A DNA stretch of 54,249 nt, from NCBI GenBank assembly GCA_014381825.1, contig JACNKX010000054.1:1-54249 (forward strand), in the 5' to 3' direction. Numbering within the stretch: position 1 is the first letter of the stretch; each line of letters begins with the position of its first letter. The notes below the pieces were generated by a model, which was not told where the DNA came from, made no database searches, and was given only the letters and a program-made list of their open reading frames with translations. Source of the DNA: Planctomycetota bacterium (GTDB lineage: Bacteria; Planctomycetota; Planctomycetia; Pirellulales; Pirellulaceae). This document shows positions 1-54,249 of the stretch, one piece after another. A program made the translations under genes and the position numbers.

Positions 1-43
1 TTCAGCCGCTCAACTTCTACCACCGAAGAACTTGGCAATTGAA

Positions 44-1447
44 CTAAACTGTTACGATGGGATCGCGATTGATCTTCACGATCTCGGGGCTCAAGGCAAT
101 TTGCGTAGCACCGGGTGTAGGCAACGCTTGCACGACGTGGAGGCTAGTTGTTTCCGCGAGATTAACAATCGCACTCTCGTCGTCCTCCGCTAGTTCGCTT
201 CCGTCTTGTCGCTTTAACAGCTGCACGATCGGCCTGCCATACTCTTTCCCAGAACGACGCAGAACGCGTGCGACGGACCCATCGTTCAGCACGACATAGC
301 TTCCGATTGGGAACAGCGCCATGATCTGAATTAACGACTTGACGATTTTCGGATCGAAGCAATTTTGGCTGGCCTGTGTGATCAAACATTCCATCGCCGC
401 ATAGGGCATCAGCGCGTGACGGTAGGGCCGAGCAGTCGTTAGCGCGAGATAAGCATCAGCGACGCCAAGTATCCTCGCAAAAACGTGGGTTTCGTGCTGC
501 CTGCGGGCACGTGGATAGCCGGTTCCATTGGGGCGTTCGTGTACCTGATAGGCCGCTAACGGTACTGTCGAGGGTATCCCGGTAATTTTCTCCAGCATTT
601 CCAACGCGTGGATCGGATGCTTCTTGATCGCGACGAAGTCCCCGTCAGACAGAATATGCGTGGCGTTACGAATTGATTCGGGAACACGGACCATTCCCCA
701 GTCATGCAACAACCCGCAAAGTCCAAGCGTCCGCGAATTCTCGTCATCCAATCCCATCTCGATACCGATCGCCATCCCCAGCATGGACATTTGCAGGCAA
801 TGGTCGGCGAGGATCGTGTCGTCACCAACTTCCATTACTACGCTTAAGACGCAATCGGCGTCGGACATCATCGCGGTCAAGTACTGGCCGGTCGTGTCCA
901 TCAACTGCTTGCAATCCACGGACTTGCCACGCAGAGCGTCTTGGATGCATTCATCCAACGCTGCACTCGCATCACGATGAACGTCGACGACGCGGTCTCG
1001 TTCTTCACGGTCGTACCCTCGACAACCGCGGCTAATCATCTGATTTACCAAAGCTTCGCCGGAATTGGCGACGAACAGATTTCCCGACTCGATGATTTGA
1101 TCGAGTTTCGCGGTCAACTCGGTGTCGAACCCAGGATGGGGCGATTTGCTAGAAATCGCGTGACCAGCGAGCGTGACGGATTGGACATCCTCTTCGTGTA
1201 ACAGGACTTCAGCGACGCCTCGCGCACGTAAAAGTTCTTTGAATTTCGTCGTGATTAAGGAACCTTCTGCCAGCAACAGAAGTCCGCCTGTGTCGTAGAT
1301 CGGGAACTTAATTGGCCGATTGGTGATCAAGCTTTGAACAGGTACCGCTTCCGTTCGAACTTGATCCGGCGCGCTTTGAGCGTCTACTCCCCGGACGGTG
1401 TCGGCGTCCGGTGCAGCGTCGGTGACGTCGCTGATAGCCGCGGACAT
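44..1447 (-). CDS. HD-GYP domain protein (putative c-di-GMP phosphodiesterase)
   Basis: HD-GYP proteins usually hydrolyse cyclic di-GMP in the cytoplasm. Of about 467 residues, the N-terminal 200 form a PilZ/sensor-like region without a membrane segment. The HD-GYP core follows: HDWGM near 250, KKHP near 280, VHERPNGTGYP near 305 and ADAY near 335. The HD pair, the HP histidine and the later Asp are present, but the first His of the usual HHE triad is Val and the Lys of HDxGK is Met, so catalysis may be altered. The ATG at 1447 is preferred over a GTG four codons upstream because AAGGTGG lies 8 bases before it. A PilZ-like gene lies just upstream on the same strand, which fits c-di-GMP signalling. 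The family is clear; activity is uncertain. Confidence 0.9.
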   Translation of the reverse strand: MSAAISDVTDAAPDADTVRGVDAQSAPDQVRTEAVPVQSLITNRPIKFPIYDTGGLLLLAEGSLITTKFKELLRARGVAEVLLHEEDVQSVTLAGHAISSKSPHPGFDTELTAKLDQIIESGNLFVANSGEALVNQMISRGCRGYDREERDRVVDVHRDASAALDECIQDALRGKSVDCKQLMDTTGQYLTAMMSDADCVLSVVMEVGDDTILADHCLQMSMLGMAIGIEMGLDDENSRTLGLCGLLHDWGMVRVPESIRNATHILSDGDFVAIKKHPIHALEMLEKITGIPSTVPLAAYQVHERPNGTGYPRARRQHETHVFARILGVADAYLALTTARPYRHALMPYAAMECLITQASQNCFDPKIVKSLIQIMALFPIGSYVVLNDGSVARVLRRSGKEYGRPIVQLLKRQDGSELAEDDESAIVNLAETTSLHVVQALPTPGATQIALSPEIVKINRDPIVTV

Positions 1448-1591
1448 ACTTGCTGCCACCTTATCGTGCTTATCGTGTTGAAATTACGGATGACCGGTGT
1501 TAATGATTGCTCGCGTGTTACAGGTCTCGTGAAAAGGCCCGCAGCGCTGCTAAAACATAGGTCAACTGAAGGCTTGAGCAAGTGAATCGAA

Positions 1592-1972
1592 TTATGCCTG
1601 CATGCCCGACAACATGAAGGTACATCCGACGTCAAACTTTTCGTCGTCACGCGGCTCGCAGCGCAAAATGCGAATACCGGCTTGGAGTGCTTGATCGCCT
1701 GCGGTTAGTTTCAGAATCGCAACATCCGCTAAAATCGGATCATCATGCACGATACCTAGACCGCTGGGGCTAATGTCCCGCGTCGTGGCTTGGATCGACT
1801 TTAGGACGCGTTGAAACTTCTCGTCGGTCGGTACAATTTCCACCGGAACTTCCATCAGATGAAGAGGGCGTGGGTCGTCCGCCGCCCGGTAGATGCGCGC
1901 AAGCGCTTCGATGAACGCCTCGATTGCATCGCGTTCGTCCTCTAGATCGCCAACTCGTGTCTGAAAAGTCAT
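1592..1972 (-). CDS. PilZ-like domain protein
   Basis: A 126-residue soluble protein. The N-terminal 30 residues are acidic and helical. The rest resembles a PilZ beta-barrel: TTRDISPSGLGI near residues 66-77 matches the (D/N)xSxxG half of the c-di-GMP-binding signature with an Arg just before it, followed by beta-rich segments ending in a C-terminal strand. PilZ domains bind c-di-GMP and pass the signal to motility, polysaccharide or secretion machinery. It precedes the HD-GYP gene on the same strand with a gap of about 145 bases, so the two may be co-transcribed or at least functionally linked. The exact Rxxx(R) arm is not perfectly canonical, so ligand binding is an inference. Confidence 0.75.
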   Translation of the reverse strand: MTFQTRVGDLEDERDAIEAFIEALARIYRAADDPRPLHLMEVPVEIVPTDEKFQRVLKSIQATTRDISPSGLGIVHDDPILADVAILKLTAGDQALQAGIRILRCEPRDDEKFDVGCTFMLSGMQA

Positions 1973-2052
1973 CTCGCCATGCCCGGAGCCGCGAATACCG
2001 GATACCCCGATCTAGTACAAGCATAGAACACGTAATCGCTCGGTGAGGACCG

Positions 2053-2544
2053 CTAGAGGTTCTTTGGCGACTCAAGTTCCATGCAGTAATGAATTTGCCG
2101 AGCGACCTCGCGGAAGCCTAGAGACGGATAGAGGCCCTGCCCGACGTCGTTCTGGTCCAGGGTCTCGATCTTGGCATGCGTTAACCCTTCTTTGCGAAAG
2201 TTACTCAACGCGAATTCGATCAGCTGTCGGCCGATGCCACGTCCTCGCTGCTCAGAGTCCACGGCTAGATTCGGGATGACTCCCATCCCCGCGTCGCGAT
2301 CGCGGAACGTTGTGATATAGCCGACGACTTGTCCCGCCAGTTCGGCGACGAATACTCCATCGGCATCGCGTTGCACGTCGAAATCGATATGTCGAGCCTT
2401 GCGCCAACGCCAATCGCGGTGGTTGATCGGGCCGAACTGATCCTCGATGTTCCTATCGATCGAAACACCGTCGAAGGCTTCGACTGTGAGTCGCTTGATG
2501 GTCTCTAAATCGGTCGACCGATAGGTTCGTATGTGTACGTCCAT
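2053..2544 (-). CDS. GNAT family N-acetyltransferase
   Basis: A 163-residue protein with the GNAT fold. The acetyl-CoA pyrophosphate-binding loop is visible as EQRGRGIGRQLIEFAL near residues 97-112, preceded by the beta-4 strand GVIPNLAVD and followed by LYPSLGFREVAR, the typical C-terminal Y/F-x-x-x-GF motif. These enzymes move an acetyl group from acetyl-CoA to an amine of a small molecule or protein; the substrate cannot be read from sequence. The start is supported by GAGGAG six bases before the ATG. It lies about 50 bases downstream of the DUF2293 gene on the same strand. No signal peptide or membrane segment is seen. Confidence 0.92.
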   Translation of the reverse strand: MDVHIRTYRSTDLETIKRLTVEAFDGVSIDRNIEDQFGPINHRDWRWRKARHIDFDVQRDADGVFVAELAGQVVGYITTFRDRDAGMGVIPNLAVDSEQRGRGIGRQLIEFALSNFRKEGLTHAKIETLDQNDVGQGLYPSLGFREVARQIHYCMELESPKNL

Positions 2545-2594
2545 CGTGAACTCCTCGTAGTCGATCTCAAGTGTATTCGATCAACCCAGGCGAG

Positions 2595-3272
2595 TCACTC
2601 GACTAGTGCTTGCTGAAGCGGGCAACTCTCCAGGCCGACCGCGTGACCCAGTCGATACGCCGTTAGCAGACTCCTTGATTGTTCTGCGAGCTGCCGCCGA
2701 ACCTCGCGTCGCATTCCTTTTACTCGCGGAATTTGCAGGTTGTCGTAAGCCGTCGTCTGATGACGCATCCAGGCGATCACCGCGGACTCGGCGCGCTCCT
2801 CGATTGGAATTCGCTGCGTCCTGGCAACGGTCCCGCTGCCGACTGGTGTCGCATGGCGAGTGATCGCAGCAGCCATCCGCGATGCGACCTCGGCGTGTGC
2901 CGCGTCGAACGCCAGGAACGCAAGCACCGCTCCCTGGAACTCGCTGACATACGCGTTCTGTTTGTCTTCACGTCGCCGAGCATCTCTCGCTCGCCGTTTG
3001 GCATACGCGTCGGTAGAGCGCTCACACGCCAACGTCTCGCGAATCGACTCGATCGTCGCACGCGGTGCCCAAACACCACGCGAGAACGTTTTACGCCCCC
3101 GCTTCTCTTGAACCGTCCAACTCGGGCCGGCAGCCTTTACGCGCCGTGTTAATGCCGCGTCGCCAGGCGCCAACAGATCCCAACTGGCAGGAATCGAAAG
3201 GATCTCACCGTCGGCAGACCTAACAGTTCGTGGCTGCGATCCTGGGCTAACGATCCGTTGTTCCGTGGGCAT
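2595..3272 (-). CDS. DUF2293-like conserved protein
   Basis: A 225-residue, very Arg-rich soluble protein of unknown function. The C-terminal third, AESAVIAWMRHQTTAYDNLQ followed by a run with RREVRRQLAEQSRSLL, matches what I know of DUF2293, a family with a conserved I-RH-T-Y-x-L core. The middle (residues 95-125) is highly basic and probably a long helix. The first 60 residues contain a short region with several Trp and Gly that may be a small separate domain. Its basic charge would suit nucleic-acid binding, but nothing catalytic is visible. It sits between csrA and the acetyltransferase on the same strand. Confidence 0.75.
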   Translation of the reverse strand: MPTEQRIVSPGSQPRTVRSADGEILSIPASWDLLAPGDAALTRRVKAAGPSWTVQEKRGRKTFSRGVWAPRATIESIRETLACERSTDAYAKRRARDARRREDKQNAYVSEFQGAVLAFLAFDAAHAEVASRMAAAITRHATPVGSGTVARTQRIPIEERAESAVIAWMRHQTTAYDNLQIPRVKGMRREVRRQLAEQSRSLLTAYRLGHAVGLESCPLQQALVE

Positions 3273-3346
3273 CTATTTCTCGCAAATCGTTGAGGAGCAA
3301 GCTGCGAGAGATTGTAGCGAAACAATGGAGCTTCGTCGGGTGGACG

Positions 3347-3550
3347 TCAGCTCTCGTCGGCAGCTTCGCTTGCGGTGGCGGCCTGTGCCTCTTGTTGAAG
3401 CGCCCGATAGACTTCGTGCCGATGAATGGGCACGTGAGATGGGGCTTCGATTCCGAGGCGAACTTTGTCCGCGCGGACGTCGACGATGGTGATCACGATA
3501 TCATCGCCAATCACGATCTGCTCATTCTTTTTTCGAGATAGAACTAACAT
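3347..3550 (-). CDS. csrA: Carbon storage regulator CsrA
   Basis: A 67-residue protein with the full CsrA signature: [18 protein letters not shown] at the N-terminus, [20 protein letters not shown] in the middle with the RNA-contacting region, and HEVYRAL after it. CsrA dimers bind GGA motifs in mRNA leaders and alter translation or stability. The C-terminal 15 residues are an Ala/Glu-rich tail beyond the core domain, slightly longer than in E. coli. It is first in a minus-strand group; the DUF2293 gene starts 74 bases further on. No fliW or flagellar gene is nearby, so its targets cannot be guessed from context. Confidence 0.97.
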
Positions 3551-3881
3551 TGTCTCAAAACCCTTATCGAATGCGAACTATTCTACGCATCAGGCGGATG
3601 CCGTTTCGAGCGTTCCTGGGCCCGCCCATTGCGAGCGTCGCGGACCATTGAGTTCGGCGACTGCCCCAAAGGGTGATGGCGCAACGATTTGGAAAGCCGC
3701 TCACCGGGCAGGTTCGGTGGGGACCGAGCATGGAGGCCACAAAGTCGCGGGGAGCACGGCAACAGGACAGTCTGTTGAGTGCGGCCGCGACAAGGTCATT
3801 CGACGAAGCAGAAAGCCCATGATACGCTGGTGGCTTTGCTGGCATGAGCGTTAGAAGCTGTTCCACCAAGCCGAGGTCAAC
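3551..3881. other. Intergenic region between divergent csrA and deacetylase
   Basis: This 331-base stretch separates two divergent genes and must hold both promoters. It is GC-rich with many short GGA/GGG runs between 3600 and 3830 and no convincing reading frame; the 101-codon minus frame across it has no ribosome site and no protein-like composition. A structured RNA is possible but I recognise no known RNA family in it. Confidence 0.4.
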
Positions 3882-5615
3882 ATGTTGCTACGAAATCTCG
3901 TTCTGGTCTTTGTCATTCTCGTCGGGCAAGCCGCTGTCGCTCTTGAACCGCTGCCCGATAAGCTTGTCGCGCTGACGTTCGACGACTCGGCGAAATCACA
4001 CTTCACAATCGTGCGCCCGATTTTGAAGAAGTACAAGTTTGGTGCGACCTTCTTCATCACCGAAGGCTTCGACTTCCGTGACAACAAGAAGGACTACATG
4101 ACATGGGACGAGATCGCGCAACTGTATCGCGATGGCTTTGAAATCGGCAATCACACTCGCGATCATCTCGGCATCACGGAGAAGACCGTCGAGCAGCTGG
4201 CGGAGCAACTGGCGGGGATTGACGATCGATGTAAGCAGTACGAGATTCCTCGCCCGGTCAGCTTTGCGTACCCCGGCAATGCGACAACGCCCAAAGCGTT
4301 CGAGATTCTCAGCAAGCATGGAATTAAATTTGCTCGTCGCGGTGGAATGCCAGAATATCCGTACGAGAAGGGACGTGGCGTCGCCTACGAACCTGGTCTC
4401 GATCATCCCCTGTTGATTCCGTCCGCCGGCGACGGACGTCCTACGTGGGAACTCGCGGATTTTATTCGCGCAGCCGAACAGGCTAAACATGGCCGGATCG
4501 CGGTGTTGCAGTTCCACGGAGCACCAGATACCGCTCACGATTGGGTCAGCACACCGACTGACCGTTTTGAGTCCTACATGCGTTACCTCGCCGGGAACGG
4601 ATACACCGTGGTCGCGTTACGCGATCTGGAGAAGTACATCAATCCCGCGATTGCACCACGGGACGCGAACGGCGTGATCGCCGATCGACAAACTTCGATC
4701 GAAGCGGGGCAAACGCGAGACAACTTTCGAGTTCCCGAGAACGACGATGAACTCCGGGACTGGCTGATGAATATGAAGACGCATCGATTCACCGCTGCCG
4801 AGATGAAGGCTGCAACAGGATTATCTAGCGAAGAGTTGGCTGATGCCATCGAACGATTGCAGATCAAGAATTACGTCCCTGTTCCACATACCGCAGGCGT
4901 AGGGTCAGTATTGCCTTACCCTGGCGGTCGACATCCACGTATCGGATTTCGCGATGGAGCCATTCGCCCGCAGCGCGAAACGAAGGTCAGCGTCTTCACT
5001 CCCTGGTCGGACGGAGGTTACGTGGTCGCCGATACCCCGGAAGCGATCTGGTCAGCGACGCCGGAAGGCCGCGAGTTGCTGTATCTCGCCCACACGCACG
5101 TTCCTACGAAGTGGTCCAAGCAAGGCGTCGATTTGGAGCCGTTAGAATGGAAACGACCCGACGACGGAGTGCTTGAGATCGAACGTCGTCTGCCGAACGA
5201 CGTCTCGTTTGGTGCGAAAATCGTTTCTGTTAAAGGTGCCGTGTTGATGGATCTGTGGCTCAGAAACGGCACGAAGGAGATGCTTTCCGGGTTGCGCGTA
5301 CAGAACTGTGTGATGTTGAAAGACGCGGTCGGCTTCGCCGATCTGACGATCGATAACAAGTTGCTTCAAGATCCGTACGCCGCGTGTAGCAATCACGAAG
5401 GAAATCGTTGGGTGATCACCGCGTGGGAGCAGTGCGTTCGCCCGTGGGGCAATGAATATTGTCCTTGCATGCATTCCGACCCCCAGTTCCCCGACTGTGC
5501 GCCCGGCGAGACACAGCGACTGCGCGGCTGGCTGTCTTTTTACGAAGGTACCGACATCCAGGACGAACTGAAGCGAATCGAACAGCTCAAGTGGCAGTCT
5601 CAACCGATCGACTGA
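3882..5615 (+). CDS. Exported polysaccharide deacetylase with novel C-terminal half
   Basis: A 577-residue protein beginning with a signal peptide (about residues 1-21, ending AVA). Residues 28-250 form a NodB-type carbohydrate esterase 4 domain: LTFDD at 31-35 (catalytic base and metal Asp), HTRDH at 90-94 (metal His pair), SFAYPGN near 133 and VLQFHGAPD near 210. Such enzymes remove N- or O-acetyl groups from polysaccharides in a metal-dependent way. Residues 285-335 look like a small winged-helix-like segment ([20 protein letters not shown]), and the last 240 residues form a Cys- and Trp-rich beta domain I do not recognise. It stands alone on the plus strand. The exact glycan substrate is unknown. 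Confidence 0.9.
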
Positions 5616-5719
5616 GATCGGTCGAGCTGCTAGTGAATCGAGCGATCGATTGCCACATCCCTGCGGATACTGGTTTGAAGATCAGCTGAACCCCCGGCCA
5701 CGATTCTGTCCCCCGATAA

Positions 5720-5748
5720 TTGGCTAAGTTACAACGCAGCACTATAAT
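5720..5748 (+). promoter_or_regulatory. Sigma70-like promoter
   Basis: TTGGCT at 5720-5725 and a perfect TATAAT at 5743-5748 are separated by 17 bases, the ideal spacing for a housekeeping sigma factor. It lies just upstream of the run of small genes that starts at 5810. It also argues against using the TTG at 5720 as a start codon, because the transcript would begin near 5755. Confidence 0.6.
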
Positions 5749-5809
5749 ACGACAAACGCCGATGCACGGGGTGTCGGCTAAAACATTGTTAGACGGCGGA
5801 CATAACCCA

Positions 5810-6283
5810 ATGAGCCAACCGCCCGCAAAACCGAGGTTGTTTCAGTCCCGGTTGCGGTCCCTGCTTATCGCGGTCGTATTCGTCGCCGTTTTCCTCGCGA
5901 CGAATGGCTTTGGCCTCGTCGGGCTTCACTATCCGCATGCAATCGAAAACGATCCATTGATTGCGCCCGTCCGTGTGGTATCAGTGCAGAACGACACGCT
6001 TGAACTAGAAGACGGTCGTGTGATTGTCGTCGATGCGATTAGCGATCCGCTCGATGAGTTGATCAAAGCGTCTGACGACCACGTAGACATCGAGTTTGAG
6101 GATGGATCAACAAACGTCGTGGTCTTCGCGAAGACTCGTAGCTGGATCTGCGGCACTTCGTGGATACGACTCGTCAATATTCCGTTGATTCCTGACGATG
6201 TGCCAATCAATCGACGAGAAACCATTTGTTTCGGAAGGCTCGTTACTAATCAAGACACCGTTGCAGTGCAAGGACGCCGCTAA
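5810..6283 (+). CDS. Small membrane-anchored protein, unknown function
   Basis: A 157-residue protein with a short cytoplasmic N-terminus, one membrane helix at about residues 18-35 (LLIAVVFVAVFLATNGFGLV) and an extracytoplasmic domain of about 115 residues. The domain starts with a beta pattern, VVSVQNDTLELEDGRVIVVD, that recalls small barrel folds, but no catalytic residues of staphylococcal-nuclease type follow, so I give no function. The open frame extends upstream to a TTG at 5720 and an ATG at 5762; 5810 is preferred because the promoter overlaps the first and the hydrophobic anchor follows naturally. It is the first of five small genes in the same direction. Confidence 0.65.
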   Translation: MSQPPAKPRLFQSRLRSLLIAVVFVAVFLATNGFGLVGLHYPHAIENDPLIAPVRVVSVQNDTLELEDGRVIVVDAISDPLDELIKASDDHVDIEFEDGSTNVVVFAKTRSWICGTSWIRLVNIPLIPDDVPINRRETICFGRLVTNQDTVAVQGRR

Positions 6284-6435
6284 CACGGCAGATCCGCTAG
6301 GCCGCTGCGCGGACGCCTGCGATTTGGTTCGAGCCGCGCCCTAATATAGAATCCAATTTGTCGTTCGGCGTTCTAAGATGTAACGAGCATCGGCGTCGGA
6401 TGTGCCAACCGTTGGCGGAGTAAACCCAGCAAGTC

Positions 6436-6579
6436 ATGACAGACGATGTTGGTTCAATTGCCGGTTGTCTCCTCATCTTGGTGGTCTGCGCCTGGGCTGT
6501 TTGGTTCCTAGCCACACAGCTTCGATCGAATATCGATTCTGAAACTGCCGTTGATCAGACTCTCAGCGAGGTGAAATAG
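6436..6579 (+). CDS. 47-residue single-helix membrane protein (small ORF)
   Basis: The frame encodes 47 residues: a short N-terminus MTDDVGS, a hydrophobic helix (CLLILVVCAWAVWFLATQL) and an acidic tail ending SEVK. That is the layout of a small bitopic membrane protein. Support is the clean hydrophobic-then-polar composition and the position in a run of same-strand small genes, 16 bases before the next one. The ribosome site (GGAG) is rather far from the ATG. Function unknown; could be a chance frame. Confidence 0.45.
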   Translation: MTDDVGSIAGCLLILVVCAWAVWFLATQLRSNIDSETAVDQTLSEVK

Positions 6580-6595
6580 GGGCGAAGCGCCGGGG

Positions 6596-6700
6596 ATGTT
6601 TGGAATTCAAGTTGTCGGATTCGTCCTTCTAATCGGTGCATCGGTATTAATTGGCATTGGAGCCATCGTCGCGATTGTCCAGCAACTTGTAAGTGGTTGA
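6596..6700 (+). CDS. 34-residue hydrophobic protein (small ORF)
   Basis: This frame encodes 34 residues that are almost wholly hydrophobic and Gly/Ile-rich (VVGFVLLIGASVLIGIGAIV), ending QQLVSG. It begins 16 bases after the previous small gene. A GGGGCG-type purine-rich stretch precedes the ATG by about ten bases. It could be a one-helix membrane peptide working with its neighbours, for example a small subunit or a toxin-like peptide. No family is recognised and the call is tentative. Confidence 0.4.
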   Translation: MFGIQVVGFVLLIGASVLIGIGAIVAIVQQLVSG

Positions 6701-6761
6701 TTCTGCCTGCAACTCGCGTTGGCCGATAACCGTTGTGTCGACTAACCATTATAGTAATTTG

Positions 6762-7067
6762 ATGCCGCTTCCAGACTTCACTGACGACGAGCAATACCTC
6801 ATCAAATGCGTGAAGTCCCCGAACGCAACTGGCCGTTCTAGCTCCTCTATGTGGAGTTACCTCATCAGTGGCGCTGTCGTCGCGGGCTTCGGCGCGTATC
6901 ACAGCAGTATTCCCATGATGATCACAGCGTTTGTCGTTGTCTGTGGGTTCCGCATCTATGAAGAGCGGTTCCAAAACAAATGGTTGCCGCATTGGCGTTC
7001 GATTATTCTCAAGTACGAAGCCGCTGCCCGTGGCGAAGACGACTCGGACCACGCCGGTGGCAACTGA
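6762..7067 (+). CDS. Small membrane protein, unknown function
   Basis: A 101-residue protein starting MPLPDFTDDEQYLIKCVK. A soluble N-terminal stretch of about 28 residues is followed by one or two membrane helices (WSYLISGAVVAGFGAY and MMITAFVVVCGFRIY) and a charged C-terminal tail. The ATG at 6762 is chosen over one at 6693 because the upstream 23 codons lack protein-like composition and overlap the preceding small gene. Its stop overlaps the next start (TGATG at 7065-7069), so the two are probably translationally coupled. No family recognised. Confidence 0.65.
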   Translation: MPLPDFTDDEQYLIKCVKSPNATGRSSSSMWSYLISGAVVAGFGAYHSSIPMMITAFVVVCGFRIYEERFQNKWLPHWRSIILKYEAAARGEDDSDHAGGN

Positions 7068-7795
7068 TGCAATCCGCCAAGTACGAAAACTGTTGGAGGA
7101 CTGATGATCCTGCGGGGATTGATCCGTTCCTTCGCGCATTCAGTAGAATCCATCGGCCTTTCGAGGTCACCGATGTCCAGACTCACATCTGTCCGTGTTC
7201 GAGCCAGGTTTTCAACGTTGATCTGGCGCAGTCGGCTTCTCGGCTTACTTGTATCGGTTGCGAAAGAACAGAGATAATGTTCCTGGGCGATTCGTCGTGG
7301 GCCGAGTGCGTTGAGGAGTCGGGTGACATTGACGATATTGCTTGCGATGGTTGTCTTCACCGCGAATTCAATGTCGCGATCGGGACGGCGGGCGTTGGGC
7401 ACATCGGCTCGTCACTGGAGTTTGCTTGGATGCATCTTGGAGTGCGCTGTTGCAAATGCGGCCTTTTGTCGTGCGTAAACGACGATTGTCCGGCGACCGC
7501 TTTCTCGTTTGATCCGACGTGGTTAATTGAATTGGCCAGCCAAGATCGCCCTGACCTAGCATGGCTTCCAGATCAACTGGCTCGCTGTACCTATGGCACT
7601 TGGACCAACGCGTGCTATGTGAAATTCGTGGATTCGACGAATGCCAACCAGCCGGGTGCGGAATGGCAGTATCGAGAGAGCGTCGAACTTTTTCACCCCC
7701 AACGTGGCGCTTTGCATCTCGACATATTGAAGGACGGACGTGTGGGCGGAATCGAGTTTTATGATCGGCTGTTTATACGGCAACTTTTGCGCTAG
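7067..7795 (+). CDS. Cys-rich, probably zinc-binding protein, unknown function
   Basis: A 242-residue soluble protein. Cys pairs are spread through the first 150 residues: CPCSS, CIGC, CDGC, CCKCG and CVNDDC, giving at least two likely zinc-ribbon or knuckle sites. The last 60 residues (ELFHPQRGALHLDILKDG, then GIEFYDRLF) look like an alpha/beta domain. The start at 7067 overlaps the stop of the membrane-protein gene (TGATG), so the two may act together. The frame is open further upstream to 6980 but that part is the out-of-frame shadow of the previous gene. I do not recognise the family and infer no reaction. Confidence 0.7.
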   Translation: MQSAKYENCWRTDDPAGIDPFLRAFSRIHRPFEVTDVQTHICPCSSQVFNVDLAQSASRLTCIGCERTEIMFLGDSSWAECVEESGDIDDIACDGCLHREFNVAIGTAGVGHIGSSLEFAWMHLGVRCCKCGLLSCVNDDCPATAFSFDPTWLIELASQDRPDLAWLPDQLARCTYGTWTNACYVKFVDSTNANQPGAEWQYRESVELFHPQRGALHLDILKDGRVGGIEFYDRLFIRQLLR

Positions 7796-7862
7796 TGGCC
7801 ACACGCACCAATTGCATGCATCATCGCCTGCGGCGAACCTCCGCCAAGTCTTAGTTGCGTAC

Positions 7863-8765
7863 TTAGGCTTCGCGCGGTGGACTAATGCGACTATCAGGAT
7901 CGAATAGCAAAGGAAAGAATTGCCCTTCCATTTTTTGGCCGTTGGGGACGACCGGAACGCCCTGTAGCAACGTCTCGTCAGTGGCTGAGCAGACGCCGTC
8001 ACGAAAGGCGTTGATGACGGTAGCGCGTCGCGGTCGCTTGGTGCGGTTGGCGAACGAGCCATGAATCATCAGAGGATGATGAAATGTGCATTCACCTTTC
8101 TTCAGCTCGACTGCGACCGGTTCATTGAATATTTCCCACTGGTCGAGCGTCAGTGCCTCCTGAATCGCGTCCATATCTCCGGCCAATCCAGTGATCGGCA
8201 GCAAGTCCCACCGGTGGCTGCCAGGTACGTAATGAACGCAGCCGTTTTCTCGTGTGCTGTCGTCCAAGCCGATCCAACACGTCAAATGCGCCATCGGCTT
8301 CGTACGCGTCCAATACGAATAGTCCTGATGCCATGCAACCACACCTCCATGCTCGGCAGGCTTGCAGAACAACTGGTCGTGCCAGAACCTGACCGCTCCG
8401 TCGAGCAGTTGACTCGCAGCAACAGTGAACGCTGGGTGCCACAAGAGATCGTGAAAGCCAGAGCGCAAACGCCAGGCACCGAGTGCGTGGAATAAGACTG
8501 CGTCGGGATCGGCCGACTCGTTGGCGTGGTACTCATACCACAACTGGCTGCCGTCGTGACCCGGATCGAAGAACTCAGCCAACTCGGCTCTTAACGATTC
8601 AACTTGCTCACCTGACAAGATGCGAACGCCCGGCAAGTAACCGTTCTGGTGGTAAAACTCCACTTGGTCATCGCTCAGGCGATATTGCTCCCAATCGTTC
8701 TGTGAGGCCGGAAGCTTGATGAGGTCGCTCACGATCTGGTGATGCTTTGAAAGATCTTGCTGCAT
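7863..8765 (-). CDS. Phytanoyl-CoA dioxygenase family protein
   Basis: A Fe(II)/2-oxoglutarate-dependent oxygenase of about 301 residues. The iron-binding facial triad is visible as WHQD (His and Asp) and IHGS (His), with the 2-oxoglutarate-binding Arg in [11 protein letters not shown]. The surrounding text, [20 protein letters not shown], is typical of the PhyH family. These enzymes hydroxylate or halogenate diverse small molecules; bacterial members often act in secondary metabolism or lipid breakdown, so the substrate stays open. The start at 8765 has AGGA four bases upstream; the frame continues to a GTG at 8834, giving up to 323 residues. It converges with the Cys-rich gene and diverges from the SGNH hydrolase gene. 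Confidence 0.9.
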
Positions 8766-9078
8766 GATTTCCTGCAGGGCGCTTGTGATGCTCGAAGAGT
8801 GTTGATTGCGGCAGTTCGGAACGCACATTGTCACTTCGACTCATTGAAGATCAACAGCATTTTCTGCACGAAAGTTCTAAAAGCCGCAAGATCGAACGGG
8901 CGGAACGAAGCCTGCGGACAAGAGTTCGTCAATAATCGTCTTGCACTCGACAGACGCGCCGCATTGGCCAAAAACCGTTGACTCGACACCCCCCGTCGCC
9001 TCGGCTACGATCTAGTGTGATGCGGTTCAACGGTGGGATTTCTGAGTAGGCGCTGCCACGCGGCAGACGAACGACGCG
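8766..9078. other. Intergenic region between divergent genes
   Basis: About 310 bases between the dioxygenase and SGNH hydrolase starts. Part of it (8766-8834) may be the N-terminus of the dioxygenase if the upstream GTG is used. The remainder should carry two divergent promoters; I see no clear consensus boxes, repeats or RNA gene in it. Confidence 0.3.
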
Positions 9079-10335
9079 ATGGCCAGGAAGAAGCGAGAGA
9101 GGAAGCCGGAGAAAAAACGCGTCGACAAACCTCCGTTGTCGAAACCGAAGAGAGTTCTCTTCACTGCGATCTACGCCCTCTTGTTAGTAATCTGCTCCGC
9201 CTTGCTCTTGCTGATCCTCGAGTTTGCGGCAACCCCGTTCGTCAGGTTGCCCTCCGTACTTTATACGGGAAGTGCGCGTCTCAATCATGTGTGGCCGCCA
9301 AATCGGGGACAAATACATGAGGAGTGGATTACCGGCAATCCAGAGTTTAACGAACCGTATACGCACTACTACAACGTTCAGGGATGGCTCGAGAACTACG
9401 ACGTCATCAAAAGAAAACCTGCAAATACCTATCGCATCTTCTATCTGGGCGATTCCTTCACCGAAGGCTGTGTGCCGATGTCGGAGTCGATTCCCAGTCG
9501 GGTTGAACAGTACTTGCATCATCAATACGGGAACAGCGGGACGCATTACGAGGTGATCAACACGGGAACGTCAAGCTACTCGCCCCTCATCTACTACGTC
9601 CTCGCTCGCTACTACCTGCTTGATTACTCACCAGACGTCTTGGTTGTCAACGTCGACATGTCTGATTGTTTCGACGACTGGAAGTATCGAGAGCTGTTGA
9701 TCGTTGACGACGATGGCAATCCTTACGCTGTGCCTCATCGGAATATCTACAACAGTGAGTATGTCGATACGTTGAAGGGAGCGATGAAGGCCAACATTGT
9801 TTCAAGGACAAGAGTGTTTCTTTTCAAGAATTCGTCCTTGTACAACTTGATCAGCAAGTGGTGGAACGGCGGCAACGAAGCAGCAAAGTTGTTCGACATG
9901 ACGTCCGTGGACCCCGAGACGACGAAAGATCGTTGGGCATGGTGCCGTCACGATTGGGATACGGAGACCGAAGCAGACGTAGCATTCACGCTCGACGTGC
10001 TGAGTCGCCTCGCTAAACTGTGCGACGAGAAGGGAGTCAAGTTAATGATTACCGGAGTTCCACACTATCAGCAGTTCATTCCACAGGACGAGTCGAAGTC
10101 TCCTTGGTCGCAACGCCCGCACGAGGCTCTGAAACGTTTTGCCGCGGAGCACTCGGTGGCCTACCTGGACTCGCATGCTGCGCTGGCACTGTCCATCAAT
10201 GGCACGGAACAACCTCGATACTACTACCGAGGAAATATGCACTTCAATCCACGTGGATTCGCTCTCTGGGCACAGGCGCATATCGATGCCTTTGCAACCC
10301 CCGAGCTGGAATTGCTGCCACCAGACGCGAAATGA
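9079..10335 (+). CDS. Membrane-anchored SGNH/GDSL hydrolase-like protein
   Basis: A 418-residue protein with a strongly basic N-terminus (residues 1-25), one membrane helix at 27-48, and an extracytoplasmic SGNH domain. Block I is FYLGDSFTEGC (Ser at 126); a GTSSYSP segment near 165 and NVDMSDCFDDW near 190 take the places of blocks II/III; block V is GNMHFNPRG with the catalytic His near 388, where the usual Asp three residues before His is replaced by Asn/Gly. Relatives include esterases and O-acetyl transferases acting on polysaccharides, which would fit the exported deacetylase nearby. The missing block V Asp makes the triad uncertain. Confidence 0.85.
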   Translation: MARKKRERKPEKKRVDKPPLSKPKRVLFTAIYALLLVICSALLLLILEFAATPFVRLPSVLYTGSARLNHVWPPNRGQIHEEWITGNPEFNEPYTHYYNVQGWLENYDVIKRKPANTYRIFYLGDSFTEGCVPMSESIPSRVEQYLHHQYGNSGTHYEVINTGTSSYSPLIYYVLARYYLLDYSPDVLVVNVDMSDCFDDWKYRELLIVDDDGNPYAVPHRNIYNSEYVDTLKGAMKANIVSRTRVFLFKNSSLYNLISKWWNGGNEAAKLFDMTSVDPETTKDRWAWCRHDWDTETEADVAFTLDVLSRLAKLCDEKGVKLMITGVPHYQQFIPQDESKSPWSQRPHEALKRFAAEHSVAYLDSHAALALSINGTEQPRYYYRGNMHFNPRGFALWAQAHIDAFATPELELLPPDAK

Positions 10336-10581
10336 CGAAATCACCTCGGGATCCGACGACGATATCGGCACACAAGTTCTCCGACGAACCTCTGGCAACC
10401 GATATGTTCTCAGCTTCTACAGACCCTCGGATATCTGGCACGCTGATTGGGAATTGCACGTAAGGACACATCGGTCGCTGCACGGCATTTGAAGGCTTGA
10501 GATGGCTATCAAGAATGATTTGCAATTTTAGAGTAAACTCATAATTCACTCACGCCCCGCATCCCGCCCAAGGAGTTCTGC

Positions 10582-11835
10582 ATGCCCCGCCTCGCATCCA
10601 TCTCACTACTCGTTGGATTGTTCGCGTTTATCACCACTACGGAAGCTGCCGAATGGACACAGTTTCGTGGCCCTGACGGTAACGGCCATGCCACAGCGAC
10701 TGGCATTCCGATCGAGTGGAGCGACACGGTGAACGTTGCATGGAAAGAGGCCATTCTGGGCGAAGGATGGTCGTCACCCGTCGTATCGGATGGAACGATC
10801 TATTTAACGGCGGCTGTGCCCGACGCGGGAGACAGCAGGGATTACTCGTTGCAGCTAATGTCGTTTGATGCGAAAAGCGGCAAGCAACGTGCAAGCGTCG
10901 AACTTTTCCGCCAAGATGCGGCGACCGACGCCAAGATCCATTCGAAGAACAGCCACGCAAGCCCCACGCCGATCATCGAAGGCGATCGCATCTACGTCCA
11001 CTTCGGACATCAAGGAACGGCTTGCGTAACTCGCGACAATGAGGTGCTATGGAAAACTCGCGAACTGGCATACGCCCCAGTTCATGGGAACGGCGGGACG
11101 CCGATCGTTGTCGACGATCTACTGATCTTCAGCTGCGACGGAAGGGAAGACCCATTTGTCGCCGCGATCGATAAGACGACGGGCGAGGTGCGTTGGAAAA
11201 CGAGTCGCAAGTCGGAGGTCTCGCGCAAGTTCTCGTTCACCACACCGATCTTAATCAACGTCGAAGGCGAGCGACAATTGATCAGCCCCGGCAGCGGCGA
11301 GGTTTCGGCGCTTGATCCAAAGACCGGTGAAGAGCTGTGGCGCGTCGACTATGGCGATGGATATTCGGTGATTCCCAAGCCGGTCTTCGCACGCGGATTG
11401 GTTTTCGTTTGTACCGGCTACGGCCGGCCTAACCTGCTCGCGATTCGCCCCGATGGTCGCGGCGAGGTGACCGAGACGCATGTGGTTTGGCAAACGGATC
11501 GTCAGGCTCCGCACACGCCTTCCGTACTCGTGGTGGGAGATGAACTCTATATGGTCGCAGATCGAGGCGTTGCCAGCTGCCTCGATGCAAAGACCGGAAA
11601 GGTTCACTGGGAGGAACGTCTCGGAGGGAACTACTCGGCTTCTCCACTCTACGTTGACGGACGCATTTACTTTCAAAGCGAAGAGGGTGATACGACGGTG
11701 ATCGAACCAGGACTCGAATTTAAGAAGCTGGCGAGCAATCCGCTCGGCGAGCGAACGCTGGCGTCGTTCGGAGTCGTCGACAACGCGCTGCTGATCCGAT
11801 CTGACAAGCACTTGTATCGGATCGAATCGAAGTGA
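10582..11835 (+). CDS. Exported PQQ-like beta-propeller protein
   Basis: A 417-residue protein with a signal peptide ending near residue 22 (TTTEAAEW). The first mature segment, WTQFRGPDGNGHA, is the classic start of planctomycete PQQ-like (pyrrolo-quinoline quinone repeat / WD40-like) proteins. Repeats of the pattern A-x-D-x-x-T-G-E-x-x-W are seen at GEVRWKT, GEELWRVD and GKVHWEER, giving a propeller of about seven blades. The family includes true quinone dehydrogenases and many non-enzymatic scaffold proteins such as BamB; no PQQ-binding or haem motif is visible, so I treat it as a propeller of unknown role in the periplasm. AGGAG lies six bases before the ATG. Confidence 0.9.
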   Translation: MPRLASISLLVGLFAFITTTEAAEWTQFRGPDGNGHATATGIPIEWSDTVNVAWKEAILGEGWSSPVVSDGTIYLTAAVPDAGDSRDYSLQLMSFDAKSGKQRASVELFRQDAATDAKIHSKNSHASPTPIIEGDRIYVHFGHQGTACVTRDNEVLWKTRELAYAPVHGNGGTPIVVDDLLIFSCDGREDPFVAAIDKTTGEVRWKTSRKSEVSRKFSFTTPILINVEGERQLISPGSGEVSALDPKTGEELWRVDYGDGYSVIPKPVFARGLVFVCTGYGRPNLLAIRPDGRGEVTETHVVWQTDRQAPHTPSVLVVGDELYMVADRGVASCLDAKTGKVHWEERLGGNYSASPLYVDGRIYFQSEEGDTTVIEPGLEFKKLASNPLGERTLASFGVVDNALLIRSDKHLYRIESK

Positions 11836-11857
11836 CGAATCGTCCACCAGATGTCGC

Positions 11858-12910
11858 TCAGTCCACAAGCACCAAGGGACGCTGCGCGGCGACTTCGCGG
11901 AAGACCTGCTTTAGCTCTTCCTCTTGTTGCGACACGCTGCCCGCGATGTGGTAGTGAACTCCCTGCGTTGTGTCAGCGACATCCTGCATGATCACTTGAT
12001 CGGAGTCTCGGCTAAAGCTGATGGCGACGATCGGAATTCCTGCCGCGGCTGCGGCATCAGCTTCATCTCGAACGTATTGAAACGGATCACGATCAAGCGG
12101 GCGATTCGCCATTCCGTCGGTCATCACGACCATTAACTTCTTCGTTCCTAGCCGGGCGTTGTTTGTCAACTCGGTGCGTCCCCCCTCCATACCTTCGCCC
12201 ATATTGGTCCAACCATCAGCGGGGCGACTTTGGACGTCATCGAGTAAGTCTTGCAGGTCAAAAGTTAAGCCTGTTGCCATTGTTCCCCGGGTCGAATAGA
12301 CCGAGAATCCGACGCGGTCGTTAGAATGTGATTGCTGGAGCACTGTGATAAAAGCCGCCACCGCATCTTTCAAGGCTCCGATTTTGTTGTGTGTCCGCAT
12401 CGAGCCAGAGTAGTCGAGCACGAGCATGATGTCGCGTGGTTGAAACGTCGCGATCGCGGATGCACGCATGTTGAATTTGCTTTGGTTAAATATCTTGCCG
12501 AAGAAAAGTGGCGCGTTGTTCCGATCGGCGACAACTTCGACAGCGTTAAGTGGCGTGAGATCTTTCGTGAACGTACGCTGCCCGCGATCCCAGTGGCCGA
12601 CCGATACGATCGTCGCGATATCGGCGTCCGCAACGCTAGACGTAGTCTTTGCGTTAGAGAGCACATACGCTTTCGCCGCGATCTCGGCTGCTTGTTGACC
12701 GTTGAACAACTCTCCGGCCCCCGCCAAGGCACCGGCATCAGCGGCTGCTTGCATGTCAGTGCGGACACTGGCCATAAATCCGATATCCATCGAAAAGGCC
12801 AACATCGCAACCATGACAACCATCGCGATCGCGGCCAGAACGGCGATCGCGCCTTTGCGGCGAAGGTGGCGTGAACCTGGCGCACGTTTTCTGCGAAGTA
12901 CAAAGTTCAT
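11858..12910 (-). CDS. TadG-like protein with VWA domain
   Basis: A 350-residue protein. The N-terminus is basic (RRKGAIAVLAAIAM) and enters one membrane helix at about 20-45, then QAAADAGALAGAGEL, the hallmark of TadE/TadG-type pilus-assembly proteins. Residues 158-345 form a von Willebrand A domain: IMLVLDYSGSM at 161-171 supplies the DxSxS of a metal-ion-dependent adhesion site and VVMTDGMANRP its later Asp. TadG-like proteins anchor or decorate tight-adherence pili, but no other tad gene is near, so it may be an independent surface adhesin. GGAG stands six bases before the ATG. It converges with the propeller gene, only 22 bases away. Confidence 0.9.
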   Translation of the reverse strand: MNFVLRRKRAPGSRHLRRKGAIAVLAAIAMVVMVAMLAFSMDIGFMASVRTDMQAAADAGALAGAGELFNGQQAAEIAAKAYVLSNAKTTSSVADADIATIVSVGHWDRGQRTFTKDLTPLNAVEVVADRNNAPLFFGKIFNQSKFNMRASAIATFQPRDIMLVLDYSGSMRTHNKIGALKDAVAAFITVLQQSHSNDRVGFSVYSTRGTMATGLTFDLQDLLDDVQSRPADGWTNMGEGMEGGRTELTNNARLGTKKLMVVMTDGMANRPLDRDPFQYVRDEADAAAAAGIPIVAISFSRDSDQVIMQDVADTTQGVHYHIAGSVSQQEEELKQVFREVAAQRPLVLVD

Positions 12911-13282
12911 ATTGATCTCCGAGAGCCAAGGCGGCGAGCAGTTGGCAGCGAAGAACTACATTGCACGTTTGATGCCGAACGTCGCGGCAAGGCCGGTCAT
13001 TGCGCCAAAGGGTATTGCTGACAGGCTACTTACGTCGCGTGAGTCAGATCGACTTCCGCACGGTCCTTGTTGAGAAAAGGAAACACGTTTGCTTTGAATG
13101 CAACAATTAGTCGCTGCCCGCCTGAGAAGCGTCCACTGCGACTGGGCAATCGCACTTCACGATGCTCGGCATTCTGAAACACTGAAAATCCCACGGAATC
13201 GTGCCCGATAGCTTGTGAGCTGCGATCGTCTGGCGATAATGGTGATCTATTCCGAATCTCAACTCCCGACGAGGAAACGATA
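12911..13282. other. Intergenic region between divergent genes
   Basis: These 372 bases separate the divergent VWA and large propeller genes. I find no protein-like frame, tRNA or clear repeat. The two ribosome sites (GGAG before 12910, GAGGAAA before 13283) lie at the ends; promoters must lie between, but no consensus pair stands out. Confidence 0.3.
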
Positions 13283-16200
13283 ATGACTTGGATCCGGCAA
13301 ACCCAACTCGGTGTGATGTCGCTCGCGCTCGCCAGCGTCCTGCTTATCGCGTGCCATTTGAACGCCGCTGAAGCTGAGACGGCTGCTGACATCCTGAAAG
13401 CAACGGGCGTTCAGGGTGGTGTGATCGTTCATCTTGGTTGTGGCGACGGGAAGCTGACAGCAGCTCTCCGTGTGAACCCTCGATACCAAGTGCATGGTCT
13501 AACTCGCCAAGCAGCCGAGGTTGCAACGGCAAGAGCAAACGTCGCTGCTACCGGCAACTACGGCAACGTGTCGGTTGATCGATTGATTAGCGACCGGCTG
13601 CCGTACATCGACAACATGGCCAATCTTGTTGTTGCGGAAGATTTGGGAGACGTCTCGCGGGACGAAGTGTTACGTGTACTCGCTCCGAATGGGGTTGCTT
13701 ACATCAAGAGCGAGGAAAATTGGAAGAAGACGGTTAAGCCCTGGCCAGACGACATCGATGAATGGACACATTTTCTCCATGATGCTGGCGGCAATGCGGT
13801 CGCGCACGATGACGTCGTCGGTCCACCACGCCATCTGCAATGGCTGGGCAGTCCGCGTTGGTCGCGCCATCACGATCGAATGGCCAGTATGAGCGCCTTG
13901 GTCTCGGCAGGTGGTCGCCTGTTCTACATCATGGATGAAGGCTCGCGCATTTCAATTCAGATGCCCCCGAAGTGGACGCTTGTCGCACGAGATGCGTTTA
14001 ATGGAGTGGTTCTTTGGAAGCAACCAATCCCCACCTGGCAGAATCACCTGTGGCCCTTGAAGAGCGGCCCAACTCAGCTCGCCCGACGACTAGTCGCTGA
14101 TGGCGATCGTGTCTATGTGACACTCGGGTTGCGTGCTCCGGTGACGGTCTTGGACGCGGCGACCGGTGACCTCATTCGCACGGTTGAAGGAAGCAAGCCG
14201 ACCGAAGAGTTGATCGTCAGCAACGGCACGTTACTCGCGTTGGTGAACAAAGGGGACTTCGCGACTCGTGACTATGCCCCGGCGTTCAACACGGGCGATC
14301 AAGCTCGTGTTCGAACAGACAAACAGTTTCACTGGAACGAACAGCCTCGCGAAGTTGTCGGGATCAATGGCGAGACCGGTGCCGTGTTGTGGCGTCAAGA
14401 GAGCATCGTGGGACCGCTCAGCTTGGCTGCGGATGACCAACGCGTCTATTTCCACAACGGCCAAGGTGTCGTTTGCTTGGATCGAGAGAGTGGTGATGAA
14501 CTTTGGGCTTCTAAGCCCGCTGGTCGGGCCGAAAACTTCACAATGAACTTTGGACCCAAGCTTGTCGTTCACAATAATGTCGTGCTGTTCGCGGGTGGTG
14601 ATCGGAAGATGGTTGCCCTCGAAGCAGCCAGCGGAAAGCCAATGTGGACGGCTCCTCATGCTCGTGGCGGTTATCAGTCACCCGAAGATCTACTCGTGGC
14701 GTCAGGACTCGTTTGGTCGGCACCGACGACAAGCGGTCGCGACTCAGGAATCTGGACCGGCCGCGACCTGATGACCGGCGAGGTGAAGAACGAGTTCCCG
14801 CCGAACGTCGATACGTACTGGTTTCATCACCGATGTTACATCGCGAAAGCGACCGACAGATTCCTGATGCCATCGCGAACGGGCATCGAGTTTGTCGACC
14901 ACGAGAAGCAAGATTGGGACATTCATCACTGGGTGCGCGGTGGATGTTTATACGGTGTGATGCCGTGTAACGGGTTGGTGTACGCGCCGCCTCATAACTG
15001 CGCGTGTTATCCCGAAGCGAAACTATTCGGCATGAACGCACTGGCGCCAGCCACATCTAGCCGCCAAGTTCCGAAAGAAATCTCCGACGAGGGACGGCTG
15101 GAGCGAGGCGCTGCATACGACGATATCGTCGATGCTGAACCTGCCGACACGGACTGGCCGACTTACCGTCGCGACGCGGCGCGCAGCGGTTACCTGAAAC
15201 AGGATCTTCCCACGACACTGAAGCCAGCTTGGAAATCAAAGTTCGACACCAAGCTGAGCAGCGTTGTGGTCGCGTATGGCAAGCTGTTTGTCGCTGAAGT
15301 CGATCGTCACACCGTTCACGCATTGAATGCAAATACAGGTGAGAAAGTTTGGAGCTATACGGTTGGTGGCCGCGTTGACTCGCCGCCGACGCTTTACAAG
15401 GGTCGCGCGATATTCGGCGCGGCGGATGGTTGGGTTTATTGTCTACGTGTCAGCGATGGCGAACTTGCGTGGCGGTTCCGAGCGGCACCTCGCGACGAAC
15501 GACTGATGGCCTTCGAACAGCTTGAGTCCGTGTGGCCGATTCATGGCAGCGTGCTGATAGAGAACGATGTCGTGTATTTTGTCGCCGGCCGTTCTAACTT
15601 CCTCGACAGCGGTATGCGTTTTTTCCGCCTTCATGCGGAAACCGGTCGCAAAATCTCTGAAGGCTTAATGGATGATCGCGATCCACACACGGGCGAAGAC
15701 TTGCAGAATCACATCAAAGTATTGCAAATGCCCGTCGCGCTCCCGGATATCTTGTCGAGTGACAGCGTCTACGTCTATCTCCGCTCGCAACAGATCGACC
15801 TAGAAGGGAACCGCTTGGAGATTGGACCGCACTCTGGCGACTTCGCCGGACAAGGTTCAGTGCAGCGTGGCCCGACGCAACACTTGTTCGCTCCGATGGG
15901 ATTTCTCGACGACACATGGTTTCATCGTTCCTACTGGGTCTACGGTCGCAGCTTTGCGGGCGGACACGCGGGCTACTACCAGGCTGGCAAGTACACGCCT
16001 TCGGGACGGTTGCTCGTCTTTGACGACGACAATGTCTACGGTTACGGTCGGAAGCCTGAGTACTTGAAGTGGACAACGACAATCGAACATCAGCTCTTTG
16101 CTTCTGGCAAGGAGCCTCCGGCGCAAGCTCGCAGTGAAGGAGAAGAGAAGGCTGGCGGCAAGCGAAACGCTGCGAATGCCTCAACCATGATTCGCTTCGG

Positions 16201-17185
16201 CAAGCCGCCAGGCATGAACCCCGCCCGGAAGCCGATCACAGTCGAGGCGTGGATCCAGGCTGATCGCCCTGAAGGTGTCGTGTTGGCTCGCGGAGGTCCA
16301 GCCGTCGGATACGCGCTGGTGCTTCGTGGCGGCAAGCCAAGGTTCCTGGTGCGGACTAAAGATGGAGTGACTGCGGCGACATCGAAGGTCGAAACCGTCG
16401 GGCGCTGGACGCATCTCGTTGGCGTACTGACCGAAAATAAGCAAGTCAAGCTTTACATCAACGGGAAACTGGTTGCCGAGGCGACAGCTCCAAGCTTGCT
16501 TCCATCCGACCCCGCTCAAGGGCTTGAAGTCGGAGCTGACGATGCTGGTTCAGTAGGCGACTACAAGAATCCTCTCGGCTTTACCGGAATGATCGACGAA
16601 GTGCGGATCTATCATGCTGCGTTGAGTGATGAGGAAATCGCCGATCACGCATCCAGCAGCGATCGCACTCCGACTGACGATCGGCGTTTGGTATTGGCTT
16701 GTACATTTGAAGGTGGCACAGCAGAAGACGCATCCGGCAACGGTCACGATGGCGAAATCGCCTCGTCGCAATCCGTGAAGGGAAAATTCGGTCGAGCCAT
16801 GCAATTCACCTTCCGCCAATCTAAAGCTCCTGGATCTTTCGTCGAACATTTGTGGACGCAAGACGTTCCGTTGATGGTGCGAGCCATGGTCAAAGCGAAT
16901 GACAAGCTCTTTATCGCTGGTCCTCCCGACCTGATCGACGAAGAGGAGACTTTCCAGCGGACGATGGCTCGCGACCCAAAGCTTTCTTCACAGCTGACTC
17001 AGCAAGACGATGCGTTGACAGGCGCAGCAGGCGGCTTGATGCGTGTTGTTTCTGCGACTGACGGAAGCACGCTGGCGGAGTACAAACTCGATACGCTGCC
17101 CGCGTGGGACGGCATGGCTGCCGCAGGCGGGCGGCTATTTATGTCGACGACCGATGGCCGAGTGATCTGCTTTGCGAAGGAGTGA
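13283..17185 (+). CDS. Exported methyltransferase-like / PQQ propeller / LamG protein
   Basis: A 1300-residue exported protein. The N-terminus has a signal sequence (residues 1-30) with a possible lipobox (LIAC). Residues 35-150 resemble a class I SAM-binding Rossmann domain, with GVIVHLGCGDGKLTAALR as motif I. Residues 165-900 hold propeller repeats with the PQQ-like pattern GxxLW (GVVLWKQ, GAVLWRQ, GDELWAS, GKPMWTA, GEKVWSY, GELAWRF), probably two propellers split by a Cys-containing segment. Residues 975-1160 form a LamG/concanavalin-like domain (ITVEAWIQ, WTHLVGVLTENKQVKLYING, MIDEVRIYHAAL). A final propeller-like tail follows. Planctomycetes often carry this fusion; no activity is known to me. 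The ribosome site is GAGGAAA. Confidence 0.9.
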   Translation: MTWIRQTQLGVMSLALASVLLIACHLNAAEAETAADILKATGVQGGVIVHLGCGDGKLTAALRVNPRYQVHGLTRQAAEVATARANVAATGNYGNVSVDRLISDRLPYIDNMANLVVAEDLGDVSRDEVLRVLAPNGVAYIKSEENWKKTVKPWPDDIDEWTHFLHDAGGNAVAHDDVVGPPRHLQWLGSPRWSRHHDRMASMSALVSAGGRLFYIMDEGSRISIQMPPKWTLVARDAFNGVVLWKQPIPTWQNHLWPLKSGPTQLARRLVADGDRVYVTLGLRAPVTVLDAATGDLIRTVEGSKPTEELIVSNGTLLALVNKGDFATRDYAPAFNTGDQARVRTDKQFHWNEQPREVVGINGETGAVLWRQESIVGPLSLAADDQRVYFHNGQGVVCLDRESGDELWASKPAGRAENFTMNFGPKLVVHNNVVLFAGGDRKMVALEAASGKPMWTAPHARGGYQSPEDLLVASGLVWSAPTTSGRDSGIWTGRDLMTGEVKNEFPPNVDTYWFHHRCYIAKATDRFLMPSRTGIEFVDHEKQDWDIHHWVRGGCLYGVMPCNGLVYAPPHNCACYPEAKLFGMNALAPATSSRQVPKEISDEGRLERGAAYDDIVDAEPADTDWPTYRRDAARSGYLKQDLPTTLKPAWKSKFDTKLSSVVVAYGKLFVAEVDRHTVHALNANTGEKVWSYTVGGRVDSPPTLYKGRAIFGAADGWVYCLRVSDGELAWRFRAAPRDERLMAFEQLESVWPIHGSVLIENDVVYFVAGRSNFLDSGMRFFRLHAETGRKISEGLMDDRDPHTGEDLQNHIKVLQMPVALPDILSSDSVYVYLRSQQIDLEGNRLEIGPHSGDFAGQGSVQRGPTQHLFAPMGFLDDTWFHRSYWVYGRSFAGGHAGYYQAGKYTPSGRLLVFDDDNVYGYGRKPEYLKWTTTIEHQLFASGKEPPAQARSEGEEKAGGKRNAANASTMIRFGKPPGMNPARKPITVEAWIQADRPEGVVLARGGPAVGYALVLRGGKPRFLVRTKDGVTAATSKVETVGRWTHLVGVLTENKQVKLYINGKLVAEATAPSLLPSDPAQGLEVGADDAGSVGDYKNPLGFTGMIDEVRIYHAALSDEEIADHASSSDRTPTDDRRLVLACTFEGGTAEDASGNGHDGEIASSQSVKGKFGRAMQFTFRQSKAPGSFVEHLWTQDVPLMVRAMVKANDKLFIAGPPDLIDEEETFQRTMARDPKLSSQLTQQDDALTGAAGGLMRVVSATDGSTLAEYKLDTLPAWDGMAAAGGRLFMSTTDGRVICFAKE

Positions 17186-17201
17186 CACACGACGTTGTGT
17201 G
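17186..17201. terminator. Short hairpin between convergent genes
   Basis: CACACGAC and GTTGTGTG form an inverted repeat directly after the stop of the propeller gene and before the stop of the TolC-like gene on the other strand. The stem has up to seven pairs including one G-T, with no T-run, so it may be a weak bidirectional terminator. Confidence 0.3.
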
Positions 17202-17202
17202 G

Positions 17203-18852
17203 TTAAGTGTCCGTTGCAGCATGTGGCGGAAGGCCGATTGCTCGTAGCAGTTCGAGCTGGGCAGCGTTGTACGTGACGACGGTATCGAGTTGCTGAAGAC
17301 GCGCGTCGACGAAGGCGCTGATGGCTTGTTGTGCTTCGATCGGGCGTAAGACCGATCCGCGAATTCCTTCGAAGTTCAACGCTAACGCACGCTCTGCTGC
17401 TTCGACTTCTGTTGCCACAGCCGCGATCTGCAGCTTGCGGGAGTGTACGCGGCTATAGGCTTCGGCCACTTGGGCGGCAACCGTGTTTCTAACTTGTTCG
17501 CTGGCGAGGTAGGCCAGGCGATGAAGGCTGTCTTGTTGCCGGCGACGCGCGGCATTGCCGAAACCAAAGTTTTCAAGCTGCCAGACGGCGGAAATGTCAA
17601 AGTCCGTCTTGTCACCAAAGTCCGAGATGTCAGAGCTGCGACTGCCACCAAAGCCACCACCGTTGATTCCGGCATAGACGTTGGGGAGCAAAGGCCGCCA
17701 GTGTTCCTGATCGATGCGTGTGATCGATTCTGCGACAATGGACTCGTGCCGAGAGACTTCGGGGCGCGCTGCGATAGCTTGTGCGATCAGATCATCGAGT
17801 GAATCGGCCGCGTTGACCATTTCAATCGGAATCACTTGCTGATCGATGGGTGACAGAATGATGGTTGGATCGAGCCACAAGTGCTGGGCCAACGAGGCAG
17901 ATGCAACCTGCTCGTCCTCGATACTTCGCAACAGCTCGCGGCGTTGACTTGCCAAAGCCGCTCCGGCGCGTTGTGCATCGGCTTCGTAGCCTTCTCCGGC
18001 GAGGGAGAAGTCGCTGGTGATCTTTGCGAGGCGCTCGGAATGTTGGACGGCGAGCCGCAGGATCGACGTTCGTGACTTTGCGCGAAGAAGCTGCAAGTAG
18101 CTAATCGATACTTCCAAAAGAGTATTGTTGAACACGGCGACTTCATCCGCTTCAGCCGCGTCAGCGATTTGGCGAGCTGCCAAGGGGTTGAACATCACGT
18201 CAGTTAGTGAGAGATCGACAAACAAGCGAGCTGGTCCACTTGATCCTCCCGGCAACGGCGCTCCGCCAAGGCCAACACCGCCACCAACGAACAGCGAACT
18301 GCGGCTGACTTGTGTTACGTCTCCTTCGGTTGCTTGCAACTGGCCACTGTGATTATTGTAGACAACTCCCAGATTCAGAGACGGAACCCAACTAGCATCG
18401 GCGGCGTTGATTCCAGCGTAGGCTTCTTCAACTCGTTCCGAAGCTATTGCGATTTGCAAGTTGTTGGCACCGGCCAGTCTTAAAGCAGTGGGCAAGTCGA
18501 TCGGAAACTCGCGATCCACGAGTTGTGTTGGATCGGGCAGTGGCTCGATGGGTTCGGGAGCGACGTCTACTGAAACATCCTGGTGGGAGGCGAATTCAAC
18601 CACCGGTATCCGTTGTGGTAGATCGGCAGGGATCTCTGTCGTGCTTTCGATTGAACTTGTTGGATGTGACGGTGCAGACATTGCCGCGACGTGCCTCGAT
18701 GGAGGACTGGCGCAGCCGGCGAACATCGTAACGACGCCAAGCAGAGACAGACATGTCGCGAACCCACACCGGCGAGCCGGAAGCTCAGATGTATCGTGAA
18801 GCGCGTTGCTGGTGCGATTTGTCGTCATCGCTACTTTCGATAGGTCGCTCAT
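17203..18852 (-). CDS. TolC-family outer membrane efflux channel
   Basis: About 549 residues. A signal sequence at residues 28-47 ends in MFAGCASPP, so Cys47 may be lipidated. The mature part has the two-fold coiled-coil OEP pattern: LPTALRLAGANNLQIAIASE near 145 starts the first repeat, and AYSRVHSRKLQIAAVATEVE with a run of RALALNFEGIRGSVLRPIEA belongs to the second. The channel would link the RND pump and adaptor encoded upstream to the outer membrane. The ATG at 18852 overlaps the adaptor stop (ATGA at 18849-18852), indicating translational coupling; a longer frame to 18999 lies inside the adaptor gene and is rejected. Confidence 0.9.
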   Translation of the reverse strand: MSDLSKVAMTTNRTSNALHDTSELPARRCGFATCLSLLGVVTMFAGCASPPSRHVAAMSAPSHPTSSIESTTEIPADLPQRIPVVEFASHQDVSVDVAPEPIEPLPDPTQLVDREFPIDLPTALRLAGANNLQIAIASERVEEAYAGINAADASWVPSLNLGVVYNNHSGQLQATEGDVTQVSRSSLFVGGGVGLGGAPLPGGSSGPARLFVDLSLTDVMFNPLAARQIADAAEADEVAVFNNTLLEVSISYLQLLRAKSRTSILRLAVQHSERLAKITSDFSLAGEGYEADAQRAGAALASQRRELLRSIEDEQVASASLAQHLWLDPTIILSPIDQQVIPIEMVNAADSLDDLIAQAIAARPEVSRHESIVAESITRIDQEHWRPLLPNVYAGINGGGFGGSRSSDISDFGDKTDFDISAVWQLENFGFGNAARRRQQDSLHRLAYLASEQVRNTVAAQVAEAYSRVHSRKLQIAAVATEVEAAERALALNFEGIRGSVLRPIEAQQAISAFVDARLQQLDTVVTYNAAQLELLRAIGLPPHAATDT

Positions 18853-20210
18853 TCGGATGTGTCTGTGGTTGTCACTGGTTGTCCGTCCGACAATTGCCCA
18901 CCTCCAGACCTTACGACGGTTTCGCCGCCTTTGAGTCCGGACTCGATTCCGACAATCGAACCGTCGGCATAGCCAGTCGTCACGGCTTGCCGTCTGCACT
19001 TCTGATCTTCCACGGCGTAGACGAAGGCTCCCTCTGGATCCGTCATCACTGCCGATGCTGGAACCGTTGGAACGTTCTCGAACTCGTTAAGAACGAGCGT
19101 CACATTTCCGTAATAACCAGGCGACAGTCGACCGTCCGAGTTGGGCAAGTCAATTTCGACCCGCATCGTCCGCGATACGGGATCGAGCGTCGACGAGTAG
19201 CGTGTCACTGTGCCTTCGAAGGTTTCGCCGGGAAGGGCGTTGATCCGGTCGAATACGGCGGGATCACCACGATCCAGCCATTGCACTTCACCCATCGGCA
19301 AGTCGAGTCGAAGGCGAACAACGGACGTCCCGGTGACGGTCAGCAATGGTTTCGCACCGCTATTCCTGAGTGCGGGCTGAATAAAGGCACCAGGATCGAC
19401 CATTCGCTTCGTGATCAACCCGGCGAAAGGCGATTTGATCGTCGCATACTCGAGCATCGTTGTGGTCCTGTCTAGGTCGGATACCGCGACGGCGACGCCC
19501 GCCTCGGCTCCGGTTGAATCCAGCTTTGCTCTTTCGATGTCGGCTTGCATCGCGACAAGTTGGGCCTCCGCGCTTCGAACTCGCGCGTCGACGGATTTCA
19601 ACGCCGCTGCGGCCGACTCCAAATTAAACTTGGCTTCGTCTAGTTTCTTCGCCAGCAAAGATCCGCTGTCGACAAGTTGCTTCGTCCGCTCGAACTCGGC
19701 TTGCCGAAGCCTGTGCTCAGCTTCCTTTTCGCTACGCTGGCTCCGTGCCTCTTCGACCGCTGCGTCGCCGCTGACAAGTTGTGCTTCGGCTTGCCGGATA
19801 CCAGCTTGCGTTTGCTGCACCATGGCTTGGGCACTGTTGACAGACGCTTCCTGATGAGCGATGTCCCTTTCCATTTCCGGAATCGATAGCCTCGCAAGGA
19901 TTTGCCCCGCTTCGACGCGATCTCCGATATCGACAGTGATCTCTTCGAGGAAACCACCAACCTTTGCATACAGATCGACCGTTTCATCACCTTCGATGGT
20001 GCCGGACATCTCAATGGTTTGTTTGAGAGTTTGCTTCGTCACGGTAACGGATTCAACGCGAGTCGGGCCAGCTTGGCCTGATGATGTCGTCTGTTGGCCT
20101 GCGGGTCCGTCGCATCCGACGTTGATGGCCAAGGGCAGGGCGATCATGCCGAGGCAGAATGTTGCCGTCAGGTAACGATTGCGTTGCGATTTGCGTTGGC
20201 TTTGGTTCAT
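18849..20210 (-). CDS. RND efflux periplasmic adaptor (HlyD/MFP family)
   Basis: A 453-residue membrane-fusion protein. The signal sequence at residues 12-33 ends in VGC, a possible but imperfect lipobox. The order then is beta-barrel/lipoyl half (VDLYAKVGGFLEEITVDIGD, near 80), a long alpha-helical hairpin rich in Ala, Gln and Glu (about 110-250), the second lipoyl half (IKSPFAGLITKRMVDPGAF, near 260), the barrel and a C-terminal membrane-proximal domain (VYAVEDQKCRRQAV). It bridges the RND pump and the TolC-like channel. It starts 24 bases after the pump gene and overlaps the channel gene by four bases, so the three form one operon. Confidence 0.93.
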   Translation of the reverse strand: MNQSQRKSQRNRYLTATFCLGMIALPLAINVGCDGPAGQQTTSSGQAGPTRVESVTVTKQTLKQTIEMSGTIEGDETVDLYAKVGGFLEEITVDIGDRVEAGQILARLSIPEMERDIAHQEASVNSAQAMVQQTQAGIRQAEAQLVSGDAAVEEARSQRSEKEAEHRLRQAEFERTKQLVDSGSLLAKKLDEAKFNLESAAAALKSVDARVRSAEAQLVAMQADIERAKLDSTGAEAGVAVAVSDLDRTTTMLEYATIKSPFAGLITKRMVDPGAFIQPALRNSGAKPLLTVTGTSVVRLRLDLPMGEVQWLDRGDPAVFDRINALPGETFEGTVTRYSSTLDPVSRTMRVEIDLPNSDGRLSPGYYGNVTLVLNEFENVPTVPASAVMTDPEGAFVYAVEDQKCRRQAVTTGYADGSIVGIESGLKGGETVVRSGGGQLSDGQPVTTTDTSE

Positions 20211-20234
20211 GGTGAGATATCCCCGCGCAACTCG

Positions 20235-23200
20235 TTACACAATTTGCGCGTTCGAAGGGGTCGCGGTTGTTCGTTTCATGATGGTGTACAGACAGGGCAC
20301 GACCAACAGTGACAACACCGTTGCGCCGAGAACTCCCCCGATGATGGCTCGTGCCAATGGAACGTTGGCGTCACCCCCGCTCAAACCAAATGGTGCTAGG
20401 AATAGTTGCGGAGCTGCCATCGGGAGGAGAGCGAGCCACGTCGTCAGTGAGGTCATGAGGATCGGACGCAAGCGGATCTTTGTCGCATCAATGATGGCCT
20501 CGCGCGGACTTAAGCCCTCTCGGACGCGGTGGTTCGCGAAGTCAACCAAGACGATGGAGTACTCGACAACGATGCCAACCATCATGATCATCCCCATGAA
20601 CGACATGATCGACAGCGTGCCTCCGGTTACCCATAACAGTCCGACAACGCCAACGAAGCCCAAGGGAACAGTCAGCAGAATGATGAACGGATCGACGAAA
20701 CTACGGAACTGGGCAACCATTACGAGGTACACCAGCAAGATTGCGATGACTAACCCATTGGCAAACTGAGTAAACGAGTCTCGCATCGAGCGAACTTCGC
20801 CTTGCATCTGTAAGGAGTATCCCTGCCCGGCGTAGTCGCCCTGAACGTCGTACTCTTTGCCGTTTTCGTTGAATCGTAGGGCCAGCCCCAGTTGGGGATT
20901 CGCTTCCAGCCGTTGTTCGATCTGTTCGACCAGGGTGCCGACGTCGTAGCCTGGAAGGACGTTTGCATAGATGTCCGTGGCTCGCGTAATGTTCCGATGA
21001 TTGATCACGGCGGGGCCGGTTCCTTGCGTGATCTCCGCGACGTTTCGTAGCGAGACGGGGCGAGTACTACCCGCGCCCGTGATCGGAACATCACGAAGGG
21101 TGTCAAGCGAGTTGATATCGCTCTCGGCATACTGCACGCCGAGGAAGTAATGGTTTCCGTTCGGTGCGATCCAAAACGCGGGATCAAAATTAATCGAGCT
21201 GTTGGTGGCGCTGACGAGATTCTTCATCACGTCGTCCACGTTCACGCCTTGATAGGCCGCGGAGATGCGATCCATCTCGATTTCAAGCGTAGGATAGTCC
21301 ATTCGCTGTGCGATGCGAACGTCGACAGCACCGGGAACTTGAGATGCCTCTTCTTTCACGATGCGAGCGATGAGCTGTGCCGTATCCAGCTTCGACCCAG
21401 TGATTTGGAAGTGAATCGGTGACGGCTCGCCCATGTTCAACGCGGCCGTCATCATGCCGCCCGTATCGAAAGCAAACTCGACTCCAGGAAACTGGTCGTT
21501 AAGCTTTTGACGCAACTCGGAAACGGCGTCGAACACACCGGGGCGGCCCGCCTTGTCTTTCAATTGGACCAAGACAAACGAATCCATCGGCCCCGTGTTC
21601 GGCGTATACGCGGCGGGCCAATCCATGAGGACTCCGATGTTCGAGATGACCATCTGGAGGTGCGACTCGGGGGCGACTTCTTCGCCGACCGCAAAGCCCG
21701 GATCGGCCTGGCCGAGCATGTCCATGATGACTTGCTCGACTTGTTGAATCTTTTCCTCAGTTCGTTCGATTCGCGTACCGGATGGCAGACGAACGTAGAT
21801 CGTGAACTGGCCGGAGTCGACGGGCGGAAAGAGTTCGCTGCCCATCGTCGTTAGTAAGAATGCTGCTCCGCCGAACAGTCCAATTGCCGCCAATACGACG
21901 ACGAATCGCATTGCAACGACTGCGACCAACAGCTTTCCGAACGCCCGCATGAGCGAGTTTTCGGGACGCTGCTGAGCGTCGTCAACGCCGCTGGTTCGCA
22001 GGAACTTTGCACAGTACGAAGGTACGAGCGTCATCGCGATCAAGTAGGAGGCGATAATTGCGATCGTTGCGGAGAGTGCAAGCGGCGTGAAGAGAAACTT
22101 GGCAAGCCCGGATAGAAACACGATCGGATAGAAGACAACACAGAAAGTCACGGTCGACACGAGAATCGGCAACGCGACTTCGGTGGCTCCGTCGATGGCT
22201 GCGTCGAACGAGGATTTGCCCATTCGACCGTGCCGAACGATGTTCTCTAGTACGACGATCGACTGGTCAACCAAGATGCCGACGGCTAGCGCAAGGCCCC
22301 CGAGCGTCATCGCGTTGATCGTGTCGTCAGTATAAAAGAGTCCGATAATCGCTACCAAAATGGAGAGCGGGATAGCGAGGAAAATGATCAACGAGGAACG
22401 AATGCTGCCGAGAAAGACGAGTACAACGACTCCAGCGAGTGCAGCCCCAAGACCGCCCGCGATTTGCAAACCCGTGATACTCTGCCTGACCCCGACTGAT
22501 TGATCCATGACGACGCTCAACACGAGCGGTTTCATCTTTGGATTGTCAGCGTTCATGCTCTTCAGGCGTTCGCCGATACGTGACAAACGCTCGTTAATCG
22601 AATTGACGATGTGGATCGTATTGGCACCGGGCTGGCGATAGATCGGAATATAGACCTGTCGTTTTCGATTGATGCGAACGACGTTAGACTGAATCTGTCC
22701 CGCGTCGGTCGCTTTTCCAACATCGCGCAAAAGGACAGGTGCCCCATCGACAACGGAGATCGGCGTCAGATTGATTTCGTCGACCGTGTCCGTCAGCGCG
22801 TTCGTGAAGATCTGAAAGTCCAGATCACCCATCTTGGCATTGCCAGCCGGAATTAGAACGTTTTGTTCAAGCAACGCTTCTTGAACATCCATCAACGACA
22901 AGCCACGCGCTTCCAGCTTTTGACGATCCAAATAGCACAGAATTCGGCGGAGCTTTCCGCCGTAAACCGCTGGAGCGATAACGCCCTGAATGGCTTGAAG
23001 CTGGTTTCGCAATTCGTAGTACGCAATGTCGTACAGTTCCTTCTCGGTCATCAACGGGTTGGAAACCGTGACGAGACAGAGTGGAACGGAGGCCGTTGGA
23101 TCAAACGGCATGACCATCGGGGGGACCGTGCCGGGAGGCAAATAGAACATGTCACTCACCGCATAGCTGGTGACCTGCGCCATCGCTTCTTCGTTGGAGA

Positions 23201-23489
23201 TGTCTTCACGAAAGAAGTCTTTGACAACACAAACGCCTTGCATCGCCTTGGCTTCTTGGTGTTCGATGCCGACGGACTGGCCGGTCCAACGCTCGAGACG
23301 GCTCATGATGTCGCGTTCCATCACCTCGGGAGGCATTCCTGGATAGAACGTTACGATCTGGACGGCAGGCGTCCTAAAGATCGGCAGCAGATCAGCTGGA
23401 ATCTTTTGGTAGGACGTAATGCCAACAACCAGAACGGCCAATGCCATGACGACGATCAGATGTGGGTTTTTGAGCGCCGCTCGAATCAT
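20235..23489 (-). CDS. RND efflux transporter permease (AcrB/HAE-1-like)
   Basis: About 1084 residues, the usual RND size, with twelve expected membrane helices and two large periplasmic loops. The N-terminus MIRAALKNPHLIVVMALAVL is TM1, followed by TFYPGMPPEVMERDI of the porter domain. TM4 has GILVDQSIVVLENI: the first Asp of the AcrB DD pair is kept, the second is Gln. TM10 has VGIVVEYSIVLVDF where AcrB has Lys940, so the proton relay differs from AcrB. The start at 23489 follows an AAGGA; the frame extends to an ATG at 23534. First gene of a pump-adaptor-channel operon. Exported substrates cannot be told; drug, lipid or metabolite export is possible. Confidence 0.93.
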   Translation of the reverse strand: MIRAALKNPHLIVVMALAVLVVGITSYQKIPADLLPIFRTPAVQIVTFYPGMPPEVMERDIMSRLERWTGQSVGIEHQEAKAMQGVCVVKDFFREDISNEEAMAQVTSYAVSDMFYLPPGTVPPMVMPFDPTASVPLCLVTVSNPLMTEKELYDIAYYELRNQLQAIQGVIAPAVYGGKLRRILCYLDRQKLEARGLSLMDVQEALLEQNVLIPAGNAKMGDLDFQIFTNALTDTVDEINLTPISVVDGAPVLLRDVGKATDAGQIQSNVVRINRKRQVYIPIYRQPGANTIHIVNSINERLSRIGERLKSMNADNPKMKPLVLSVVMDQSVGVRQSITGLQIAGGLGAALAGVVVLVFLGSIRSSLIIFLAIPLSILVAIIGLFYTDDTINAMTLGGLALAVGILVDQSIVVLENIVRHGRMGKSSFDAAIDGATEVALPILVSTVTFCVVFYPIVFLSGLAKFLFTPLALSATIAIIASYLIAMTLVPSYCAKFLRTSGVDDAQQRPENSLMRAFGKLLVAVVAMRFVVVLAAIGLFGGAAFLLTTMGSELFPPVDSGQFTIYVRLPSGTRIERTEEKIQQVEQVIMDMLGQADPGFAVGEEVAPESHLQMVISNIGVLMDWPAAYTPNTGPMDSFVLVQLKDKAGRPGVFDAVSELRQKLNDQFPGVEFAFDTGGMMTAALNMGEPSPIHFQITGSKLDTAQLIARIVKEEASQVPGAVDVRIAQRMDYPTLEIEMDRISAAYQGVNVDDVMKNLVSATNSSINFDPAFWIAPNGNHYFLGVQYAESDINSLDTLRDVPITGAGSTRPVSLRNVAEITQGTGPAVINHRNITRATDIYANVLPGYDVGTLVEQIEQRLEANPQLGLALRFNENGKEYDVQGDYAGQGYSLQMQGEVRSMRDSFTQFANGLVIAILLVYLVMVAQFRSFVDPFIILLTVPLGFVGVVGLLWVTGGTLSIMSFMGMIMMVGIVVEYSIVLVDFANHRVREGLSPREAIIDATKIRLRPILMTSLTTWLALLPMAAPQLFLAPFGLSGGDANVPLARAIIGGVLGATVLSLLVVPCLYTIMKRTTATPSNAQIV

Positions 23490-23752
23490 CCGTCGGCTTC
23501 CTTGCCAATCGCTGGAGAGTCCGCCTGCGCTCATTGAATGTGAGCGAAGAATCAGGTGCTAGCACAGTAAAGTTACGCGTTAGCAACGTGCGCTGTTGTC
23601 TTGTTTCGGTTGTGCGGGTTACGAAAGTTGAACGGGTTGTGCGGATTTGCCCGGCAAATTCGGCTGGAGCGTTGCCATTCGTCGTAAGCTGTGACCTAGA
23701 CTTTCAGCACCGGTCAGGAATAAAGAGCTTATTGTGGAGAGGGGTTTGGGCG

Positions 23753-25027
23753 ATGTCGCACGCGGCTAAACGCATTGGGATTCTGACATCCGGCGGCGAT
23801 TGCCCCGGGCTAAACGCGGTCATACGCGGTGCGGTCAAAACGGCGGAGCGTCACGGCTACGATGTCGTTGGCTTCATCAAAGGTTACGAAGGCCTCGTCG
23901 ATCCTGTCACTTACATTCCGCTCACGAATAGGAACACGGCTGGAATTCTGACGCAGGGAGGGACGATTTTAGGTTCGACGAACAAGGGACGATTTGCCGC
24001 CACATGCGGAGTACAAGACCGATTGGAACTCGACCCGTTGCTGCTGGCGGGAGTCAAAGCAACCTATGAGCAACTGGACCTGAGCGGGTTGATTTGCGTT
24101 GGGGGTGACGGTTCGCTGGCTGTCGCCCAACAGTTTCATGAGTATGGACTCGCGGTCGTTGGTGTTCCCAAGACGATCGACAACGATCTGTCGGCCACGG
24201 CGTTCACGTTTGGTTTCGATAGCGCGGTCGCTTGTGCGACGGACGCACTCGATCGGTTGCACACAACTGCCGCCAGCCACGAACGCGTGATGGTGCTGGA
24301 AGTAATGGGCCGACATGCTGGCTGGATCGGCTTGTACGCGGGGATCGCCGGCGGCGGCGATGTCATTCTGATTCCCGAGATTCCCTGGACGTTCGAGAAC
24401 GTGTGCAGCAAAATCCTGGAACGCGATCAGCAGGGAAAGAAGTTCACTTTGGTCGTCGTGGCGGAAGGAGCCGAGATGCCTGACGGCGAAGTGGTGACTG
24501 CCGAGCGTCGCCAAGACACTCGACAGACTCGTCTTGGTGGCATAGGAAACGTCGTTGCTTATGAGATCGAGAAGAGAATCGGCCGCGACACACGAGTTTG
24601 TGTCCTCGGGCATCTTCAACGTGGCGGTGGTCCCACAACCTTCGACCGTGTACTCGCCACGCAATTTGGGTCGCATGCGGTTCGATTGATCATCGAGGAA
24701 AAGTTCGGCGAGATGGTTTGCTACCAGCCGCCGTCGATCTCCAGCGTGCCGATCATTGACGCTGTCAACAAACTCTCGCGGGTTGACGCGAACAGTTCTG
24801 CCGTTCAAGCCGCTCGGGCACTTGGCATCAGTTTCGGCGACGCGGCGGACCTCTTGGGACCGTTCTGTGTCGAGGAAGCGCTGGCCGACGAAGAAGTTTC
24901 AAACGAGGCCCCGACGGTAAGTGAATCTGTCGAACCGACTCCAGCACCCGTCGAATTGGCGGTTTCCGAGCCAGTGCCAGTCGAGTGGGAAGCAGCCGCG
25001 GCTTACGCTGATGGCGCGATGTGGTAA
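23753..25027 (+). CDS. pfkA: 6-phosphofructokinase
   Basis: A 424-residue phosphofructokinase, converting fructose 6-phosphate to fructose 1,6-bisphosphate in glycolysis. Motifs: GILTSGGDCPGLNAVIR at the nucleotide site, VGGDGSLAVAQ, the catalytic PKTIDNDL, MGRHAGWIGLYAG and LGHLQRGGGPTTFDR. Gly follows GGD (the E. coli Gly104 position), which points to ATP as phosphoryl donor, while Lys precedes TIDND (the Gly124 position), a residue shared with pyrophosphate-dependent enzymes; the pair marks the mixed subgroup. The C-terminal 65 residues are a Pro/Glu/Val-rich extension absent from short PFKs. The ATG at 23753 has a GAGAGGGG ribosome site; an open frame continues 73 codons upstream without protein character. 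Confidence 0.95.
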   Translation: MSHAAKRIGILTSGGDCPGLNAVIRGAVKTAERHGYDVVGFIKGYEGLVDPVTYIPLTNRNTAGILTQGGTILGSTNKGRFAATCGVQDRLELDPLLLAGVKATYEQLDLSGLICVGGDGSLAVAQQFHEYGLAVVGVPKTIDNDLSATAFTFGFDSAVACATDALDRLHTTAASHERVMVLEVMGRHAGWIGLYAGIAGGGDVILIPEIPWTFENVCSKILERDQQGKKFTLVVVAEGAEMPDGEVVTAERRQDTRQTRLGGIGNVVAYEIEKRIGRDTRVCVLGHLQRGGGPTTFDRVLATQFGSHAVRLIIEEKFGEMVCYQPPSISSVPIIDAVNKLSRVDANSSAVQAARALGISFGDAADLLGPFCVEEALADEEVSNEAPTVSESVEPTPAPVELAVSEPVPVEWEAAAAYADGAMW

Positions 25028-25517
25028 TCGCCAAACCACGAAACTTCCAATATCGGGTTAGTTAAAGCCGTAAACATAGAGGACGTATCGCGCGCACTCG
25101 ATAAGCATCCAGGCTGGTACTTCTTTTTCTTTACCGAACGGGCAGCTGTCCTTTGATGTCGGCTTCGGCGTCTGGCGTCTTGCAACCGGGTTCACCGTGA
25201 TCGACATCGAAAGTTCCGACGCGGTTTGCCAAAATTCTCACGACACCTGCTACGACTTCGACCCAACGCTTATCCCTAAACCGCCCTAGCGAGTGTGTCC
25301 AGACATAGTTCGTCCGACGTTTGTACGCGTTGAGTTTTTAGCGATCCTCATCACCTTGAGCGATTGCATTGCGTCTTGCGCGTTCATTGGGGCATTCCTC
25401 CGGGTGACATTGCGCGCGATATTGTAATCAAATAGCAACCTCGCCTTGAAGCGTTTGATTCCACCGTGAATTGCGCCTTACCGATCGATATAGAATCCCT
25501 GGGAAGCACAATCAGCC
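25028..25517. other. 490-base intergenic region with a possible gene remnant
   Basis: No intact gene is seen. On the plus strand, 25080-25289 is open without a usual start codon and reads as protein-like text (GQLSFDVGFGVWRLATGF) before a TAG, which could be the tail of a decayed gene. The remainder, 25290-25517, shows nothing beyond the likely promoter of the DUF502 gene. Confidence 0.3.
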
Positions 25518-26195
25518 ATGACGAAACTACTCATGCCGCTTGTTCGCCGTTTTGCCACTTACTTCCTTGCGGGCGTCTTCGCAATACTTCCACTCGTGAT
25601 CACCGTCGCGGTGGTCATTTGGGTCACCGGGATGGTCGATACAATCGTCGGAGAAGGATCGTTTTTAGGCGGTCTCATTGCAAAGCTTGGCGGAAACGTT
25701 TCGCCGAGTTCGAAGACGGCCTACTTTATCGGCTGGGTGCTTGTACTGGGCATTGTGTTTGTCCTTGGATTGCTCGTCGAGATGGGAGCCAAACGACTCC
25801 TCGGTCAACTGGTCGACGGCTTGGTACAAAGAATTCCATTGATCGGAAGCATTTACGGAACGAGCAAGCAACTAGTCGGTATGCTCAACAAAAAGGACGA
25901 CACAGATCTCAAAGGCATGAGTGTTGTCTTTTGTACCTTTGGAGCGAACGCCGGGTGTGGGCTACTGGCGTTGTTGGTATCTCCGGAACGCTATCCCATC
26001 AACGGTCGCGAATATCAGATCGTGATCGTTCCGACGGCTCCTGTCCCCGTGGGAGGCGGGCTGCTGTTTGTTCCAACGGATTGTGTGACGCCAGCCGACA
26101 TGTCGGTTGACGGCTTGATGAGCATTTATGTCTCGATGGGAATCACGGCCCCTGAGTTCTTAGAACGCGTTCGAATCGAGACGAAGCCAACGTGA
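25518..26195 (+). CDS. DUF502 family membrane protein
   Basis: A 225-residue protein with two N-terminal membrane helices (YFLAGVFAILPLVITVAVVI and a second near residues 70-90, FIGWVLVLGIVFVLGLLVEM) followed by LVQRIPLIGSIYGTSKQLVG, a conserved feature of DUF502, and a soluble beta-rich C-terminal domain (YQIVIVPTAPVPVGGGLLFV). The family is widespread in bacteria and plants, and its biochemical role is not established. It lies between pfkA and the second efflux system, all on the plus strand, but separated from both by at least 100 bases, so co-transcription is not evident. Confidence 0.9.
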   Translation: MTKLLMPLVRRFATYFLAGVFAILPLVITVAVVIWVTGMVDTIVGEGSFLGGLIAKLGGNVSPSSKTAYFIGWVLVLGIVFVLGLLVEMGAKRLLGQLVDGLVQRIPLIGSIYGTSKQLVGMLNKKDDTDLKGMSVVFCTFGANAGCGLLALLVSPERYPINGREYQIVIVPTAPVPVGGGLLFVPTDCVTPADMSVDGLMSIYVSMGITAPEFLERVRIETKPT

Positions 26196-26315
26196 ACTAG
26201 ATGTTTCCCCATACGACAGAACGTACTTGAGTTGCTACTGAATGCCAAGCACAATGTAGATCTCGTCAACTCTGTCGGGCCACTCGACTCACTTGCCCAA
26301 CTAGGATTTGCTCCC

Positions 26316-28001
26316 GTGATACTTCGCACGATTCGCTACTCCTACTACTTCGCAACCGTGGCATGTCTTTCGTCTGTCCTTGGTTGCAAGTCGCAACAAG
26401 ACTCTGGTCCGCGACAAAAATCGCCACGCCCAGTTTCGGTCATCAAATTGCAGACAACCGATCCTAGCACGATGGAGCGCCTGACGGGTGTTGCTGGATC
26501 GTGGAAGACCCAAGAGTTGAGCTTCGAGGTAGCTGGACGGGTGCAGTATGTCGCGGAACCGGAAACGGATATCGAGGGAAAGGTTGTCACTCGGGGCACC
26601 TCTTCCGCGGATGCGAGCGAGGTTGGACCAAAGCCTACCGAGTTGGCTCGGATCGATCCGACTCGATACAAGCTACAGGTCGCAAGCGCAGAAGCGCAAG
26701 TCGCCACGATCACTCAGCAAAAGGCTGCCTTGCAGGTGGAAATCGATCAGGTGATTCCAGCCGAGCAAGGCAGTGCAGCGGCAGAGTTGAGGTTTCAAGA
26801 AGCCGAGTTGGCGCGAATTGAACCCTTGGTCGATTCGGGAGCTGTTACCAAGTCGGACTTCGAGCGAGTTCAGGCGAACCGCGATAAGGCGAAGGCCACG
26901 CTCGCCCAAGTCGATGCCTCCAAAACGGCAAAACAAGCCGAGAGCGAATCGCTGGTTGCTCAGATTTTGGAAGCCGAGCAGAATCTCTCCGACGCAAAAC
27001 GGAACGTTGAAGAATGCACGATCTACTCGCCATTCCGCGCTCAAATCGCGGCGGTCAATGTGATCCCCGGCGCGTATGTGAATGCAGGTCAGTCTGTGCT
27101 GACAGTCCAGATGATGGATCCCATTAAGATCGAGCTCGAATTGTCGGCTGAACAGAGCCGTCGTACCACGTACAAGGACTCGGTCGAAGTCGTCGTTTCG
27201 ACCTTGGGTGAGGACGCTCATTTCGATGCGATCGTCTACATGATCGATCCAATCGCTGATCCGAACACGCGGACTTTCACCGTCACGCTCCTGATGGAGA
27301 ACCAAAAAGTCCGGACTCCCGTTCCCGCGGAACTCGTTGGAAAGCCACTTGCTAGAACACGTGATATCTGGAGATTCTTCAAAAATAAGTTCGCTGGGAA
27401 AGAGGAACTTGTCACAGAGATGAATTCGATTCATGAAGACAGCGACGGAGCCTACGTGTGGAAGATCATCAACGGTAAGCAAACAGGCGGCGTTGATGAT
27501 CGCTTGCTCGAAGTGAAGAAAGTTCGCGTCATTCCAGGCGACCTCTACATTCCATTTCTCGATATCTGGACGTTTCGTGCTGCTCGGGCCGCTCCAGGTG
27601 AAGACTTCGATCCCGATACCGACTTGATTGCCGGAAAGCTTGAACTGCCGGAGGAAATGTCATCTGGATTCTCCGGCAACCAGATTCTGTTCGATCGCCC
27701 GCAGTGGTTGATTCGCCCTGGCGACTTGGTTGCCGTGAATGCGAGCGGTAACTTGTTACCGACGGGCTTCTACGTACCGATCAGCGTCATTTCCGAACAG
27801 AGTGGAAAGTACTTCGTCCACGCTGTCGATGCGGGTGCCGTCCGTCGCGTTGAAGTGAATGTCTTTGAATCGCTAGACACCAGTCGCAGGATCGAAGCAG
27901 TCGAGACGGAAGCGCTGGTCGAAGGCGTCGAGTTGGTTGCCAAAGGAACGCATTTTCTAGTCGACGGCGAACCGGTACTTGTTACTGGGGAGGCTCGCTG
28001 A
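26316..28001 (+). CDS. RND efflux periplasmic adaptor, unusually long
   Basis: A membrane-fusion protein of about 561 residues. A GTG start at 26316, with AGGA nine bases upstream, puts a typical lipoprotein signal first (ATVACLSSVLGC, Cys24), which the longer frame from 26232 would bury. The core has a long helical hairpin (about 130-250) and lipoyl half ECTIYSPFRAQIAAVNVIPG. Usual family members have 350-450 residues; here residues 340-480 contain an extra segment (RTRDIWRFFKNKFAGKEELV, then VRVIPGDLYIPFLDIW) inserted into the membrane-proximal part. Its stop overlaps the pump start (ATGA at 28001), so the pair is co-translated. No channel gene follows. Confidence 0.9.
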   Translation: MILRTIRYSYYFATVACLSSVLGCKSQQDSGPRQKSPRPVSVIKLQTTDPSTMERLTGVAGSWKTQELSFEVAGRVQYVAEPETDIEGKVVTRGTSSADASEVGPKPTELARIDPTRYKLQVASAEAQVATITQQKAALQVEIDQVIPAEQGSAAAELRFQEAELARIEPLVDSGAVTKSDFERVQANRDKAKATLAQVDASKTAKQAESESLVAQILEAEQNLSDAKRNVEECTIYSPFRAQIAAVNVIPGAYVNAGQSVLTVQMMDPIKIELELSAEQSRRTTYKDSVEVVVSTLGEDAHFDAIVYMIDPIADPNTRTFTVTLLMENQKVRTPVPAELVGKPLARTRDIWRFFKNKFAGKEELVTEMNSIHEDSDGAYVWKIINGKQTGGVDDRLLEVKKVRVIPGDLYIPFLDIWTFRAARAAPGEDFDPDTDLIAGKLELPEEMSSGFSGNQILFDRPQWLIRPGDLVAVNASGNLLPTGFYVPISVISEQSGKYFVHAVDAGAVRRVEVNVFESLDTSRRIEAVETEALVEGVELVAKGTHFLVDGEPVLVTGEAR

Positions 28002-31000
28002 TGTCGCTTTCCGCGTTGGCGATCAAGTGCCGACCGATCGTCCTGACGATGGTCGGGCTGCTCGTGTTCTGGGGCATCTACTCGTACCTGACCATGCCGC
28101 GCCGCGAAGACCCGGAGTATACGGTCCGCACCTGCGCCATTACGACGGTTTGGCCGGGGGCGCCCGCCGAAAAGGTCGAAGAACTGATCACGAAGCCATT
28201 GGAAGAAGCGGCGGATCGGATCGACGACGTCAAACGCGTATATTCGACGACCAAGACCGGACTGTCGACGATCTTCGTCGACGCGGAAGACAACGTCTCT
28301 CCAGATCGCATCGACAATGTATGGGATAAGGTGCGCGCTTACGTTGCGCGAGTCGAGATGCCAGAGCCGGGCATCGTTCCAAGCGTCAACGATGAGTATG
28401 GTGATACTTCGATCATTTTAATCGCCGTTTACCAAACTCCTTTGCCCGGCGAGACCGAGATTGACTCCGCAAGCGAGTATTCACTTCGCGAGCTGGATGT
28501 GATTTCGGAAGGAATCAAGGACGAACTCCGATTGCTCGATGGTGTGGCCAAGTCGGAGCAGTTTGGCGTGGTCAATGAAGCTATCTATATCGAGACCGAC
28601 ATAGGAACATGGTCGCAGCTACAACTGACGGCTGATCAACTGAAGCAGTTGGCAGAAGCAAGAAATATCGTTTCGCCCGGTGGCAACATCGACACGCCAC
28701 AGGGACGGTTTTCGGTCAAGCCTGGCGGGGAGTTCAATGCGCTGAAGGAGATGAATTCCGTCATCGCCGGACTTGCTGGGCAAGGCCAAGAAAGAGGCGG
28801 TACGCGACCCGTCACGCTCTCCGACTTGGGACTCAACATCGTCCGAGACTACGAAGACCCAAGGCAGCTCATTTGTCGATATGGCGATGCGAACATGTCT
28901 CGCCAGGCTGTCATCGTTGCGTTGACGATGAAGTCGGGCGCGAACATCGTTACGATCTGCGAAGCTGCCAAAGCACGTGTCAACGAAATGGAGCAGTTCG
29001 AACAAGCAATTCCGCCGGACATCGGCTTGTCGTTGGTCTCGGATCAGTCCGAGAACGTCAATGCCAAGATTGGGCAAGTCTTGAGCAACGTCGCTGGTGC
29101 CATCGTCATCGTGGTCGTTGTCGTTTATTTGATCGTCGGTTTCCGTTCTGCCGCAGTAATGGCCGCCAATATTCCGATTGTCGTTCTTGCAGCACTAGCT
29201 CTCGTTACACTCTTCGGCGTGCAGTTGGAGCAAATCTCTCTCGCGTCGATCATCATCGCCCTGGGATTGCTCGTCGACAATGCGGTCCAGGTGTGTGACC
29301 AATCTAGGTCGAATCAGATTGCGGGAATGAACCCGATCGATGCGTCGATTGTAGGCTCGAAACAAGTTGCTACTCCCATGTTGATGGGAACGGCAACCAC
29401 GATCGCAGCGTTTGCGCCGATGTTGTTCGCCTTAGAAGGAAGTACACAAGAGTACATTTACAGTTTGCCCGTAACGCTCTCTGTAACGCTTGGCATCAGT
29501 TGGCTTCTGGCGATGACGTTTTGCACGATTTTGGCGGCCGCATTCATCCGCGCACCGAAGGATCCCACGCGTCCGAGCGCGCCAGTTCCTTGGCTCATCG
29601 AGAAGCTGGAAACTGCCATTAGGAAAGCCCGTCGACGACCAGCAACTGACGAAAGCGATCTGCTTGACTCGATGTTCCGCAGTTCGGTCCGGGCGGCAAT
29701 CGATTTCAAGTTTGTCACCGTAGCGATCGCGATGGCACTCTTTGTCGGTTCTATCACCCTCCCCGTCGCGTCAGAGTTCTTCCCGAAAGACCTGCGAGAT
29801 CAATTTGCAATCAAGATCTGGCTGCCGGATACGTCAACGATCCAGGAAACTAACGCGGCGGCACAACAGGTGGAAGCCATGCTCCGCAGGCTCAGTCCAA
29901 CGACTGACGAAGAAGGTAATACGGTTGAGCAGATTCGTGCCATGCGAACCATCGTTGGCGGCGGTGGTACGCGCTGGTACTTAAGTTGGAACCCTGAACC
30001 TCGCACCGCTGGGTTCGCGGAAATCCTTGTGCGAACATCAGACGCAAGGTTCACACCGCAATTTGCAAAACGAGTCCGAGAAGTAGCTGAGAAGGGAGAC
30101 GCCTCGCTTGGTCTTCCAGCAATTGCGGGGGCGCGTGTAATTCCACAAGAGTTGTTCCTTGGCCCATCGAAGGATCCGGTTGAAATCCGGGTCTCTGGAC
30201 CCGGGTTCGCAGACATGAAGACGCTGCGTAGTTTCGCGGACCGGATCAAGGCGATGGTTCTCGCAACCGAAGGCACTTGGGACGTCTATGACGTTTGGGG
30301 AGTTCCTGGATATCAGCTGCGCGTTGATATTGACGAGGACAAGGCGAATCGCGCTGGTGTTACCAATTCGGATATCGCCAAGACGCTCAATATGTATTAC
30401 TCCGGCCACCACCTCACCACGTTTCGCGAAGGCGACCACACCGTCCCCGTGTATTTGCGTTTGAAGCCGGAACAGCGACAGTCGCTCGAAGGATTGCGAA
30501 CCGCCTTTGTCGAAGGTCAGAACGGAAAAGTACCACTCAATTCGATAGCCACGGTCGTGCCGCGTTGGGAGCCAGCGAAGATCGAGAGACGCGATTTGAA
30601 CCGGGTCATTCAGGTTCGCTCTCAAGTTGAAGAAGGTGTGTCGGGCAACGACATCGTCAAGCAGATCATGAAGTCGGACGAGATGAAGCAACTTGAATCC
30701 GAACTGCCGAGTGGCTATCGCGTCGAAGTCGGAGGAAACCTTGAAGAGTCGGAAAAGAGTTCCAGCCAGCTTGGACTAAGCCTTGGCATTTCCGTGCTTT
30801 CGATCGTCTTGCTCCTCGTTATTCAGTACAACGGTTGGGCCAAGCCGGTCATCATCCTGATGACGCTACCACTGGCCTTGATCGGAGCGTTGCCCGGGCT
30901 TTGGCTGACCGACAACGCCCTGGGCTTTATGCCGCAGCTAGGTATCTTGTCGTTGTTTGGGATTGTGCTGAACACCGGCATCATCTTCATGGAGTTCGCG

Positions 31001-31363
31001 GATATCGTCATCAAGCAAACCGCTGAGCGGGAGAACGGAAGCGGGCCGATTCACGGGCTAACCGTCGACCAGTTCCGCAATTGTCTGGTCAACGCCGGCA
31101 AACAGCGTTTCCTGCCAATCTTTCTGACGACGGCGACAACGATCGGCGGCTTGCTACCGCTTGCTCTTGACGGCGGACCTTTGTGGGAAGGAATGGCGTG
31201 GTGCATGATTTTCGGTTTGATCGTCGCGACGCTACTGACCCTGCTAGTTGTTCCCGCCCTCTACGCAATTATGGTCGAGCATTTCGGCGTCAAAGTGTTT
31301 CGTGAGCCAAAGATGCCCGTGGGTGATCTCGTGGCAACGAACGTAGATGTTGTGACTGCGTAG
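28001..31363 (+). CDS. RND efflux transporter permease
   Basis: A 1120-residue RND pump. TM1 is CRPIVLTMVGLLVFWGIYSY; porter motifs such as WPGAPAEKVEELITKPLEEA follow. TM4 reads IALGLLVDNAVQVCDQS (Asp-Asn in place of the AcrB Asp-Asp) and TM10 FGIVLNTGIIFMEF (Asn in place of Lys940), again unlike AcrB but shared with other RND subgroups. Large periplasmic loops flank residues 60-340 and 590-870. It forms an adaptor-pump pair with the gene that overlaps its start and would need an outer-membrane channel from elsewhere, perhaps the TolC-like protein of the neighbouring efflux operon. Substrate unknown. Confidence 0.93.
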   Translation: MSLSALAIKCRPIVLTMVGLLVFWGIYSYLTMPRREDPEYTVRTCAITTVWPGAPAEKVEELITKPLEEAADRIDDVKRVYSTTKTGLSTIFVDAEDNVSPDRIDNVWDKVRAYVARVEMPEPGIVPSVNDEYGDTSIILIAVYQTPLPGETEIDSASEYSLRELDVISEGIKDELRLLDGVAKSEQFGVVNEAIYIETDIGTWSQLQLTADQLKQLAEARNIVSPGGNIDTPQGRFSVKPGGEFNALKEMNSVIAGLAGQGQERGGTRPVTLSDLGLNIVRDYEDPRQLICRYGDANMSRQAVIVALTMKSGANIVTICEAAKARVNEMEQFEQAIPPDIGLSLVSDQSENVNAKIGQVLSNVAGAIVIVVVVVYLIVGFRSAAVMAANIPIVVLAALALVTLFGVQLEQISLASIIIALGLLVDNAVQVCDQSRSNQIAGMNPIDASIVGSKQVATPMLMGTATTIAAFAPMLFALEGSTQEYIYSLPVTLSVTLGISWLLAMTFCTILAAAFIRAPKDPTRPSAPVPWLIEKLETAIRKARRRPATDESDLLDSMFRSSVRAAIDFKFVTVAIAMALFVGSITLPVASEFFPKDLRDQFAIKIWLPDTSTIQETNAAAQQVEAMLRRLSPTTDEEGNTVEQIRAMRTIVGGGGTRWYLSWNPEPRTAGFAEILVRTSDARFTPQFAKRVREVAEKGDASLGLPAIAGARVIPQELFLGPSKDPVEIRVSGPGFADMKTLRSFADRIKAMVLATEGTWDVYDVWGVPGYQLRVDIDEDKANRAGVTNSDIAKTLNMYYSGHHLTTFREGDHTVPVYLRLKPEQRQSLEGLRTAFVEGQNGKVPLNSIATVVPRWEPAKIERRDLNRVIQVRSQVEEGVSGNDIVKQIMKSDEMKQLESELPSGYRVEVGGNLEESEKSSSQLGLSLGISVLSIVLLLVIQYNGWAKPVIILMTLPLALIGALPGLWLTDNALGFMPQLGILSLFGIVLNTGIIFMEFADIVIKQTAERENGSGPIHGLTVDQFRNCLVNAGKQRFLPIFLTTATTIGGLLPLALDGGPLWEGMAWCMIFGLIVATLLTLLVVPALYAIMVEHFGVKVFREPKMPVGDLVATNVDVVTA

Positions 31364-31384
31364 CATAGGCTCTTGAGGTGTGAC

Positions 31385-31402
31385 CGGACGGATCTGCGTC
31401 CG
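31385..31402. terminator. Hairpin between convergent genes
   Basis: CGGACG and CGTCCG, separated by six bases, form a perfect GC-rich six-pair stem 21 bases after the pump stop and 3 bases before the stop of the opposite-strand gene. There is no T-run. A bidirectional terminator is likely from position rather than from a full consensus. Confidence 0.4.
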
Positions 31403-31405
31403 ATA

Positions 31406-31828
31406 CTATAGCGCTTCAAGAAAGTCACGCTCGCGAACGAACGCGGCTTCACGCAATATCTCGACCATTAGTTCGCGACGGTCAGCGCGAAAGACGTCTA
31501 ACAGTCGCGTCAGGTGCTTCTGACAGCACGTTCCCTTGAGATCAACGGCGATGAGACTTCCGTCGCGGTCATACAGATTCCCGTCAATTTGCCACGACAC
31601 TTCCTCATCCGACGAAGAGACCCAAACAAACGAGCCGTCGGGTTCAAAGAACATTCGTGGAAACGTCCTTAGTATCTCCGCAGCTTCCTCGAAACTTACG
31701 TCCATTCGCATCGCTTGCAGTTCGGGCGGCACAATCATTGCGTCCACTTCGACACCAGCGAACACGCTGGTTGTCGTCGGCAACTCCGTGTTCGGGTTGG
31801 CTCGAATCACTACGTGAAACGGCTGCAT
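31406..31828 (-). CDS. Conserved-looking protein, unknown function
   Basis: A 140-residue soluble protein. After a beta-strand start (MQPFHVVIRANPN) come FEEAAEILRTFPRMFFEPDG and WQIDGNLYDRDG, an alpha/beta layout with no catalytic motif. Two adjacent Cys (GTCCQKH) are the only ones of note. The start at 31828 is used because an upstream start at 31891 would overlap cutA. It follows cutA after 26 bases on the same strand, so the two may be co-transcribed. I do not recognise the family. Confidence 0.65.
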   Translation of the reverse strand: MQPFHVVIRANPNTELPTTTSVFAGVEVDAMIVPPELQAMRMDVSFEEAAEILRTFPRMFFEPDGSFVWVSSSDEEVSWQIDGNLYDRDGSLIAVDLKGTCCQKHLTRLLDVFRADRRELMVEILREAAFVRERDFLEAL

Positions 31829-31854
31829 GCATTTCGTCCGCGAAGAAACATAGA

Positions 31855-32184
31855 TTATTCGTCGGATACCTTTACCGAAGCGAGTACCCACTCGCGATAG
31901 CCGGCACTTGCTGCGTTGATCGACATGGCCATGATTTCAGGTTCGTCGTTGGAGTGTAAGTCGCGAATGGCCCGTTCGACATTGGAGAATAGCGCTTCGC
32001 TGGTTTTGATGGCGCAAACCCACTCTTGGGACGTCTCGATTTGGCCTTTCGAGCGGTAAGTGCTCTCGATGGGACCAGATATCTGGACGCAAGCGGCGAG
32101 CCTTTGAGCGACGAGTGAAGCGGCGATTCGCTCGGCGTCCGCTTGATCAGAAACCGTAGTCGTGACTTGAATGATGCCTGTCAT
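31855..32184 (-). CDS. cutA: Divalent-cation tolerance protein CutA
   Basis: A protein of about 109 residues with the CutA1 fold signature: ITVTT-like strand IIQVTTTVSDQADAERIA, LVAQRLAACVQISGPIESTY, SKGQIETSQEWVCAIKTSEA, and EPEIMAMSINAASAGYREWV. CutA forms trimers and has been linked to copper tolerance and signal proteins, though its exact reaction is unsettled. The usual Trp after STYR is Ser here. Start choice lies between 32184 and 32199, five codons apart; the shorter gives the usual family length. It lies downstream of the hydrolase on the same strand. Confidence 0.92.
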   Translation of the reverse strand: MTGIIQVTTTVSDQADAERIAASLVAQRLAACVQISGPIESTYRSKGQIETSQEWVCAIKTSEALFSNVERAIRDLHSNDEPEIMAMSINAASAGYREWVLASVKVSDE

Positions 32185-32217
32185 GGTTGATCCGTTCATT
32201 GGCCCGGTATCGATTTG

Positions 32218-33393
32218 CTATGAGGAATCACGATTAGCATCCTCAAGTCCATAGAAGCGACGAGCAACTTCTTCTATGTGAAACAATAACCAATCCGACC
32301 GCGTGTAAACAGCATGGCCGGCAAGATGTTGCCCGACGTGACCTTCCGGCAGTCCGTAGTCGACAAGCAGGTTTGTCCCTTCGTCATGCGAGCGCGTTCC
32401 GACTTTCAATCGCTCCAATAGCTTTCGCTTTCGAATTCCAGGCTGTAAGAGGCGACCCAATCGCACGTCGGCTAGGGCAGCCCGCCACGCCCAAGCCGCC
32501 GGCGCGAAGTTTGTTCCTGCAATGCCGAACTGTTGGACATAGTCGCCGAACTTTGCAGTAAAGACGTCTTCTGCTTCGCGGGGGAATTCAGCGACCGTCG
32601 GGTCCTTTCCGGGGACAGGCCGATGGTGAATGAAATGCAAAAGTTTCCCGTAACCGCCGGCGTCCCATCCGTATCGAACGGGGGTTCCGAAGGTGACAAG
32701 ATCGAGACCACTCGATCGAGCGAGAACTGCTTCATCTTCGAGCATTCTCTGGACTCTGGGCCACTCGGGTAGATCGACTCGGTTGAGCCCTGGCCATCGA
32801 TAGTAAGAGCGGCAGGCGTGAAAGAACTTGCGGCGGAGCCTTGCATCTCCTCCGAGCAGATTTGTAATCAGGGCCAGTACGTTTCCGCCATGACTGTGCC
32901 CCCAAACGAGAACTCGGCCACCGCTCGGCGCACTGTCCCGGCTATCGGCGATCAAGTGGATGGCGCCGTCGGCGCGACCAATGTGGTGGTTCTCACTCGA
33001 CCAGTTGAACAGCCGAACGGGCAGAGGGGCATCGTCGTCAATCGAGAGCGCGCTCTCAAACTCTCGAGCGAATGCAACTGTGTAGTTTCCTGCGTCTTTC
33101 GCAATCGCATCGAGCAACTGTTTTTGAAGACGTCTGAGCGGTTCAGCTGCCGCGGATGAAACTCGCGCAACTTCGCTGAACAATCCAAACGCATCGGCAC
33201 CGACGAATGATCCATGAACGAGATAGATCGCCCTCACATCCGCGGCGCGAAGGGCGCGACCGACGGCTTGCATCCGTTCACAATACGCCTCAGTAGATCT
33301 CGCGGGTGGAGGATCGGGAAGGAGCAGATGTACTGCGGAAGTGAGGGGCTTTGACCGGTACTCTTGGTGACGAAAGCGGTTGTTCTGAGGCAT
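32218..33393 (-). CDS. Alpha/beta hydrolase-like protein
   Basis: A protein of about 391 residues. The oxyanion-loop region IYLVHGSFVG appears near residue 53 and the nucleophile elbow WGHSHGGN near 165, matching the GxSxG of alpha/beta hydrolases. HDEGTN and GHVGQHLAG near the C-terminus could supply the catalytic acid and His. The reading frame is open far upstream; 33393 is chosen since residues 30-40 (ARSTEAYCER) look like real coding sequence, which gives a 104-base overlap with the phosphoesterase gene. A start at 33273 would avoid the overlap. Substrate unknown; no signal peptide. Confidence 0.78.
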   Translation of the reverse strand: MPQNNRFRHQEYRSKPLTSAVHLLLPDPPPARSTEAYCERMQAVGRALRAADVRAIYLVHGSFVGADAFGLFSEVARVSSAAAEPLRRLQKQLLDAIAKDAGNYTVAFAREFESALSIDDDAPLPVRLFNWSSENHHIGRADGAIHLIADSRDSAPSGGRVLVWGHSHGGNVLALITNLLGGDARLRRKFFHACRSYYRWPGLNRVDLPEWPRVQRMLEDEAVLARSSGLDLVTFGTPVRYGWDAGGYGKLLHFIHHRPVPGKDPTVAEFPREAEDVFTAKFGDYVQQFGIAGTNFAPAAWAWRAALADVRLGRLLQPGIRKRKLLERLKVGTRSHDEGTNLLVDYGLPEGHVGQHLAGHAVYTRSDWLLFHIEEVARRFYGLEDANRDSS

Positions 33394-34783
33394 GTGGGGT
33401 GCGCCCTGAATCGACACGATGTGTCGCCGAGTCATTAACCGTCGCCAGCATTCCGGTCCAAGTCTCGAACGGGCGTCCACCGCGTTCGTCGCCATGGAAG
33501 AACGATAGGATTGATAACGACTCAGTTGGAATGAACTCGTGTTCGCTCGACGTACAACGTGTTTGATCGAGAACGCGTCTCCAGGTTCCCGAATTGAAGT
33601 ACATCTGGTTGAGAACATAACCGTCGGCATAGCTGGCGTCTAGCGGAATCGCTTCTGCGTGATGCGTGTGGCCATAAACAATGTTACGGGCTCGCCGGTT
33701 ACGGAAATCCTGCTCCGCCAACGCGTGCTGGTAATAAGATCCGCTCTCCGAACCTCGAAGACTGTGAAGCCAACTCGTCACCTTTCCTGCCCAGCCAAGC
33801 GACAGTCGCTTGCTGAACTTCAGTGCTCGTTCGAGGCCATCAACAATATCGAAAGCGCTCCAAGAGTCCTGGTCTTGGACCAGCGACAAGTGTAAGAACT
33901 CGTCCGCGAGCCGATCCCACGTTCGTTTTATTTCTTTGCGAACAGCTGGTCGTACGTTCGAACGCTCAAGCAAACCTTCGATCCACACCGGGGCGAGGAG
34001 GATTGGACGGATGTGGTCCAATTCGCGTAATCCGTTTATGACGCTTTGCGGCAAGTCGTTAGCGAAGTGCTGTTCTATTGCGATTGCGAATCGTGTGATC
34101 AATTCGATCACGATGGCGTCACCCAAGCTGGCATTGTCGCGGTCTTCGCTAAAGTTCAGCGGATCGAAGATGTCGCCATGCCTCGCAAAGACGCGATGCC
34201 GTCTCATCGTAGCTAGCAACTCATCCGACTCGTACGGATCGTGCGGGAACGGTGCATTGTAGATATTCGACAGGCCGAGATGGTGCGTCACCTTCTGTCG
34301 TATGGTGTCGTATCGTGTTCCCGGTAGGTGTAACAGCCAATCGTGATTGCCGACCATGTAGCTGGTACGAACCGCTACTGGCACACCTTCGGTGTCGTAA
34401 GCTGGCAGGCCGCTCTCCATGGCTGGTGGAATGCGGATCGCCCCATCGGTCGAGATCGCGCGGAGCACCTCGCAAGACTCCTGATTACGCGTAAGAATGT
34501 TGTCCACAATCGACGCGACGGCGTCTGAAACGAGAGGCGTATTCGGCTCGCTCCAGGGACGGACATCGTGCGTGGCCCAATGCGCTGTACCCGTCAGGTC
34601 CAACACGTCTCCTAGCAAGACGAGATCCAGTCGTTCGATTGGTCGATAAGTTCCATCTGCCCGCCATGATGCTCGAACGGCTGTCTCGTGCAGACGCTCG
34701 GCGAAAATCTGAAATGCCCCAGAATTCAACGGCGAGCCGGTTGTCTTATCGTTTAGGTGCAGATCGCTAACGATGACGAGCAT
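33290..34783 (-). CDS. Calcineurin-like metallophosphoesterase
   Basis: A 497-residue cytoplasmic phosphoesterase. The metal-binding motifs are in order: VSDLHLND (residues 5-12), VLLGDVLDLTG (56-66), YMVGNHDWLLHL near 145 and VYGHTHHAEAI near 370. These bind two metal ions and hydrolyse phosphomonoesters or diesters. A helical insertion of about 180 residues stands between GNHD and GHTH, much longer than in small family members. The last 50 residues are Ser/Pro/Arg-rich and overlap the start of the hydrolase gene in another frame, so that tail may be a recent extension. The pair with the hydrolase suggests a shared pathway, not identified. Confidence 0.9.
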   Translation of the reverse strand: MLVIVSDLHLNDKTTGSPLNSGAFQIFAERLHETAVRASWRADGTYRPIERLDLVLLGDVLDLTGTAHWATHDVRPWSEPNTPLVSDAVASIVDNILTRNQESCEVLRAISTDGAIRIPPAMESGLPAYDTEGVPVAVRTSYMVGNHDWLLHLPGTRYDTIRQKVTHHLGLSNIYNAPFPHDPYESDELLATMRRHRVFARHGDIFDPLNFSEDRDNASLGDAIVIELITRFAIAIEQHFANDLPQSVINGLRELDHIRPILLAPVWIEGLLERSNVRPAVRKEIKRTWDRLADEFLHLSLVQDQDSWSAFDIVDGLERALKFSKRLSLGWAGKVTSWLHSLRGSESGSYYQHALAEQDFRNRRARNIVYGHTHHAEAIPLDASYADGYVLNQMYFNSGTWRRVLDQTRCTSSEHEFIPTESLSILSFFHGDERGGRPFETWTGMLATVNDSATHRVDSGRTPHASEQPLSSPRVPVKAPHFRSTSAPSRSSTREIY

Positions 34784-34934
34784 TGCAACTTTCCTTGTCG
34801 CGCAAGAGGTTCCGGCAAAACGCTAGAGACCTAGCGTTCTCTTCGTTATCGGCTTCCACGTGTGAGGAACATAAGGATCATTCCGGGAGTGACGAACGAT
34901 CCGACTTGACGTGCTAGCAGGCAGGTCAGCGTGG

Positions 34935-37900
34935 CTATTGAGGAATCGTCCGGAGAGTGTAATGAGCTTCCGCAGGAAAGAACTCGCGATCTTCCGGTGC
35001 GAGGTTCTTGACATGCAACTCATACACATAGCCAGCCCGCAGGTCATCGAACGTCAGGTCGACGCGCAGTCCATCGTCGGAGACTCGCACACCTGAAACC
35101 TGCTCTTGTCGACGATCATGATCGCCTCCACCATAGGCGGGTGTCGACACGCGAGTGTACGACGAGACAGAATAGCTGTCGGTTCGCGAAGCTTTAGCGC
35201 GATCGACTGGAGAGGTGAAGTCCACTACAAAGCCGTTTGCCGTTGCCCGCACTTCTGCGATGCCACAAGGGAGTTGATCGAACTGCGGGCGAAGCCTAAC
35301 AATCTCTCCGATGTTGTTTGCGCCGCCCCAGCCACTGTCGCGAATGCCGCCAACGTAAAGATCGCCCTGTGGCGAGACCGCACACACCAGTGGGCCTAAC
35401 AGTGGAGGGCCGTTGCGCGGTGCATCGTAGCTAAATGGATAAGCTGCACCTTGATAGGTGCCGCCGACTTTGTGAAGACTCATGCGAATGAGCCGGCGCG
35501 TGTCGTACTCGCAGCCGACGAGTTGGCCTTCGAATGGCCCGAAGGCGGGCTCCGCAGTATCCGGCGAGTCAAGAAAGCAAATCCCGTTAACGCTCCTCGT
35601 CCAAGGATGAGGGATGTTGATTGTTGGCGGAGTTAGTGGTGGCTGAAAGTCTGGCTTGCGATCGATCGCGTTGATGAAACCAAAACGCTTACCGGTTACG
35701 ACGTGATTGAGTTCGTTGAACGGATTGTAATTGCCCTGGTTATCGGTCACAAACATTTCGCCGTTGCGATTGCGTGCGATCCCCATTGGGAAGCGGTGAC
35801 CGGCCGTCAATTCGGTAATCGAGAAGAGGCTCGGGTCCGTCGACGTCGGCTCGCGCGGTGAAAGGCGAAGTACCGAGCCTTTGTACTTCGCGGCGGCGGC
35901 GTTTCGTTTGTCTTGCTGGCACGGCAACGCTACGTAGTAGTTACCCTCTTCGTCACGTGGCAGGCCAACGACCCAATCGTGATAGTCAGTCGTATGCCCC
36001 CAACCAGAAGCAATCGTAACCATTCGGTTCGGATGCAAACGGAGCAATCCGTATTTATTCACGACGTCAACGTGATCGTCGTACGCCGCAATGCCGTAGG
36101 GTGCCGCCAATTCGTCCGAGATCGCAGCCGCAGTGTCTTCGATTCCGTCTGCATTCGTATCACGCAGATTCCAGACACGACCTTTCAACGAAGCAACAAC
36201 TAAATCTCCATCCGGTCGCCAATCCAGCGCCGTCGGCATGATCTCGCTACTGATTGGCAGCCGAACGGTCTCGAATCCTGGGACGACGTCGAGCGTTAGC
36301 GGCGGCGGTGCCGGCGCTTCGGGTACGACCGTCGGAAACACATCGATCGGGACGCGCGGTCGATATGAAAGTGTGAAGGTGGCTCGTCCCGCATTGTCCG
36401 CTGGTCGAGTTACGCTGAAGTCATCTTCGATCGTCGCCCCAAGGTACATCTCTATGGAGCCAAATCGTGTCTGGAGCTGTGTTCCGTCAGACTTCGTCTT
36501 GAGCTCGGTGGCTGAGGACAGCAATTGCAATTTCACCGCCATCGAAGCCGGTATGCCAACGACATCAATGCGGCGCGACACGGCACCCGTATCGTAAGAC
36601 TCGACTCTGAAAATCTGTGTCACCGAGACCGTCGTGGGTGACGAGCCGCCAAATCGGAGTCGATATCGAAAGCCAACGCCTCGTTCGTCTGTATGAAACA
36701 CTTCGTCGAACTCAGTAACGAATTGGCCGACAGTGTCCGGCGCCAACTCGCTCATCGCGTCAACAAGGGTGAGCTCACAGTCCGTCAGCGCGGGCTTGAG
36801 CAGCGGAGTGCCAGCGACCGCCCAGAACCAGGACTTGCCTTCTGTTCGCTCGTGGGCAACGTTGCCCACGGACCATCGAGCCAAGGAAGCTGTTTCGAGA
36901 TCGATCAGGAAGCTGGTGCGATTTGGCAGGCCGATCAGGAGCGGCTTTAGATAGATCTTCTGCGCGTCGCGAACAACGTCCGTGATGACGACCGATCGCT
37001 CTTCCCTTTCGGCCAGTCCAGATCGGCGCACCGTGCGAACTGGGTTCGGGAGCGGTGGTTCAAAATCAGGAGTATTCAACACGTCCCAGACCGCAGCGAG
37101 TTGCGTGTCGAGATGATCATCGAGTACGCCACTCACCGCCACTTGAACCGACGGCATTTCCATGCGAGGAATGACCCGCAGGGGGTTACGTACGAATCGT
37201 TCGAACCATTCGCGACGTATTCGTTTCGCTAACAGCGTTAGTTGCGGGCCGCGTGCATTGAGCGGCGCTTTGGTGGGCTTCACCGTTCCAAGTTGATGGC
37301 AACTCGTACAACCAAACCCGTCCGTTGTCACGAGCCGACTGCCGACTGCATGCAGAACGAGCGGGTCGGTTTCCGGCGGAGCCTGCTGGTCGGTGCGAGG
37401 CGGGATACGATCTGATTGCACAAAGTAATCGACGAGCGTTTGGAGTTCTTCTTCCGAGAGGTTGAACTTTGGCATCCGCACGTGAAGGTAATCGCGATGT
37501 ACTGACTTTCGAAGAATCGCATCGCGAATCGATTGGTCGTACAGTTTATCACCCAGGCTAATTAACGGCGGTGGAGTCATCGATGGTAACAGTTCGGCAA
37601 CCTCCGGATGTGCCTCGGCAACTTTTGGCAGCTTCGCCGCGAGACCTGGCAAATCGTTGCGTAAGTGGCACGCCAAGCAATTGTGTTTTGCGAGAAGGTC
37701 GGAAGCACTGACTCGAGGCGCAGCGTCCGGATGCTTTCGTGTTTCCGCAACGAACTGAGCCACGGCGTGACGGTCGTCGCCCGTCAGCTGAAATCCTGGA
37801 TGCATCGCGTTGGGTTGCCGGACGCAGCTGTCATCCCAATTGATCACTTCCGCAAATGCTCTCCGCGGATTGCGTTGTTCGTTCTCGGCACGGTCGTGGC

Positions 37901-39050
37901 ACGATGCACACTGATGTTTTTCAAATAGTGTTCGTCCGAGCGAGATCTGTTTCTCAGTCGTTGGACGCGGCTCTGCTCGTTGAGGCGTCACGCCTCGCGT
38001 GGATAAGTGTGCCGAGAGATCTCGACGTTCGTCTTTCGAAAGCTCGAAGAGTGGCATGCGATGTTGTGGATTGAGTTCTTGTGGCGCGGCGAGCCAATGT
38101 GCGAAGAAACTTCGCGGTCGTTTCGAGGCAATCGCGGCCAAGTCGCCACCACCAAATTGACCGGAGGTACCGACGTCTCCGAGTTGATGGCACGCGAGAC
38201 AGCCCGTCGTTAACAGTAGCAGCTTCCCCCTGCCGAGGTCCGGCTTTTTCTTATCGACGGGCCTTCTTTTGACTGGCTTGGATTGGTCGAATAAATAGGC
38301 GGCGATTGCGTCGGCGTCCGACTCCGACAGCGAGAAGTGAGGCATCTGCCGCTGAACACCATCTTGTTGCTTAGGCGTCACTGCCAGCCAACTCACCAGC
38401 CAGTCAAAATGCATATTGTCGGCGACGTGCGCGAGCGACGGGGCGGTTGCAGGTCGCGACTCGCCGGGAACGTGGTGGCACGCAGCACAGCGCAGCGCCC
38501 GCACAATTGACCCGCCGCGGCTGAAACTTGTGTCTGGCGTTTTAGTTGGATCGTGATAGAGATACCGTGAACCGATCGGTTCCAACTGGAACTGCGGCCC
38601 GGACCAAAAGAGCCGAATTCCTCCCTCGGAATCTTTTCGATCGTAGGTTACTTCCAGCGGATGAAAGTCGAACTGTAACGGAATGGGTGCCGAGACCGAC
38701 CATTTGGACGTGTCGCTTTCGCTTTTGAGAACCGTTGTTCCATTGAGCTGGATTCGTACATTACCGGCTGCGTAGACATGTAGCCGGTAGTCACCAACTG
38801 CCTGAGACATGAGAAAGCCGGTCCAGTGGACTCGAAGCGAAATGCCATCGAGGCGACGATCAATAGAACTGGTGCCGGGCGCGATTGAGACGGCGGCGTC
38901 ACGTCGCGATAGGGAGTTCCCCTGCGGATCAGAATAATTACCGATCAAACCGCTGCGGAACTCGTCGTCTTCGATCTGAGCAAGCAGAGTTGTTGGCCAA
39001 CCAAGGATCGATAGTACCAATAGGACGATATAACAACGAAAAAATCTCAT
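34935..39050 (-). CDS. Giant exported PA14 / five-haem cytochrome c / propeller protein
   Basis: A 1371-residue exported protein. Signal peptide 1-24 (ending LLA). Residues 32-165 form a PA14-like domain (YRLHVYAAGNVRIQLNGT). Then come five CXXCH haem sites: CAACH near 188, CLACH near 284, CASCH near 381, CLACH near 458 and CTSCH near 580, several with a downstream Met in xRMPxF or RQMPHF as probable second ligand, so these are repeated cytochrome c domains. Residues 650-900 are beta-rich; residues 920-1290 resemble the sorbosone-dehydrogenase-type propeller of PVC membrane-bound dehydrogenases (ALDWRPDGDLVVASLKGRVW). It probably oxidises a sugar-like substrate in the periplasm and passes electrons along the haems; substrate unknown. 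Confidence 0.92.
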   Translation of the reverse strand: MRFFRCYIVLLVLSILGWPTTLLAQIEDDEFRSGLIGNYSDPQGNSLSRRDAAVSIAPGTSSIDRRLDGISLRVHWTGFLMSQAVGDYRLHVYAAGNVRIQLNGTTVLKSESDTSKWSVSAPIPLQFDFHPLEVTYDRKDSEGGIRLFWSGPQFQLEPIGSRYLYHDPTKTPDTSFSRGGSIVRALRCAACHHVPGESRPATAPSLAHVADNMHFDWLVSWLAVTPKQQDGVQRQMPHFSLSESDADAIAAYLFDQSKPVKRRPVDKKKPDLGRGKLLLLTTGCLACHQLGDVGTSGQFGGGDLAAIASKRPRSFFAHWLAAPQELNPQHRMPLFELSKDERRDLSAHLSTRGVTPQRAEPRPTTEKQISLGRTLFEKHQCASCHDRAENEQRNPRRAFAEVINWDDSCVRQPNAMHPGFQLTGDDRHAVAQFVAETRKHPDAAPRVSASDLLAKHNCLACHLRNDLPGLAAKLPKVAEAHPEVAELLPSMTPPPLISLGDKLYDQSIRDAILRKSVHRDYLHVRMPKFNLSEEELQTLVDYFVQSDRIPPRTDQQAPPETDPLVLHAVGSRLVTTDGFGCTSCHQLGTVKPTKAPLNARGPQLTLLAKRIRREWFERFVRNPLRVIPRMEMPSVQVAVSGVLDDHLDTQLAAVWDVLNTPDFEPPLPNPVRTVRRSGLAEREERSVVITDVVRDAQKIYLKPLLIGLPNRTSFLIDLETASLARWSVGNVAHERTEGKSWFWAVAGTPLLKPALTDCELTLVDAMSELAPDTVGQFVTEFDEVFHTDERGVGFRYRLRFGGSSPTTVSVTQIFRVESYDTGAVSRRIDVVGIPASMAVKLQLLSSATELKTKSDGTQLQTRFGSIEMYLGATIEDDFSVTRPADNAGRATFTLSYRPRVPIDVFPTVVPEAPAPPPLTLDVVPGFETVRLPISSEIMPTALDWRPDGDLVVASLKGRVWNLRDTNADGIEDTAAAISDELAAPYGIAAYDDHVDVVNKYGLLRLHPNRMVTIASGWGHTTDYHDWVVGLPRDEEGNYYVALPCQQDKRNAAAAKYKGSVLRLSPREPTSTDPSLFSITELTAGHRFPMGIARNRNGEMFVTDNQGNYNPFNELNHVVTGKRFGFINAIDRKPDFQPPLTPPTINIPHPWTRSVNGICFLDSPDTAEPAFGPFEGQLVGCEYDTRRLIRMSLHKVGGTYQGAAYPFSYDAPRNGPPLLGPLVCAVSPQGDLYVGGIRDSGWGGANNIGEIVRLRPQFDQLPCGIAEVRATANGFVVDFTSPVDRAKASRTDSYSVSSYTRVSTPAYGGGDHDRRQEQVSGVRVSDDGLRVDLTFDDLRAGYVYELHVKNLAPEDREFFPAEAHYTLRTIPQ

Positions 39051-39115
39051 GATAACTCAGCGACCTATCTCAAAACGGAGTCGGTGTTGTCAGTGGTCCG
39101 ACTATGATACTCCGC

Positions 39116-39454
39116 CTAGAGAACGGAATCGATGATCTCTTTGAGTTCCTCGTCCGAGATGTTCATGGCGACCGACGCAGTTGCAAACAGTTGCTTCTCG
39201 ACTTCTGCTAGATCCCCGTCGGCTGCCATCATTCGCAGCAAGTCTTGGAGCATTTCGACGCGTTCTTCGTGGGTCTCGGGGACCTCGATGTCGGCAACAT
39301 CCGAAATGGCGTAACGGATCGCCTCTGCGAAGACCTCCTCCGGTACTGACCATCGCGCCCGGCGATCGGACAAAAAAGTGATCTCACGCTCGGTCAAGCT
39401 TCCGTCTGCTGCCGCCATGACAAGCAGATTACGTAGCTTTACATGCAATTCCAT
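39116..39454 (-). CDS. TerB-like protein
   Basis: A 112-residue all-helical acidic protein with two TerB-type repeats: LLVMAAADGSLTEREITFL and LLRMMAADGDLAEVEKQLF, each with the AADG(x)L(x)xxE core that binds divalent metal in tellurite-resistance TerB proteins. The domain occurs widely in stress-response and membrane-associated systems, so tellurite resistance is not implied. The start at 39454 is chosen because GGAG lies six bases upstream; the frame is open to 39541. It follows the MoxR-associated gene pair by about 90 bases on the same strand. Confidence 0.88.
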   Translation of the reverse strand: MELHVKLRNLLVMAAADGSLTEREITFLSDRRARWSVPEEVFAEAIRYAISDVADIEVPETHEERVEMLQDLLRMMAADGDLAEVEKQLFATASVAMNISDEELKEIIDSVL

Positions 39455-39544
39455 TTCCATCTCCGGGGAGTTTGTTTGCAAGCCTTGATACACGCGGGTA
39501 GGGCCAGTATACGAGTCTCGTGTGAGTGTCTCAAGCAACACTCT

Positions 39545-41440
39545 CTACGCACGCCTGATGAAATCTGACGCGTAGCTTCGTACATGTTTGCCGTTTAGCA
39601 CGTGTACCATGCGGAGTTGTTGGACCGTTGATTCGCCAAACTGACCGAGCGGAATATGAACCCATTTCTTTTTGAATCGTTTTGCCAACCGTCGCCAACC
39701 TGCGCCAGGTGGAGCGGGGCTGAGCAACGCGATGTCCAAACATTGGCTATGCAGACATGCGGCCGCGAGGACACGTTCCTCCATCGTTTCGGTGAAGTCC
39801 AATCGCGGGTCGATCCAAATATCGACGATCGGCTTCGGAGGATATAGAAACAGAGCGCCGCCATAATTCCCGAGCCCGATCCCCGGGCCGACTAGTTCTT
39901 TGCTGAAGTCGGTCGCGAAAAAGGCGAGTGTCGATTCGTCTTCATGTTCCGCGAACCAGGTTGTCCGCCAAGGATAGTCTCGTGGATCGGCTGGGCTGTC
40001 GAACAGCATCACGGCGCAATCGAGCTTCCCACGACTCGGCGGCAGGACCTTGACGTAGATGTCGCCATCGTACCAATGACGCAAAGTGTCACGAATGTCG
40101 ATGCCGTCCTTAATGCTGGTCGTGAATTTCTCTGTATGCACGAGATCAGCACCCATCACGTCCTTGGCACGATCAAAGACGTGCGAGCGAAAGTTTTCGA
40201 TCAGCTTATCTTCGGGAGGATAACTGCATTGAGAGTGCGGATTCCATCGCATCTTCCAGCGATCCACGTCTTGTCGGTCGGGTCGAGGCTGCAACTCGCA
40301 GCTGCGCCAGATCAACGGTGGGCCTGGAAGCCGGCTAACGGCATCAAGCAGATCACCTTCGGGAAGTCGCACTCGCTCTAAGCCCACGTCCAGGTAGGGC
40401 AAACCGGTTGCTCTCGCATAGGGATAGTCTCGCGCTGTCTCGGCCACATGCAACGCGTACTGATCGCCGACGATCTGTTTCGCGGCGATCACAAGCGTGT
40501 ACAGGTCCGGTGTCAGCCGCCGTTCAATCAGCGACAGATTGCGAATGTACTTCATGCATTGCGCAAGGATCTGTGGAGTAATGTTGCGTGCACGTCGCTT
40601 TAACTCGTCGCAGTAAGCATCCCGCGATGAGAGCAACAGTTCTTTAACGCCATCAATCGACAGATTCTCGTCGTCGTCCAAGTCGGCTCGCGCCTTTTCG
40701 TACAATCCGGTGATGAACGGCAATTCACCCAGCATGAATACCAGCGTGTCGTTCTCGACTTCGTAGGTTTCTGTTGAGGGGACGTACGCATCGCTGGCAT
40801 CCGACGCTCGTTGCTCGATATACGCTTCGCGAATCCAGGGCCAATCAAGGACAGAGCACACAAACAGGATCGATTCATGACGCGACTCCAAGTCGCGAAG
40901 TTTCGCTGCCATGTGGGAATTGCGTTCCTGCCGCTGTTCCAAGCTGGGCCTAGCGAGCGTTGGCAGAACCGCCGCCGCGAATCGTTCGATGGAAACTTTC
41001 TTTAGCGCATAGGGATCGGGAAGCGGCTCGCTGTAGGGAACAAATGGCGAGGTCTCCAAATCGATGAACTGACGGGCAACGCGTTCTCCCATCGCGACGC
41101 GCAGCGCCATGATCACTCCCTGGCACGGATCGATCGGAACATAGCTGCAGTCACCTTCGGACTCGTCTTCATCACGTTGATCGGGAGTCCATTCCGTTTG
41201 ATAGCCGGCGCTTTCTCGTTGTAAGACGACCGTCGGCGTTGGGAGTAAGCCGATTGCTTCCTCGACGTCTTCTTGAAACGAGGGTGGTAGAGGAACGGCG
41301 ACGCAGTCAAACGAGTGCTCAAGCATCATTCGACGGACCTCGAGAGCAAAGTCACCGCTGCCGTGAATAATTGGCAGCGCCGTGATGCGAGGTCCGAACT
41401 TGAGAACGTCGAGGGTCATAAGAGAGAGGCCGGAGGTCAA
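39545..41440 (-). CDS. Large protein of unknown function paired with MoxR ATPase
   Basis: A 631-residue soluble protein without a signal peptide or membrane segment. The N-terminus (LPIIHGSGDFALEVRRMMLE, then FDCVAVPLPPSFQEDVEEAI) resembles the start of TraB/ChaN-like or DUF5682-type proteins, in which a similar strand-helix opens the domain, but I cannot confirm this. The middle is helical, and the C-terminal part has a beta-rich segment with many Trp and Pro (RDYPWRTTWFAEHEDES). It begins 11 bases after the MoxR-type gene, so they form an operon and probably a complex: MoxR ATPases typically remodel such partners. Function unknown. Confidence 0.8.
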   Translation of the reverse strand: MTSGLSLMTLDVLKFGPRITALPIIHGSGDFALEVRRMMLEHSFDCVAVPLPPSFQEDVEEAIGLLPTPTVVLQRESAGYQTEWTPDQRDEDESEGDCSYVPIDPCQGVIMALRVAMGERVARQFIDLETSPFVPYSEPLPDPYALKKVSIERFAAAVLPTLARPSLEQRQERNSHMAAKLRDLESRHESILFVCSVLDWPWIREAYIEQRASDASDAYVPSTETYEVENDTLVFMLGELPFITGLYEKARADLDDDENLSIDGVKELLLSSRDAYCDELKRRARNITPQILAQCMKYIRNLSLIERRLTPDLYTLVIAAKQIVGDQYALHVAETARDYPYARATGLPYLDVGLERVRLPEGDLLDAVSRLPGPPLIWRSCELQPRPDRQDVDRWKMRWNPHSQCSYPPEDKLIENFRSHVFDRAKDVMGADLVHTEKFTTSIKDGIDIRDTLRHWYDGDIYVKVLPPSRGKLDCAVMLFDSPADPRDYPWRTTWFAEHEDESTLAFFATDFSKELVGPGIGLGNYGGALFLYPPKPIVDIWIDPRLDFTETMEERVLAAACLHSQCLDIALLSPAPPGAGWRRLAKRFKKKWVHIPLGQFGESTVQQLRMVHVLNGKHVRSYASDFIRRA

Positions 41441-41451
41441 AATCCATCACT

Positions 41452-42414
41452 TTAAAACAGCAGTTCATCATCGTCGTCTTCGTCTTCCAGGTCGGGGTGC
41501 AACGGATCGTCCGCTGCAAAGAAAAAGTCGCCTAATCCCAACGGCACCGCGTCGCCTCCGAGCGTGCGACTGCGACGTTGTGCCAACGATTCGAGGTCTA
41601 GTGCGTCTTCTCCAAGACACTTCTCCAACGCTTCTCGCCATGCTTGATCCTTGGCAATCGGATGCGACGAGTCCTGCGCCAATCGCTTCATCGCGTATCG
41701 CAACAGATTGATTCCATCACGCGGCGAGAAATCCAACTTCAATTCGTGGGATCGCTGTAAGAACTCGACCGTAATCGCCAACATCTCTGGCTCGACGAAG
41801 GGCAGGTGGTACTGCAGAATCGCCAGTTCGTCTTGCTTGTTGGGATAGCCAACACTCAATGTTGGCTGCAGGCGACTCATGATGTAATCGGGGATCTCGT
41901 AAGTCGACTCGTCTTGATTCATCGTCACGGCGCAACGAAAGTCGCGATGAGCCTTGATCGTGATGCCAGCGACAATCGATTCGACGTAACGTCGGTAGTC
42001 GAGCAGCGGAGCCAAGCTGGCCCACGACTTCTCGTTCATTCGATTCCCTTCATCGAGAACACAGACGCCGCCGCGAATCATCGCTGTCACCAAAGCCGAA
42101 GCGTGATAGGCAATCTTGCCGTTCTGCGCCAGCACCGGCGTGACAAGTAAATCCTCTGGACGCGTATCCGCCGTGCACTGATAGATATACAGCTCTTGCT
42201 CACGTTGTTGCGCAGCCGCCATCGCCAGCGCGGTCTTGCCGATTCCCGGCGAGCCGACCAGACGCGGCGAGAGCGCAAGGTCAGCGTCGTCGACGACGAT
42301 CCAGCAAGCCTGGAGTTGCTGCAGTATCTCGCGTTGCCCGATCCATTTGGCTTCATTCTCGTTTGGTGTACTCAACGTAAGTTGAACGCCATCTACGTCG
42401 ACGTGCTTCTGCAT
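41452..42414 (-). CDS. MoxR-type AAA+ ATPase
   Basis: A 320-residue AAA+ ATPase. Walker A is [15 protein letters not shown] (residues 54-68), Walker B is [13 protein letters not shown] near 113-125, followed by a sensor-1 region ([20 protein letters not shown]) and a C-terminal helical lid ([20 protein letters not shown]). The N-residue in place of a second acidic residue (DEGNR) matches the MoxR type. The last 30 residues are acidic ([11 protein letters not shown]). These ATPases act as chaperones for metal insertion or complex assembly, usually with a VWA protein; none is adjacent here, and the 631-residue gene takes that place. It diverges from the aldolase gene. Confidence 0.93.
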
Positions 42415-42649
42415 AGTTGCTCGATTGGGTTAAGAAAATGTGATCGCACCCGTTCGTCCATGTTACTGAGCAGTGACCTTACCAAGCAATGACGGTTCGT
42501 CCAAGCTGCCAGTGCCTGGATTACTGGCATTTGCGTGACGTGTATTATCGGAACCTTTTGCCAACTTGCGGCTGCAGCTTGCATTGAAGGTTTTCATCGT
42601 GCAAGATCAACGTAGCGGCACTTTACGTTTCTTCGATCAAGGGTTCACG

Positions 42650-43612
42650 ATGTCCTCAAACCAATTCCGCTTAATCGCTCCGCCCACCACGGCGTTTCAC
42701 ATCGATGGATCGTTGAACCTGGAAGTTGTCGAACGACACGCCCAGTTGTTGGTCGACACGACAGTCAACGGTCTGTTCGTCGCAGGTTCGACCGGCGAAG
42801 GTCAATCTCTGTCGACGGACGAACGCATTCGGAGCGCGCAACGCTGGATGGATGTAACATCTGGGACTGACTTGGAAGTGATAATTCAAGTTGGGCACAA
42901 CAGCCTGCCCGATGCCGTCGCTCTCGCCGAGCATGCTCAACGAATTGGAGCTGATTCGATCGCAGCATCGTCGCCATGTTACTTTAAGCCCGCTGGTGTG
43001 GAAGAGTTGATCGAGTTCTTGGTTCCCGTTGCGGCCGCTGCGGGCGACTTGCCATTTTACTTCTATGAGATCCCGCCGCTGACGAACGTTGTGTTACCCA
43101 TGGCTGAGTTCCTCGAAAAGGCCAAGCCCCGTATCCCGAATCTTGTCGGATTGAAGTACTCCAATATCGATCTGATGCAAATGCAGCAATGTGTTTGTAT
43201 GAACGATGGCGAATTTGAAGTGCTGTTTGGTTCTGATCAGCAACTTCTCGCTGCAGTGGCACTCGGCGCGCGTGGAGCCGTTGGCAGCACCTATAACTTT
43301 GCCGCCCCATTGTACCGCCGGATGCTCGCCGCTTTTGATCGGGGCGACCATGAGGAAGCGCGGAAGTTGCAGGCAAAGTCCGTCGAGATCGTTGCGATCA
43401 TGGCCCGCCATAGTTTCCTATCTGCTTGTAAGCTCCTGTTAACAGAACTTGGCATTGAAAGTGGTCCAGTGCGACCGCCGATACGAAACCTGACCAGCCA
43501 GCAGCGAGAAGAACTTTTGGCCGATCTTCATGTGGCAGGCGTGTTTGATCTGCAAAGGACCGCAGTTCCTGAAGCGACCGGTGTGATGGTCGATGGACAA
43601 GAAAGCGAGTGA
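42650..43612 (+). CDS. N-acetylneuraminate lyase-like aldolase
   Basis: A 320-residue class I aldolase of the DapA/NanA family. Motifs: GLFVAGSTGEGQSLSTDERI (carboxylate site), FYFYEIPPLTNV with the catalytic Tyr, GLKYSNIDLMQMQQCV with the Schiff-base Lys near 168, and GSDQQLLAAVALGARGAVGS, then STYN. The last three stretches match animal N-acetylneuraminate lyases better than dihydrodipicolinate synthases, so cleavage of a sialic-acid-like sugar to an N-acetylhexosamine and pyruvate is the best guess. The start at 42650 is chosen over 42566 because the upstream 28 codons lack family similarity. No other sialic-acid gene is near. Confidence 0.85.
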   Translation: MSSNQFRLIAPPTTAFHIDGSLNLEVVERHAQLLVDTTVNGLFVAGSTGEGQSLSTDERIRSAQRWMDVTSGTDLEVIIQVGHNSLPDAVALAEHAQRIGADSIAASSPCYFKPAGVEELIEFLVPVAAAAGDLPFYFYEIPPLTNVVLPMAEFLEKAKPRIPNLVGLKYSNIDLMQMQQCVCMNDGEFEVLFGSDQQLLAAVALGARGAVGSTYNFAAPLYRRMLAAFDRGDHEEARKLQAKSVEIVAIMARHSFLSACKLLLTELGIESGPVRPPIRNLTSQQREELLADLHVAGVFDLQRTAVPEATGVMVDGQESE

Positions 43613-43630
43613 AGAAGTTTCTAACACTCG

Positions 43631-43646
43631 GTGCGATCTATCGCAC
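43631..43646. terminator. Hairpin between convergent genes
   Basis: GTGCGAT and ATCGCAC form a perfect seven-base inverted repeat around a two-base centre, 18 bases after the aldolase stop. It overlaps the last codons and the stop of the opposite-strand decahaem gene. Without a T-run, it is judged a bidirectional terminator by position. Confidence 0.4.
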
Positions 43647-45773
43647 GTGATAAGCGTGGCACGTGAGACAGCTATCTCGACCTGAAGAGTCACCGTGGCA
43701 TTTGGCGCATGCGGCCTGCGTCATGGGAACAAAGTCGCTTTCGAAAGCATGCGGGTTCGTGGCGGGGCGCCAGTGGCGGTCGATGAATTCGGTTTTAAGA
43801 AGAGATGTTGCCGCTGTTTGAGTCTCGTTGAATGAATGGCATTGCGAGCAGGCATCGTCGCTCAGCAAAGTTACATGAGGCGCGTGGTTGAAGTGTGTAA
43901 ACGAGTGCTGGTCTAGCGGCGGTTCGTAAGGACGCCAATTGACATTTGCAGCCGCTTTTTCATCGTGATCGACGCTGTGACATTTCGTGCAACGTCCAGC
44001 GGCAAAGGGCGACCCTACCTGATCAAACAAATCGTTAAGCGCGCTTTGCAACAGTGTAGGATTGGGATCGTTGTTCACGCCGCGCGCACCGATATCTAAC
44101 AACGCTCTGAGCAATCGATCGGCGTGGCCGAGCGGTCGGTATCGCAGCGAGAGGCTCGAACCGTGGACGTGCCACCCACTGGCAAGAAGCTCGGATTCGT
44201 GTCGCTCGGTTCGTATGAGGAGAGCGGCGTCAGTCGGAGGAACTTCATTTGGTACCTCCACGTCGAGTTGCTTACGTCGGGATTCTACTTCTGTCACTAA
44301 AGCGGGTAACCACTGCTCTTGCATATCGATCGCCAAAAGAAGCGGATATGAATTGGCGAGTGTTTCGATCTGCGACTCGGAAACATGTTCTCCGAGAACC
44401 GTTGCGAGTCGGCGGTGAATCTCTGGATGCCCCTTTTGCACAATGTCATACAGTGATTCCTTTAACAACCATACCAGTGACTCGACCGATTGCAGTTGGG
44501 GCGTATCCGCTTCGCGCAGGTCGCGCAAATCGACGCCCGACAGCGAGGCTTCGACGGCGGCGTATTCGTCATACGATTGAAGCAGCAACCTTTGAAGTGG
44601 TGAGATCTCAGCGGTTGCCTCTACGTGCAACGGATACTCACGAGGCCACTGGCCGATCTTCCGACCGTTTTTTGCAAGTGCATCAACGTCCAACGCCGGC
44701 AACGAAATCACAGCGATACCTTGCGTCGTGTCATCTTGGATTTGATGGGAATGACATTCTGCGCATGTTGTCTCAAATTCCTTGACCAGCATATAACGTC
44801 CAGCCGAATCGGCTTGATGGCAGTCATTGCACTTTCGGTTCCCTTTCGTTCCCGCGGCTTCAAAGTGTTCACCAATGTGAGACAAATGATCGAAATACAA
44901 TCTTGTCCGACGCTCGTAGGGGTAGGCCGTAAACTCTGGATGTCCCTCGCTAAAGCTGTGAAAGGAATCCACATGACAGACCTGACACTGTTGGTTCGTG
45001 AATTCGGTCAAGTCCGCCATCGTGCCACGGTGCTCTCGATGGCAGGTGGCGCACGCTAGTTGTTGATCCGTTCGCAAGGCCCGCGCGATACCGCCGTCTA
45101 ATCCGTGACGTGTAGCGCGCCGTTGAGGAAGCTCAGGTAGACCGTCGCCGATCGTACCGACCATCTCGTTAACGACCGTTTGCATGCCAGGTTCAATGCG
45201 CGGCTGGCTATGCGGGTTCATTGCGCTCGCGCCGAGTTCCGCGTGACACTGCAAACACTGGCCGCTCTGGGTGTGAGCTACCTCGCGATCCAATGACGCT
45301 TGAACCCAAGCGGTCGGCCCACCTGCGGCGGCAGTGTGACACCCCTCACAACGATCAACGACTTGACTGTGTTGCGATGTCAACGGACCGGGAGATATGA
45401 GGTTCGGTCGACTTGGCGATCCGAGGATCAGTAAGCCTGACGCAATCGCCGCCGCAAAGGCCGTAAACGACAAAACGCCGCGTCGCGATAACGCGCTCCG
45501 CTTAGGTTCGCATCTCTGAATTTGCTTACAACATGTACCGTCGGGCAGCGGGCCTTCGTCGCACGTGCCGCCATGAGTTTTGGTGCGCGCACAGACCCAA
45601 GTGTCGCCTTTCTGATAGGGCGAGCATTCGTGTGCCGAACGACAGAGTCCCCACTTGGTAGGTCCTAGCGGGCACGCGTGGCCTTCGGCAGCCCAACCGC
45701 ACTGCCACGGTTGATTGGGTCGTGCGTAGTCGTTCTCGTCGAAGCTGGATGCATGGGAGGGGCCGTCGCTCAC
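43638..45773 (-). CDS. Decahaem cytochrome c with Cys-rich N-terminal region
   Basis: About 711 residues. Residues 17-92 carry nine Cys (C-x8-C-x9-C-x5-C-x10-C-x9-C-x9-CC-x5-C), before a basic stretch and one membrane helix (about 98-118). The rest is periplasmic and holds ten CXXCH sites: CEGCH, CLQCH, CATCH, CQVCH, CNDCH, CAECH, then a haem-free helical region of about 250 residues, then CTKCH, CSQCH, CAKCH and CLTCH. The cytoplasmic Cys cluster could bind Fe-S or zinc; this is inference. The GTG start at 45773 overlaps the stop of the upstream membrane-cytochrome gene (GTGA), so the two are made together and probably form one complex. Electron partner unknown. Confidence 0.92.
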   Translation of the reverse strand: MSDGPSHASSFDENDYARPNQPWQCGWAAEGHACPLGPTKWGLCRSAHECSPYQKGDTWVCARTKTHGGTCDEGPLPDGTCCKQIQRCEPKRSALSRRGVLSFTAFAAAIASGLLILGSPSRPNLISPGPLTSQHSQVVDRCEGCHTAAAGGPTAWVQASLDREVAHTQSGQCLQCHAELGASAMNPHSQPRIEPGMQTVVNEMVGTIGDGLPELPQRRATRHGLDGGIARALRTDQQLACATCHREHRGTMADLTEFTNQQCQVCHVDSFHSFSEGHPEFTAYPYERRTRLYFDHLSHIGEHFEAAGTKGNRKCNDCHQADSAGRYMLVKEFETTCAECHSHQIQDDTTQGIAVISLPALDVDALAKNGRKIGQWPREYPLHVEATAEISPLQRLLLQSYDEYAAVEASLSGVDLRDLREADTPQLQSVESLVWLLKESLYDIVQKGHPEIHRRLATVLGEHVSESQIETLANSYPLLLAIDMQEQWLPALVTEVESRRKQLDVEVPNEVPPTDAALLIRTERHESELLASGWHVHGSSLSLRYRPLGHADRLLRALLDIGARGVNNDPNPTLLQSALNDLFDQVGSPFAAGRCTKCHSVDHDEKAAANVNWRPYEPPLDQHSFTHFNHAPHVTLLSDDACSQCHSFNETQTAATSLLKTEFIDRHWRPATNPHAFESDFVPMTQAACAKCHGDSSGRDSCLTCHAYHVR

Positions 45774-46594
45774 GAAATACCTCCCGAGTATGCGGACACA
45801 AGTAACAGGTGGAGTATCGCGAAAACGAGCAATGCGTACGTCAACGGTACGTGTACGAACAGCCAATACTTGAGCGTCGCTTGCAACGAGAACTGATAGT
45901 CAAGATCATCCTTCGCTTCAACGCACGTAACCAACCTCGCCATCGTCTCGCGTTCTGCGTCGTTCAAGTAGCGACGATATGCTTGCATCTCGTTCAGCAG
46001 GCCGAAGCGGGAACGGTTCGATTGCACGAGATGCTGCCAGAAGTTACGGGTCTGTGCGAAGAAAGGCCGAAGTCGATCTGCGTAGAACTGTGCGACAGCA
46101 GTCGATGCAGCCTCGTCCAACTCCTCAAAGACAATCGTCTCGACTTCAGCTTGAAGTCGATTGCGATAGACCGGAATGCGTTCGAATAGCACTTCGTCGC
46201 CCCGGGTCGTTAAGCGTTTGGCCAACGAACGCGATAAGAATAAGCCGATTACTCCGCTTGCGAACACGAACAGATAGAGCGTCGCCAACAACGATTCGAC
46301 AAGCCCGTTGGGAATCCGCCAGCCGACGTGAACGCCGAATACGACTGCGGTCAACAGCCCGACGTAGATGTGAAATTGCAACCAGGTTGCCGACGCTCCG
46401 AGAGGCAGGAAAGGTAACTTCTTTCGCAAGTTGTAGGCGGCCAGAAAGCAGATCATCGAGAAGAGAATCCAGCCTGTCTGACGCGCGGTGTCTCGCAGTG
46501 CCGTCGTCATTGCACCGCTGAGCCAGACCAGCAGTAGCGCAGCAACGATCGCAATTCCTGAATTGCGAAATCGTCGAGCGGTAAGTGTTTTCAT
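45770..46594 (-). CDS. b-type-cytochrome-like integral membrane protein
   Basis: A 274-residue protein with about five membrane helices: near residues 11-30, 40-58, 70-92, 100-120 and 245-268. Candidate haem-ligating His lie in helices: QFHIYVGLLTAVVFGVHVGW (two, spaced 14) and WLFVHVPLTYALLVFAILHL (two, spaced 14), the spacing of a di-haem b-type cytochrome or ferric-reductase-like core. A soluble helical loop of about 110 residues stands between helices four and five. It starts 27 bases after the Fe-S/cyclic-nucleotide gene and its stop overlaps the decahaem start, so it likely carries electrons through the membrane. The family is not certain. Confidence 0.85.
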   Translation of the reverse strand: MKTLTARRFRNSGIAIVAALLLVWLSGAMTTALRDTARQTGWILFSMICFLAAYNLRKKLPFLPLGASATWLQFHIYVGLLTAVVFGVHVGWRIPNGLVESLLATLYLFVFASGVIGLFLSRSLAKRLTTRGDEVLFERIPVYRNRLQAEVETIVFEELDEAASTAVAQFYADRLRPFFAQTRNFWQHLVQSNRSRFGLLNEMQAYRRYLNDAERETMARLVTCVEAKDDLDYQFSLQATLKYWLFVHVPLTYALLVFAILHLLLVSAYSGGIS

Positions 46595-46621
46595 TCCGGC
46601 TGGCTTCGGCTGTTATTCGAG

Positions 46622-48343
46622 TTATCTAGTGTACCAGTCGGTCAACTGTTGGACGGCGCGCATATCCATTCGAATGAGTGCATCATGAGGACACGCTCGT
46701 TGGCAGGCCGGGCCGCCAAGCTGGTCCGAACATAAATCGCATTTCGTGGCCTTCGCGATGGGGGCGTGCTTCCTATCATCTCGAATAAAATCGCCGTCCT
46801 CATGCCGCACGTCGACCATTCGAATGGCGTTGTACAAACAATTGTTCGCACACGCACTACAGCCAATGCAAGTCTCGTCGTTAATGACGACTTGGCCGCC
46901 CTCCATTTGCCGATGAATGGCACCAGTGGGACACTCAATCATGCATACGGGATCTTCGCAATGGAGACATGCGTTCGCAACCATGATGTTATTCTGGATG
47001 GGACCTTGTCGAAGGAACCGAGGATTGTTGTCGTGCGTACTGGCACAGGCACGAACACAGTCGTCGCAACGAGTACAGCGATCCATATCGATCAACATCG
47101 TCGCCGTGCCGTTGATGTAGCGGTTCTCGACCAGAAACTCGACAAAGTCCGAGTTGATTCGCGTCGCGTCGATTTTCGGTTGGTTGGCCAACGGATCGGT
47201 CGTCTTCGCCTTGTTTCGCGCCAAGCTTCGCCGACCGGTCGTTTCGAGGAGCAGCCTTTCGATCAGATGAGTTGGAATTGTCACGACATTAGCAATTCCG
47301 ATCGCCCGCAGCGAATGTGTGAGCGGCTTTGGAGTCTTGCCGAGCCAACCATCAATGATTTCATCGAGTCCGAATATTTGACCGGGCGTCAAGTAACCGG
47401 TCGTCTGGTGGCCGTGCTCATGACGGCGACTAAGTCGCGCCAGTCCGCTGCGAACAATGATAACTCCATTTGTGTGATTCCCTTCCTCGGCGATCAACGG
47501 CTCGTGCTGCAAATCGGTGTCGATGCCTTTTTTTGCAAGTCGCTTGAAACTGCCAGCCCAATCGTATTGGCCGTGCGTTTCGAACTTTGCTCCTTCGGTT
47601 AACTCGGTGATTTCGGTTGTGCCAAGATGTTGAAAGATCGGCGTATTCATTAAAAACAACTTGAGCGCTCGTTCGCGAAAAACGGCGTCGATGTGCTGTT
47701 GTAGAGCATCATCACGCCGCATTAAATCTCGCAAACCCTGCCAACGTATCTCCAATAGTTCGGTGGAACGCTCGGCAAAGACGGTCGCGGATCGGGGCGT
47801 TCGTCCTAATGCTGCACTCTCACCAAAGAACTGTCCCGCTTCAATAGTCGCCGTCTGATACTTGTCGAGCACGGTCGAAACATCTTGCAAATAGATACGC
47901 GTCTGCTCACCGGTTCCTCGAGTTCCAATCCGCGGATCGCCTCGATAGGCCGCGATTTCGCGAACTTCGGGATCAGATGAATTTCGCCACAACTGCGCGA
48001 TGCTTTCAAAGAGGCTCTTCCGATGGACAGGTTGGCGCCCCAGTATCTCGCTCGGCAAACTCGCCGCCGAACCGAGTTCGACGCGTACATTGCCAGCCAC
48101 CACCAAGAAGGCCGAGTTACCCCAATCGCCTTGTCGTACGACAATATCACCGGGCTGACATCGCACGAGTCGCGTGTCGTTCTTGAGAATGCCGGGGAGC
48201 GTGACTTTGCCTCGAAACCGCGTCGCATCGAGAGAGGCAAACGGTTCGATCGTCAATAATCGATCAACGTCGGCGTCCGTCATCTCAGTAGAAAACGGAA
48301 CGGCCCATCGCTCAGGTCGTTGAATCGATTCAAACGTCGGCAT
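46622..48343 (-). CDS. Cyclic-nucleotide-binding and four-cluster ferredoxin fusion protein
   Basis: A 573-residue cytoplasmic protein. Residues about 25-215 and 240-370 are two cyclic-nucleotide-binding-like domains (GDIVVRQGDWGNSAFLVVAG, and GQFFGESAALGRTPRSATVF, which keeps the GESAxL and RxAT core; then VIIVRSGLARLSRR). Residues 415-560 are a polyferredoxin with four Cys quartets: CTRCDDCVRAC, CLHCEDPVCMIEC, CIGCSACANNC, and CDLC-x8-CQRAC, matching the NrfC/DmsB-type 4x[4Fe-4S] subunits. It could be a nucleotide-gated electron carrier feeding the membrane cytochrome. The first domain has an insertion of about 70 residues. It precedes the cytochrome genes. Confidence 0.92.
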   Translation of the reverse strand: MPTFESIQRPERWAVPFSTEMTDADVDRLLTIEPFASLDATRFRGKVTLPGILKNDTRLVRCQPGDIVVRQGDWGNSAFLVVAGNVRVELGSAASLPSEILGRQPVHRKSLFESIAQLWRNSSDPEVREIAAYRGDPRIGTRGTGEQTRIYLQDVSTVLDKYQTATIEAGQFFGESAALGRTPRSATVFAERSTELLEIRWQGLRDLMRRDDALQQHIDAVFRERALKLFLMNTPIFQHLGTTEITELTEGAKFETHGQYDWAGSFKRLAKKGIDTDLQHEPLIAEEGNHTNGVIIVRSGLARLSRRHEHGHQTTGYLTPGQIFGLDEIIDGWLGKTPKPLTHSLRAIGIANVVTIPTHLIERLLLETTGRRSLARNKAKTTDPLANQPKIDATRINSDFVEFLVENRYINGTATMLIDMDRCTRCDDCVRACASTHDNNPRFLRQGPIQNNIMVANACLHCEDPVCMIECPTGAIHRQMEGGQVVINDETCIGCSACANNCLYNAIRMVDVRHEDGDFIRDDRKHAPIAKATKCDLCSDQLGGPACQRACPHDALIRMDMRAVQQLTDWYTR

Positions 48344-48363
48344 TGCGTCCCTTGGCGTAGGCG

Positions 48364-48438
48364 GTAGGCCCGAACAAGCTTCGCAGTTCCGGCAGATCTC
48401 AAGCGAATGCCGGAACTGCGAAGCTTGTTCCGGCTTAC
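48364..48438. repeat. Long dyad-symmetric repeat element (REP-like)
   Basis: Two inverted arms, 48372-48394 and 48408-48430, are perfect complements over 23 bases around a 13-base loop; pairing continues outward for seven more bases to 48364 and 48438 after one mismatch, with one G-T. There is no T-run on either strand. It lies between the tetrahaem and the Fe-S genes. It resembles the mobile palindromic elements scattered in planctomycete genomes; no other copy is seen in this window. Confidence 0.75.
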
Positions 48439-48461
48439 GTTCTGAAGTCTCACGAGTTCAG

Positions 48462-49622
48462 CTACGGTTGGTAAGCGCCTTCAAACGGTCCTTCCGGAAT
48501 CAGATCCAAGTCATCGACTTCTTCGAGTTGATTTCCGTTTCGAGCGGCGAACTGTCTCGCCGCCTTACCGACCGTCGCGGCGGCCTCTAAGTAAAGCTTC
48601 TGGTCGTTAGGGTCGAATCCGTCGTCGTCAAGCTTTTCAACGACCGTCTCGACGGCTTCGGTTGCTTCGGTCACTTCAGCAATCTTGGTCTCTTCAAGCT
48701 CCTCCAAAAGATCCTCCGCCAACAGTCCCCAAGCGTCTTCGATTCGCTCGACCATCAGATCAGAAAAATCGCTTTCATCGGTCGCGGTCGCGAGGCTGCG
48801 GAGGCTCGTTTCGAGATCGATCAGCTGTCCCAAGACGAACAGAACGCGTTTTCTGCCAGCCGCGTTTCGCCCTGCTTCGTGATGTAATGGGTCCGTCCAA
48901 AGTGTCGCGACTTCTGCATTACCGTGTCGGTCGAGGAAGAAGTTGTGGCGGACTTCGCCAAGCGCCTTCGTTACAAATTCGAAGCCGTCGCCATGATCGT
49001 GGCCAGCTTCGGCCAACGCTTCGTTACGGACCACATGACAGTCAAAACATCGCTTGACGAGTTGATAGGCGTTTGCCGAGCGGAACTGTCCCGCCGTCTC
49101 GCAGGTTGCGGTCCGTTGAGCGTAATGCTCGGCGGATTCTGCTTCGCGCCGTGTTCCGCGTGGTCCATAGACGGCGTGCGCGTTCAGCCAACCATCATCA
49201 CCACCCGAAGCATTGTGACATGCTTCACATGACACACCGCCCAGAATACGCAATCGTCCAACTTCATCACGCTGCTGAGTCGCATGGCACGTCGTGCAAA
49301 GCGAGTTGCGGGCGATGTCCGTGGGGCGAATGCCAAGTTTCTTTGCATACTCCAAAGAAGTCGGCGCGGTTCGCAAGAGATCAAACGCTCGCGTTGCATG
49401 TTTCGACGCTTGCCACGCTTTAATTTCCTGGGCATGGCAATCGACACACTTGGCATGTCCTTCGATGCGAGATGGATCGACGATCGCTGCGGGAACCGTC
49501 TCTGCGGGCGTGGCAATATCCTGAGCGCGCGCCCACTGCTGCCACCCGCCAACGCAAATCCCTGTCAGCACCAACAGCGCCGCAGATCTAGCTAAAACTG
49601 AGGTCCGAGAAGCAGATGACAA
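48462..49622 (-). CDS. Tetrahaem cytochrome c (c554-like), copy 2
   Basis: About 386 residues. Four CXXCH sites: CVDCH, CTTCH, CEACH and CFDCH, in the order and spacing of cytochrome c554-family proteins, with the conserved HATRAFDLL, GHDHGDGFEFV and GEVRHNFFLD segments that can provide distal His ligands. The C-terminal 150 residues are helical and haem-free. The signal sequence is right after a TTG start at 49622, which has AAAGGA eight bases upstream; the longer frame to 49727 overlaps the upstream cytochrome gene. It shares gene order and motifs with its neighbour, from which it differs mostly in the tail, so the two are tandem paralogues. It is an electron carrier of unknown partner. Confidence 0.9.
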   Translation of the reverse strand: MSSASRTSVLARSAALLVLTGICVGGWQQWARAQDIATPAETVPAAIVDPSRIEGHAKCVDCHAQEIKAWQASKHATRAFDLLRTAPTSLEYAKKLGIRPTDIARNSLCTTCHATQQRDEVGRLRILGGVSCEACHNASGGDDGWLNAHAVYGPRGTRREAESAEHYAQRTATCETAGQFRSANAYQLVKRCFDCHVVRNEALAEAGHDHGDGFEFVTKALGEVRHNFFLDRHGNAEVATLWTDPLHHEAGRNAAGRKRVLFVLGQLIDLETSLRSLATATDESDFSDLMVERIEDAWGLLAEDLLEELEETKIAEVTEATEAVETVVEKLDDDGFDPNDQKLYLEAAATVGKAARQFAARNGNQLEEVDDLDLIPEGPFEGAYQP

Positions 49623-49659
49623 GATGACAATCCTTTCTATTCTTGTTTCTCTAACGCAA

Positions 49660-50787
49660 TTACGGCTTGAACGGTTCACCCTTCGCCTTGCTTGGAATCT
49701 TGATCGATTCCGGCAGTTTAGTGCCATCTTGATGGGCTGTCACAAAACTCTTTGCACCAGCGGCCACGGCGTCCGCGGCTTTCGTGTACGTCGCTTGATC
49801 ACCGGGCGTCGCCTCTTTCAGGGACTTTTTGTCGATACTGGCGATGGCTGCGAGGATTGGTTCTAACTCTGCGATACCATGGTCAGCGAGTTCCTCTTGC
49901 ATGTCGAGAATGCGATCGTTCACTTCATCGCCGAGCGAACCTCGCTTCGTCTCAGAGACCTTGGCTCGCGTACGAAGGCTGACTTCGAGATCGGCGAGTT
50001 GTCCCGCGACGAACATTAGCCGCTTCCTTCCCTCGGGTGTGGCGCCTTGATTGCGGTCTGTCCAGTTCGTCGGGGCTTCGGCGTTTGCTTTCGCGTCGAG
50101 AAGAAAATTGTGCCGCACTTCCCCTTGGGCCCATTCGACAAACTCGAATCGAGTGCTCATTGGATGCCCTGCTTCGACGAGTTTCTCATTCGGGACGAGG
50201 TGGCATTGCAGGCAGTTGCTGGCGATCTCAAACGCATCCGCCGAGCGATTCATGCCAGCTTTCTTGACGGCGGCATCGCGTGCCGCGCGGTGGGCGGGCG
50301 TTTCCTTCGTGCGATCGGCAAGGAACTCGTCGATCTTGCTCTTGCTCGTCGGACGACGACCGGAACCAAAGTCGAAGTGCGTGAACAACCAGCCACCTTT
50401 CCCGCCCGCTCCGCCGTGACAGGACTCGCAGGAATTCCCTTCGGCGATGATCATCTTGTCGGCCTTCTTTTGTTGCGTGCCGTGGCATTGCGTGCATAGC
50501 GACGCGCCTTTGATATCGGTCACGCCAAGTGCCTTCGCGAATCCTGCCGCCTTGGGATGGTCCAGCAAGCTCCAGGCCTTCTTGTTGTGAGAGGAGTGTT
50601 CCCAAGCGGTCGCCTCCGACGCGTGACACACTTGGCAGGCTTGGCGGCCGAAGACTTTCTCTGGAGCAACGGTTTGCTGTGCAGATGCCGGATCTGGCGA
50701 GCCAAGCAGTGCGATCGAAGCCAGAAGCAGGGCAATCTTCCAACTACCGAATACATGAACGAACGGCGAAGTGATTCCATAACTCAT
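49660..50787 (-). CDS. Tetrahaem cytochrome c (c554-like), copy 1
   Basis: A 375-residue periplasmic protein with a signal peptide (cleaved near PASAQQ, residue 36). Four CXXCH sites: CQVCH, CTQCH, CESCH and CLQCH; the middle segment GNSCESCHGGAGGKGGW and later AGHPMSTRFEFVEWAQGEVR match the c554 family. The C-terminal 130 residues are helical without haem. GGGAG lies eight bases before the ATG. It follows the flavin reductase gene by 87 bases and precedes its paralogue by 37 bases. Two cytochromes of this type side by side suggest division of labour in one electron route. No hydroxylamine oxidoreductase gene is near. Confidence 0.92.
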   Translation of the reverse strand: MSYGITSPFVHVFGSWKIALLLASIALLGSPDPASAQQTVAPEKVFGRQACQVCHASEATAWEHSSHNKKAWSLLDHPKAAGFAKALGVTDIKGASLCTQCHGTQQKKADKMIIAEGNSCESCHGGAGGKGGWLFTHFDFGSGRRPTSKSKIDEFLADRTKETPAHRAARDAAVKKAGMNRSADAFEIASNCLQCHLVPNEKLVEAGHPMSTRFEFVEWAQGEVRHNFLLDAKANAEAPTNWTDRNQGATPEGRKRLMFVAGQLADLEVSLRTRAKVSETKRGSLGDEVNDRILDMQEELADHGIAELEPILAAIASIDKKSLKEATPGDQATYTKAADAVAAGAKSFVTAHQDGTKLPESIKIPSKAKGEPFKP

Positions 50788-50874
50788 ATGGCAAACTCCC
50801 GGTTGAAAGTCAGATTTGACAACTGCTGAATTGTTAAATGCTTCGCGAACGCCGTAGATTCTAGTTGACTCGTG

Positions 50875-52185
50875 CTACGCATCAAGAACGACATTTCCAT
50901 CAGGTGCGGCGATGCAGGTGAGACAAGTTCCTTCTTCTAACGCGGCCCCGTGTTCCGTCACATAACGGACCTTGCCAGATTTCACGGCGACGACACATGT
51001 TCCGCAATTTCCGGCTCGGCAGCCCGAATCGATCTTCACGCCGTTCGCCTCGGCAAAATTAAGTAGATTTCCTGCCTTCGAATTCCAGCCGCAAGATTTC
51101 CCAGATTTTGCAAACGTGATGCTTGTATCGCTGTCGCTGCCAACTTTGAGCGAAAGCGATCCTGCCTCTTGTGGTTTCGTGAATGCCTTGCTGACGGTCG
51201 CTGGGCCAAATGCTTCGGTGTTGATGTCTTGTTTCGCGACACCCCACTTCAGGAGCTGCTTGTTTAGCGTCTCCATCATGGCGGGCGGGCCACAAATATA
51301 GAACTGATAGTTCGTCGATTGCAGGTAGCTTTTAATCAAATCAACATCGACTCGACCCGTGTGATGATAATCGCGTCCTTCATGCTGTTCGTCGTCGGAA
51401 GTCGGTTTGCTGTACGCAACGACATGTCGAATGTTTGCGTGGTGCTCGAGTACTCGTTCCAGCGATTCCTTAAATGCATGTTCGGCTCCGTTTCTCACAC
51501 CATAGAAAAACAGCACTTCACGACCGGATCGTGTCGCAACGATGCTGTTGATCATACTTAGCAACGGTGTCACTCCGACCCCTCCCGCGATCAACACCGC
51601 GGGCCGTTCCTGTTCGGGCGCTAGAAAAAAGTGGCCGCGAGGAGCCTGGACATCGAGTATGTCCTTTTCGGCAAGTTGTTCGTGGAAATAATTCGATACC
51701 AGACCGGGCGGCGCGGCTGGTGCGTCGGGCGGCGAGCCAACCCGTTTGATCGTAACGCGATATTGATCAGGATGTGGACTGTCCGACAGCGAATAGCAAC
51801 GAACCACCGGTTTCTCGCGACCGGGGATATTGAGCCGAAACGTCAGGTATTGTCCGGGTTTGAATGTCGGGAGTGGCTTCCGATCATGCGCGACGAGGTA
51901 GAACGAGCAGATTCCGTCCGCTTCCATTTCCTTTCGATCGACCACGAATTTCCGGTAGCCGTTCCACGCGAGTGCGTTTTCGGCGCGACGGTTCTTCGCC
52001 TCCGAAATTCGCTCCTTCATCGCTTCGAGCGTCAATCGCTCTCGCTCTCGCTGGAAAATCGCGCGTTGCCAAGCGGAGACGGTCAGCACACCTAGACGGG
52101 CGGCAACCAGTCCGGCGGTAACAAGTCCGATCGGTAGGATTAACGAATCTACCACAGAACGATTCTCATGCCGTGATTTAGACAA
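50875..52185 (-). CDS. Membrane-anchored FAD/NAD(P)H reductase with C-terminal 2Fe-2S domain
   Basis: A 436-residue oxidoreductase. One N-terminal membrane helix (about residues 14-35), then a helical linker, an FAD-binding barrel (FKPGQYLTFRL, VVRCYSLSDSPH at 150-161, flavohaemoglobin-like), an NAD(P)-binding domain (LIAGGVGVTPLLSMINSIVA, near 213; FYICGPPAMMETL), and a plant-type [2Fe-2S] ferredoxin domain with Cys in GCRAGNCGTC and a distal GTCLTC. The domain order FAD-NAD-2Fe-2S differs from NqrF. It takes electrons from NAD(P)H on the cytoplasmic side and passes them, by inference, to the membrane-bound carriers encoded just downstream. It is first of the six redox genes on the minus strand. 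Confidence 0.93.
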   Translation of the reverse strand: MSKSRHENRSVVDSLILPIGLVTAGLVAARLGVLTVSAWQRAIFQRERERLTLEAMKERISEAKNRRAENALAWNGYRKFVVDRKEMEADGICSFYLVAHDRKPLPTFKPGQYLTFRLNIPGREKPVVRCYSLSDSPHPDQYRVTIKRVGSPPDAPAAPPGLVSNYFHEQLAEKDILDVQAPRGHFFLAPEQERPAVLIAGGVGVTPLLSMINSIVATRSGREVLFFYGVRNGAEHAFKESLERVLEHHANIRHVVAYSKPTSDDEQHEGRDYHHTGRVDVDLIKSYLQSTNYQFYICGPPAMMETLNKQLLKWGVAKQDINTEAFGPATVSKAFTKPQEAGSLSLKVGSDSDTSITFAKSGKSCGWNSKAGNLLNFAEANGVKIDSGCRAGNCGTCVVAVKSGKVRYVTEHGAALEEGTCLTCIAAPDGNVVLDA

Positions 52186-52431
52186 GGTGTCAGCTTAACG
52201 AGCGACGATTCTACAGGAAAGCAATGCGATTGGACATTCGAGTCATATTCTTATCTCTTGGCCGACCCGTGGCGGAATTATGAAGAGGCGACGAATTCCT
52301 CCGAGATTGCAAAAGATATCGGCTCCCGTATGCAACAGACTGCACACTGTTCCGTTTAGAGTCTGTGGGGAGCGACGTCTTTCCATTTATTTGGATAGAA
52401 TAAGAAGTGTTCGCCCAGTGTTGGGCAAGAC

Positions 52432-54246
52432 ATGATGAAGAGATTCGTGCGACCCGCAGCGACGGAACGAATGGACGCCAAGCGGCCACCACCGACGAGT
52501 CCGAATGATACTCATTCGGATCAAGACAAATACGCCACGACACACCAAGTTGTCTCGCGGGCCGCGCCGCTATGGATACAGTTAAGGCTGGGAGCGAATC
52601 TGCCGCTGTCGTTTGGCCGGTACGAAATTCAACGAGCTCTCGGCGAAGGAGCGATGGCCGCCGTCTATCTCGCTCAGGATAGGCAACTGGGCCGACAGGT
52701 CGCGATAAAAGTCCCGAAGTTCGAGCCCAATGACCAAGCCGGTATGAAGCGTTTCTTTCGCGAGGCGCGGGCCATGGCGACACTTCGGCATCCGCATTTG
52801 TGCCCGGTCTATGATGTCGGAGAGATCGAACGCGTCCATTATTTCACGATGGCCTACATCGAAGGCGGCACGTTGGCCGATCGTATTGCGGCGGACGGGC
52901 CGATGTCGTGTCGCCGCGTCGCAGTGCTCGTCGCCAAGATCGCTTCGGCGCTTCATGCGGCTCACCGAACCGGGACGGTGCATCGTGATCTGAAGCCAGC
53001 GAACGTCATGATTGACCAAAATAACGAACCGGTTGTCATGGACTTCGGATTGGCGGGCTTGGCGGATGCCGAGTCGAACTTGACTCAATGCGGCGAGATG
53101 ATTGGTACGCCGGCCTATATGTCACCTGAACAGATCACGGGGAACCTGGACGCGGTTGGTCCAGTCAGCGACGTCTACAGCCTGGGCGCGATTATGTACG
53201 AAATGTTGACGGCTCAGCTACCGTTTGACGGCTCGGTCGCGTCGGTCGTTCAACAGGCTTTACAAGTCGAGCCGCCCTCGCCGACCGCGGTGCGAGACGA
53301 CATTGATTCGACCTTGGAGGCGATCTGTTTGAAGGCCATGTCGCGAACACAGGAAGAACGCTTCGCGTCTGCCGACGAATTGGCGATTGCCTTGCGAGAT
53401 TACCTACGCAGAGCGGCTGCGCCACCCAAGCCAACTGCGAGCGAATCAGGTGACAGGCGCGAAGCGTACTGGGAGGTCGACGCCAGCCGTGTTCGTGAGC
53501 TTTGGCGCCATGAGCGATTCGCAGAGGCTCTAACTCTCCTCGAGAAACTAGCTCAACTGACAGGTCCGGTTGGCGCGAAGTATGCCGAGTGGGCGGAGCA
53601 AGAGATTCCAAAGGTTCGCGAACAGATTGAGGCGGCTAACCAGATGCTCGTTCGAGTGGCCACGCAAATGTCTACCGACACGCTGCCTCGATCTTCCGCG
53701 CGCATTAAACGACCGATGCGAGCGAAATCGCGGACGCCGCGATGGCTGCTTGTGGTCGCTGGTACGATGGGCGCAGCGATCGTCATCATGGGTGTCTTCG
53801 TCATCATCTCGAATTTGAGCAGTCCGCCCTCGACCCCCGTAGCCGATGGCTCGACGCGTGTGAGGCGCGATGCGGCGGAGCCAGTGATTCCAGAGACGCA
53901 AGTCGCGAACGAAAGCGGTGGCCCACAGGATGTCTCGTTGAAAAAAGACGCCGACGAGACAGCCGAGATCGAACCGCGTGTCTTGCCGTCCAAAACCGAG
54001 GATCGCCGCCCCATTCCGCTAGAGGCGGGCGAGCCTGAATTGCTGGGGCCGCCACTTCGCCGGAACGTCGACGAAATCATGGCGGATTTTGATGCGAAAG
54101 GCGATGGGCAAATAACGACTCAAGAAAACCCACGCCCCGAACGGCCTCCTTTCATGCGAGCCCACACCGACCGCGGTTCTATTGTAACCCCGGGGGGAAT
54201 TGAAAACATGTTCCTCTTCCCGCCCGGCCCCCCACCGCGACGTTGA
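52432..54246 (+). CDS. Transmembrane Ser/Thr protein kinase with EF-hand-like tail
   Basis: A 604-residue kinase. The kinase domain spans about 62-330: glycine-rich loop GEGAMAAVY (71-79, the third Gly is Ala), VAIK with Lys93, HRDLKPANVM (184-193), DFGLAG (204-209), GTPAYMSPEQ near 226. A juxtamembrane region leads to one membrane helix (WLLVVAGTMGAAIVIMGVFV, near 435-455). The exposed tail has a single EF-hand-like loop, DAKGDGQITTQE, near 568-579, which has Asp/Asp/Gly/Ile/Glu in calcium-ligand positions but Lys at position three, then a Pro-rich end. It probably senses an outside signal, maybe calcium. The gene is complete, ending three bases before the window edge. Confidence 0.94.
   Translation: MMKRFVRPAATERMDAKRPPPTSPNDTHSDQDKYATTHQVVSRAAPLWIQLRLGANLPLSFGRYEIQRALGEGAMAAVYLAQDRQLGRQVAIKVPKFEPNDQAGMKRFFREARAMATLRHPHLCPVYDVGEIERVHYFTMAYIEGGTLADRIAADGPMSCRRVAVLVAKIASALHAAHRTGTVHRDLKPANVMIDQNNEPVVMDFGLAGLADAESNLTQCGEMIGTPAYMSPEQITGNLDAVGPVSDVYSLGAIMYEMLTAQLPFDGSVASVVQQALQVEPPSPTAVRDDIDSTLEAICLKAMSRTQEERFASADELAIALRDYLRRAAAPPKPTASESGDRREAYWEVDASRVRELWRHERFAEALTLLEKLAQLTGPVGAKYAEWAEQEIPKVREQIEAANQMLVRVATQMSTDTLPRSSARIKRPMRAKSRTPRWLLVVAGTMGAAIVIMGVFVIISNLSSPPSTPVADGSTRVRRDAAEPVIPETQVANESGGPQDVSLKKDADETAEIEPRVLPSKTEDRRPIPLEAGEPELLGPPLRRNVDEIMADFDAKGDGQITTQENPRPERPPFMRAHTDRGSIVTPGGIENMFLFPPGPPPRR
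52500..52520. repeat. Short perfect palindrome near kinase start
   Basis: TCCGAATGA and TCATTCGGA flank a three-base centre, a perfect nine-base inverted repeat. It lies about 70 bases into the annotated kinase frame, whose first 60 codons are outside the kinase domain. It could be an operator or a mRNA hairpin; no second copy is seen. Confidence 0.35.
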
Positions 54247-54249
54247 GAG

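Follow-up and report, generated by a model that had tools for sequence, protein, structure and literature searches.

Six redox genes of a Planctomycetota bacterium (Pirellulaceae; contig JACNKX010000054.1 of assembly GCA_014381825.1) probably make up the inner-membrane part of a PCC4 whose genes are split between two contigs, to judge from the motifs and gene content described for that system. They occupy positions 43638-52185 of the window, i.e. the whole 54,249-nucleotide stretch of DNA analysed, and an ORF check places all of them on the minus strand. The initial annotation had regarded the combination as possibly undescribed. A new, unnamed complex is ruled out by its match to Subgroup II of the putative PCC4 (He et al. 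2017, PMC5566968). As for a match to a described complex of known function, the description as PCC4 exists but its function is unproven.

The name PCC4 was given in 2017 on the strength of a guess based on how the genes are ordered, and in the literature searched only one further paper uses it, in passing. From the present data, NAD(P)H and F are likely to be the cytoplasmic end of the system, three genes form its core, its host range is wider, and there is a testable idea of its regulation. Through such a conduit planctomycetes and verrucomicrobia may trade electrons with minerals or humics.

The six genes and their conservation

The order in the direction of transcription is R-C1-C2-F-B-D, with window coordinates descending from 52185 to 43638. 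The features are:

50875..52185, minus strand: R, NAD(P)H:FAD:2Fe-2S reductase with a membrane anchor, 426-436 aa or so (PF00970/PF00175/PF00111)
49660..50787, minus strand: C1, tetrahaem cytochrome of the c554 type (PF13435, Cytochrome_C554)
48462..49727, minus strand: C2, second tetrahaem cytochrome (PF13435, Cytochrome_C554; alignment)
46622..48343, minus strand: F, 573 aa, a pair of cNMP-binding domains plus a ferredoxin domain for four [4Fe-4S] clusters (Pfam, alignment)
47783..47827, minus strand: phosphate-binding cassette in the first cNMP domain of F, residues 173-187, FGE...PRSAT (alignment, pattern count)
46676..47098, minus strand: ferredoxin domain of F, residues 416-556 (Pfam, alignment)
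45770..46594, minus strand: B, membrane protein of five helices that carries SGXXG and two copies of WX3HX13H (alignment, model)
45770..45773, minus strand: GTGA overlap of the B stop and the D start (sequence)
43638..45773, minus strand: D, decahaem cytochrome of 711 aa with GTG start, an N-terminal eight-Cys domain and one membrane helix
45498..45731, minus strand: predicted cytoplasmic domain of D, whose eight conserved Cys fall into two modules of four

Six same-direction genes of these classes had been read from the sequence initially, and both the ORF positions and Pfam (for R, C1, C2, F and D) bear this out. The eighteen CXXCH sites reported are recovered on recount as four in C1, four in C2 and ten in D. 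Among window ORFs of at least 300 aa only one other protein, of 1371 aa, contains this motif, five times.

The order R-C-F-B-D is kept across phyla. In a survey of 80 named loci, F is followed by B in 77 and B by D in 73; all loci without B or D after F lie less than 1.6 kb from a contig end. R is found upstream in 61 of the 80. Conservation of the gene order, on which the initial annotation had staked its proposal, thus holds, and a chance grouping of the six genes is excluded by it. Going by record titles, the hosts include, besides Planctomycetota and Proteobacteria, Verrucomicrobiota, SAR324 and Nitrospinota, which go beyond the list of He et al. 2017. The set is also present in two culturable hosts, Hwanghaeella grinnelliae and Ferruginivarius sediminum. 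The D gene of locus L056 was missed in this survey, yet it is present in another locus comparison and in the D alignment. Certain named loci are also present among the relatives' contigs, and the distinct sequences number 97 out of 99 for F, 91 out of 93 for D and 43 out of 45 for P, the pentahaem cytochrome described below. The loci of six relatives (G008, G012, G013, G015, G025, G030) consist of F-B-D without adjoining R or C; in five of them more than 9 kb upstream is visible, so R and C are truly non-adjacent there.

R contains the Pfam domains FAD_binding_6, NAD_binding_1 and Fer2. Its reductase part is closest to the flavohaemoglobin reductase family in NCBIfam, and its four 2Fe-2S cysteines are invariant in 13 sequences. 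The start is uncertain, as R of the nearest relative (L048) begins 10 residues later. The four CXXCH motifs of C1 are invariant in an alignment of 18 sequences, the profile of its family hits the structure of c554 with E 1.2e-11, and a signal peptide, judged by eye, suggests a periplasmic location. C2 is a paralogue of C1 (39% identical). Its listed ATG would give a 68-bp overlap with C1, and the L048 ORF begins 35 residues later, so that translation probably starts downstream.

F has matches to cNMP_binding in three stretches and to several Fer4 families including PF13247. It contains 17 cysteines, of which 16, in four cluster motifs, are invariant among 19 sequences, in agreement with the protein of two cNMP domains and a 16-Cys ferredoxin proposed initially. 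The 16-Cys pattern is found in 97 of 99 F sequences. F is predicted to be cytoplasmic, since by eye it has no signal peptide. The cassette Glu and Arg of a cNMP-binding domain are its phosphate-binding residues. This Arg is kept in the first cNMP domain of F in 97 of 99 sequences, and the canonical arginine motif is absent from the second domain of the window's sequence. In two more distant clusters, where R was not detected, a NuoE-NuoF-like fusion adjoins F, which points to NADH as the cytoplasmic partner.

B is the predicted holder of two b haems. Its motifs are W71-H75-H89, S113-G114-G117 and W244-H248-H262; in 44 sequences all these tryptophans, histidines and glycines are invariant and S113 is kept in at least 90%. 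H188 is also invariant in this alignment but not in another of 21 sequences. The structure model is all-helical (pLDDT 92.6), with five membrane spans counted by eye. B has no Pfam family above its cut-off, and neither Foldseek (best E 0.43) nor sequence search gave a match, so its shape, with long helices extending past the membrane span, comes from the model only.

The GTGA overlap of the last two genes, reported initially, is present at 45770-45773 and indicates that D starts at GTG 45773, not at the TTG 45866 of the ORF. By Pfam, D is a Cytochrome_C7/paired CXXCH protein. Its ten CXXCH motifs are invariant in 17 sequences, and a hydrophobic helix precedes the haems in all 93 D sequences. 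The D profile weakly matches chain 6r2q_A (E 8e-6), which carries the label cystathionine beta-synthase in the result table and which we take to be MtrA. The eight cysteines of the N-terminal domain are invariant in 17 sequences and their pattern occurs in 76 of 93. This domain has no match in the PDB and, in the window's copy, no Pfam family; four Pfam families each matched one of 17 members, with E 0.012 or worse. The eight-Cys, predicted cytoplasmic domain is apparently new. The topology of the six proteins agrees with the path first suggested, from the cytoplasm through the membrane to periplasmic haems.

Comparison with PCC4 and other redox systems

In the main text of He et al. 2017 (PMC5566968), PCC4 Subgroup II is described with four-, five- and ten-haem cytochromes, a porin and a five-helix inner-membrane protein, which has SGXXG on helix 4 and WX3HX13H on helices 3 and 5. 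A pfam13247 Fe-S gene lies upstream of the gene for this protein, redox genes lie upstream of the tetrahaem cytochrome, and Planctomycetes are among the hosts (PMC5566968). B has the five helices, SGXXG and two WX3HX13H motifs; F matches PF13247 with 31.2 bits (cut-off 26.2) and is directly upstream of B. The four-, five- and ten-haem cytochromes correspond to C1/C2, P (on contig C45) and D, the upstream redox gene to R, and the porin beside the pentahaem cytochrome to O beside P in the window's genome. Two differences from Subgroup II were found: the tetrahaem gene is duplicated (C1, C2), and porin and pentahaem are not contiguous with the rest. The terms "cyclic nucleotide", "ferredoxin", "cyclase", "cNMP", "cAMP" and "FAD" are absent from the main text of PMC5566968.

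Other systems resemble the cluster in part. Like MtrCAB, MtoAB and PioAB, it suggests a haem relay from inner to outer membrane with a porin, and D weakly matches the 6r2q_A chain. In contrast to these, D has a membrane anchor and a domain predicted to be cytoplasmic, the barrel gene is paired with a pentahaem cytochrome, and the inner-membrane part is F-B-D, not a CymA-type quinol oxidase. The C-terminal 16-Cys domain of F matches DmsB, FdnH, HydN and NrfC below cut-offs, but F has two fused cNMP domains and, by eye, no signal peptide. A scan of the six genes plus three neighbours found neither the molybdopterin catalytic subunit that a formate dehydrogenase or DMSO reductase type requires nor any other catalytic subunit, and on this basis an anaerobic reductase operon minus its catalytic subunit was rejected. 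The same scan gave no RnfC/D/E or NqrB-E membrane subunits. The 2Fe-2S domain of NqrF is N-terminal, whereas that of R is at the C-terminus.

The verrucomicrobial porin-multihaem clusters proposed for extracellular transfer (He et al. 2017 mSphere, PMC5615132) have, as far as that source describes them, eight-haem periplasmic cytochromes and porins with at least 20 transmembrane motifs, and F, B and D are not described. The eight-haem cytochromes rule out identity with these clusters.

The pentahaem cytochrome and the barrel

P and the outer-membrane barrel O are encoded on contig C45 of the window's genome, where O adjoins P (locus L166), and the six genes are on C172; we therefore call the set a split variant. 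In three relatives (L049, L050, L051) P and O are contiguous with the other genes. Since the locus is split, the window contains no outward or terminal partner. The initial observation that no terminal reductase or oxidase subunit is present stands for the window, but the set is not self-contained.

Strong P (600 bits) occurs in 16 of 18 relatives with full-length-type F among 59 searched (Fisher 1.9e-10); L066, without F above threshold in the gene-order survey, was left out of the 18. The window's own genome has both full-length-type F and strong P. Among 391 other genomes of the phylum, with three candidates scored per genome, strong P (400 bits) is found in 32 of 34 genomes with strong F (330 bits; Fisher 3.6e-32). 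The cut-offs for strong F and P were set after the scores were seen, and the Fisher values, like the cyclase probability below, overstate independence because the genomes are related. Strong F is absent from 17 of the 49 genomes of the phylum that have strong P, which counts against the conduit reading. The non-adjacency of P and O and the six F-B-D loci without R or C next door also speak against it.

O lies directly downstream of P in 44 of 45 P genes. A homologue of O (L125, not the O of the window's genome) is predicted to be a beta-barrel of approximately 18 long strands, counted by hand, and the nearest folds of this model are MOMP, OprD-type and AlgE channels. MOMP and OprD are 18-strand channels. 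This differs from MtrCAB, where a porin with over 20 strands encloses the decahaem; O pairs with a pentahaem cytochrome and resembles channels narrower than MtrB, so that a haem wire through O is not evident.

Proposed electron flow and nucleotide gating

We infer each electron step, the direction, the gating and the final acceptor as follows. R would pass electrons from cytoplasmic NAD(P)H to the four-cluster ferredoxin F, which may dock on B at its cytoplasmic stalk, and perhaps also on the eight-Cys domain of D. The two b haems of B would carry them across the membrane to the ten haems of D, C1 and C2 would shuttle them through the periplasm to P and O, and these would deliver them to an acceptor at the outer membrane or beyond it. 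Binding of a cyclic nucleotide to the first cNMP domain of F could switch the flow. That the genes form such an outward, nucleotide-switched split PCC4 conduit has, in our estimate, about an even chance.

The gating proposed initially gains support from the kept phosphate-binding residues in F and from cyclase genes near related clusters, and is plausible. Twelve of 30 F-type genes have class III cyclase genes no more than 10 kb away, against 0.26 expected (tail probability 7.7e-18); the cyclase profile was built from four loci that it then matches (L039, L112, L119, L142). The 30 genes comprise 20 of the full class, including that of the window and a contig-end fragment (G036), and 10 divergent ones. 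Against gating, 13 of the 20 full-length-type genes have no cyclase within 10 kb. Also against it, there is no cyclase gene on the contig of the window, of which just 5.9 kb is visible on the R side of F, and the second cNMP domain of F is without the canonical arginine motif. We found no literature joining cNMP-binding with multihaem cytochromes and ferredoxin, and the kept Arg in F and the nearby class III cyclases are apparently new observations. Only tentatively do we suggest the fuller model, in which a nucleotide made in many hosts by a nearby class III cyclase opens or shuts a trans-envelope path by which electrons of NAD(P)H reach the surface via F, B and D, with the eight-Cys domain of D as a new cytoplasmic metal-binding contact.

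The same proteins might run inward: an extracellular donor such as Fe(II) or Mn(II) would feed O/P, and the electrons would travel by way of C, D and B into the quinone pool or onto NAD+. This we consider possible though doubtful. PCC4 was found in iron oxidisers, with electrons drawn as entering the quinone pool from a donor outside the cell (main text of PMC5566968), and a Mariprofundus MAG (L088), the nearest stand-in here for the loci of that paper, encodes O-like, R, C, F, B and D, its F being 49% identical to that of the window. However, quinone reduction needs neither a four-cluster ferredoxin nor an NAD(P)H reductase. The window's genome has no RuBisCO match, and PF00016 matches in 11 of the 34 strong-F genomes. 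Ten of these matches are weak (44-67 bits, best piece, one family), whereas the eleventh, at 171 bits, is strong.

P could also be an enzyme, since it resembles pentahaem c552 and MccA: its profile hits c552 5ze8 with E 1.9e-16 and gives weak matches to MccA and c554. It would then be a periplasmic reductase for a small substrate of the nitrogen- or sulfur-oxyanion type, fed by F-B-D-C, with O as a substrate diffusion channel, a role that suits the folds nearest to O. The near-constant P-O pairing, as in porin-cytochrome systems, makes this unlikely, as do six invariant histidines in P beyond those of CXXCH, for five haems, with which all haems could be bis-His and leave no open catalytic site.

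That F-B-D stands on its own as a module for redox sensing or as an electron sink, linked to P/O by genomic habit only, would fit the relatives without R or C nearby and the location of P/O on another contig, but is very improbable, as all six F-B-D-only genomes still encode strong P.

Identity of the cluster and its probable second half

The window spans contig C172 of a 9.7 Mb genome from end to end. The six ORFs run on the minus strand from 52185 to 43638, in the order R (membrane-anchored NAD(P)H/FAD/2Fe-2S reductase), C1 and C2 (tetrahaem cytochromes, together C), F (two cNMP domains and a 16-Cys ferredoxin), B (b-cytochrome-like membrane protein) and D (decahaem cytochrome). The domains, the 18 CXXCH sites and the B/D overlap at GTGA, as described in the initial annotation, were all confirmed by Pfam, sequence and motif count. 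By sequence, the start codon of D is the GTG at 45773. Both neighbours, a dihydrodipicolinate-synthase-family gene past D and a Ser/Thr kinase gene adjoining R, are on the plus strand.

Many related loci share a further gene pair, encoding a pentahaem cytochrome (P) and a protein O, with O ORFs of 461-799 aa. In the window's genome this pair is found on another contig:

L166 8430-10517, minus strand: P, contig C45 (from locus search)
L166 6742-8355, minus strand: O, contig C45, adjoining P

O lies directly downstream of P for 44 of 45 P genes, and the remaining P stops at a contig end. The O of Ferruginivarius sediminum (L125) is a predicted barrel (pLDDT 79.7). The top match of the model is MOMP (E 1.8e-13, TM 0.56/0.63), and other matches are OprD-type and AlgE channels.

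The initial annotation knew of no named complex with this combination of genes. The parts of He et al. 2017 (PMC5566968) that describe the putative porin-cytochrome cluster PCC4 give it a porin, an inner-membrane protein and cytochromes with 4, 5 and 10 haems; the inner-membrane protein has five helices, an SGXXG motif and WX3HX13H twice. Subgroup II also has a gene for an Fe-S protein upstream of the one for the inner-membrane protein, and Planctomycetes are among the hosts. The window's genome has every content feature of Subgroup II as given there, but not its contiguity, with P-O on C45 and the six genes on C172. Beyond that paper, the PCC4 name appeared in one passing mention only in the portions of the open-licence PMC literature covered.

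The same genome holds further related genes. On contig C1 there is a second, divergent set of B-like, decahaem, tetrahaem and pentahaem genes (L183:2850-8159, ~176.8-182.2 kb). About 12 kb from it lies a divergent 953-aa cNMP-ferredoxin protein (L039:7277-10138, ~162.3-165.1 kb) with a GAF-cyclase gene nearby (L039:3855-5666). Contig C58 has a second P-O-like pair (L184:6880-10503), the P-like protein having six CXXCH. Elsewhere in the window are a protein of 1371 aa that has a cytochrome c domain, five CXXCH and, below threshold, a DUF7133 match (34935-39050), a MoxR-like AAA ATPase gene (41452-42414) adjoining a 631-aa protein without a Pfam family (together 39545-42414), and two AcrB/AcrD/AcrF-family efflux pump genes (20235-23534 and 28001-31363).

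Conservation and host range

F-type matches (E <= 1e-20) occur in 26 of 60 genomes, the window's own and 59 relatives. A full-length-type F is present in 18 of the 59 relatives; the G036 copy is a fragment. In the 18 relatives' loci with F above threshold, B comes after F in 18/18 and D follows in 18/18 (17 scored by script, L056 from sequence comparison), and R is upstream in 11. The core F-B-D stands without adjoining R or C at six loci (L058, L060, L061, L063, L064, L065). Within the window's genus, G002 carries all six genes in the same order, and G001 (93% complete) has a short, divergent F match only.

A P above the bit-score cut-off also occurs in 18 of the 59 relatives, and 16 of the 18 F-bearing relatives have one. 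G019 and G036 have F without a strong P, G017 and G045 a strong P without F, and in G014 both F and P are present twice. In a set of 391 further genomes from the phylum, a strong F occurs in 34, a strong P in 49 and both in 32.

Scanning named genomes with a pattern turned up at least 549 relatives, and the further counts use the best 80 of these. By title, the best 80 are chiefly Planctomycetota and Verrucomicrobiota, with Alphaproteobacteria, SAR324, Nitrospinota, a Mariprofundus MAG, Uabimicrobium and a few others. B comes after F in 77 and D is present in 73, and every miss of B or D has less than 1.6 kb left before the contig end. An upstream R is present in 61 loci, and a same-strand tetrahaem-type gene in 39. 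The MAG titles of several named loci look misassigned. Four (L087, L094, L102, L121) are titled 'Akkermansia muciniphila' or 'Klebsiella pneumoniae' and their clusters resemble those of other Verrucomicrobia; these titles are probably wrong.

Cofactor residues and proposed electron path

All of 44 B sequences share W71, H75, H89, G114, G117, H188, W244, H248 and H262. A more diverse set of 21 retains H75, H89, H248 and H262 as its sole invariant histidines, H188 being variable there. The loops 59-67 and 122-240 are Arg/Lys-rich and presumably cytoplasmic; if so, the pairs H75/H248 and H89/H262 would each ligate a b haem, one close to either membrane face. In the B model (pLDDT 92.6) helices extend past the membrane span, with a single helix at 212-273, and Foldseek found no similar solved structure.

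The 16 Cys of F are invariant in 19 sequences, the pattern recurs in 97/99, and the ferredoxin domain resembles DmsB/HydN types. In R, the FAD-site residues and four 2Fe-2S residues are invariant (13 sequences), and the nearest match of the reductase part is flavohaemoglobin. The ten CXXCH of D are invariant in 17 sequences, and a hydrophobic helix precedes the haems in 93/93. Ahead of this helix, D has two modules, both containing a GP motif and four Cys, and these eight Cys are invariant in 17 sequences. The two-module pattern matches 76/93; among the 17 misses some have one module, some three, and L052 three Cys only. This N-terminal domain would be cytoplasmic, because Arg-rich residues immediately precede the helix. 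It has no match in the PDB, nor the window's copy in Pfam, and its eight cysteines may be a binding site for Fe-S or Zn.

In two more distant clusters a NuoE-NuoF-like fusion (L040:6283-8070, L067:11901-13658) adjoins a divergent F, and no R-type reductase was detected at these loci. R and this fusion together suggest that the partner on the cytoplasmic side is NADH. Judging from topology, electrons would pass from NAD(P)H through F, B, D and C to P/O. The window's genome encodes two COX1-family oxidases and gives no match to RuBisCO, which suits, without proving, a heterotroph that exports electrons.

Possible nucleotide gating and cyclase neighbours

Gating by nucleotide binding was proposed in the initial annotation. 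The first cNMP domain of F keeps FGE...R in 97/99, residues that we take to bind phosphate. A class III cyclase gene lies within 10 kb of 7 of the 20 full-length-type F genes (expected 0.17) and of 5 of the 10 divergent ones (expected 0.09). With a home-made profile, 20 of the best 80 named loci have a cyclase match, all less than 8 kb from F. Pfam confirmed the cyclase in 6/6 named loci checked (L070, L080, L112, L119, L127, L142) and also in six relatives' loci. At L112, L119 and L142, two of them titled Gimesia, the cyclase gene sits between P-O and C.

Two results count against gating: the six relatives' loci without R have no cyclase gene within 10 kb of F, and there is none on the window's contig, which extends 5.9 kb from F on the side of R and carries the Ser/Thr kinase gene there. 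The window's genome does nonetheless contain cyclase domains, seven by one search and six by another. In the open-licence PMC literature nothing was found that combines cNMP binding, multihaem cytochromes and ferredoxin.

By Pfam, the L127 cyclase is a CHASE2-cyclase. At L127, L129, L132, L134, L135, L137, L139, L140 and L143 the cyclase gene lies a few kb downstream of D, and eight of these nine loci are verrucomicrobial by title.
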